From Ianthella basta (taxonomy: Eukaryota; Porifera; Demospongiae; Verongiida; Ianthellidae), in NCBI GenBank assembly GCA_964019415.1, contig OZ025882.1, forward strand, positions 6,460,512 through 6,524,511: a stretch of 64,000 nt of DNA, read 5' to 3'. The notes under the pieces were generated by a model that was given only the letters and a program-made list of their open reading frames with translations, had not been told where the DNA came from and searched no databases. Both the position numbers and the translations under genes were made by a program. Below, one piece after another: positions 1 to 64,000 of this stretch (the first letter of the stretch is position 1; each line of letters opens with the position of its first letter).

Positions 1-3000
1 GAGGAAAGATGAGACAAGAAGAGGCAAGATGAGGATAAATGAGGTAAGACGAGGCAAGATGAGACAAGAAGAGGCAAGATGAGACAAGATGAGGCAAGAT
101 GTGGCAAGATGAGGCAAGCCGAGGAAAGATGAGGCAAGATGAGGCAAGGTTAGACAAGATGGGGCAAGATGAGGAAGACGAGGCAAGAAGAGGCAAGATG
201 AGGCAAGATAAGAGAAGAAGAGGGAAGATGAGACAAGATGAGACAAGAAGAGGCAAGATGAGGCAAGATGAGGGAAGAAGAGGCAAGAAGAGGGAAGATG
301 AGGCAACATTAGGCAAGATGAGACAAGAAGAGGAGAGAAGAGGCAAGAATAGGGAAGATAAAACAAGAAGAGGCAAGATGAGACAAGATGAGGCAAGAAT
401 AGGCAAGAAGAGAGAAGAAGAAAGAAGATGAGACAAGAAGAAACAAGAAGAGGCAAGATGACACGAGATGAGACAAGAAGAGGGAAGATGAGGCAAGAAG
501 AGGCAAGATGAGGCAAGATGAAGCATGAAGAGGCAAGAAGAGGGAAGATGAGGCAAGATGAGGCAAGATGTGACAAGATGAGGCAAGAAGAGGGAAGATG
601 AGACAAAAAGAGACAAGATGAGACAAGATGAGGAGAGATGAGGCAAGATGAGACAAGAAGAGGCATGAAGAAGCAAGAAGAGGGAAGATGAGAGAAGAAG
701 AGGCAAGATGAGACAAGATGAGGCAAGATGAGGCAAGAAGAGACAACAAGAGGCAAGATTAGGCAAGATGAGGCAAGATGAGGCTAGATGAGGCAAGAAG
801 AGGCGAGATAAGGCAAGATGAGACAAGATGAGGCAAGATGAGGCAATACGAGGCAAGATGAGGCAAGATGAGGCAAGAAGAGGGAAGATGAGGCAAGATG
901 AGGCAAGATGAGGCAAGATGAGGTGAGACGAGGCAAGAAGAGGCAAGATGAGGCAAGATGAGGCAAGAAGAGGTAAGAAGAGGGAAGATGAGACAAGAAC
1001 AGGCAAGATGAGACAAGATGAGGCAAGATGTGGCAAGACGAGGCAAGAAGAGGCAAGATGAGGCAAGATGAGGCAAGAAGAGGCAAGAAGAGGGAAGATG
1101 AGACAAGAACAGGCAAGATGAGACCAGATGAGGCAAGAAGAGGCAAGAAGAGAAAAGATAAGACAAGATGAGGAAATATAAGGCAAGACAAGGCAAAAAG
1201 AGGCAAGATGAGACAAAATGAGGCAAGATGAGGTGAGACGAGGCAAGAAGAGGCTAGATGAGGCAAGATTAGGCGAGATGAGACAAGAAGAGGCAAGAAG
1301 AGGCAAGAATAGGGAAGATGAGACAAGAAGAGGCAAGATGAGACAAGATGAGGCAAGAATAGGCAAGAAGAGAGAAGAAGTGGGAAGATGAGAAAAGAAG
1401 AGGCAAGATGAGACAAGATGAGGCAAGAATAGGCAAGAAGAGGGAAGAAGAGGGAAGATGAGACAAGAAGAGGCAAGATGAGACAAGATGAGGCAAGAAG
1501 AATCAAGAAGAGGAAAGATGAGGCAAGATGACACGAGATGAGGCAAGAAGAGGCAAGATGAGGCAAGAAGAGGCAAGAAGAGAGAAGAAGAGGTAAGAAG
1601 AGGAAAGATGAGACAAACAGAGGCAAGATGAGACAAGATGAGGCAAGATGAGGAAAGATGAGACAAGAAGAGGCATGAAGAGGCAAGAAGAGGGAAGATG
1701 AGACAAGAAGAGGCAAGATGAGACAAGATGAGGCAAGATGAGGCAATAAGAGACAACAAGAGGCAAGATTAGGCAAGATTAGGCAAGATGAGGCAAGATG
1801 AGGCTAGATGAGGCAAGAAGAGGTGAGATGAGGCAAGATGAGACAAGAAGAGGCAAGACGAGACAAGAAGAAAATAGATGAGGCAAGATGAGACAAGAAG
1901 AAAATAGATGAGGCAAGATGAGACAAGAAGAGGCAAGATGAAGCAAGACGAGGAAGATGAGGAAAAATGAGGCAAGAAGAGGCAAGATGAGACAAGATGA
2001 GGCAAGATGAGGCAAGAAGAGGCAAGAAGAGGCAAGATGAGGCAAGATGAGAAAAGAAGAGGCAAGATGAGGCAAGACGAAGCAAGATGAGGCAAGATGA
2101 GGCAAGAAGAGGGAAGAAGAGAAAAGATGAGACAAGATGAGGCAAGATGAGTGAAGATGAGGCAAGATAAGGCAAGACGAGGCAAGACGAGGCAAGATGA
2201 GGCAAGATGAGGCAAGATGAGACAAGAACAGGCAAGACGAGGCAAGATGAGGCAATATGAGGAAAGCAGAGGAAAGATGAGGCAAGATGAGGAAAGATGA
2301 GACAAGAAGAGGCAAGATGAGACAAGATGAGGCAAGAAGAGGCAAGATGAGACAAGATGAGGCAAGATGAGACAAGAAGAGGCAAGATTAGACAAGATGA
2401 GGCAAGAAGAGGCAAGAAGAGGGAAGATGAGACAAGATGAGGCAAGATAAGTCAAGACAAGGCAAAAAGAGGCAAGATGAGACAATATAACGCAAGATAA
2501 GGTGAGACGAAGAAGAAGAGGCAAGATTAGGCAAGATGAGACAAAATGAGGCAAGATGAGACAAGAAGAGGCAAAGATGAGACGAGATGAGGCAAGAAGA
2601 GGCAAAGTTGAGACAAAAAGAGGCAAGATGATGCAAGATGAGGCAAGATGAGGCAAGATGAGACAAGAAGAGACAAGAAGAAACAAGAGGAGACAAGATG
2701 AGGCAAGAGGAAGAGGAGATAAGAAGAGACAAGATTAGGCAAGATGAGGCAAGAGGAAGAGGAGATAAGAAGAGACAAGATTAGGCAAGATGAGGCAAGA
2801 TGAGGCAAGAAGAGGCAAGACGAGACAAGAAAGGATAGATGAGGCAAGAGGAGACAAGAAGATGCAAGATGAGGCAAGACGAGGCAAGATGAGGCAAAAT
2901 GAGGCAAGATGAGACAAGAAGAGTTAAGATGAGACAAGAAGAGGCAAGATGAGACAAAAAGAGGCAAGATGAGACAAGATGAGGCAAGATGAGGCAAGAT

Positions 3001-6000
3001 GAGACAAGAAGAGGAAAGATGAGGCAAGAAGAGGCAAGATGAGACAAGAAGAGGCAAGATGAGGCAAGATGAGCCAAGAAGAGGCAAGATGAGGCAAGAT
3101 GAGGCAAGAAGAGGCAAGATGAGGCAATACGAGGCAAGATGAGGCAAGATGAGGCAAGAAAAGGCAAGAAGAAGGAATAAGAGGGAAGATGAGACAAGAA
3201 GAGGCAAGATTAGACAAGATGAGACAAGATGAGGCAAGATAAGTCAAGACAAGGCAAAAAGGGGCAAGATGAGACAAGAAAAGGCAAAATAAGGTGAGAC
3301 GAAGAAGAAGAGGCAAGATTAGGCAAGATGAGACAAAATGAGGCAAGACGAGGCAAGATGAGACAAGAAGAGGCAAAGATGAGACAAGATGAGGCTAGAA
3401 GAGGGAAGATGAGAGAAGAAGAAGCAAGATGAGGGAAGATGAGGCAAGATGAGACAAGATGAGGCAAGAAGAGGCAAAGTTAAGACAAAAAGAGGCAAGA
3501 TGAGGCAAGATGAGACAAGAAGAGACAAGAAGAGGCAAGATGAGACAAGATGAGGCAAGAAGAGGAAGGAGACAAGAAGAGGCAAGATTAGGCAAGAAGA
3601 GACAAGAAGAGGATAGATGAGGCAAGAGGAGACAAGAAGATGCAAGATGAGGCAAGACGAGGCAAGAAAAGGCAAAATGAGGCAAGATGAGACAAGATGA
3701 GGCAAGAAGATGCAAGATGAGGCAAGACAAGGCAAGATGAGGCAAGATGAGGCAAGATGAGACAAGAAGAGGCAAGATGAGGCAAGATGAGGCAAAGATG
3801 AGACAAAAAAAGGCAAGATGAGACAAAATGAGGCAAGAAGAGGCAAGATGAGGCAAGATGAGACAAGAAGAGGCAAGATGAGACAAAATGAGGCAAGAAG
3901 AGGCAAGATGAGGCAAGATGAGGCAAGATGAGACAAAATGAGGCAAGACGAGGCAAGATGAGGCAAAGATGAAACAAGATGAGGCAAGAAGAGAGAAGAT
4001 GAGTAAGATGAGGCAAGATGAGGCAAGACGAGGCAAGATGAGACAAGATGAGGCAAAATGAGACAAGAAGAGGCAAGATGAGGGAAGATGAGGCAAGATG
4101 AGACAAGATGAGGCAAGAAGAGGCAAGATGAGACAAAAAGAGGCAAGATGAGGCAAGATGAGGCAAGATGAGACAAGAAGAGACAAGAAGAGGCAAGATG
4201 AGGCAAGAAGAGGCAAGATGAGGCAAGATGAGACAAAATGAGGCAAGATGAGGCAAGATGAGACAAGAAGAGGCAAGAAGAGGCAAGAAGAGAAAAGATG
4301 AGACAAGAAGAGGCAAGATGAGACAAGAAGAGGCAAGAAGAGGCAAGAAGAGGGAAGATGAGGCAAGATGAGACAAGATGAGGCAAGAAGAGGGAAGAAG
4401 AGGGAAGATTAGAGAAGAAGAGGTAAGATAAGACAAGATGAGGCAAGAAGAGGCAAGAAGAGGCAAGATGAGGCAAGAAGAGGCAAGAAGAGGCAAGATG
4501 AGGCAAGAAGAGGAAAGATGAGACAAGAAGAGGCAAGATTAGGCAAGATGAGACAAAATGAGGCAAGACGAGGCAAGATGAGACAAGAAGAGGCAAAGAT
4601 GAAACAAGATGAGGCAAGATGAGGGAAGATGAGAGAAGAAGAAGCAAGATGAGGGAAGATAAGGCAAGATGAGACAAGATGAGGCAAGAAGAAGCAAAGT
4701 TGAGACAAAAAGAGGCAAGATGAGACAAGATGAGGCAAGATGAGGCAAGATGAGACAAGAAGAGACAAGAAGAGGCAAGATGAGACAAGATGAGGCAAGA
4801 AGAGGAAGAGGAGACAAGAAGAGGCAAGATTAGGCAAGATGAGGCAAGATGAGGCAAGAAGATGCAAGAAGAGGCAAGATAAAGCAAGATGAGACAAGAA
4901 GAGGCAAGACGAGACAAGAAGAGGATAGATGAGGCAAGAGGAGACAAGAAGATGCAAGATGAGGCAAGACGAGGCAAGATGAGGCAAGATGAGGCAAAAT
5001 GAGGCAAGATGAGACAAGATGAGGCAAGAAGATGCAAGATGAGGCAAGACAAGGTAAGATGAGGCAAGATGAGGCAAGATGAGACAAGATGAGGCAAGAA
5101 GAGGCAAGAGGAGACAAGAAGAGGCAAGATTAAGCTAGATGAGGCAAAATGAGGCAAGAAGAGGCAAGAAGAGGCAAGATTAGGCAAGATGAGACAAAAT
5201 GAGGCAAGACGAGGCAAGATGAGACAAGAAGAGGCAAGAAGAGGCAAGAAGAGGGAAGATGAGACAAGAAGAGGCAAGATGAGACAAGATGAGGCAAGAA
5301 GAGGCAAGAAGAGGGAAGATGAGGCAAGATGAGACAAGATGAGGCAAGAAGAGGGAAGAAGAGGGAAGATTAGAGAAGAAGAGGTAAGATAAGACAAGAT
5401 GAGGCTAGAAGAGGCAAGATGAGACAAAAAGAGGCAAGATGAGGCAAGATGAGACAAAATGAGGCAAGATGAGGCAAGATGAGACAAGAAGAGGCAAGAA
5501 GAGGCAAGAAGAGGGAAGATGAGACAAGAAGAGGTAAGATGAGACAAGATGAGGCAAGAAGAGGCAAGAAGAGGGAAGATGAGGCAAGATGAGACAAGAT
5601 GAGGCAAGAAGAGGGAAGAAGAGGGAAGATTAGAGAAGAAGAGGTAAGATAAGACAAGATGAGGCAAGAAGAGGCAAGAAGAGGCAAGATGAGGCAAGAT
5701 GAGACAAGATGAGGCAAGATGAGACAAGATGATGCAAAATGAGGCAAGACGAGGCAAGAAGAGGTAAGATGAGGCAAGATGAGACAAGAAGAGGAAAGAT
5801 GAGACAAGATGAGGCAAGAAGAGGGAAGATGAGGCAAGATGAGGCAAGAAGAGGCAAGAAGAGGCAAGATGAGGCAAGACAATGCAAGATGAGGCAAGAT
5901 GAGACAAGAAGAGGCAAGAAGAGGCAAGATGAGACAAGAAGAGGCAAGATGAGGCAAGACGAGGCAAGATGAGGCAAGATGAGACAAGACGAGGCAAGAT

Positions 6001-8540
6001 GAGGCAAGATGAGACAAGATGAGGCAAGATGAGACAAGATGAGGCAAGATGAGGCAAGAAGAGGCAAGAAGAGGGAAGATGAGGGAAGATTAGACAAGAA
6101 GAGGTAAGATAAGACAAAATGAGGCAAGAAGAGGCAAGATGAGGCAAGATGAGACGAGATGAGGCAAGATGAGACAAGATGATACAAAATGAGGTAAGAT
6201 GAGGCAAGAAGAAGTAAGATGAGGCAAGATGAGACAAGGAGAGGCAAAATGAGACAAGATGAGGCAAGAAGAGGGAAGATGAGGCAAGATGAGGCAAGAA
6301 GAGGCAAGATGAAGCAATATGAGACAAGAAGAGGCAAGATGAGGCAAGACGAGGCAAGATGAGACAAGATGAGGCAAGAGGGAAGATGAGGCAAGATGAG
6401 ACAAGATGAGGCAAGATGAGACAAGATGAGGCAAGAAGAGGCAAGAAGAGGGAAGATGAGGCAAGATGAGACAAAATGAGGCAAGAGCAAGCAAGATAAA
6501 GGATGACGAGCCTCAGAATGAGGAAAGAAGAGGCAAGATGATGCAAGATGAGGCAAGAGGGGCAAGACGAGGCAAGATGAGGCAGGAGGAGTCTGAAGAT
6601 GATGCAAGATGACACCATATAACAGCAGATGAGGGAAGACGATGCAAGATGAGCCTTAAGAGTCAAGATGAGTCAAGATGAGGCAAGATGAGGCAAGACG
6701 AGGCAAGAAGAGGCAAGATGAGGCAAGATGAGGCAAGATGAGACAAGAAGAGGAAAGATGAGACAAGATGAGGCAAGAAGAGGGAAGATGAGGCAAGATG
6801 AGGCAAGAAGAGGCAAGAAGAGGCAAGATGAGGCAAGACAATGCAAGATGAGGCAAGATGAGACAAGAAGAGGCAAGAAGAGGCAAGATGAGACAAGAAG
6901 AGGCAAGATGAGGCAAGACGAGGCAAGATGAGGCAAGATGAGACAAGACGAGGCAAGATGAGGCAAGATGAGACAAGATGAGGCAAGATGAGACAAGATG
7001 AGGCAAGAAGAGGCAAGAAGAGGGAAGATGAGGGAAGATTAGACAAGAAGAGGTAAGATAAGACAAAATGAGGCAAGAAGAGGCAAGATGAGGCAAGATG
7101 AGACGAGATGAGGCAAGATGAGACAAGATGATACAAAATGAGGTAAGATGAGGCAAGAAGAAGTAAGATGAGGCAAGATGAGACAAGGAGAGGCAAAATG
7201 AGACAAGATGAGGCAAGAAGAGGGAAGATGAGGCAAGATGAGGCAAGAAGAGGCAAGATGAAGCAATATGAGACAAGAAGAGGCAAGATGAGGCAAGACG
7301 AGGCAAGATGAGACAAGATGAGGCAAGAGGGAAGATGAGGCAAGATGAGACAAGATGAGGCAAGATGAGACAAGATGAGGCAAGAAGAGGCAAGAAGAGG
7401 GAAGATGAGGCAAGATGAGACAAAATGAGGCAAGAGCAAGCAAGATAAAGGATGACGAGCCTCAGAATGAGGAAAGAAGAGGCAAGATGATGCAAGATGA
7501 GGCAAGAGGGGCAAGACGAGGCAAGATGAGGCAGGAGGAGTCTGAAGATGATGCAAGATGACACCATATAACAGCAGATGAGGGAAGACGATGCAAGATG
7601 AGCCTTAAGAGTCAAGATGAGTCAAGATGAGGCAAGATGAGGCAAGACGAGGCAAGAAGAGGCAAGATGAGGCAAGATGAGGCAAGAAGAGGCAAGACGA
7701 GGCAAGAAGAGGCAAGATGAAGCAAGAGCAAGCAAGATAAAGGATGACGAGCCTCAAGACGAGGCAAGAAGAGGCAAGATGAGGCAAGATGAGGCAAGAA
7801 GAGGCAAGATGAGGCAAGAATAGGCAAGATGAGGCAGGATGAGACAAGATGAGGCAAGAAGAGGCAAGATTAGACAAAAAGAGGCAAGATGAGACAAGAT
7901 GAGGCAAGATGAGGCAAGAAGAGGCAAGACGAGGAAAGAAGAGGCAAGATGAAGCAAGATGAGACAAGAAGAGGCAAGATGAGACAAGAAGAGGCAAGAT
8001 GAGGTAAGACGAGGCAAGAAGAGGTAAGAAGAGGCAAGATGAGACAAGAAGAGCTAAGATGAGACAAGATGAGACAAGAAGAGGCAAGACGAGACAAGAT
8101 GAGGCAAGACGAGGCAAGAGGGAAGACGAGGCAAGATGAGACAAGATGAGGCAAGATGAGGCAAGAAGAGGCAAGAAGAGGGAAGATGAGACAAGAAGAG
8201 GCAAGATGAGACAAGATGAGGCAAGAAGAGGGAAGATGAGGCAAGATGAGACAAAATGAGGCAAGAGCAAGCAAGATAAACATGACGAGCCTCAAGATGA
8301 GGCAAGATGGGGCAAGACGAGGCAAGATGAGGCAAGATGAGTCTGAAGATGATGCAAGATGACACTGTATAACAACAGATGAGGGAAGACGATGCAAGAT
8401 AAGCCTTAAGATGATACAAGATGAGGCAAGATGAGCCTGAAGATAAAGATGAAGTGAGATTATGCAAAATGAGGCAAGATGTGGCAAGATTTAAGATGAG
8501 GCAAGATGAAGCAAGATAAAACTCAAGATGAGGTAAGATG
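1..8540. repeat. Satellite array, ~10-bp unit (GAGGCAAGAT) with ~950-960 bp higher-order repeat
   Basis: The sequence is almost entirely tandem variants of GAGGCAAGAT, GAGACAAGAT, GAGGCAAGAA and GAGGGAAGAT, all about 10 bp and strongly purine-biased on the plus strand. A variant block (GGGAAGATTAGAGAAGAAG) recurs at about 4402, 5362 and 5622, and related blocks at about 6083 and 7032. A segment of about 950 bp is directly repeated (about 5780-6670 and 6735-7620), with a third partial copy at 8281-8415. The array begins before the window and decays near 8540. Because 10 is not a multiple of 3 and the units rarely create stops on the minus strand, all three minus frames stay open for hundreds of codons. 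These Leu/Ser-rich readings are not genes. Confidence 0.95.
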
Positions 8541-9654
8541 AAGAAAGAAAGGCTAGACAAAGACAGACAAGGCATGACTCCTCTATGGACTTTTTGTGTA
8601 AAATAATTATAGAGGTGAATATGATGTTCCCTATTCACCATTCATCATCAATGGCACATACAGTACACATTAATTTCGGCAACAGGCTGGTGGGTTCATG
8701 GTGCTTGTGGCATTGTCTAGGGACAATAAGAATAGTTGACTGAATCTAAAACTGTAAGTCACCCAAGTTAATTGGTGTACAGTGTATGTGGGTACATGCA
8801 ATTACATGCAACAACATGCCCACATTTTGCTGCACCATGATTCCTGAATACTACATTCACTGTGCCATCTCTGCCAACACTACAAAGGCATGTCTTCATG
8901 CAGCATGCTGTAACAGTCACTTACCACCGTATCTTGTAGCAGGAGTTCTGCTTCCTTGGGGTTACCACATTTGGAGTAGGCCTGCAGTAAGATAATTTGA
9001 ATGGCTACATATGGCTGAGCTCCAATACAATCTAACACACATAGCAACATACACATGCACAGCTGAAGTGCAGCATGTACCCAATTGCCACTGCCTGTAA
9101 TGTAGTGGTCTATTAGGCAGGTTCGTTTGCTGTAGTTGCCAAGTATCAAGCGTACCCTCATCTGGTAACACAAGCTGATGCAACTTAAACCATGTCTCTG
9201 TGCAAGGACTGGTGTATACGTACATCTCTCATATGCACGTACGCATGTGGCATGCATTTCTGGGCAGAGGTTGAGACACCCATGTATCCACAGTTACCTA
9301 CTAGGATCTACATAATGCTACCTGCACCAGCTTAAGAATGCTACATTACCCACACCACCGAATAGCGGATCAACAGTGCCCATTGGCAGGGGGTGGAATT
9401 CAGAGGTCAGCATTCAGATGTCTGCCCCTCCACAGAAGAGCATGGTACAATGTTTTTCACAGGATAAGACACCATTTTAGTGTGCCCTTTCGGCACATGT
9501 TGTAGCCATTCATGGACAAGAGGAACATAGCTTTCGGACATCAGCCTCGATCACCACAGTTGGAATAGTCATTGAAGGACACATCAGAACAAGGCAAGCA
9601 ATCTCGCTAGCAGCAATAGAACATAATGCACTCTACAACATTAATACAGTACAT
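8541..9654. other. Spacer between satellite and PMP-A, homologous to 15.83-16.83 kb
   Basis: No gene is supported here apart from the 57-nt TPR-like exon listed separately. Several stretches match the DNA upstream of PMP-B: the block ending TTCATCATCAATGGCACA at about 8640 recurs at about 15895, the TGTGGCATTGTC block at about 8708 recurs at about 15961, and the TPR-like exon recurs. This shows that the duplication that made the two PMP genes included at least 1 kb of 5' flank. Confidence 0.6.
8925..8981 (-). CDS. Orphan 57-nt TPR-like exon (copy 1)
   Basis: Read on the minus strand, an acceptor (CTGCAG) at 8982-8987 precedes 19 codons, AYSKCGNPKEAELLLQDTV, followed by a strong GTAAGTGAC donor. 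The helix-turn-helix look (AYSKCG, PKEAELLL) resembles half of a tetratricopeptide or pentatricopeptide repeat. The same exon, with both splice sites and no stop, exists at 16338-16394, so selection or recent duplication kept it intact. No start codon, stop codon or neighbouring exon could be tied to this copy with confidence. It may be a stranded exon of a duplicated gene, and its expression is unknown. Confidence 0.35.
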
Positions 9655-9750
9655 CTTGTACTTCCTGTTTGCCATACAAATATTTCCTGTATGATCTTGT
9701 ACTTCCTGTTTGCCATACAAATATTTCCTGTATGATACTGCACTATAAAA
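9655..9750 (+). promoter_or_regulatory. PMP-A promoter: two 41-bp repeats with ETS-type sites, then TATA box
   Basis: A 41-bp unit is repeated at 9655-9695 and 9696-9736. Each unit carries TACTTCCTG (9659, 9700), the reverse of the ETS core CAGGAAGT, plus a second TTCCTG. A TATAAAA box follows at 9744-9750, 41 bp before the conserved start codon at 9791. PMP-B has the same order of elements with a different repeat unit. Confidence 0.55.
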
Positions 9751-9790
9751 CCAGATGAAGTCCCAAGAGTTTACAGATGCCGTGAGGACA

Positions 9791-12700
9791 ATGAAGGCAC
9801 TCCATGTAACTGTCATCCTGCTCCTTTGTGTACCAATTGCTGGGGTGTGGGGTAGTGAATCAGACGATGCTTGCTCTGAGACAGACGTCTCCATCACTCC
9901 AGAAGAATGTCTTGTGGTAAAGAATGATAGGTACTCATCAGATAAGACAAGCAGCAGCAGCAATGAAACTTGTGCGCTTGATACCTACCTCCATAGTGTG
10001 GACAGAGCTTGCCAAAACATCACCATCCGATTGAGGAAAGGGTCAACATATCACCTCCCCAAAGCCTTCAACTTCACTAACCACATGTACTTTGAACTGA
10101 CAGGTTGTAGTGGAGATGACTGTTCGCCTGGAGCAGTCATCCAGTGCACTGGCCAAGAAGGTGGACTGTTCTTTGAAAACATATACGGGGCCATCAAGAT
10201 GGCAGGTGTGCATTTCGTAGACTGTCACTTCTCTGTCCACAGGTTCTCCATAATGGAAGACGACCAAGCAGCACTGTATGTGGGAAATACTACAGCAGTA
10301 ATACTGAATGATGTCACCATCCAGAATACAACAGGATTAGGACTCATGCTCAATTCAGTAAACAGGGCACAGATCATGAATTCTAAGTTCATTGAAAACA
10401 GAGTCCCTACTTCTGACAGAGATGCCCGTGGGGGAGGAGTGTATGTATTTGCTCCACAAAATACAAGCTCCAAGTACAAACTAGGAAACACAACGCATCA
10501 GCCCACAGACGCTATACTCTACAACTTTACTCAGTGCCAGTTCATTAACAATTCAGCCATTAATTTTGGGGCAAAAGGTGCTCGGATTGGAAGAAGTCAA
10601 GACTCGTTCGAAGTTGGTCGTGGAGGTGGCTTGTCATTTTACCTGATGGAGGACACACATAACGTAACAATTGAAGTGTCCAACTGCACATTTGAGAATA
10701 ATGAGGCTCTGTTTGGAGCTGGATTATCCATCTACCTACAAGGTGCTGCTAGCCACAACAACATCTGCGTCACGCACTGTGAGTTTATCCACAACTCAGG
10801 ATATCCTTATACGAAAGCAGTGGGCCTTGAGTCTGGAGGAGGTGGGGCTCAGGTGATGCTGGCAGCGTACCCTTACGATCAGCCACAGTTCATGTCCCAC
10901 AACAGTATTGCATTCCAGCACTGCAGCTTCATGGACAACAGTGCTTACTGGGGGGGAGGGCTTTCAATAGTGAGTGCACATGAGGACGGCATTAGTGGTG
11001 ATGAGGCAACCAACCACTTCTTGTTGGAGAGCTGCCAATGGCAACACAACCGAGCTAGACTTGGTGCAGCAGTAGATTGTATCACATGGAATGAACATGG
11101 ATCTGGTGCATTGCCAGTAGTTACGTTACGGGACAATAACTTCACTAACAACACAGTTTGGTATGATCAAAGTGTTGCAGCATCCATTGGTGGGTCAGGC
11201 ACTTTATACGCTGACTCTCTTCCAGTCCAACTTGAGGGAAACAACAAATTTACCAAGAACATTGGCAATGCCATCACAGCCGTAGATGCAGCCATCAGTT
11301 TTACAAGGAACTCCACGACATACTTCCTTAAAAATTATGGCATTAAGGGAGGTGGCATGTCCATTTATGACAAGGGGAGAATGGTCCTTGCATCCAAAAG
11401 TAAGATCGCATTTGACCACAACCATGCATTTCTCCTTGGAGGAGCCATATACTATCGTATAGGTGAGCCTCGCAATTTAATGACCTCTCAGAACTGCTTC
11501 ATACAGTACGAGAATGTGGCAATGCACCCAAAAGAGTGGGACACACACATCAACTTCTCTTGTAACTCAGCCAATATGGAAGGTATGGATATTTTTGCAT
11601 CCTCCTTGCTCCCATGTGTATGGAATGGAGCACCATATGGACATGGATTTGAGGTGAACATAACACAGGCAGTTCGGGAAGTGTTCCACTGGAATAACAA
11701 TACCTTTGCTTTCCAAAATTGTCCAAATGACAGCTACCTAGAGGAATACAGCCGTGATCGTAGGGTCAAAATGATAACTACGGATCCTTTACTACTAGTA
11801 AATGAGAGTGCCCTTCAACGCATCTGTGCTTCACCTGGGCAGCCACTGAACCTATCAGGAAACACTTTGGATGAGCTGGGGCAGAGCACCTATTCTGTGT
11901 TCAGAGGGGACTCAAATGATCCAAACGTTGGAAGATTGATCTCCGGAGGGCGGTATGTGACAGGGCTGAACATGATGTTCCAAGGGGAGCCCAGAAGGTC
12001 ATTTGATTTGACGCTATCCAGTCCCTGGACACTTGCCTACATCATAAAAACTAAGGTATGCCTTCTCCCTTGCCCCCCAGGACTACTGTATGAAAACGAA
12101 ACAAAGAAGTGTGAGTGCTCAGTTGGTAAGGCTTCATACCGGGGCATCTTATCCTGTGAGAACAACCGCGCTAACCTGCAACATTCATACTGGGCTGGCT
12201 ACATCAAGCAGGCTGCAGACAACTCCTGGAAACGGTGCAATGACACTCAAATCAATGGAAATGAAAATTGTATAATGGTCACAGGTCGCTGTCCAGCACA
12301 TGCCTGTAATGAGCAACGTACAAAAACATTGGACACCACTGTGATGTTGCCAAAGACTGCTAGTAATGATGAACTTACACGCCTCATCTGTAATAAGAAC
12401 AGGTGTGGAATCTTGTGTGGAGAGTGCAAGGAAGGCTATGGCTATGACATTGCCAGTGATAACCTGACATGTGTTCCGTGCAACAACGATTCTGTACTAG
12501 ACTACATCCAAGCATGGTCTGCTCTGCTATCTACTAGATTCCTTCCCCTCACCATCATGGTAGCAGTCTTCCTCCTGTTTGACATTGACATCCTTTCAGG
12601 ATCAATGCAAAGCTTCATCTTCTACAGTCAGATGTTGAGCTATCTATCACCACTGTTGGGGAAAGGTGTTGAGTTACAACCTGCAGTCAAAACAATGCTG

Positions 12701-13876
12701 GAGCTATCCCATATGCTTTACGATATATGGAAACTCAGGTTTGGAGCATTTCTGCTTGAGACAACTAGATTGGGAGCTCCGCCTGTGTGCACCCAGCTGA
12801 GTGCACTCAGTTTGAAGTGCCTGGGCTACATTACAGCTTTGTACCCCTTCATCCTCATCTACACCATCTGGTTCTTGAAAGCTCTGCAAGACAGAGGCTG
12901 CTGCTGTGGTCCTTGCAAGAGGCTACTGCGAAAGGCAAGAGTGGCAATCCATCGGTTGAGGAGGAAGTGGTCACCAAACAGCACCATTATCCATGGACTG
13001 TCAGCATTCATTGTCTTCTCATACACCAGCTTCCTCATTACCTCTGTGTACCTTGTGACTCCTAACATCCTTACGAAAGAAGAAGATTACGTAGTCACAA
13101 CACATGTGCATTATGATGGCAGCATTGCCTTTGCTAGCCTCAGGCACCTCCCATACATGATCTGTGCCATATTGGTTCTGTTCACATTCGTGGCCATCCC
13201 ACCCCTCATCCTCATCCTGGTCCCCCTGGTACCCCGAGCGGCTGTCCACCTGCAACCTGAGAGGTCTAACAGACTCATTTGGCTCTGTGACAAAATGTTT
13301 GCTGGACCAAAGTGGCAGTTCTTCCTGGACGCGTTCCAGGGAGGGTTTAAACCCAAGTTCTCCTTCTTCGCTGGGCTGTTCTTCCTTTACAGAATTGCCA
13401 TCACTTCTGCCTACACCTTCTCATATGGATTAGAGTGGCAGTATCTGGTTCAAACAGTAGAAGTGGTTCTGTTCCTTGTCATTCACTCCATTTGCCAGCC
13501 GTACAAAAAGAAGATCTACAACATCATCGATACACTCATATACTGCGACATGCTTGTAGTTCTTCTGAGTGGAAGCTTCATGTGGTATCAGTCGTCCCAT
13601 GGCTCACGTATCAACGGTTTTGTACTCTGGTTTACTATCGTCATGATGAACATTCCACAAATCAGTTTCTTTATTTATCTCATATACAAGGCCTACAAAG
13701 GCATACGCAAGGGAGTAGTGGTGTGGAGACTGAGACGGAAGACGAATGGTGCACCACGTGGGGAGAGAAGCTCCGAGGAGAGGGATCTGGAGCTGCTCAC
13801 AGACAGCTTCCACTATCGCATCGACTACGCAGCCGTCGACGAGGACTTTGCAAGTGAAATGGGCATTACTGATTAA
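9791..13876 (+). CDS. PMP-A: beta-helix-like ectodomain, multi-pass membrane protein (1361 aa)
   Basis: This is an intronless gene for a predicted surface protein of no family I can name. The start at 9791 (MKALHVTVILLLC) is preferred over an upstream in-frame ATG at 9755: only the former is shared with PMP-B, it starts the signal peptide, and it lies downstream of the TATA box. Residues 30-750 are an N-glycosylation-rich ectodomain with repeated motifs such as CQFINNSA, CTFENNEALFGAGLSIYL and CSFMDNSAYWGGGLSI. These resemble chlamydial Pmp and right-handed beta-helix repeats. Residues 756-900 are Cys-rich (LCGECKEGYGYD). About 8-9 hydrophobic segments follow from residue 906, then a cytoplasmic tail ending ASEMGITD. 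Function is unknown; an adhesion or recognition receptor is inferred from the layout only. PMP-B is a tandem paralogue. Confidence 0.85.
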   Translation: MKALHVTVILLLCVPIAGVWGSESDDACSETDVSITPEECLVVKNDRYSSDKTSSSSNETCALDTYLHSVDRACQNITIRLRKGSTYHLPKAFNFTNHMYFELTGCSGDDCSPGAVIQCTGQEGGLFFENIYGAIKMAGVHFVDCHFSVHRFSIMEDDQAALYVGNTTAVILNDVTIQNTTGLGLMLNSVNRAQIMNSKFIENRVPTSDRDARGGGVYVFAPQNTSSKYKLGNTTHQPTDAILYNFTQCQFINNSAINFGAKGARIGRSQDSFEVGRGGGLSFYLMEDTHNVTIEVSNCTFENNEALFGAGLSIYLQGAASHNNICVTHCEFIHNSGYPYTKAVGLESGGGGAQVMLAAYPYDQPQFMSHNSIAFQHCSFMDNSAYWGGGLSIVSAHEDGISGDEATNHFLLESCQWQHNRARLGAAVDCITWNEHGSGALPVVTLRDNNFTNNTVWYDQSVAASIGGSGTLYADSLPVQLEGNNKFTKNIGNAITAVDAAISFTRNSTTYFLKNYGIKGGGMSIYDKGRMVLASKSKIAFDHNHAFLLGGAIYYRIGEPRNLMTSQNCFIQYENVAMHPKEWDTHINFSCNSANMEGMDIFASSLLPCVWNGAPYGHGFEVNITQAVREVFHWNNNTFAFQNCPNDSYLEEYSRDRRVKMITTDPLLLVNESALQRICASPGQPLNLSGNTLDELGQSTYSVFRGDSNDPNVGRLISGGRYVTGLNMMFQGEPRRSFDLTLSSPWTLAYIIKTKVCLLPCPPGLLYENETKKCECSVGKASYRGILSCENNRANLQHSYWAGYIKQAADNSWKRCNDTQINGNENCIMVTGRCPAHACNEQRTKTLDTTVMLPKTASNDELTRLICNKNRCGILCGECKEGYGYDIASDNLTCVPCNNDSVLDYIQAWSALLSTRFLPLTIMVAVFLLFDIDILSGSMQSFIFYSQMLSYLSPLLGKGVELQPAVKTMLELSHMLYDIWKLRFGAFLLETTRLGAPPVCTQLSALSLKCLGYITALYPFILIYTIWFLKALQDRGCCCGPCKRLLRKARVAIHRLRRKWSPNSTIIHGLSAFIVFSYTSFLITSVYLVTPNILTKEEDYVVTTHVHYDGSIAFASLRHLPYMICAILVLFTFVAIPPLILILVPLVPRAAVHLQPERSNRLIWLCDKMFAGPKWQFFLDAFQGGFKPKFSFFAGLFFLYRIAITSAYTFSYGLEWQYLVQTVEVVLFLVIHSICQPYKKKIYNIIDTLIYCDMLVVLLSGSFMWYQSSHGSRINGFVLWFTIVMMNIPQISFFIYLIYKAYKGIRKGVVVWRLRRKTNGAPRGERSSEERDLELLTDSFHYRIDYAAVDEDFASEMGITD

Positions 13877-15829
13877 CTAACACTACATTTACTAGGCATT
13901 GTAATACTACTTACATGCATGCACACAGGGCTGTACGTTGTTAATCATTAGCTGTACCACTCACTATTTCTATACTATACCTAGCTGAAATGTATGCCAC
14001 ATGAGCATTTTTATACAAAATGTTTGCATGCATACTACTGTATGGTACAGTGCATGATTATCGGTTTAAATTCGACCGTGGGATGGTAGCGAATCAAGTC
14101 TGGTAAAAACTGGAAGTCGGTGAGAACGATATCTAGAAAATGGCAGTCGTCCGTGAGGGTAAAAGCGGAAATGGACGGATAACTCTTTGCGAATCACAAG
14201 ATGGGTGCTGTCAACCCTACTATAACCTGACCCCCAGTGCCCCCAGCAACCACAGCAAGTTTGAGGGTGACGGAGCAAGTAACACACGCGTGTATTGTGA
14301 ACACACAGACAGACAATTTTGGCTTTATATTCATAATATGTGGCAGATAAGCACTGATCGCAACAATGCATTAACCAGTAATGGTTATCGTTGGCCAACA
14401 GTTTCGCACTACTATATGTACCTATATAGGCTTGCATTTGTTTTTAATGAAGGCCAATACTTCAGGCGTGAGCTTGCAGCGTCCACAAATCAGCCTCAAA
14501 GTTTTGAGCACAGACCGCCAGTTGTTGCCTCCGTTTCTTAAGTATTAATTGACGTTACATCAAAATGGCCGGCAGACGGGTGGTAGTCTAGGTATGAGAC
14601 TTTCCAACGCTCCTGGCAAACACAATAGAGTTCTGTGTACCTTGTACATATATGAAAACAGTAGTCCAAACAATTTTCTTGGGGACTTTGAATCCATCTG
14701 CTGCCATGACTGCCAAGGCGATTCTCCTACAGGATACCTTCCACTAAAGCTGTACCCATCTGCTGTTTACAATGAAGTGACAGGACCATCTTCCCTTCTC
14801 CTTGCTACCACTGAACACCTGAACGATACTGTCGTACTTACATACGTATGCATGTACAAAAATTTTGCCAGATTTCAGTTAGCACTACATCTTTAGTATA
14901 TGCACACTATCTATGCACGGTATACTAGCTATGTACGCATTTATGTCATGATATTACCCACATCTGATCCTTTATCTCCTCCACTGGGCCTGTGCCAGCT
15001 CCTGGTGTAAGGCCATACTTCAGAGCATGCCTCTTCCCAAACATCACGGTGTTGTAACAGTAGGTGCATGAAAATACTAAATCAACCAACATGAGTCTGG
15101 CCAAGTCTACTAAGACAGAGGAGAAGGGCGATCAGTGAGAGCAACGCATATTGGGGTTGATGACAACCAGGGAGAAAATGAATGTGGAAATTCGACATTT
15201 GAACATTAGTCAGGAAGAGCAAACACAAATGTTCAAACAATTCCATGATCTGTCATGGAGACAAGTACACAATTGTGCTAAGGTTTAGACATCAAACGAG
15301 CCAGCAAGTTGAAACAATAATTAAATATAGCAGTGGGCCATGGAGTGAGGATCAGAAATGGCAGGAAAAACCCACAAGATCAATGCAGGCACTCTCTACG
15401 CTTGGAGAACACTTCACAGATTAGCCATAATATCTGGGCATTAGGAGGCATTCTATTTCGTACTTTAGTAGAAGTTTGCGACGAACAAACTCTACTAATT
15501 AAACATGCTGACAACACAATGGTGCTGGCTTTATGGCTGTAGTGTATGTACGGATATAGAATGTTCAAAGGTAAATGCTCGCCTTCCAATATTCATGCTT
15601 TAAGCATGTTTGACTGTTTCTACATTCATTCATGCCCTACTAACAAGATGACATTGTGCGAAGAGGAACAGAAGTCTGGTGAAAACTTAACCAATAAAGA
15701 CAAGTTGAAAACCCGATTGCTTCTTAATAATGTTATTTTTAACAAAGCATGGTTTCTCCATTCGAGCAAGTGAAGTAGGTGTGAATCCGCCGGGAGAGCA
15801 CAGGTCCAACACGTCTGCTTGATGCAGTG
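13877..15829. other. Intergenic DNA, no supported gene
   Basis: Only short ORFs occur (the longest about 130 codons), without recognisable domains or matching splice sites. A compositionally distinct patch near 14060-14540 gave no convincing exon. The first few hundred bases probably hold the PMP-A 3' UTR. Confidence 0.4.
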
Positions 15830-16337
15830 ACACCAGCCCCCCTACGGATCTATTGTGTGAAATAGAGGACAACATGAAGCTACCCATTCACTATTCATCA
15901 TCAATGGCACAATTAAACAACACATCACTCTGTCAACATGCAGGTTCAATTCAACAAGCCTGTGGCATTGTCCAGGAACAATAAGAGTGGGCGACTGAAT
16001 CTAAAACTGTAAGCTGTATTCAGTAGAGTTTGTTGGCTTGCAAACTTCTGAAGTATGGAACTGAAAGCAGCGCCCAACAATGGATAGTCTCTTGAGAAGT
16101 GCTCTGCAAACATAAAGAGTGCCTGTATTGGTCTTCTCATGGCTTTCTCCTGTCATTTCCAATCTCCGCTCCTTGGCCGACTGCCAAATTTAATTATCAC
16201 TTCTAGTGATGCATCCAGGTGATGACACAATCATGTTCGTGACATATCACTGAATCATTCAAATATTCATTTATGCCCTGATTCACTGTACCAGTTAACA
16301 CCACATATGAACATTCAAGCGACACACTGTCACTTAC

Positions 16338-16394
16338 AACTATATCTTGCAGCAGAAGTTCTGCTTCCTTGGGACTACCACATTTGGAGTAGGC
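16338..16394 (-). CDS. Orphan 57-nt TPR-like exon (copy 2)
   Basis: This is the paralogue of the exon at 8925-8981. It reads AYSKCGSPKEAELLLQDIV between a TTGCAG acceptor and a GTAAGTGAC donor. Here a second in-phase exon can follow on the minus strand, at about 16149-15946: after a TGACAG acceptor it opens EKAMRRPIQALFMFAEHF and ends with LFLDNATGLLN and a stop. Together they could be the 3' end of a TPR-like gene, or a partial copy of one, lying divergently upstream of PMP-B. I do not recognise the family. Confidence 0.35.
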
Positions 16395-16832
16395 CTGCAA
16401 TATACATACATATGTACAAGTTGAAGGACACGTACACAGTTTGTAACACAATGACATACACAGCTGAAACGTAGCACGTGGGGGCATAAGCAGTATGTAG
16501 ATATATATGAGGAACTAATTATGTATACAAGGCCATGCGTACCTTCAAAAGTGAGGAGGGAGAAGGATACACTGAAACAATTGCATTGGCCACTTGAGTA
16601 GACACATGGTTAAATTGCATTAACATGTGCTGCCAAGTGAGGGACATGTCTTCAGCAACTGAAGACTACAGCAAAAAGGGAATACAAACATGTATAAATT
16701 ATAGTACATCACAACTTGCAAGCAATACCATGGACCACGCACAGGAGGTTTGTTATACAATTGTGATACGTTATTCCCATATACATTTCCTGACATACAA
16801 TTAGAGCTAATAATAATAATTTTCCAAAGGTA

Positions 16833-16896
16833 TACTTCCTGCAAGTCAATTACTTCCTGCAAGTCAATTACTTCCTGTTTAATTTGACATAAAAAC
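16833..16896 (+). promoter_or_regulatory. PMP-B promoter: three 18-bp-spaced ETS-type sites, then TATA-like box
   Basis: TACTTCCTG occurs at 16833, 16851 and 16869 in an 18-bp tandem repeat with spacer CAAGTCAAT. A CATAAAAA box at 16888-16895 sits 47 bp before the start codon, matching the PMP-A spacing. The repeat unit differs from that of PMP-A, so the site cluster was re-amplified independently or diverged fast while the ACTTCCTG core was kept. Confidence 0.55.
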
Positions 16897-16934
16897 AGAG
16901 GGATTCGCAAGACTTCACAGTTGCTTTGAGAAAG

Positions 16935-19900
16935 ATGAAAGCAGTCCATGTGCATGCCATCCTGCTCCTTTGTGTACTGGCCTCTCGGGTGCCAGGTTAT
17001 CAGGCACAGAAAACTTGCCCTAAGACAGGAATCTCTATCACTCCAGAGGTATGTTTAGTGGCGAAGAACGACAGCTCTTCATACAAGATAAACAGCAGCA
17101 ACGAAACTTGCAACCTTGATGCCTACATCCAGAGCGTTGACAGAACCAGCCGAAATGTCACTATCAGGTTGAGGAATGGGTTGACATATCACCTTTCTAC
17201 CATCTTCAACTTCACCAACCACATGTACTTTGAACTGACAGGTTGTAGTGGAGATGAGTGTACACCTGGAGCAGTCATCCAGTGCACTGGCCAAGAAGGT
17301 GGACTGTTCTTTGAACGCATACATGGCACAGTAAAGATTAAAGGTGTGCACTTTGAAGATTGTCAATTACCAATTCAAAATTTCTCAAGCACCTGTCCTG
17401 CTACTGACATGATGGATGACCACGCAGCTCTGTATGTGGGATATTCCGGTGAAGTGTCTATTGACTATGTTACTGTCAGCAAATCAAAAGGTGCCGGACT
17501 CGTATTCAACTCAGTCGAACAAGCACATGTCACAAACTCCGTATTTAGCTATGCTAAGCATGGCATCCAAGTGTTCATGCCACAGAATGTGGATACAAAC
17601 CTGCCAGAAGCTACAGTCAACCATAGCCACAACAAAGTTTCCCAATACTCCTTCAACAGTTGCAGGTTCATCAACAATTCGGCACTTCCTACAAGAACAG
17701 GCAATGATTCAACAAAAAGAAATATGTTCTACCGAGGTGGGGGCTTGTCACTCTATTGGATGGGTAATACCAGTCATGTTGTGGTAAACATTACACACTG
17801 CAAATTTAGCGACAATAAAGCTGTATATGGAGGAGGACTATCTGCATACTTCCAAGGAAAAGCCACTAACAACACCCTTTACACTTCAAACACCACTTTC
17901 TCCCGCAATGAAGGTGCGCCTTACGATCGAAAGACAAGAAGAATTGAATCTGGAGGAGGTGGGGCTCAGGTAATGCTGGCAGCATACCCTTACGATCAAG
18001 CATGGCTCATGAACAACAGCATTATTTTTAAACACTGCAAGTTCATCGGTAACAGTGCTTACTGGGGCGGAGGGCTGTCAATAGTGAGTGCACATGCAGA
18101 CAGTTACAGTGCACATGAGGTAGCCAACAATTTCCTTTTGGAGAGCTGTGAGTGGAAACGTAACCGAGCTAGGCTTGGCTCAGCAGTGGATTGCATCCCA
18201 TGGGACAGACTTGGATCTGGTACACTGCCAGTAGTCATCATTGCAGACAGCACAACTGAAAATAATACCATCTTTTATAATGACGCAGACATGGTCAAGA
18301 TAGGTGGAGCAGGCACTATTTACACAGATCTGATCACTTTGAGCCTAGAAGGAAAGAACAGTTTCGGCTACAACACTGGCTCAGGCATCTCAGCAGTGAA
18401 TGCTGTTGTTAGATTCAAGACAGACTCATACACAATGTTTGTCAAGAATCATGGCTTGTACGGAGGAGGTTTGGCTTTGTATGGCAATGCTAAGATGGTC
18501 CTATACTCTGGAACACACATTGTATTTGATACCAACAGAGCAAAACTTGAGGGAGGAGCAATATTCCATAATATCTGCAGTCCCCGCAACCTGATTACAG
18601 CTCAGAACTGCTTTATCCAGTATGAAAACACCACAACACATCCAAAGGACTGGAATGTCACAATTCACTTCAACTGCAACTACGCCGAGATGAATGGTCA
18701 CTCAGTTTTAGGTTCATCCCTCTTACCCTGCATTTGGACAGGTGCTCCATATGGGCATGGCTCTGATGTAGATATAAATACAAATTTGAAGGAAGTCTTC
18801 CGTTGGAACGACACCTTTGTATTCTCTGACAACTGCAGCAGCAGCGAAGATGCACCACACAACACAGATGGCAGTGAGATCAGTACAGGGCCAGCTGTAG
18901 CGAATGAAAGTACGCTTGAAACCATTAAAGCATATCCTGGTCAATTATTACAGTTATCAGGAAATGTTACTGACGAGTTCAACACATCAATTTGCACAGT
19001 TTTCAGAGGTGTCTCGGATAACCACAGTGAGGGGGACCTTCACATAGGGGGGCAATATGTCTCCAACTTGATCATGCAGTTTGAAGGTAGAGAGGGAGCG
19101 TCATTCAACCTGAAGCTATACAGTCCTTGGTCCCTGACGTTCATTTTAAGAAGTAAAGTTAAGTTGTTGCAATGCCCTCCAGGATTCGCCTATAATACAG
19201 ATAGTAAAATGTGCAAATGTTCACAGAAACAGATGTGGGCGATAACTGGCTGTTCTTCCAAGCCTGGTGAAGCACATGCACTGCTTCGAAGTGGCTACTG
19301 GGCAGGCTACATTAAGCCGCCCAAAGACGCAACATCAAGCCAACATGGACAATTTCATGTGTGCGAAGAAGAAATGGCTAACAATCAGAACAGCTCTTGT
19401 ATTTTTGTCACAGGCTCGTGCCGCAAAGGAAGCTGTAGCAAACTTTATTCTGGAGCACTAAGAGATTCAAAACCACTGCCAACAAGAGCAAGTAACAAAG
19501 ACATCACGAGGGTAGTGTGCAGCCCTCAACACAGCGAAGGAATCCTTTGCTCACAGTGCAAAGCTGGCTATGGGTACAACATCATCGGATACGGTTTGGA
19601 ATGTGTTCGATGTATTGAAAACCCTTCTAACCAGGACTATGCCAAGGTATGGGCACAGTGGGCTGCTTCACGATTTCTCCCATTGGTCATCATGGTCTCA
19701 GTGTTCCTGTTGTTCGACATCGACATTCTCACCGGCTCCATGCAAAGCTTCATCTTCTACAGTCAAATGATAGCTTTTCTATCACCTCTACTGGACAAAG
19801 CAATCAAGCTTCACAAAACAAAAGAAGCAGCTGAAGTTTCTTTCATGATGTATGATATTTGGCAACTGAAATATTTTGAATTCATATTGCAACGTGTGAC

Positions 19901-21014
19901 CAATAACCTTGGACCATCCACTTGCATTGCATGGCCTAGACTCACAATTATTAGCTTGGAATATCTGCCAGCTATTTTCCCCTTCATCTTCATTTACACC
20001 ATTTGGCTTTTGAAGAGTGTGCAGCATAGAGGATACATCTGCTGCTGCTGGCCATGTAAGACACTGCTGCAGAAGGCAAGTGCAGTTATCCACCGTCTGA
20101 GGAGAAAATGGTCCCCAAACAGCACCATCATACATGGATTAACGGCATTCATGGCATTGTCATATACTAAATTTCTCATAACTTCAATGCAACTTCTAAC
20201 ACCATCATACCTTGAAGTTGATCTCAAATTTCAATACATCGCAGTGCATTCTGACAGCTACTTGCCATATGCTAGTGGACAGCACCTCCCATACATGATC
20301 TGTGCTATGTTGGTTCTGTTCACGTTCGTGGCCATCCCACCCCTCATCCTCATCCTGGTCCCCCTGGTACCCCGAGCAGCTGTCCACCTGCAACCTGAGA
20401 GGTCTAACAGGGCCATCTGGCTCTGTGACAAAATGTTTGCTGGACCGAAGTGGCAACTCTTCCTGGATGCATTCCAGGGAGGGTTCAAACCCAAGTTCTC
20501 CTTCTTTGCTGGGCTGTTCTTCCTTTACCGAATTGTCATCATTGCCACCTACAGCTTTAGAACCCGTCTAGAGTATCAGTATATCCTTCAAATACTGCTG
20601 ATCGTCATCGTCCTCGTCATCCACTCCAATTGTCAGCCATACAAGAGGAAAATTCATAATGTCATTGACACACTCATCTATGGCAATATGCTGATTATTG
20701 TTCTTCTTGGAGTATGTCTTTGGTATAAATCATCACATGAAGGCCAACAATCAAAAGAAGTAGTCATGTTTGCTATTTTCATTATGAACATCCCACAGAT
20801 CAGTTTCTTTGTGTACCTCATATACAAGGCCATCAAAGGCATACGCAAGGGAGTGTTAGTGTGGAGACTGAGACGGAGGACGAACAGCGCACCACAAGGG
20901 GAGGAAAACTCAGAGGAGAGGGACCTGGAGCTTCTCACAAACAGCTTCCATTATCGAATTGATTATGCAGCCCTCGACGACGACTTTGCAAGTGAAATGG
21001 CTTTAATAGATTAA
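16935..21014 (+). CDS. PMP-B: beta-helix-like ectodomain, multi-pass membrane protein (1359 aa)
   Basis: This is the tandem paralogue of PMP-A, also intronless. The start at 16935 (MKAVHVHAILLLC) aligns with the PMP-A start and begins a signal peptide. The ectodomain repeats the N-x-T/S-rich beta-helix motifs (HCKFSDNKAVYGGGLSAYF, HCKFIGNSAYWGGGLSI). A Cys-rich stalk with LCSQCKAGYGYN follows, then 8-9 hydrophobic segments and a tail ending ASEMALID. The long tract LPYMICAMLVLFTFVAIPP and the residues after it are nearly identical to PMP-A at the nucleotide level, whereas the ectodomains differ widely. The ligand, partners and function are unknown. Identity as a surface receptor or adhesion protein is inferred from architecture only. 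Confidence 0.85.
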   Translation: MKAVHVHAILLLCVLASRVPGYQAQKTCPKTGISITPEVCLVAKNDSSSYKINSSNETCNLDAYIQSVDRTSRNVTIRLRNGLTYHLSTIFNFTNHMYFELTGCSGDECTPGAVIQCTGQEGGLFFERIHGTVKIKGVHFEDCQLPIQNFSSTCPATDMMDDHAALYVGYSGEVSIDYVTVSKSKGAGLVFNSVEQAHVTNSVFSYAKHGIQVFMPQNVDTNLPEATVNHSHNKVSQYSFNSCRFINNSALPTRTGNDSTKRNMFYRGGGLSLYWMGNTSHVVVNITHCKFSDNKAVYGGGLSAYFQGKATNNTLYTSNTTFSRNEGAPYDRKTRRIESGGGGAQVMLAAYPYDQAWLMNNSIIFKHCKFIGNSAYWGGGLSIVSAHADSYSAHEVANNFLLESCEWKRNRARLGSAVDCIPWDRLGSGTLPVVIIADSTTENNTIFYNDADMVKIGGAGTIYTDLITLSLEGKNSFGYNTGSGISAVNAVVRFKTDSYTMFVKNHGLYGGGLALYGNAKMVLYSGTHIVFDTNRAKLEGGAIFHNICSPRNLITAQNCFIQYENTTTHPKDWNVTIHFNCNYAEMNGHSVLGSSLLPCIWTGAPYGHGSDVDINTNLKEVFRWNDTFVFSDNCSSSEDAPHNTDGSEISTGPAVANESTLETIKAYPGQLLQLSGNVTDEFNTSICTVFRGVSDNHSEGDLHIGGQYVSNLIMQFEGREGASFNLKLYSPWSLTFILRSKVKLLQCPPGFAYNTDSKMCKCSQKQMWAITGCSSKPGEAHALLRSGYWAGYIKPPKDATSSQHGQFHVCEEEMANNQNSSCIFVTGSCRKGSCSKLYSGALRDSKPLPTRASNKDITRVVCSPQHSEGILCSQCKAGYGYNIIGYGLECVRCIENPSNQDYAKVWAQWAASRFLPLVIMVSVFLLFDIDILTGSMQSFIFYSQMIAFLSPLLDKAIKLHKTKEAAEVSFMMYDIWQLKYFEFILQRVTNNLGPSTCIAWPRLTIISLEYLPAIFPFIFIYTIWLLKSVQHRGYICCCWPCKTLLQKASAVIHRLRRKWSPNSTIIHGLTAFMALSYTKFLITSMQLLTPSYLEVDLKFQYIAVHSDSYLPYASGQHLPYMICAMLVLFTFVAIPPLILILVPLVPRAAVHLQPERSNRAIWLCDKMFAGPKWQLFLDAFQGGFKPKFSFFAGLFFLYRIVIIATYSFRTRLEYQYILQILLIVIVLVIHSNCQPYKRKIHNVIDTLIYGNMLIIVLLGVCLWYKSSHEGQQSKEVVMFAIFIMNIPQISFFVYLIYKAIKGIRKGVLVWRLRRRTNSAPQGEENSEERDLELLTNSFHYRIDYAALDDDFASEMALID

Positions 21015-21735
21015 TTGTACAAGTCCTTGGAACAAACTTAATTTTTGGTACTTAACAAAATACCTTGGTCTTATTGCATATACAGTAATTATGTAAAAAT
21101 TACTGACTTGTGTGCATTCATCAATACAGTAATCTTTTGATACCTATTGGTTACATGTGAATTGTAATTTGGAACAATACAAGGATACACAACAGTGCAT
21201 ATTGTGAGTAGTAGTGCTTGCTTTGCTGGTGGATATCTTCTACAGCCAAATTTGCACACTAGAAAATATGGGATGAGGCTTCACAGGTCATTGGGGACAC
21301 ATGATAGGCCAACATCAGACACCACACGCAGGTGAGCAATATCAGTATAAATGGCAGTCGCCGCGAAGAAAGCATTAAACAGATAACATTGCCAGAAGAA
21401 TTAAACAAGCAATCTTAGCAGCTTTATGACCCTAATATCTGGTTATGTTTACTGCCATACTTCAGGAAATAGGAAACAGTGGTGGGTGCCTATGATGGAA
21501 AAGGCGGAGATGAGAGGAGAAAGCAGCCAAGACAGTACCGGGAACCTGGACCCCCTTATGATGCTTTCTAGCTGGTTTGCCACAATATCTGAATTCTCAA
21601 TGGCTTTACAGTATGTGCAGTCAAGTAATTACAGCAAGAAAACATAAGTGGCCTCACAGTTAATTCACTACAAGATCTTTATGCATTGATGCTAACACAT
21701 ATGCATACTGCATACATGAAAGCACAAACTCTTAC
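21015..21735. other. PMP-B 3' flank and undefined EME1 3' end
   Basis: No complete gene is visible. The minus strand should hold the last exon(s) of EME1. The only open candidate (about 21630-21465, read as ENSDIVANQLESIIRG) does not resemble the EME1 C-terminus and was not included. Confidence 0.3.
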
Positions 21736-23547
21736 CTTCTTAGTGAATCCTGGCCTATATTCAGCATGAAAGGAAAACAAGTCATCCTTCTTGAAGGGTG
21801 CATCAGCTATAGCACGGGTGTAGCAGACAATAAGGTCAGCAAAGCTTCCCTCATTCTCCACCAGGCGCACAACACAGGCAGCCTGCAGCTGTAGACCAAC
21901 CACTGCCTCGTGTACATCCTCCATACTAACAACTGGTTCATTGGAAGAACCGACAACTTGACTGGACGATGATGCTTGCGAGCGCACTTGTTCCCTAAAT
22001 TTACGGTTCTTCTTTGTCTTGACATTTCTACAACCAACGCCACAGAGCAGAAAGCAAAGTGCTATTAATTATTTCAGGAGCGCATAATGCAGTGCATTAA
22101 TATATAATTTATATACATACCTGCCTTAAACATGCAATTACATCTAGGAAACACAAAACACCATGCAATGACAGCAGAACACATCAACAAGATATACAGG
22201 CGACCTCCCAAACTGTGGGGAGTGGTTACCTAGGGTACAGATTGAGACATTGTGTACAGTTTATGGTTTGTAGCCTAGGAACGAACACCCACAGTTTGAG
22301 AACTGTGAGGTGTGTAACACCCTCTGCCCATTGAATCAAGATCATGACAACTTGAATGTACGCAACACACATACATAATACATGCACACGTCACCACTAC
22401 CACTCACTGGTGATACGTCTCCATACCCATAACTGCCAGAATGATCTTACACAAAGGGTACACTTGATGCAGGCGGGTGACGTATCCTGTTAGCGAGCTT
22501 TGTGCTCCCACCAATTCACCCTTTCTTGTCTGGAAACAAAACAGAAATACAATGTACAAACTGCACAAAGGACTGCAATCTAAATACATGCAACAATATA
22601 CCGCAATATCTCCACAAATCAGGGCTGCAAATTCCACTGCTTCTAATTGGGCAAGCACAAATGCTTCTTCCTTCTCCTCCTTGTGAACTATCAGCTGAGT
22701 CCAACGGTATGAAGCAAAGAAACAATCATGTCATAGCATAGCATTCTGGGTCCAAGCTGTTATTATACACTACAGTACCTGTGCAGTGTCATCCACTGTC
22801 CGTTGGCTTACTGTCCGCGTCCAGCGGACTGTGGCTGGTGTTGGGTGTGACACGCTGCGATGTGGGATGTCGTACTGGGCCATCCGAACCACAAGCTCGT
22901 CCATTAGCACCTCGTTTTTTGAGAGACCATGGTCCAGAAGGACGATTAAATGCTGGGGGGTTGGTAGAGACAGCTTCCATCAACCACCAAGGCAACACGA
23001 CACAACTACCGACAGCAGTTCACCTTCTGACGCTCTCCAGCACTTTCCTCACGCCGTGCGTCTTTCTCCGCCTACAAAGTGAATACGAATAGTACTGAGA
23101 TCGTCACTAGCTTAGTAAGCACGCAGTCAAGGCACCACACATGCAACCGCACTGCTGACCTGCTTCAGCTGTCTGTCCATCTCCTTGTGCATCCTCTTCT
23201 CGGCTCGCTCAGCGGCTTGCCTAGCTCTTTTCTCCATTTTTTGCGCCTGAAGCTCGTCTCTGTCTGAACTGCTGGACTGAGGCACGCACGGCACCACACA
23301 TTACTCGTGTTCTATACAGCGCATCACAGGTACTTACTTTAGCCTTTCTTTTTCCTTTCCTCTCTGAAACGTTCGGGTCCACTTTAAGTAGCGCAATAGG
23401 TTCCGCGTTCACTGGTTGTTCGTGAGCTACCTTCCTTAAAGAGGGCACTGGATAGTCGGGTAACAAATCATCACTCTCTTCCGCTTGCTCCTCGACCGTA
23501 CCACCGCTTTCTTCGGCCGCTTCGTCGTCCAGGCAAATAACATCCAT
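21736..23547 (-). CDS. EME1: EME1-like crossover junction endonuclease subunit (3' end unresolved)
   Basis: EME1 is the non-catalytic partner of MUS81. The heterodimer cuts branched DNA such as stalled forks and Holliday-like junctions in the nucleus. Exons on the minus strand: 23547-23338, 23276-23160, 23071-23024, 22952-22779, 22694-22602, 22529-22408 and 22027-21736, all with GT-AG sites and agreeing phases (352 aa so far). The N-terminus is acidic (MDVICLDDEAAEESGG), then a charged helical stretch. The nuclease-like fold includes HLIVLLDHGLSKNE, VRWTRTVSQRTVDDTAQ and LAVMGMETYH. The stretch AIADAPFKKDDLFSFHAEY matches the EME1 signature around PFKK. The usual C-terminal helix-hairpin-helix part was not found. 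EME2 cannot be excluded. The gene starts only 66 bp after the RPL3 stop. Confidence 0.8.
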
Positions 23548-23613
23548 GATTCATTCAATTTCGCGCCATTCACGTGAGTGACGTCACAACATTAATTCAT
23601 TTGCAGTTCAGTT
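23548..23613 (-). promoter_or_regulatory. 66-bp RPL3-EME1 spacer with E2F, E-box and CRE sites
   Basis: Between the RPL3 stop and the EME1 ATG lie TTTCGCGCC (23559-23567, E2F consensus), CACGTG (23571-23576) and the palindromic CRE TGACGTCA (23579-23586). E2F control fits a replication-linked nuclease. The spacer must hold both the RPL3 3' end and the EME1 5' end, and no AATAAA is visible in it. Confidence 0.55.
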
Positions 23614-24239
23614 CTACATAGCTTGTGACTCTGCAGCTATTCTCTTTTCAATGTCCTTCTTGAGTTCGCCCTGTGACAAGACCAGAATAGGAAGACAGGT
23701 TACTTGCAGCAAATTCAGCTACCCATAGAAACGTTTCATACAACAGTGTACACTAGAGTAAATTTGTCCCTATTCCCAGTACACCACTAAACAGTGTATG
23801 GTAACACACACTAACCATAAAGGCAAGCTTCTCCTTGGGAGTCTGGAAACGTCCGTGTCCAAATTTGGATGAGGTATCAATGAACTTCAACTCAATCTCC
23901 TCACGGGCCTTCCTCTTTGTCTGGACAAGCAGGGACTGCAATGGCGGCAACATGGAGAACAACTTAACAAACCCACCCACATGCTACACGTGGTGCATGT
24001 ATGCTGTGCAATGCATTATATCTTGGAGCACAATACATGCAGGAAACATTGGTCATCTAGCACACTTTACACACACATGCACACACACACTATGTATGAC
24101 TCACCTTTCTCAAAGTGATGACTCGCTTTTTCGGGCCCATCACACATCCCTTAAGCATCAAAAAGTCTTGGTTCACGACACCATAGTGCGGGAACCCACC
24201 CTATGCAAAGGAGGACACACAGATACCAGTGCTGCACCA

Positions 24240-24320
<81 letters not shown>

Positions 24321-25911
24321 AGCACGAGTGTCTCACCATTGGTGTAATCTTCTTGTCAGTGATGTCGACAGCTGTGGCGGCGTTCTTGGGATCGGAGCCT
24401 TCCCCAATGCGGTAGATCTTCTTGTTCACCTCTGTGCGGTGGTGGTACCCCATCTGTCCAGCTCGGGGTACACCGTACTGTACCCTGCTGGGATGCCAAG
24501 CACCGATGCAAGCAACCTTCCTCAGGCCTTTGTGCGTCTTGCGCGGCAGCTTCTTAGTACCCCAACGAGCGGTGACACCTGCAGGACAGGGCAAACAGAA
24601 ATCCAAAGGGTTAAACGGCCTTCCAATGACAAGATACAAAGAAACTGCTGCTTCACCTTTGAATCCTTTGCCCTTTGTCACACCAATAACGTCAATCATC
24701 TCATTTGGCTGAAACACGTCCTTCACTGGTATTGGCTTCTCAAAGTGGTCACGCGCCCAATCCACCTACAAACAGTAGGGCAGGGAGGACATCACGAAGC
24801 ATCAGTACACTACGGCCCCTTTCACCAAGAGCATCAACATACTGACATGCACATACTCATGCACACACACAAGCACACATACCCATGCCCACATACAAGC
24901 ACACATACAAGCACACGTACAAGCACACATACAAGCACACACTCACAGTTCTCACAAATGGGCACATTACTATACCTTCTGGTCCACGGTGCCTCCATTG
25001 ATCTGAATCTCCATGATGTGAGCCTTCTTCTGGCTCAGTCCAATCAGGTTGGTCTGTGTGTGGCAGATGGCCCGAATGACTTTACAGTACTTCTTCATCT
25101 TGGCCAAGCTCTCCTCAATCAGCTTCATCCCTGCCTCGTCCTCCCACTTCTTGGCATACTTGGTGAAGGCCTTCTTCTTGGAGGCAGCCCTTGGAGGAGA
25201 AGGTGAAGAGTGTGGGGTGCAAGAGGCCAAAACTCATCAGCATATGTGAGAGGAGTTTGGTCCTGATGTTTTCCCCAAGTGTGATCACTAGCGTGCCCAT
25301 GTACAAGGCATGTGTGGTGAGCACAGAGAATCAGTTGGTGCATGGGACAGGTTCATGAGAACACATACCAGTGCTTGTAGAATCGTCTCTTGCACACATC
25401 ACTGAGATGCTGGGCAAACACGGTAGTAAGTGGCCGAAGACCACGAGGGGTCTCCACATACCCCACCACTCCCACCACCACCAAGGGAGGTGTCTCTAGA
25501 ATGGTCACCGGCTCCACCATCTCAATGGTGGTGACCTCTGTGAAGCAAGACAGAGACCAAGGTATTATCAACTTGAGTTCGCTTTATAAACATGCACACA
25601 CGTTCCACTCACTCGTTCCCATTCTCTTTCCTTCCCGCAAGATGTGCGTCATTCCAGCCTTGTATCCCATGAATGCTGTTAGATGAACTGGCTTGCTGGT
25701 GTCGTCTTTGGGAAACGACTTGACCTTGCCGCGATGGCGTTTGCTTCTCTTCCGCGGCAGAAAGCCGAGAGATCCATGTCGGGGTGCCTCGAACTTACGG
25801 TGACTCTGTAAAGGAAGGGATGCAATAAAGCGTACAATAGCTCTTGACTGCTATGGACGCGTGCAGCATTAGGATCAGACGGATCCTTGCAGCGGGTCAT
25901 GTCCTCACCAT
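23614..25911 (-). CDS. RPL3: 60S ribosomal protein L3 (uL3), 400 aa
   Basis: RPL3 is a universal large-subunit protein near the peptidyl transferase centre. Nine exons: 25911-25909 (ATG only), 25805-25613, 25537-25369, 25189-24976, 24765-24657, 24578-24337, 24200-24105, 23935-23816 and 23670-23614. All phases agree and give 400 residues against about 403 in vertebrates. The protein opens [20 protein letters not shown] and contains [73 protein letters not shown] and [16 protein letters not shown]. Exon 1 ends exactly after the ATG, a layout also seen in other animal ribosomal protein genes. The intron after exon 6 carries an (AC)n tract. The gene is divergent from NDUFB10 and is followed tightly by EME1. 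Confidence 0.97.
24239..24318. repeat. (AC)n microsatellite in RPL3 intron 6
   Basis: About 40 uninterrupted AC dinucleotides lie between RPL3 exons 6 and 7, close to the exon 6 donor. Confidence 0.9.
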
Positions 25912-26007
25912 CTTGCTTGCAGACACCACGTGGTTAGGATTTTGCACGTGATTCCAACATAGGTGGGTAAAACCCTACTGTTATTAGGCCTACAAGCTTC
26001 ATGCAAA
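25912..26007. promoter_or_regulatory. Divergent RPL3/NDUFB10 promoter, 96 bp, two E-boxes
   Basis: Only 96 bp separate the two start codons. CACGTG occurs at 25927-25932 and 25945-25950, 18 bp apart, and no TATA box is visible. One short region must serve both a ribosomal and a mitochondrial gene. Confidence 0.6.
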
Positions 26008-26295
26008 ATGTCGAAGAGTTATCCTTTTCTCAGAGAGTTCCCTCCTGTGACACCCTTGGAAGAGGTGGACCAGAACGACTTGGTTGCTTTGCATAAGGCT
26101 CGTCAGCAACGCACGCGCGAGAGAGCGATAGACCTAGAGGAAGTGAAAATCCTAAGAGACCGTGTTCGCGAGTGTGTACGGAGAGAGGAGGTGAACCATC
26201 CTCTGAGGTGTAGAGAGGTCGTGGCTCAATACATGGAGGCATTCAAAAAATATAGATCTGAAGGGTGGTATGGCAAGTACAGCAACCCTCCGTAG
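26008..26295 (+). CDS. NDUFB10: NDUFB10-like complex I subunit (95 aa)
   Basis: This is an accessory subunit of mitochondrial complex I (PDSW), in the membrane arm on the intermembrane side. A single exon encodes MSKSYPFLREFPPVTPLEE and ends at TAG. The best anchor is the helical region ILRDRVRECVRREEVNHPLR followed by CREVVAQYMEAFKKY. Its Cys-x11-Cys spacing equals that of the vertebrate protein, where RLKAC is followed by a second Cys 12 residues on. At 95 residues it is much shorter than the vertebrate form (about 172), lacking the N-terminal part and the basic tail; short forms are plausible. The start at 26008 is the first ATG. An upstream in-frame GTG extension is not supported. Confidence 0.75.
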   Translation: MSKSYPFLREFPPVTPLEEVDQNDLVALHKARQQRTRERAIDLEEVKILRDRVRECVRREEVNHPLRCREVVAQYMEAFKKYRSEGWYGKYSNPP

Positions 26296-27019
26296 ACGTT
26301 TTGTGTTGTGTAGCCATCCATCCCATCACTGTACTGAGCTTTGAATGTGAACTGTTACTATTCGTTGGCTCTGTATGTTTCATGTTAGTGCATAATATCA
26401 GTATTGTATATGTGTGTGTGTTCAGTGTACTATGCATGCATTGTATTGTATTTGTAAGTGTTGTTACATTAAAAGTACTGATCATTGTAAAAATGGCAGA
26501 ACAGCAATATTAACATCTGGGAACTAGACTGTCCTTTATAGCGTGCAGTGCAGTGTGAGTCAGTTGCATGTGGACTGGGTCCTATAGCCCTACCAAGACT
26601 ACATGAGAGACATCTTATGTACTCCTATTACCACATTACAGGACAGATGACAGCATGAGAGGAACATACATACAGTCTATCCAGTAGAAAGGTGGTTGAG
26701 TTCATGGTATAGAAGTTCCTCGTTAGCTGCATTTAGCAATGGCTGTCTCAAGTAGTCTTACTAGTCACTGTTCATGCCCGTACTGCAGTGCTGGCAGTAA
26801 TATGTGCTGCAAACACATTATAAGGAACTGTTAAATACAAATGAAATAAATACCACTGCCAAGGCACTGATTGGCTATTTAAATAGTAAGAATTGAACGC
26901 AGCAGTTTTATGTGATGATGATGTAAAAATGACGGTGATGTAAAAATTCAAGCTGTACACAAGCACCTGTACATTCAGTAAGTGAAAGCTCGGTGATGTA
27001 CAGTAATCATTGCATTCCA
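26296..27019. other. Convergent 3' spacer between NDUFB10 and the CDR2-like gene
   Basis: No coding signal is seen. It should hold both 3' UTRs, including an ATTAAA-type polyadenylation signal for NDUFB10 near 26469. Confidence 0.4.
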
Positions 27020-28200
27020 TCATGCTGATGTCTCCACCTGTTCCTGTCCGTTTGACAGCAGTCTGTTTGCCACTGCAGTTGTCTCTTTGATTGACAAAAA
27101 GAGCTCATCAAACATGTGTTTAAAGGGCTGTATAAGTGACTGTGTCCGCTCCTTGCTTCCTTCCTGTTCTGCCATTTGCCTCGTCTTGACATATTTCTGA
27201 TACTCAAGACTTGCAGAACAGTTGCACTTTTGCACCCATTGGTCAAACTGCCTCTGCAAAGTGGCACACTGCGAGTCCAACTCACTCCAGAGAGAAGGAC
27301 TACTAGAGGGAGAATGTGACCCAGATCTATGTAGATGCAGGCTGGGTGGTAATTCCAGGGTCTGTGGAGATGTTAGAGGGGATGAGCTGGTGGGAGGCCG
27401 AGTTGTGAAGCGTCTCCTTCCACCACAGCCATAGTGCATGCTCTTGCTTCGATTCAATCTGGTCGAACCAGAGACAATACCACTGTCGGTGTCTTCTGTT
27501 GCAGCAAGCTTCAACCTAAGTTCTTCAACAGTCTCTTCTGCCTTGGTCATTTGCTGCTCCATGCTCTCCTTCTCCACGATTGCATCCGATAGTTGCCTCT
27601 CCAACTTCATCTTGCAGGCGTGTGACTGCTCCAAAGCACTCCTCAAGCTAGCCAGCCCTTCAGCCAAATGGATACATTCAGTAGAATTGGTTCCTGATGG
27701 TGAAGTAAGACAAGCGTCAAGTGAGAGAGCTTTTCTTCTCTCCCCTTCCAATTCTTGCTCCAGCCTCCTCCTCTCCAACTGTAAGCCATCAACTTCCTTC
27801 CTCAACTTCAGTATCTCTGTTGCCTGCTCTTCCAACTTTGCCTCAGATTGTTGCAAATGACTGCCATTTTTGTTCACCTCCAATTGGAGAAGATCACACT
27901 GTCGCTGCAATAAGTCCACCTCCTCTTCTGATTCGTTCAGCTTGCCCTCCAAGTGCTCTGCAAGCTGGGATGACATGTGCAAGCTCTCCTTGGATGCACA
28001 CAACTGCCGGGAGAGCTCCTGTGCACACAGGATCATGGATAATATGTTAGGGCATGGAGATGTAGGAATAGTGGTCTGCGTGTGTTGCTATACTACACAA
28101 CTGTTTGTTTGTAAAGTTAGTCATTTCCAATATTCTTTTCAATTTTCTATTGCACATGCATGTAATTAGTGCCAAGTGTGTGTGTGTGCATGCGTGTGTG

Positions 28201-28259
<59 letters not shown>

Positions 28260-29552
28260 ATGTGTGTTGCGTGTGCGTGTGCATATGCACATGTGTGTGT
28301 TGTGTGCACACATGCATGTAACTACATGCAGTCCAGTAGATCTTTCCTTGCCCATGATACTTGCCTCATTCTCCTGTGCTGTTTGCTCTGCTACCTGTTG
28401 TAGTCTGGTAAGCTTCATCTCAAGGTCACCGTTCTTCTCCAGCAGCATCTTTCCCACTGTTGCGGCCAAATGAAGGTCACCAGCTATATACATTCGTAGA
28501 AGGAGAAGTACATTACATTCCACCACACAATTCAGACAATTATGTTATGCAACTATATTTAAACTGGATTGTCTTTAATCTGAAGGCCAGAATCAGAAGT
28601 ACAGGTACACAGCATGTGTGGGGGGGCATAACTCTGGAAGTAGAAGATGACAGATGGTAAATTACATTCAAACCCAAAAGAATGTCTCTATACACTCATA
28701 TGCAACACACACAGGCACAGTATAGGGTACACTGTATTGTCTACAAAGCCAGCTGCTGTTCCATATGTAACTTAACGTGTTGATAGACACAACCCTTATC
28801 AATGCAGTAGAGCAATTTCCTGAAGGTCTCCCAAGCAATACACACCCTTGTACCACCTCACTCTATCATGAACACATACAAGACAACAGAGCCCAGTCAT
28901 GGATGCATCATCCTCGGCATCCTGGAATTGTCAAGGAAACAATCCCTTGCCAGCTATTCTTCATGACTCCGTCGCTGTGTGCTATTTGAGTCATTGCTTA
29001 GTGACCACATACACACTACTGTGGGGCTAGCCTGCACAGCCAGTCAATTTCCTGCTGTTACTGGTTTTACTGACCATTGTGGCTCTGCTGGTTGAATCGT
29101 AAAGGAGAAAATGAGATGGTTGTGTGACGGGGGATGGAGGAGGGGAGGGGCACGATTGTGTAGTGAGTGCACCACATAGCACAGGTCCGTGCACGGAGGC
29201 CACTAAACACAAAATACAATTGTTCATCAAGTTCACCCCTTTGAAATCTAACTGGGTCTACAAAGAGGTTACATTCCTTCAGTCCAAGTAGCTAACGCCT
29301 CCTCATCCTTCTCCTCCTCATCTTCGCCAGCGTGCTTTACCATATCGTGTACGTTACTCTTATGGTTACCACTCCTATCACACTATAGATACGCCTAGGG
29401 CGCGGTGTACCGTGACACGGTGGCGAAGTGTCGCTGTATAGAAGGGGCAATATGTCGTCCATATATCAAACTGAAAACAAATCACCTTCTCCTTTCGCAT
29501 CGTATCCCCTCTGGAAGATCTTCTCAGCCATCAGGGTGTAATCCGGGTCCAT
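27020..29552 (-). CDS. CDR2/CDR2L-like coiled-coil protein (394 aa)
   Basis: This is a homologue of the cerebellar degeneration-related (CDR2/CDR2L) coiled-coil family, cytoplasmic proteins of uncertain molecular role. Three exons: 29552-29486 (MDPDYTLMAEKIFQRGYDAK), 28483-28365 and 28018-27020; phases 1 and 0 agree. The best match is exon 2, GDLHLAATVGKMLLEKNGDL, equal to the family's [20 protein letters not shown] block. The C-terminus FKHMFDELFLSIKETTA matches the family's YKALFKEIFSxIxKTK ending, preceded by a WSELDSQCATLQRQFDQWV coiled coil. A Ser/Pro-rich linker lies at about residues 260-310 of the model. The second intron (28019-28364) uses a GC donor (GAG|GCAAGT) and contains a GT repeat. 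Exon 1 is inferred from phase and splice sites, so it is the least certain part. Confidence 0.75.
28174..28312. repeat. (GT)n microsatellite in CDR2-like intron 2
   Basis: An interrupted GT tract with GCGTGT and CATGTGT variants. It lies inside the GC-AG intron. Confidence 0.85.
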
Positions 29553-29842
29553 TCTTCTCGTCACTGCACGCTACTATCGCGCCGCGATCATTAATTACGC
29601 CGCACGCCAGGGGATACCAGAAGTGGTCAGGCGTGACTTCCGGCCGTCAGTAAACGGAAGCTGAAATATGACCGAGATCATGGACCCGGTCTCGTGTGCC
29701 AACAACATGGTGGGTATGACCTTCTCTATAGAAACATTCAGCAATCCATGAATTGAATGCACGAAGTGCTCTTCAAATTGGTCTATAAGTTATTCTGGTT
29801 CAAGGAATTAGTGACAAAATACATTATTTACACAACTGGGAC

Positions 29843-39041
<9,199 letters not shown>

Positions 39042-39249
39042 GTAACGCAACGCGCATGTAGGCTAGGCCTCTGAGGGGTTAGAGTGGAGCTGGACTAACT
39101 AATATGGGCTCCACAGGACACTCTTACTCCAGAACTGGTGGCGCTGCGATCAAATTTTCACTCGACTGCGTGCAAGCGCAACCGCGAGCACAACTGTTCC
39201 TCGCTGTCATGTGACAGCTCTTACGCAATCGCACGCACCTCGTTGAAAA
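39042..39249. promoter_or_regulatory. Divergent CLCN7/MRPL12 promoter (208 bp)
   Basis: A GC-rich region between the two start codons without a clear TATA box. GTCATGTGAC at 39206-39215 differs by one base from the CLEAR/TFEB consensus GTCACGTGAC, a site known for vertebrate lysosomal genes. Confidence 0.5.
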
Positions 39250-40321
39250 ATGGCCGCAACCCTTGCGAGCAGGCACCTGTGGAGATGGGTATCAAGGAGG
39301 ACGTCCTTTTCAGGGCGACTATTGCAAAAGCCAAAGTGAGTAGTTTAGAGACTGCAAAATGCATCACTTCTCCAGTTCTCCAGCAATATTCTCTCCTTTA
39401 TACAAACGCGCAGTATTCCCATGTGAAGGGACTATGTAGCTAGCCCTATAATAGTTGTACTTTGCTGCTATTCCTCACATCACCAGACTGTCTAGAGATG
39501 CTAGTCTGGTACTCCTATGCGTTTGTAGGTCAGCCTACCAAGTGCGATGGATAGGTGTAGCTTGCGGGCTACGGTCTAAAGCCGAAGCCATCCCCCTGCC
39601 CCAGCCTGATGGGGAACCAAAAGAATACTCGGACAAGATCAAGAAACTGGTAGAAGAGATATCCTCTCTCACACTCTCAGAGACGGCACAACTTGGGGAA
39701 CTTCTTAAGGTATGTAATGCCGAATTCATGTTGTGTGTAAGGGTGTCAGCCATTTTAGTGTGTTACATCATCATTTCATCACGTGACTACAACAGTGTGG
39801 TAGCTGTCATCCATGGCAGTACAATGGCTATGTACTTCCTGCTCGTTGCACCACACTCCTCCTACAGAGTACGCTGAACATTTCCGATGCGCCCGTCATG
39901 ATGGCCACCTCAGCAGTGCCAGCAGCAGCAGCACCCCCACAGCAGGTGAGCTCTCAAGAGGGGTGCATTGCTAGCCAATGAATGAGGCACATGTGATCCG
40001 GTCACCATCAACTTCAGCTTCATCTAGTCTGGTGAACAGATTCAATCCTTTACAGTGCATTGGTTCACACCTTGGGAGGGGAGGGACCTATGCTTCCGTA
40101 GCGTGGGCCCTGTATATATGTGTAGACTGTCATGTGCACAATTCATTGTGGTACCAAGTGCATGATAAGTAGAGTGCTGTGTAGAAGGGATTTTCAAATA
40201 CTTGTAGTCATACGTGCACATGATGGGCAGTCTTACAAGTAACCACATAACTGTCATCCTGAATGAAACTGAAGGGACGGTCACAAGGGTCTAAGTGTGG
40301 TCGTTTGCATGTGGTGACAGT

Positions 40322-40413
<92 letters not shown>

Positions 40414-41018
40414 TGCTGTAGGCTGAGGAGCCTGAGGCAGAGCAGACAGAGTTCACTGTCAAGTTGGTAGAATTTGCAGCAGACAAGAAAGTGAAGGTGG
40501 TCAAGGAAGTGAAGTCTCTAGTTGATGGACTCAATCTTGTGCAGGTGAGAATGAGAGGGGAAGGGAGGGGAGGGGATGGGAAGGGGGGGGAGGAGAACGG
40601 AGGAGAGGGGAGGAGAGTGGAAGGAAGGGAGAGGGAGGTCACAAGGACAGTGTGGACACATTCAGAAAATTAGCTAACCCGTGACCTTTATGCTCCATAT
40701 TCCCCCTTAACCACAAAGCCACAGGAAGGACTGGTACACCAGACTGTAGGCAAGGTGACATTGTGTTTAGAAGGAATTGCTTCAGTAGCTACATGGGGAT
40801 GTGCATTTTAGGATGTGGTTTTACGCAGACATTTGTTTGATACAATGTGTTGACAAGTAAGTGTGCCACACAGCTCCTTTTCTCTTGATCGTCTGTCCCA
40901 GGCCAAGAAGTTTGTTGAAGACGTCCCACAAGTCATCAGGAAGGATGTGAGCAAAGAGGAGGCAGAGAAGCTGAAGGCAACGCTGGAGGCAGTTGGAGGA
41001 GTGGTTGCAATAGAGTGA
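39250..41018 (+). CDS. MRPL12: Mitochondrial ribosomal protein L12 (bL12m), 194 aa
   Basis: MRPL12 forms the stalk of the mitochondrial large ribosomal subunit and recruits translation factors; in vertebrates it also binds the mitochondrial RNA polymerase. Five exons: 39250-39335, 39529-39709, 39868-39945, 40422-40544 and 40902-41018. The N-terminus [20 protein letters not shown] is a basic, Arg-rich mitochondrial presequence. The dimerisation domain reads [20 protein letters not shown], then an Ala/Pro linker ([11 protein letters not shown]), then the C-terminal domain [39 protein letters not shown] and [16 protein letters not shown]. Phases agree, and the length is close to the human 198. 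Intron 3 ends in a (GT)n tract directly before the exon 4 acceptor. Confidence 0.95.
40327..40412. repeat. (GT)n microsatellite abutting the MRPL12 exon 4 acceptor
   Basis: About 43 GT dinucleotides, followed by only CTGCTGTAG before exon 4, so the usual polypyrimidine tract is replaced by the repeat. Confidence 0.9.
40553..40640 (+). repeat. G-rich tract with G-quadruplex potential in MRPL12 intron 4
   Basis: Many runs of 3-8 G (GGGGAAGGGAGGGGAGGGG and more) begin within 10 bp of the exon 4 donor, on the transcribed-RNA-like strand. Confidence 0.6.
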
Positions 41019-41664
41019 CAAGTGGTGTGACACTACCACTGCAGTACGCACAGTACCTCTCTTTTTACTGTTATTTGGACTATTTGAACATGAGGCATGT
41101 CAGTGTAGCTACAGCTGTTTGGAGGGCCCTTGTAGTCTCCATAGCACTGTACAGTGGTCATGTGAGTACAGTATTGGAGTGTGGGTGGATTAATTACATG
41201 TAGATTGACATTGTCATGCATTCCAGAATCCTTCATCTCAATGCTGCATGTATTCACGTGATTGATTACAGATTGATAGCAATTAGGTCTTGGAACCTGA
41301 ATGATTGCACGGGATTATTACCTGCATGCTTAATTAACTGATTACGTGCCTAATCCATGCTACTGCTATCTTCCAAGCATGATAGTCTGGCTAGCTAGAC
41401 CATCCCAAACACCTTGGGACAAGGAGGAGGGACACAGCCCAAAGATAGCATGCTGTATCATGAATGAATAATTATGGTATTAATCCACACACATTATTAC
41501 TTTATAATTATACAATGCCAGATAAAATTTATTATTACAATGTATGCAAACGCTGTCACTTACTGTGACATGCCAACTCTGTTTAATGTTGTTCCTATAG
41601 CTAGTATGTATGTAATATTAACAATATGATCTCAACTATTCTGGCATTTTCATCATACATGGCC
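41019..41664. other. 3' spacer of MRPL12 and DD1
   Basis: No gene is seen. 41360-41560 is homologous to 45140-45350 (both carry TTCCAAGCATG, TAGTCTGGC and CACAGCCCAAAGATAGC), so the DD1/DD2 duplication includes about 300 bp of 3' flank. Confidence 0.5.
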
Positions 41665-42288
41665 CTATGTATACGGAGTGACCATCTCCTCGGACTCGGG
41701 TATACCGGACTGCTCTTTTGCTTCAAGTATCCCACTTGATTCATCCTCGGGATCCAAGCACTCATATTCCTTAGAGAAATCCTTATGGCAACTTTTACAG
41801 AAACATTCAGAGGTAGGCAGGGCCGCTATCCCACCATCTGTGTGGTGCAGGGAGAAGCACAGTTATTATTAAGATACAGTACACATTATTTTCTTTATGT
41901 CACACATGTAATGTACACACATCACACTGCATCTCATTATCACATTCATCTTCAAGATATGCACTCACAAATAAGATCTTTAGTGATTTCCTCAATCCAC
42001 TTAGCTGGGATATCTTCAAAGCAGAAATCCCTTTTCATGGCACTCAATAGTGCTCCCCAGGTACGAGGTATACAGGAACCACATTCCAGCCACTTCTGAA
42101 AGACTGCTGTGATGTGGAATTTATCATCACCACTGTAAAGCTGCACAGGCAGACCCAGGGTGAAGCAAAAGGCACTGGCGTATGGTCGACTTGCCGGTGG
42201 AAGGCGCTGCACTATAAAGTAGTGCAGGTCAATAAGACGAGGCCTGCTCCTGAGCACTGCAGCAAAGGAAGACAGAACAGGCTGCCAT

Positions 42289-42325
<37 letters not shown>

Positions 42326-44149
42326 CACACAGCACCATACAGCATCACGTCCAAGCACACACAATTACCTACGTATTGCATGTGGGCATGTAGAAAACTT
42401 ACAGGCCTTCTTAATGTTAGCTTCCATTTCAGCCATTCTTGCTTCCAAGCCAGCCTTCACACATTAGTTCAAGAGAGAGAACAAGAAAGCATCACAAACA
42501 GCACTGACTACCTCCAAAGAGCATACGTACCAGGCTGGTTGCATGTGACATAACACACCTTTGCCTTAGCTAGAGTATTAGCACTTTCTTGTATAATACA
42601 CATCGTTCTGTTGTCCTCAGCCCACTTTGCTTCCCATTTGACTACCTATAGGACGGAATATAAGGCAAGCGCACAGTACACACAGTGTGATCTTAGTCTT
42701 GTGCGGGTAGATCGCCTTCAAGGAGTGGTCTGGCAACGCAAGACTAGTATGAATGTCAAATGACAGTCAATCTTAGTCTGACATAGCTGGACCATTTCTC
42801 CATAAAAAAAGTAGTCCATCTACATGAGACTAGAATGACATATACACAGAACACCTGTGAAAAGCACCACGACACACTATCTGATATACATTCATTAGTA
42901 TGTGTACTGTAAATGGTATGTTACTCACTTTTGCCTTCAGCTCCTCACAGGTTGCAATCCACTTGGTACACTGCTGTTCAGCTGCTCTTTTTCCTTGCAC
43001 TGCACTCTCCAGCTCGCTGCACTTCTGCAGGTAGGAAACAAGGCGATGAAGGTTTAATGCACTGTAGCAAAGTCTTGGGGATCATAATTATTAACCACAT
43101 GCACACACCTCCTTACACAAGACCTCCACCTGACTAATCTTGAGACACAGCTGCGCGTACATTTTCTGATAGGATGGACAAGCATGCATGTTAATACTTG
43201 AGCAGAGAATGGAAGGGAGTGACAAATGCATGCCGTGTCGCATCAGAATGTGATGATGACATACCATTGCAGCACTGAGAACCTTCTCCTTTTCAGCCAA
43301 TTTATCCGTACATGAAGTTGTCAAGTGCTTCAACTTAGCCTGCATGTTTACCATGAAGCATTGCACTGTATCACACATGCACCAAGTGAGATAATGTGTG
43401 TGTGCCGTGGGTTTGTGTGTAGCATTTACAATGGTCATATGCTCACTTTCAAAGCGGCAATGCTTTCATCCTTATCAGCTACCTTCTTCTTCCAATATGT
43501 CTCCGTCTGCTCTAACTTCCTGGTAGTGCTGGTTGCAGTGCTGGCCTCCAGACTTTTCATCTCTTCTTTTAGCTGCTTTATATGTAGTTCCTAAACAAAG
43601 GAAAGATCTCATTTCTAAATTAAACCCCTGTATATAAAAGCAGTATTAATCTGCTAATGCCTTCAAGTATGTATTAAGCACCATCTCCAGTGTTGCCTCA
43701 CTGCGTGAGGAGTGTTAGTGCCAGTAGCCCTAGGCCTAGACCTGGTGGAGCTAGACTCAATCACTGTGCAGCTATTTGTACATGCATTTATGTACTATTA
43801 CTGCCATAGCATATGTATACACAATGTGTACATGTATGTGTGTGTAATGCGCAATAGCATGCATACTCACATGCCCCCTTTTTTCATTCTGTACCCTTTC
43901 AATAACACAATTGCGTTCCTTGATATGATTCACCAGACAGTCCTTCTCCTCAAACTCCGCCTTCATTTTTAAGGTAACGGACTTTTGGTGGGTGATGAAG
44001 ATGACATAAGCCATAAGAATAGATAGAATAGCACCAACAAGGAATATAAGCCTTGGCATTCCCTCAGTTGCACTGACATCCACCAATGTTGGCAGCAGTG
44101 CAGGACAGGAGCGGTACACCGGCTGTCCTACTGCAAACACTTCTTCCAT
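41665..44149 (-). CDS. DD1: membrane-anchored coiled-coil Death-domain protein (416 aa)
   Basis: Nine exons: 44149-43871, 43590-43447, 43339-43265, 43165-43109, 43024-42929, 42645-42559, 42454-42403, 42256-41969 and 41837-41665, with every phase agreeing. Exon 1 carries one membrane segment (LIFLVGAILSILMAYVIFI, about residues 34-52) followed by charged coiled coil. Exons 2-7 add further coiled coil (KKKVADKDESIAALK, ARMAEMEANIKKA). Exon 8 (288 nt, phase 1-1) is a Death-fold module: [47 protein letters not shown]. Exon 9 has ECFCKSCHKDFSKEYE and an acidic tail ending SEEMVTPYT. Such modules mediate homotypic assembly in death and innate immune signalling; that role is inferred here. DD2 is a close paralogue. 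The domain call rests on pattern, not on a search. Confidence 0.75.
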
Positions 44150-45428
44150 TTTAAGTCACCTTCAACAACAACAGAGCAATAGGGGGCTGCTAAGGACACA
44201 GACACAGGCACTACTGTGACACAGGGAACTGTGCACAACAATCTGCAGGGGAAGGTACCAACAGTCATTGTGAAAGTCAGTGTTCCCACATTGGGGCACC
44301 CTTACAATCTCACTCAACACAATGCAACAACAACATTAATTGAATATTCATAAGCCCAGCATGCCATAATCACGTGTTGCGCATGCAAAGTCCATGCATC
44401 ACCCCACGGAGCCTAGTCACAAGTTAGAGCATTCAACAGACACAAAACGGGTGGGGTGACCTTGGTACACAGACTACCCACTAATCTAGTGGCAGTGACT
44501 AATGCTGAGCCAACAGTATCCTGTTATAAAGCCATTATCCCGCCTGACCTAAATTCATCCACATCGTCTCCATTAAATTTTATCATCAATTCTCAACATG
44601 GCTCAAACCCCCAGGGGAGGGCGGTAAGTACAGTAAGACACCCATTAAATGTGGAAGTAAAATGTGGAGAGTAGACAAAGATATAATTATACTCTATGGT
44701 ATCTATCAGTGTCATCGGAAATACCTCCTTTCCAGACAATCGCGCGTACCGCAAACTCCACACACTTGGTCCAACACCGGAAATAGCAGATGACCAAACT
44801 ATTAAGCGCCTGGAGCGTGTAGGATAAGCGCTGCCGCGCCGCCTGCCATTTTTGCGGAAGTGGAGTTGGTGAGGCATGCGTAGATTGGTTGATCTACGGT
44901 GCGCGGCTAATTAGTTGTGACTCTGTGGCCTTTTCTTCCATCATTCCATGTACATGTCTTTCGTCTCTTAGGTAGCTACTCCTGACTAACTCAGAAACAG
45001 AAGCAGCTTCATGCTCAAAGTGTATCAGGTTCTGTAGATAGACACGGGGCGCCTCATCCGGGTTCCTAACTCCATGATCAAGAAATCGCGCGCTCCATAA
45101 TTAACCAATAAATTTAATTGCATTAATTTGCTACTGTACTGCTGTCTTCCAAGCATGCTAGTCTGGCTTGCTAGACCATCCCAGGAAACACCTCAGGACA
45201 AGGAGGGGAGGGTACACAGCCCAAAGATAGCTTGCAGTATCATGCTACCATGATTGTAGTATTAATCCACACACATTATTACTTTATAAACAATGCCAGA
45301 TATATCGTTACAATGTGTGCACACGCAGACACCTATAGTTGTGACATGCCAGCTCTGTTATAAGCTATTCCTATAGCTAGTATATACGTAGTAGAAATGT
45401 ATTATTCTGGCATTTTCTCTACATGGCC
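44150..45428. other. DD1 promoter region and DD2 3' flank
   Basis: No gene is supported. A GC-rich patch at about 44740-44960, rich in CG dinucleotides, could be a promoter, and 45130-45350 is the duplicated 3' flank of DD2. Confidence 0.4.
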
Positions 45429-46051
45429 TTATTTATACGGTGTGACCATCTCCTCCGACTTTGGTATACCGGACTGCTCCTTCGCTTCAACTGTCCCCCC
45501 CGAATCATCCTCAGTATCCGAACCCTCGTATTCCTTAGAAAAATCCTCCTTACAGCGCATACAGAAGCATTCCTGGGTGGATAGGGCAGCTACCCCACCA
45601 TCTGTGTAGTGCAGGGAGAGACTATTGTTGGCAAGATACTCATCATTTTGTCACAAGCATTAATCACATGTACACACACCACAATGCATCTTATTATCAC
45701 ATCTATTATATATCTACCAATATGTACTCACAAATGAGGTCTGCAGTTATATCATCAATCCATGTGGCTGGGAGGTCTTCACAGCGGAAATACCCTTTAA
45801 TGGCACTCAATAGTGCTCCCCAGGTACGAGGCACACAGGAACCACGTTCCAGCCACTTACGAAAGGCTGTTGTGAGCTGGAATTTATCATCACCACTGGA
45901 AAACTGCATACTCAGACCGAGGGTGAAGCAAAAGGCGTTGGCGTATGGTCTAGATGCTTGTGTCAAGCGCCGCACTATAAAGTAGTGCAGGTCAATAAGA
46001 CGAGGCCTGCTCTTGAGCACTGCACCAAAGAAAGACAGAACAGGCTGTCAT

Positions 46052-46109
<58 letters not shown>

Positions 46110-46199
46110 CGCATACACACGCACACACCCACACCCACACCGCACACACACGCACACACACACGCACGCACACACGCACACACACCACACACCACACAC

Positions 46200-46254
<55 letters not shown>

Positions 46255-48854
46255 ACTTACTGCAGCACAGAGATCTATAATACAGCACATGTATACAAGT
46301 ACACAATGCTTACAGGCCTTCTTATAGTTGGATTCCATTTCAGCCACTTTTCTTTGCATAGCATAAAACTTCTCCTTCCAATCATCCACCTGTGACAGTA
46401 GATGCACATTTTAACTTGGCCTACGTAGTGACACAGAATCAATGGGTTGGATGACCACAACCCCTAGGACCTAGTTACATAAAGCTGTATTGAAATCTAC
46501 AACATGGTGACTTCCACACACAATTGTATACAGTGGAACCTATCTAAAATGGTCACTGAGTTAGGCAGCCACCTCTCTAAAACAGTCAGCCTCCCTGGCC
46601 CCAAATAGCACTAAAGCATTGCAGTCTACCTCTGTAGAGCAGCCACCTCTCTATAAAGGTCAGTTAGAGCTGGCTCACAGGCGGCTGTCATAGACAGGTT
46701 CCACTGTATGCACACTGTAGGCCTACACTCCAGCATGAACACGGGGTTCACCTTCCACATACTGTAGCATGGCATGCAATGCATGCCCACTTGTCTGCAG
46801 TCTGCACACATTCATATTGTGCTGCTCACCTCCTGCTTCATTTTCTCATTAGCTACCTCCAGCTCCATTTTCAACATTCTTTCCTTCTCAACTGCTAGTA
46901 AAACTGCAGCAGATTCCTACAGGTATGGTGCTAATAGTTATTGTGCATGAACCATGCAGGTGATTTAGGAGCAATGCGTACACACCTCCTTGCATTTAGC
47001 CACCAGCTGTCTAGTCTTTGCATTAGCTAGAGCCTTCTCAGAAGTCTCCTAAAGGGACAAGCAGACAGATGTGTGTGACCTCATATCCATCAAGACACCA
47101 TCTCAATTGACACAAGCATCACTCAATCAACAGACTTACTTTCACAGAGGCAAGAATCTTATTAATTTCAGCCACATACAGTGCCCAGTCTTTCTTGCCT
47201 CTCTCCAGCTCTTGCTACAGTACATACAAACACAATGATGGCAATTATACAGCACACACACACACATGGTTTAGTATTAATGCAACAAGTTCAGTCATCA
47301 GTATTATTGATCCTATACTTACAGTATTGCTGAGATTGCAGCAAGGCACTGAATATGAATGCAGGGTTCTTGTCTCAACTAACATCTGTACTTTGTCAAC
47401 AAGAAGTGTGTGCATGTGCTGACCAAAAGGGGCACTTATCCTGTGATAGAGTACAGTGGCACTACCATACGGCCCACTGCAGACTGCGCCTGACCAAAAT
47501 GGCGGTCTGGCTACACAAGACTAGCTGCAAGCAAGGTACCTTCATTTTCAAGCTACATTACACTTTCATTTAAATGCGAACTAACTATAAACACCACTGG
47601 TCACAGCTCAAACACATGCAGGGCCATGTTACGCCTGGCATTCAATTGGCATGTTTTCATCATTGCCAACATGACAACCAGTCCACTGAACAGCTAGGCC
47701 TTCAATCCACTTTAAATGGCTACATTACAACATTTCTCTGTGCATGCATATGCATGGCTACAGCATTCAGCCAACATTCATGTCAAATAGCTACATAAAC
47801 ACCACTGGCTTTCTCATGATGTGAGGCTGTTGAACAGTATTAAGCTAACAACTACAATGTATATAATCATTCTTTCACCTTCAGAGTGGCAGTTTCTGCC
47901 TTGGATTGCGCTATCATCCCTTGCCAATACACTCTCTCCTCCTCCCTGCTGGCCTTCAGGCTCGCTATTTCCTTATTGAGCCGTATCACATGTATTTCCT
48001 AAACATTGAGAAAAGAGTTTTGTACAAAGAGCACCAAGCAGGTTGTGCTTGAAGTTGAATCCTATCCTGAATACTTCTGCATTGTACACAATGACTAGAG
48101 TCAGGAAAAAATCCCCCAGTCATAGCCAGCCTGACCCCTTTGCAAATGGGACCTGTCCTATGTAAACACTGTGGGCTTCCACCCACACACCAAATTTAGG
48201 CAATCATGTTCCTCCCCTTATCCTACAGACACTTTGGATCAGAACCCAGAACAGGTTTGGAGCATGAAGTTGTGTTATTGTGCTTCTATCCAGTGAGTAC
48301 TGTTCGTTAATGGAAGTTTCCTCAAATGAGAAATGTCAGCATTAGCAAAGCCTGTAATGACAGCACTAATTGTCGATGTGAGTTTAGAGGGAAAGGCTGA
48401 GTGAGAAATAATGACTACAACGGGATACACTAGAGAGGAATTACCAGGCTAAAATAAGTTACAGGCAGAAGCCTGAGCTGCATCATTTAGTTCTTGTAGC
48501 TATAGGCTATGTCCCACATGCGTTATCTACAGCATTACTCATAACACCCAAGATGTATGAATGACAAACATTTCCTGGATGAAGGCATACATTTGCAAGT
48601 GTAGAGTTGACTACTCTAAATAGCTGCATTCTCACTTGCATCCTCTTTTCATGCTGCAGATCTCTAATATGCTTCATCATAGCATTTCTTTCTTCTTCAA
48701 ACTTCATCCTTGCAGCCACGTACTCCTCAATTATGAATTGAGGGGGCAAGTGCTGAAGCCTTTGCATCTCTTGCGCTGCAGCTGGCAATGGCATATTTCC
48801 ATTTCCCCACATGGGTGAATAGAAAATTGGCTGTTCTGCATAAGAACCATCCAT
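45429..48854 (-). CDS. DD2: soluble coiled-coil Death-domain paralogue (366 aa)
   Basis: Eight exons: 48854-48636, 47998-47879, 47214-47140, 47048-46986, 46916-46830, 46389-46314, 46019-45732 and 45601-45429; all phases agree. The N-terminus [20 protein letters not shown] has no membrane segment, unlike DD1. Coiled-coil exons follow ([52 protein letters not shown]). The Death-domain exon is again 288 nt: [33 protein letters not shown]. The last exon is 173 nt, as in DD1, with [16 protein letters not shown] and SEEMVTPYK. The Death-domain and last exons are far more alike between DD1 and DD2 than the coiled-coil exons. The proteins may assemble through one domain from membrane and cytosol; that is inference. 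Confidence 0.75.
46060..46252. repeat. (AC)n compound microsatellite in DD2
   Basis: AC tract with CGCACAC, CCCACAC and ACCACAC variants in the intron before the Death-domain exon. DD1 has a shorter AC tract at 42289-42322 in the same intron. Confidence 0.9.
46531..46706. mobile_element. 176-bp MITE, CAGTGGAACCT ends, TA duplication
   Basis: The left end CAGTGGAACCTATCTA and the reverse complement of the right end, CAGTGGAACCTGTCTA, are inverted repeats flanked by TA (46529-46530 and 46707-46708). These features fit the Tc1/mariner superfamily, pogo/Tigger-like. It is non-autonomous and sits in a DD2 intron. Confidence 0.8.
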
Positions 48855-50160
48855 TTTAATCCTATAGGAAGGAAGACATAGCGGCTCATGTGACTTAATT
48901 GGTTGCTGATACTGCACGAAGTGGTTACAAGTCTGCCATGTAGCCAGCTTAGAACAACATAAGAACAGCACACATATAGCTACATTGCCCCATCTGTCTA
49001 GCTAGCTGTTAGTGGTAGCTAAGACTTGGTTTAGAGTGCGGTTTGGTTGCTATGGGCCACTGACTGCCAGTCTCATACCCACTGTGGGTAGTATGAGGAG
49101 CATCAATTAGACATTTCCTCGTCCTAGTACCGTTATTTTAGAGTTGACTGAAATCCTTAGGCAATGCACATGATAGTCATGTGGACCAATTGAATTGCTC
49201 ATTGCAATGCACAACACAACTGTTCGCACCACAGGCCTGTCGTACGACTGTAATGGAGAAGACTCCAGTAAACACATGCTACTGAGTAGTCCTGCACATT
49301 TACATTCAACACACTCATGTGACCAAACTGCACACCAAAATCACATGCTGTGGGTTCAGATATAACTCCCCACCTACGCACTGCCCAAACCGCAAATTTC
49401 CTTTCGCCTTTAGTAACGTTTTGGGAAATCTCCACCTGTTCCCGCCCCTATAGCTAAATCTGTGGTATCCATTATGTAGAGTTGCTTAATCCTCGATCTT
49501 TGCTTAATGTTCGAGAAACTGATGTATTCAGAATTCACTGCCTGGTTATCGCATGATGGTAGTGTTTGAGATCTGACAGGCAATCGCACGGACCCCTCCT
49601 GTAAAACGACTCTCAAGCTATACTTCAAGGCACTCCAAGGCGTGAGCTACTGGCCAGACAAGAAACCAGAACACTACGCGAGGACAATCACTCCCAATTA
49701 CCTCACAAACCACACGCGCGATAGGATAGTGCCCGTCACGTCAGATACAAGTTGAGTCCTGTGGCCGGAACTTGGTTTATATAATACTCTGTAGTGACGT
49801 TGGCAGTGTCCATGGCGATTGGTCTAGACGTCACATCCGCCCACATGACGTCCATTCGACCCCCGCACTGTTCGGCGACAGCGAAATCGCCGAAATGCCT
49901 TGGTATGGTACTGTCTATAATCATCATGATGGTAGCTTAATGTTGCCAGCAAATGTCCCAGATATGCTTGTAGAAGTAAACACTGAAGTAGCTAGATACA
50001 TTTCTTAACTACAAACATAAAATACATGATAGCTACTGTGGCAGTCGTATGCCAATCTAACTACAATTCATTGATACTTCGTGTTATCATAGCTACTACT
50101 AGAGTTAGAATCACTATAGCATCTATGAACGTCTCTATAACTAGACGTCGTGCACACTTA
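48855..50160. other. Spacer 5' of DD2; possible CRE-rich promoter near 49790-49860
   Basis: No exon is supported. A patch holds GTGACGTTGG, GACGTCAC, ATGACGTCC and an inverted CCAAT (GATTGGT), typical of a bidirectional promoter, but I cannot tie it to a transcript. Confidence 0.3.
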
Positions 50161-50658
50161 ATCCCCGAGGTTGGTGGACTCTTCCTCTCAGATGAAGATC
50201 TTGTCCTCTTCTTCCTGGATGGATCAAGGAAGGAGCTGGCCACAAGCAATGCAGTGCCCATCTTCCTCCAGCCTGGAGCATGGCATTAACTCTGGGCCAT
50301 AGCAGGAGGAGCAGAACTACTAATGCATATTGCAGTTAACCCAGTGCACCCCAGTAAGTTGCACACACAAGAGCACATACCGTGCAGCCTAGCCTTCAGG
50401 AAGCGTCCAATGCATTGGAACTCTTAAATGCCACTGCTCTCCAGAGCATCAAACAGTGTCTTCCAAATGGGTGGACCACTCCTGCTTCCATTCAACCAAT
50501 GTTGGAACATAGAGTGCCAATTGCGGCTACTGCAAGCTGCCGTGGATATGCCTGCAAGACGTTAAGCCAGAATTCACAATCTTGGCCAGTGGCTATCTGG
50601 GGCAGTTGACTGATGACCAATTGATGGATCTCGCTGTCTCGAGGGATGAACTGTTCAC
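50161..50658 (-). pseudogene. Broken Death-domain unit (exons homologous to 52142-52703)
   Basis: The former 288-nt Death-domain exon is 50658-50381, now 278 nt. It opens GEQFIPRDSEIHQLVISQLP as in the intact copy, shifts frame after WLNVLQA, and has a stop in the former GPPIWKTLF region (SSGI*EF). The last exon, 50291 onward, keeps HCIACGQLLP but then meets TGA (50226-50224) where the intact copy has CGA, and a second TGA further on. One frameshift and three nonsense codons make it a decayed copy. Splice sites are still recognisable. Confidence 0.75.
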
Positions 50659-50734
50659 CTGTAGAATTAGCAGGTGACACACAACAGTGAACTGATGTGC
50701 TGAAGAGCTTGATGTGAGCTATGCTTGCAACCAA

Positions 50735-51775
50735 AAGCTGAACAGTGCAGCACTAGAATGGGGGACAGAGGCAGGCGAGACTCACCCAGGAAAACTTGCT
50801 ACGGTTCTCCTCTGCTATGGCTCCATTGTCAAGTTTCTCATAATCCAAGCTCTATGCAGCATGATGAGGCAGAACAAAGAAGCAATCCTCATCAAACATC
50901 CACAGTGAAATGTGTCTCTCCTTCACTTTACTCTTTGATACACTTTTACAATGACCCGTTCATGCTGTACACACACACACACAAACCAACCTCATACTTG
51001 GCTGAGATAAACTTGCTTCCATCATACCGGTCTCTTGGTGGGATATTACCCTATGCATTAATGTGGCAGAAACACAGCCAACACACCAAACGGTACAAGG
51101 GAGAATATCACAAGACAATACATTTGTGGCTAGTAGGTAGTTACTTGAGCACTTGTGTAGCAGGAACTGTAATTCAGGACGTTTTGGCCATGTAGGTCTT
51201 CATCAGCTGATAAATTGATTATAGATATATGATAGACAGTTTATCAGCTGATGAAGGCCTACGTGGCCAAAATGTCCTGAATTACAGTTCCTGCTACGCA
51301 AGTGCTCGAGTAACTAGCTACTAGCTACATTACTTCCTGTAGCAATGAGTCTCTATGCTATCATTGACAATACATTTGTTCGAGACATTAAGGCACTAGT
51401 TGGTGTTGCTGGTATACTATGCTGAGAATTGCGTATTCCCACTCACAAACATACTACTGAGCAAGGAGTAAGATTTATTCCGAGCACATACAACTCCACG
51501 TGCACAGTGCATGCACACACACACACACACGCACACACACACACACACTGTAACGTACCATGTTGGAGTAGCCTCTCAGGCCAACCCAACCCTTCGTAGA
51601 ATCACCATGGGTCAGCAAGAATGTTCTGTCAAATTTTCATGCATAAACAACATGTATAATGGCATACTCATTGAAAATTAGATGTGAAGGACCAGGTTAA
51701 TGCTTGTAAGAGGCACCACACAGTGTGTGTGTATGTGTGTGTCCATGCATTATTGAATAGTCAAAGAAAACAGAT
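50735..51775 (-). pseudogene. Duplicated CLCN7 fragment (exons 3-5)
   Basis: The segment is a near-identical copy of 37430-38470. Exon 5 (SLDYEKLDNGAIAEEN), exon 4 (NIPPRDRYDGSKFISAKYE) and exon 3 (GWVGLRGYSNM) can all be read without stops. A deletion removes the exon 3 acceptor (TTCTTTCAAG), exon 2 is absent, and no other CLCN7 exon is nearby, so it cannot make a channel. It carries a fold-back element insertion at 51127-51365. Confidence 0.85.
51127..51365. mobile_element. Fold-back element 1 (239 bp, 13-bp target duplication)
   Basis: GACAATACATTTG flanks the element on both sides (51114-51126, 51366-51378). The CLCN7 parent shows the equivalent empty site near 37827 (GACAATACACTTG). The element is mostly a long hairpin: CACTTGTGTAGCAGGAACTG pairs with CAGTTCCTGCTACGCAAGTG, and GTAGGTCTTCATCAGCTGAT with its reverse. 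An unpaired 3' tail (TAGCAATGAGTCTCTATG) follows. No ORF is present. Confidence 0.85.
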
Positions 51776-52141
51776 TTCATTGCACCCAATAGTTATATGT
51801 ACAGAACTCAACTGATTTAACCTCTGCTGCCTTCATGGCTTACAGAGTTGCACCAGTACATGTACATTATATGTATGCATAGCTGCTGCACAAAACCTAT
51901 AGCTTAACATGCACATGCATATCCATTACAGTTCATCCAATGTTACTACACACATCAATTGACAATAAACACTTGGATAGTAGCTATTTCCTAGTGCACA
52001 CTGCACACATGACTCCGTGGCACTCATGGGCCACTTCACTACAAAGTTGCTTTGTTTCTACTGTGCTACACTCAGTAAGTTCTAGTCTATTTGAATTACA
52101 GGCCAACTAGCTATGCCTGGAAGCCTAGCCTACAGTCACAC

Positions 52142-52703
52142 TTAGTCATTAGCTATGGTGTTGTTGGACTCCTCCTCCGGAATGAATATCTTATCTTCTT
52201 CTTGGATGGGTCGAGGAAGTAGCTGGTCACATGCAATACAGTGCCAATCTGTGGATATCTCCAGCCTGGACCATGGTAGTATCTCTGAAGCATGGAGGAA
52301 GTTGTTGAACCAGATACTATAGGACGCACAATCTACATACACCTAGCTACTTCTAACACCTGTTCACCTACGTAATGTACAGTGTGCAGCGTGGAGCACG
52401 ACATACAGTACATACCATGCAGCCTAGCCTGCAGGAAGTGTGCGATGCGCTGGAGCTCTCTAACGCGGCTGTTCTCCAGAAGATAAAGTAGTGTCTTCCA
52501 AATAGGTGGGCCATTTCCCCTGCCACTCAGCCAATGTTGAAACACAGACTGCAAATTGTGGCTATTGCAGGCTAAAGTGGAAAGGCCTAACTCAGCCTGC
52601 AAAACTGTAAACCAGTGTTCACAGTCTTGGCCGGTGTCAGTCTGCGGCAGTTGACTGATGATCAATTGATGGATCTCGCTGTCTCGAGGGATGAACTGTT
52701 CAC
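52142..52703 (-). CDS. DD3: intact Death-domain exon and last exon
   Basis: Exon 52703-52416 is again 288 nt, phase 1-1, like the Death-domain exons of DD1 and DD2. It encodes GEQFIPRDSEIHQLIISQLP, VLQAELGLSTLACNSHNLQ and VFQHWLSGRGNGPPIWKTLL, with the Death-fold pattern of a Trp-Lys-x-Leu-Leu helix. The last exon 52284-52142 encodes WHCIACDQLLPRPIQEEDK and ends ESNNTIAND. These two exons probably end the long coiled-coil gene at 54179-61183. The phase requires one more exon of length 3n+1 between 54179 and 52703, which I could not find; a MITE lies in that gap. Confidence 0.7.
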
Positions 52704-53478
52704 CTGTAGAATTAGCAGGTGACACACAACAGTGAACTGATGTGTGAATTGCTTGATGAGAACTCCACTACGTAAAGATTAGGGTCATTGTCGTTTATTC
52801 AGTGTGATAATTGTCACATTCCAAAGTGTGAACAGCCATCCAGCAAACCAGCATGATTTTGACAAGATTCGCAATCTGTTCATGGTAAACTCCATGGGAA
52901 TATTTTGTGAGAGAAAAACTCTAAAATATGGCCCAAATATTTATTTTGAGAGAACATTTTCACATCTTGCACAACTTTAATGAAGATATGTAGGCCTACC
53001 CCCCGTACAGTGGTGGCATCTAACTACTTAGATACTGCTGGACTGCCGCGGAATGCTTTGGAAAAACACATGGTAGAAGTTACATTGTACTCTGCCATCC
53101 TTTACCAAGTGTGAGGCTTTCCTGTGGGGTATTGTGCCAGTATACGTACTCTCAGTACTGTGCAGTCTATTCAGTAGTTTCCTCTTTGACTGTAACACTG
53201 TAGATTTACAACAGTAACTGTTACCTTCTTCACTGCTATATATATTAGTGGCTGTGATAGTGTTAATGGTGCATGAGCCGTCTGCCTTCATTAGCACTGA
53301 ATCAGCTCAACATCGATCAGGATCTGGCTCGTATTAAACAGTTGCAAAACATAGGGTGGCAGCACGAGCACAAGGGACTGTAGCTTCTGAGTGTGCATAG
53401 CTGCTGTCATGTCCTAGTGTCTGGCCAACTAAATGCTTGAGGCTATAACCTATCATCTTGTTTTAGCTCGCCACACAT

Positions 53479-53885
53479 TAGTTTCGTCCCCAGCCCACTT
53501 CCGGCCGCCATTTTGCAATTGCCCAAAAGGTGGTCTGGCACATTTGTTCAATATTTTGATACCACCTTTGAGGTGCTTGCCAACATCTTGGCAAGTACCT
53601 CCATGTCTTGCGATACGCAATGTAACAGCTTCATTCGCTCACCTACGTGAGTCGTATTCAGGTATTCTATCAAATGAGACCCATCTGCGCCCAATTTGAC
53701 TGCTTCCACAATTTCAAAAGATGGCCTGGTACAGTTTCTCAATGTCCGTTACAGCCCCTTGAGGTGATTCTGGCAAGCGCCCCAATCCGTGCATGCATGT
53801 GATGCGACATACTGAAAGTTTTCAATTAATCAAAATATTGAGCAAATGTGCCAGACCACCTTTCGGGGGGCTGGGAACGAGACTA
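53479..53885. mobile_element. 407-bp TIR element with 9-bp target duplication
   Basis: The ends TAGTTTCGTCCCCAGCC and the reverse complement of the right end, TAGTCTCGTTCCCAGCC, are inverted, and the similarity continues inward (AGGTGGTCTGGCACATTTG). GCCACACAT flanks both sides (53470-53478, 53886-53894). No transposase ORF is present. The 9-bp duplication suggests a Mutator-like element; hAT is less likely. Confidence 0.85.
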
Positions 53886-54178
53886 GCCACACATGGGCCA
53901 AAATATAAGCAAAGGGTTAATGCAAAACGTTCACGGAGAATATTTTGGTGAATCAGTTCATCTGCAAAATCCACAAAAATATTCTCTTGTGAAATTTCTC
54001 ACTATGCGGTATTTGCCCATGTATATGTACCTAACCACATAATTATAGATTTACATGCCAGTCTTAGTGTAATGGATGCACGGACATGTGTACAAACATG
54101 TGTAGTTATTCATGTTGAGAGATATATGCACAGTGCTGTACGTAGCAACATACAAATCTGCTGACAATCCACTGACAC

Positions 54179-57100
54179 CTTCACGAACCCTTCTTCACCC
54201 TTTTCGTGCAACTCTGACAGAATTTGTACTCGTGCCTTCAAATTTGCTATCCTACGATTCTTATACTGGTCAGCAAGAAGAAAGCAAAGATCATACAGTC
54301 GCGCACACTTAAGCCTCAAAGTATAAGAAAATGCTACTCACTCGTATTACTTTCCATGGCCAGTTGGTAAGAACTCTGAGAATGGGAGAGCGTTGCTTAT
54401 AGCTGGTGATGATGTTCTGCAGATATAAAGGAGTTATGGCAGTGTATACGTACCATTGCAGTGCAATACGAATAAGCAGAAGGACTTACGTTAGCCCGGC
54501 TGATAAGAGCTCGCCTTTCAGCTGCTAGCATCAGATTCTGAAACCAAACAAAGGGATCACAGCTGTGCTATACACACTATTCACACTTCACCCTCATAGC
54601 CCATGCATGCACACCTACAGTAATAAAGAATCTTCTTTTCTTTGACCGAGGCATGGCGTTGTCTGCTGGCATACATGGGAAGTCTACTATCCAATCCTGC
54701 ATGGAGGCAAATGATAATGCCATGCTGAGTACTCAGTATTCGAGAGCTATATAAATTTGTACTAGCAGTTCTGCTCACAGCATATGGTGATGTTATACCA
54801 GCAGACTCCTCAGTAGCCTGTACCACCATCTCGGCTTGCTGTGATGGTGGCAAAGTGTCTGAATAACCAAATGGTAAGTCTTCAGAATCTTGCACTGTTG
54901 GTTCAACAAATTCCAGCGCCAGTTTGCAATTGACAACTTCCTCCTGTGACAATGAAGTATAGGACCTTGGTGTGGGTCATATTAGCTAGATTACTAGGAA
55001 TTATCATGAACAAGTAAATTTCCAACCAAAATGTGCCAGGAGCATGCACTCAAATAGTCAACGTCATCATTATCAATGTTGATTGTGTATATACGTATAT
55101 GAGCATACTCAGTAAGGGACATATATGTCTGATACGCAACCATGACATTTTTCCACCAAATTCCATTCAACAAACACGCATATACCTACGTATGGTACAC
55201 ATGTCACTGTGTATATGAGGATGGCATGCCATATCTGCATGTCCATGACAATAATGTAGCATGTAGCTGCATGAGGGCTCAATTACAAAAGGGCCCCGAA
55301 CTCAGTGGAACTATACATACATACACATACTCTAAATGTAGCTCACGCCTCATATAGAGGCCGGGTTTTGAATTGATAGTGGGTCTCAAATCCACACACA
55401 GCAACTCTTTGACAGAGAGGTGTGGGTTTGAGGTTTGACCCATGGTGGCCAGTTTGAGTTCCCGCTACAGCAACAATGTCCATGAGAAATAGCATGACTT
55501 CTTTCGAGTTGAACGGCACAAATTATAGGTGGAGGAGAGCAAAGAAGAGTTAATGTGTGAGGGATATGGGCATGACTGTCATCCACTCTACATGGTGATC
55601 CGTGTTCAGCTTTCTCAAAAGAGCTGCACCTGTGACTCTACAGATGATCACAGTGCCTATAGCTAACACTCAATAAGATTTCATACAGAACTCGGACTAT
55701 ACATGAAGCTGGACTAAATTTAGAGCCCCAGGCCTCTATTTGGACTAATACAGTACGATATAGTCGCTGAAGGGTGCACGTGACTCATGCAGTCCCATTG
55801 TCCCATTGTTCCTTACCATCCTCTGCAAAGGCTCATCCTTAGTGTCCTTGCAATTCACTTCACCTTCACTGAGGCAGGTCACTTTGTTTGTGTCCTTGCT
55901 CACATCCTACAGTAACAACCACCACACTAAAATGTTAGGATAGCTATAGTAGGCGGCTTACCAAAGTATATTCTGGCACTTACACAGGACTGTGAAGGAT
56001 CAGGCAAGGTTGCCTCCCCATCTTCAACATCTAGTGCAGTGATCTCAGAAGGTGCTGCTTCGGCATCATACCTTGGCTGCATGTTGCTACTGTCTTCTGC
56101 CAACTCGCTGGTGGCTTGAACTTGTCCTGCCTTTCTCCTCATTCGCTTTGCCTACCAATAAAAAAGCATATTTAATTTTCCCAACAGCTGAAGCATTTGC
56201 TTTGGAGCTACGTACATTCAGAGTGTTTCAGACTTTCAGGTAAACTTAAGCAAAGTACCATATGACTGCATTCTATCACATTAATATTAGAGCCATCAAA
56301 TTTTAAGGCACGTTCACACATGCACATTCCATGGACATTGGTTGAGTGCTACCATTTCACAATACATTTGTATCTTTGAATTCTGATTTTGGTGTTCCAC
56401 GTATAATGCCACCTCCCACTCTCACAAAGCACCACGGCACAATTGTCACGGTACAAACTGATCTGCTGTGTATAGGGCAAAAGATGAGGCTTGATATTGA
56501 CGCTGAAAAGCCTCCAATCAATTCTGGTTTGGTGATGATAGAGCCGGTGCATGGTCGAAGTATATATCATGCCTTTCGTCCAAAGTAATTCTATACAGTG
56601 AAACCTCGCTAAAACAACCACCTCTATAAAGCAACCACCTTAGAAATAAAACCGCTTTCATTTAGTCCCAAATCTGTGCAATAATTAATTAATTAAGACC
56701 ACCTCAAAAATAAGACCACTTCGCATGGCCCATATGGTGATCTGATTTCTGAGGTTCCACTGTACATAAATACATACTTCGGCTACTTCATTCTCAACCG
56801 TCTAATGTTCCAATGGAAGCAGCTCCATTCATTGTCTTCTCAGACCTTAGTTACAACCCTCTACATGTGTGCCAAGTTTAAAAGCCAAGCTGCACTTAGG
56901 TAGTTGCAGAGAATTATAACCAATCTATCATGCCAGCTTAATTATGATGCCAAGCCATACATACTTATTTGCAACACAGAACATGTGCACGTCAGCAAAC
57001 TCCTGTGTACTTACCCTTGACTTGCTAGCCTTCTCATGCTTGCTCATTCTCTTAATCTCTTGCTTCTGTGTCATCTCTTCAAGTGCATGCTCCTTTGGTT

Positions 57101-60100
57101 GAACCTGCGGCTGCATGTGTATTTCATAGCATATGTCATAAGTATAGTTCGGGCAAACACACACACACTTGTCAATATGGCACAAAGAAAGTAAGGTGTG
57201 AATCACCTTCATTACTGGCCGTTTCAACTGTTTGCGGAGGTCACCATTCTTCTTCTGCATAATGTAGAACAAATGTGGCTGGGTGCAATCATTGGCACAA
57301 TAAGTAAGACTACACCCAACATTTGCTTTCTGTAGACTAGTAGCAGGCTATTGTATGCACATGAATCGAAAAGCTAATGCATCCAAGAAAAGTTAGAATG
57401 TGATCATACCTTCAAATCTTTCACTTTAGCACGCAAGCTTTGCTCCTTGCTCACACTGAGTTCACACTCTTCCTACATACGCATATTGTGATCACAAACT
57501 GTTAATTTAACCACATGCAGAAACAGCAAGCACAAAGAGGTATAGGTACTCACCTTCAGTTGCACATTCTTCAATGTCAGGGATGCAATTTGCTTATCCT
57601 ACAAAGAATTGAGGCATGGTAACAACATGATAATAAACTGTATGCATTGCAAACTTAGCCATGCAGTGTCACGCACTTTTCAATAACTGCATGCACTGAT
57701 CCATAAAATAAATGCATACACATGGGAAGTATACTCCCACATGTGCATGTCTCACCTGATTCCGTGCAGGGGTACGCTCCACAGCAAGTAACCTATGTTC
57801 CTATGTACCCAATTCAGGGGAGGTACATACATATATTAAGTATTCCATAGTTACGTACCACAATTCTGCAAGCATAGCCTCACCAACATCACTTTCTCTG
57901 CCATAACTTGTTTATATGCAACAAGCTGTGCATCATTCTGTGCATTAGCAAGGTCTCTCTTTGTTTTCTGGAAATGGGACAAGTGAATGGATATAGGTTT
58001 AATGCACATCCTTGCATGTAAGTGTGTTACGACACAAATAACTTACCAGGTTTTCATTTTGCTCTCTCACTTCAGCAACTTCCACTTCAAGCTCAGAACA
58101 TCTGTCATCGAGCTATCAGTGCAAGATACATGACAATGTGGATAAGATACATGACTTGTATGTAGCAAGAGGATAAGACTGAGCTGAAAGACCATTTCTG
58201 TGGGTCACAGTGTTGTGGATACATCCTCACCAAATTGACTCTGTCCTGACACTCTTCCTCCAACTCAGAGTACCATGTGCGCCATTGTGTCACTGTGTCA
58301 TTCAGCTTTCGCTCCTGCAAACAGAGGTACAGTAGAACCTACCTTAACCGGGCAGTGCCCGTAACTCAGAAATGTCCGTATCTTAGAAATACCAACAATA
58401 AAGATTAAATGCAATGTAATTACAATAATTGCAATTAAACTGTAATACAGTACATATAGTACTGTACTGTAATACAGTTTTTTATGAATCAGGCACACAT
58501 GCGCCTTGCCTGTGATACAGAACACACACAACATGAATGAATTGAAATAATTTGACTACAGGACACTGAAACAAGTCTAGTCATCGTGCAGTATGTTCAA
58601 GAATTACACATAACAACCTATGTACTATAATACAGTACATTATTGTCGAGCCAAAAGGCGAGGCAAGTAATTGTGATGCGCTGTCGTCCCCCGTTTGTAT
58701 ATATGTATATCCATCCCAGTCAATCTGAAACACCTAGATTGCACAATAGCCCAGTGTTCTTCGCAGGCGCTCGCGACAACAAAACACTCTATTTGGCCAC
58801 CATCGGCCACCAAACTGCTTAACACTCCACTTCATCGCTGCACGCTACATCCAGATTGTTGTTAACAGCGTCCATTGCTCCAGTGAGGGCTACACACCTG
58901 TTGGCAATTCCACCATATTGGCTAACGTCATTTGCCTCGCGTGGCCAGGAACACTTCCACTGTTCTCTCAGGTGAAGCGCACAATGCGCATTGCGTTAGC
59001 ACAGCACGGACGGGCTTCCCTGCGCAGCTCCAAATATGTAAGTGTCAGTTGTCTAGCTGCCATCCAGTGCTTTGCCTGGCTTGCTATCCCTTCCTTCTGA
59101 CAGCCAGTGAAAGCAGATTACAGTTCTATTGCCCAAAATGTACGTATTTGCCCTGGTTGAGTTACGCTCATGCACTGTACTTTACTGAAATAGCTTGCTA
59201 TATACATTCAAGTGAGGTTGTTTGCATTTTAATGTATGCCCTAGTAGTACTGTACTGAAATACAGTACAAACACATGATCAAAACTTTTTAAGTTATAAA
59301 AATTGATTTTTTAAAAAAAATTTTCTTAAAATCTTTTGCCTGCCCGGTAGAGGGAGGTGCCCATAACTACAAGGGACAAGGGAGGTTCTACCGTACTGTA
59401 TTTGTCCAGACTATACAGTCATTTCTACAAGCACTTTTACATTTAAAACATACATTCCTTCAGCCTTAGCATATTTGTTACGGTGCCGGAAAATGTTCAT
59501 CAGTTTGACATTCAACTATATATTCAGAAATACAATAATTGCCTTAATCTGAGATGGGGTAATGAACAGATAAATGTCATCCAAAGCATGTGTATACGTT
59601 TACACACACCTGCTTTCGTAGATAACGATTCTGCTTATCCAGCTTTCCAATTACTGCCCCTCGGTACTCCTGTATGCAATAGAACAAAAGCATGTGCTAT
59701 GGTAGGAATATCAATAAACAATCGGAAGTACGTAAGGACAAGTGTAAACTTTGGATATACATTCACCATTTCATATTGCTTGTCCTCTACTTGATCTTGC
59801 AGCCATACAACTTGCCCATGCTATTATACAAATGCAATGATAGATTCTGATGACACAATGAACAAAATGCAGACTGATAAAGGTCTAGCATACAGTACAC
59901 CATGCAGATTTCATATCTCTCTCTGCATAGTCACGTACTATCCAAGCATGCAGTACATGCATGTAGATGTCCAATCTGCATAATTCTGAACATGCAGTTA
60001 CTATAATACTTGTAGCAAGCTACAGAACTGTAAGACATACAAATTAGCGACTTGCTTCAATACCATACAAAAATACATGTACTCATGTGTGCAACTGTGT

Positions 60101-61183
60101 GTGTACATATACACGAATAGCTCACTAGGTCTTCATTTTGCTCTCTGACTTCAGCAAGTTCCATTTCAAGGTCCTGATACCTGTCAATAGTCTACATGAA
60201 TCAGTGATAGATGCATGGTAATGTGCATGCGTACAGATACAAATACATAAGCTTACTAGGTCTGCATTTTGCTCTTTGATCTCATTTTCCTCTCTGAGTT
60301 CAACAAGTTCCGCTTCAAGCTGATTACACCTGGCACGGATCTACATGCATGTAAATATCAGTGCAAGATGCATGGTGATGGCTAGTGCGTAGTTGTTCGA
60401 GCACTTGCGTAGCAGAAATTTACTGTAACTCAGCTGAGTCTCTGAGCTGAGACTCACTGAGTTACAGTGAATTTCTGCTATGCAAGATCTACCCACTAGC
60501 CACAATATGTCCCACGTAGCAACGAGTATCTATGTTATCATGCATGGTGATGTATACAAGGTGCATGCATGGAGCTACACTGAAGAACTACTGTCAAAAT
60601 ATAACAGTTTTATGGGTTTTTTCACCTCATTGGCCTCATCCTCAGAGGCTTGCAACCGTTCCTCCTGCAAAGAAGTTAAGTTAAATCCTTATACAGAGAC
60701 TGCAATCAATTGCCGTAAACACACTTATATATTTGCATGCAAATACTATGGTAAACAAACAAGGCTCCTCTGAATCTTTCAGATTCAGAAGGTTTGTCAC
60801 TGAGTGCAAAAATGGCAATTAAAGCAAAAACTATACAAGCACTATGCCACCTATAATAACAACATTATAACAAATCTCCTGAAGTGTCTTCTAACAGTAT
60901 TCATAATCTGTATGTCTTCATTGCACGAATACAAACATATGTAGGAATCATCCAGATGGGAACAATGTCATGCAGTTATATACAATGAGCTATAATGGTG
61001 TGCCGGTCATTGCCAGTACATTAATATACCTGCATATACGTCTCCATTCGCAACTGTGTCATCTGTGCCTTAGCATGCTCCACATACAATTCCAGATCCT
61101 TCTTATCCTTAAGAAGGCATCTGATCTTGTGCTTTGCCCTCTCCACCTCCCTCTGCATTTGCATTGTTAGCCACCAATATCCA
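54179..61183 (-). CDS. Long coiled-coil gene, 21+ small exons, probable N-terminal part of DD3
   Basis: Exons: 61183-61030, 60664-60626, 60340-60257, 60191-60126, 59820-59767, 59669-59610, 58314-58231, 58112-58047, 57967-57884, 57800-57756, 57598-57554, 57472-57410, 57254-57207, 57110-57015, 56151-55984, 55906-55817, 54943-54779, 54696-54619, 54537-54490, 54416-54342 and 54265-54179. After the first, all are multiples of 3 in phase 0, about 566 aa in total. The first half is heptad-like coiled coil: DLEMELAEVREQNEDL, SELEVEVAEVREQNENL and AELVELREENEIKEQNADL are repeated exon products. The middle is acidic and Ser/Thr-rich. The last five exons are basic (DWIVDFPCMPADNAMPRSKK, NIITSYKQRSPILRVLTNW). 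The 5' end (an exon in phase 2 upstream of 61183) was not identified. Same strand, exon style and family as DD1/DD2 suggest that it continues into the Death domain at 52.7 kb. Confidence 0.6.
56596..56762. mobile_element. 167-bp MITE, CAGTGAAACCTC ends, TA duplication
   Basis: CAGTGAAACCTCGCTAAA on the left and the reverse complement of the right end, CAGTGGAACCTCAGA, are flanked by TA (56594-56595, 56763-56764). It belongs to the same family as the element at 46531. It sits in an intron of the coiled-coil gene. Confidence 0.75.
58330..59393. mobile_element. 1064-bp TIR element in a coiled-coil gene intron
   Basis: The left end CAGTAGAACCTACCTTAAC and the reverse complement of the right end, CGGTAGAACCTCCCTTGT, are imperfect inverted repeats flanked by TA. 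CCGGGCA/TGCCCGG motifs lie just inside both ends. The interior (ORFs of at most 108 codons) shows no transposase motif, so it is non-autonomous or decayed, pogo/Tigger-like by its ends. Confidence 0.65.
60381..60539. mobile_element. Fold-back element 2 (159 bp, 13-bp target duplication)
   Basis: ATGCATGGTGATG flanks both sides (60368-60380, 60540-60552). The outline matches the element at 51127: GCTAGT start, CGAGCACTTGCGTAGCAG arm, a hairpin through CAGCTGAGTCTCTGAGCTGA, the return arm CTGCTATGCAAG, and the 3' tail GTAGCAACGAGTATCTATG. It lies in a coiled-coil gene intron. Confidence 0.82.
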
Positions 61184-62290
61184 CTGCAAAGAGAAAAGTG
61201 AGAACTGCGTGTGTAATCGCTGGTTGTAAGTGCATGTACATAGCTAGCTATAACTGCCTGGTCTGGCCACAGCCTCAGAATCACCTGCAGGTACGTACAG
61301 ACTTCTAGATTTGTCAGCAACCTAATTAACAGCTGCAGAACAGACAGAGACTATAGGCCTGGACTCCTGTGGGTAGCTGCTAAATAGTATTATATGACTA
61401 ATGGGCCACTGGGCTAGCTGGGCTAGCCATGCCCTACTGGATCACAAGCATCAGCAAAGGGTACAAGAGAACTGTGAATACTATGGCTTATTCATGAGCT
61501 GACTCAAGCAATGTGGTCTTGCTTGCGGTCTGCAGCTAAATATATTTACAAACCAAGACCACACATATGCAGATTTAACCCTCTGGTCTGATAGTAACCC
61601 TTTGAGAGCCTCTCATTCAAGTACAGCGAACTACAGCAATAACTCTCATTTCTTAGATAGTACCAAAGAGAAATGACGCAGTACGCAAGCACCAGCCATA
61701 CTACAGAAAGAAAAGTGCTATAATCATCCCAACCTGGGTAAATCATTATCACCTGGGCTGGTTTAATAGCTACTCAGTGCTGTAATATAACCAATCGAGG
61801 TACAATTATCATGTGTGACAATTACAGTATTATACGTACAACAGTGGCGGCAGGACGCATGCATGAACGCACCATGTACCACACGATGCACGAACTGACG
61901 GCTATTTACCCGACTCGCGGCTTCAATGGGTCGACAGAGCACGGCTGTTTCGAGGCGGCAGCTTAGTTTTTGCGAGTAAATTGGAAACGGGAATCCAACA
62001 GTTGGCGTATTCGGAAGGACGGCCTTGTTTTTAGCCTTTTTCTCCGTGATCTCTTGGACAACCACTACGTTACGGCAACGACAGGTAAGCTTGATAGTTG
62101 TTAATGTGCTTATGGGTTTAAAAGCGTTGTTCATGCCTTTTCACTTGTGATATATGGACATATACTTTCTTATGTTTAATTGCTTGTAGCGCGATTCTCC
62201 GGGTTTTCCTGCAATGATGCTATACGTTGTGGGATAGTCCAGCCATCATACAACACTGTACTGTTGAGAGTGTTCTACTGCCATTTTCCT
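61184..62290. other. 5' region of the coiled-coil gene, possible promoter
   Basis: A moderately CG-rich patch at about 61850-62090 ends with a CAG|GTAAGC donor on the plus strand (62084 onward). It could be a first, perhaps non-coding, exon of an unseen plus-strand gene, or the promoter of the coiled-coil gene. No coding exon is certain. Confidence 0.3.
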
Positions 62291-62442
62291 ACAACCCGTT
62301 GTAAGAGCAAATGTTTTGGTTATTATTGTGAACAGTGCAGCCATCTTTGTTGGGCTGACTGCATATCAATGCTTCTTTACAGGATGCCAGATTGCATCAG
62401 AGCAGTGCATTCTTTGAAATGCAAACTGCTGTACCATGTGGC
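62291..62442 (+). repeat. Left arm of a 152-bp inverted repeat
   Basis: The stretch from ACAACCCGTTGTAAGAGC to GTACCATGTGGC recurs in reverse orientation at 63849-64000. The arms are near-identical and equal in length, separated by 1406 bp. A plus-strand reading across it has clustered Cys (YYCEQCSHLCWADC). Confidence 0.9.
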
Positions 62443-62530
62443 CAAATTTATATGATAATTATGGATTTATTGGACTGATTGGATGTGGATGGTAACGTCA
62501 AAGGAATCTAACAATAAAGTATGCTAAAGT

Positions 62531-62594
62531 AGTTATCACCTAGCGATAACTTAGTTATCACCCAGTGATAACTAGTGTCATCTAATGATAACTA
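62531..62594. repeat. Palindromic GTTATCAC...GTGATAAC array
   Basis: GTTATCACCTAGCGATAAC and GTTATCACCCAGTGATAAC, then a degenerate third copy with TGATAACT. Each unit is itself a near-perfect palindrome of 19 bp. Confidence 0.8.
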
Positions 62595-63848
62595 GAAATA
62601 CTTGTTGAAAAAGGAGATGATAGCAGTCACTATCAATATAATTATATATTTAGCACCTCTTGACTTCTAGTAGTTACCCTGACAAGATGTTTGTAGTTGC
62701 CCTGATGCATGCTTCTCAGTCATTTGCAAGTAGAACACATGCTCATCCTTGCCCTGACCCAAATGATGCTAATTTGGGTAGTCTTTCTGGTTGTGCCAAA
62801 TGAGACTAAGTGTCATACCAATGACAAGGTTACTCTAAGTGACCGTGGAAGTACTGTTCACTGAGTCACTCATGCATGTTGAACTGTTATGGCAACAGCA
62901 ACATGGATTTCGTTCCATTGTAATTGCTGCATGTACTGTAGGGTGTGAAAGCAGTGGAGCACAGGCACAGGGCATTAAATGTAAGGTAAAGTGGGAGGTT
63001 CCTAATGTAACAGGGTTTCTCAACATGATGCGCCGCCTATTGCTTGTAAGTGAGGGAACAGCTTCTGTGTTTGCATGTATTTAGCGCAGGTGTCAATGTG
63101 ACACCAGACTGGGTGTTCCTTCGCATACAGGCAAACAGTGGTGCCCTGTTTAGGTCACCCTATCTTGTTCCAAGCCCCCAATTTACTTTACTCATCCTTC
63201 AAATGGTTGCGGGCATCTTTAGACCAGCTGGAAGTTTCTCAAGGTCCTATGGGAATCTTCTGCTGGGGTCTCCCACCTTAGCAACACTTTTGTTCGCCAG
63301 CGACAGGAGAAACTGTTCTAGCTCACCCTAAGCAGAAGATGCATCTCTTCAACGGTGCATGATGAAGTTGAAGTCACATGCTGAACAGGATTTGAATGCA
63401 TGCCCGATGAGCCAGTTGACAATGACAATTATCTGTATAAAGAGGAATGGGGGCTGGGGGTGGAAACAGCTGCAGAGGACATCCCCCAACATATCTATCT
63501 GGCTCTGATTGGATGTTTGTGAAAGGAAGTGTTGTAACCAGGTATAAGCTAAGGAAGGACAAGATAAAAATTATATTACAAAATATAGCTATAGCAACCT
63601 ACTAACATCAGATGCATTAGCTATACAATATTGTTCATAATGTGTTGATTTTAATGATACTTTCCATGCAGCCAACTGCGGTGCAATCCCCACACATGTT
63701 TCAATGCAATTTATACAATACAGTACAATGTTTGAAAAAGCAGCACTGCTACGCTGCATGCATGCAGAGTGTTTCTAGGATGCATAGTTGAAATTGTATT
63801 TTAGTACTATTAGTTTAACAACAGTAACTATATGTACATAAATTTTCA
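62595..63848. other. Spacer between inverted-repeat arms, no supported gene
   Basis: ORFs are shorter than 95 codons and have no recognisable motif. Confidence 0.4.
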
Positions 63849-64000
63849 GCCACATGGTACAGCAGTTTGCATTTCAAAGAATGCACTGCTCTGATGCAAT
63901 CTGGCATCCTGTAAAGAAGCATTGATATGCAGTCAGCCCAACAAAGATGGCTGCACTGTTCACAATAATAACCAAAACATTGGCTCTTACAACGGGTTGT
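63849..64000 (-). repeat. Right arm of the 152-bp inverted repeat (reaches the window end)
   Basis: Reverse complement of 62291-62442. Pairing starts at GCCACATGGTAC and is still perfect at the last base, so the repeat probably continues beyond the window. Confidence 0.9.

Follow-up and report, generated by a model that had tools for sequence, protein, structure and literature searches.

Three neighbouring genes on the minus strand of a stretch of the Ianthella basta genome, referred to here as DD1, DD2 and DD3, raise the question of whether they belong to one family built around a Death-type module and coiled coils, and of what proteins with this layout might do. The window (the whole stretch of DNA that was analysed, 64,000 nucleotides) corresponds to C15:6460512-6524511, and the genome searched comprised 209 Mb in 96 contigs. 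The relevant features, in window coordinates, are as follows.

41665..41837, minus strand: DD1 last exon, YGGIAALPTSECFCKSC..., acidic tail, stop
41969..42256, minus strand: DD1 Death-type module exon, 288 nt, phase 1/1
42403..43590, minus strand: DD1 coil exons (43590-43447, 43339-43265, 43165-43109, 43024-42929, ~42645-42559 and a short pre-module exon ending at 42403)
43871..44149, minus strand: DD1 first exon, hydrophobic stretch (possible anchor), then coil; start codon assumed
45429..45601, minus strand: DD2 last exon, carrying C-x-x-C
45732..46019, minus strand: DD2 Death-type module exon, 288 nt, phase 1/1
46314..48854, minus strand: DD2 coil exons (48854-48636, start codon assumed; 47998-47879, 47214-47140, 47048-46986, 46916-46830, 46389-46314)
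50161..50659, minus strand: pseudogene fragment between DD2 and DD3 (module exon 50382-50659, last exon 50161-50292), degenerate, with stops, and 87% identical to DD4
52142..52284, minus strand: DD3 last exon, EILPWSRLEISTDWHCIACDQLLP..., carrying C-x-x-C
52416..52703, minus strand: DD3 Death-type module exon, 288 nt, phase 1/1
54154..61183, minus strand: DD3 coil and linker exons, 20 in the gene model, all entered in phase 0

Elsewhere in the window, positions 1-8580 (about 8.5 kb) consist of a degenerate minisatellite, rich in purines and built of GAGGCAAGAT-like units, whose strand skew is extreme. Two nearby single-ORF genes on the plus strand (9791-13873 and 16935-21008; about 1,360 amino acids each) show similarity to right-handed beta-helix proteins, one above the Pfam cut-off and one below, and several hydrophobic stretches can be recognised in them by eye. 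Tandem repeats of 27 nt at 31829-32425 are open in several frames (AQYIIGPMT / SHWPYNVLS), and two similar plus-strand stretches (37445-37855 and 50713-51195), which have 25 protein letters in common, are apparently a dispersed repeat. Across the genome as a whole, a silicatein-type motif gave 0 matches.

A genome-wide search for the module exon, proposed in the initial annotation, was performed with the modules of DD1, DD3, DD6 and DD8 and two tails as queries, and it returned nine intact-looking modules, every one on contig C15. DD1-5 occupy 6.502-6.542 Mb; DD6-9 follow at 6.920-6.970 Mb, with DD6 placed 0.42 Mb from the genes of the window. The claimed cluster of paralogues is a genuine family with further members (DD4-9), but its expansion is modest, with nine members on a single contig. 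Besides the intact modules, the searches detected the degenerate window copy and, on contig C1, three broken fragments. The C1 fragments (9.170-9.180 Mb) are DD2-like, contain one stop each and have TTACGTGGTG on either side; the two of the three that were compared sit in tandem repeats of about 4.85 kb, and the fragment looks like an insertion that was amplified afterwards. An orphan C-x-x-C tail exon (EELASLRMDFHVCVVCRRKI) is located at about C15:6963700, between DD7 and DD8, and one of the genome module searches found no module there. A tree that also included 29 other Death-like domains groups DD3-9 in a single branch (support 91/91, just below the tree tool's own star mark); DD1-2 take no firm place in it, and one origin for all nine is recovered in 47% of bootstrap trees. 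A paralogue family combining coiled coils with a Death-type fold is fairly well supported.

The module exons of DD1-3 share the same length and phase, as had been reported, and each consists of two leading bases, 95 codons and one trailing base. In DD1 and DD2, this length requires that the second AG, after a pyrimidine run, be used as the acceptor; with the first AG, the DD1 exon would measure 313 nt. Phase 1/1 is kept in all nine members, and the "fixed" 288 nt holds for DD1-5 but not for the family as a whole (306 nt in DD6, 309 nt in DD7-9). As a family hallmark, however, exon length and phase are weakened and less special than thought, because a crude best-splice-site call gives an apparent phase 1/1 for 12 of 31 other Death-like exons of the genome (231-363 nt) as well.

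Profile homology supports the assignment of the module to the Death-fold superfamily. Pfam Death (PF00531) finds no match in DD1-DD3 or in DD4, DD5, DD7 and DD9, and scores DD8 at 12.8 bits, below the cut-off; DD6 is the sole member of nine to pass (24.4 vs 22.6 bits), and for this reason DD1-3 are termed "Death-type" rather than "Pfam Death". The Pfam comparison bears out the proposed Death domain directly in DD6 only, and profile-profile alignments connect DD6 with DD1-5 (hhalign, 96.7% to DD1-2 and 87.9% to DD3-5). Moreover, hhalign aligns DD1-5 with 27 Death domains from the same genome at a probability of 89%, a score reached by none of 100 column shuffles. When the nine-member profile was compared with the PDB, six of the eight matches at E <=10 were RIPK1 (four) or PIDD-type (9tuf "PIDD-CC", 2of5), with marginal E-values of 0.058, the best, to 1.3. 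Searched singly against the PDB, the DD1 module matched one ferredoxin (E 0.088) and the DD3 module had no match; neither retrieved a Death domain. The structure predicted for DD3 is of moderate confidence (pLDDT 68), and in a second look at the Foldseek ranking, against 161 aligned chains, its top six Z-scores (4.8-7.3) all belong to DED, CARD or PYD structures. The DD1 model is unreliable. Taken together, these results support the initial Death-fold reading.

The small cysteine-containing last exon is likewise confirmed, since C-x-x-C occurs in the last exon of all nine members, as opposed to 32 of 456 open stretches following acceptor-like AGs in the window.

Upstream of the module, 81 of the 99 predicted joins in nine home-made gene models are in phase 0, in line with the initial annotation. 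The first exons of these models are uncertain, and residue composition is no evidence for coils because the gene finder favours coil-like residues. The last two DD1 coil exons are less certain: the gene finder ran 42645-42531 directly into the module, and the end of the short pre-module exon (42403) was set by homology to DD2. A doubtful exon placed further upstream in DD2 was omitted from its list, and the end of the last DD3 coil exon (54154) was borrowed from DD4. Heptad periodicity is strong in six models, in which few of 200 composition shuffles reach the observed value (DD1, 1; DD3, 0; DD4, 0; DD5, 2; DD6, 0; DD7, 1); it is weak in DD2 (17/200) and DD9 (13/200) and absent in the short DD8 model (200/200). 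The DD3 exon series, which includes a basic AKRMRRK linker at 56151-55984, is largely collinear with those of DD4 and DD5 and similar in exon lengths. Conservation provides the strongest check on these models: among coil and linker exons compared between or within genes, 31 of 1,880 pairs score at least 0.08, against 0.00 for the best of 1,880 codon-shuffled pairs. Three DD3 exons (60340-60257, 60191-60126 and 58112-58047) resemble one another (scores 0.53, 0.24 and 0.21), and this likeness indicates that, at least in DD3, duplication has added coil exons, in agreement with the initial guess.

The 3' ends of DD4 and DD5 have 3.1 kb in common at 89% identity. Their module exons are near-identical (dS 0.03), two exons before the module differ more (dS 0.16), and five coil exons retain 38% amino acid identity (dS 0.85). 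This difference in dS between module and coil suggests that the 3' end was homogenised or recombined, and that selection did not act alone. A comparison of DD1 with DD2 (41665-46019) gives a dS of 0.21 in the module exon and 0.80 in the adjoining last exon, and this disparity suggests local gene conversion between them.

The layout of the family, with N-terminal coils, a near-C-terminal Death-type module and a C-x-x-C tail, is read from the sequence, and it suggests signalling scaffolds as a putative function. Coil-oligomerised Death-fold adaptors are the best explanation of the family, one whose chances we regard as even. According to this proposal, the coils would pre-multimerise the protein, in DD1 possibly at the membrane, and the Death-type modules brought together in this way would either nucleate a Death-fold assembly that includes a downstream adaptor or be recruited to one. 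Duplication and divergence of coil exons would alter partner choice or oligomer size, whereas the module and tail, the latter perhaps clamped by C-x-x-C via zinc or a disulfide, would remain the signalling end while the coils vary. That the coils probably gather Death-type modules for death-fold assembly is argued by analogy, because the coil of CARD9 drives multimerisation and helps nucleate BCL10 (PMC9342958). Any signalling, immune or cell-death role of the family is likewise putative.

The family might also consist of structural or transport coiled-coil proteins of the cytoskeleton, cilium or Golgi, with the Death-type module acting as a docking surface only, as it does in ankyrins, and with no immune or cell-death role. 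We consider this unlikely, though it is the alternative that survives best. It is consistent with the small size of the family and with Pfam scans of two predicted proteins: DD2 has no match, and those of DD4 are limited to generic coil families, all below the cut-off (GAS, TSC22, Lebercilin, NEMO CC2-LZ and others). However, the genome is rich in Death-domain matches (at least 150 scored), and turnover by duplication, decay and 3'-end homogenisation is taken to be more typical of defence or recognition genes.

An improbable alternative is that the family comprises divergent receptors, with DD1 anchored in the membrane, its Death-type module intracellular, and the other members serving as soluble decoys or co-receptors. 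The open reading frame of the DD1 first exon does contain a strong hydrophobic stretch, LIFLVGAILSILMAYVIFI (mean hydropathy 2.88), the only convincing one in the family models, which makes DD1 a candidate for the membrane-anchored member of the initial annotation; but the start codon is assumed, the gene finder picked a later ATG (start at 44014), and no paralogue confirms the anchor. The first exons of DD2 and DD6 lack such a stretch and other models peak weakly (<=1.7), while the DD1 stretch is preceded by 33 residues only, with no recognisable ectodomain. A block at 61472-61828, which lies upstream of DD3 and recurs with about 77% conservation ahead of DD4 and DD5, was considered as a shared N-terminal anchor and rejected, as its frame does not stay open in DD4/DD5; it is probably promoter or untranslated sequence, not coding.

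Finally, it is highly improbable that the array is decaying and consists mostly of pseudogenes without present function: stops do occur in the degenerate window copy and in the three C1 fragments, and constraint on the DD1/DD2 modules is weak (dN/dS 0.75), but nine module exons are open with splice sites and tails intact, and dN/dS is 0.12-0.31 in five of seven module pairs (DD4/DD5, 0.65 with few changes) and 0.20 in the DD1/DD2 last exon.

Death-fold expansions in marine animals are already published (PMC8195603, PMC12909245). Death + TRADD-N proteins have undergone lineage expansions in marine animals, with 357 proteins in Amphimedon, most of which have death-fold domains at the N terminus, together with TRADD-N and a varied set of C-terminal domains (PMC8195603). 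The DD family is also a lineage-specific expansion around death-fold domains; TRADD-N or effector domains were not seen in the DD2 and DD4 models by Pfam, which may lack the TRADD-N clade. Sponge Death-domain NLRs (e.g., in Dysidea avara, with 128 DEATH genes; PMC12909245) similarly place Death domains within a large animal repertoire, but in contrast to them, the predicted DD2 and DD4 proteins, two of nine scanned whole with Pfam, contain no NACHT or LRR. Of the solved chains that the nine-member profile matches, the majority are Death domains of RIPK1 or PIDD; unlike RIPK1 and PIDD, the same two models show no kinase or LRR. A coiled-coil/Death family of this layout was not found described among the titles and abstract openings listed in searches of open-access papers.

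A close parallel in architecture is offered by the CARD-coiled-coil proteins (CARD9/10/11/14, CBM signalosome), which also join a death-fold module to long coiled coils. In the DD family, however, the order is reversed, with the coil first and the module last, and a C-x-x-C tail is present; membership in the CARD-coiled-coil/CBM group is ruled out, as the module is C-terminal and Death-type, not an N-terminal CARD. The CBM complex is traced back to the cnidarian-bilaterian ancestor (PMC9342958), and porifera are listed as having type 2 paracaspases only (PMC5978004). A more specific proposal, which is speculative and distinctly doubtful, is that the family represents a Death-type counterpart of these scaffolds in an early-branching animal lineage, in which a variable coil is assembled exon by exon on a homogenised Death-plus-CxxC signalling end and the signal that each paralogue nucleates depends on the make-up of its coil. 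Because they are collinear and undergo duplication, the coil exons form a natural series in which to study how the threshold of a death-fold switch is set by the valency of the coil. If the adaptor mechanism is true, coil-driven death-fold nucleation arose more than once in animals, here from another module and with the domains in inverse order.
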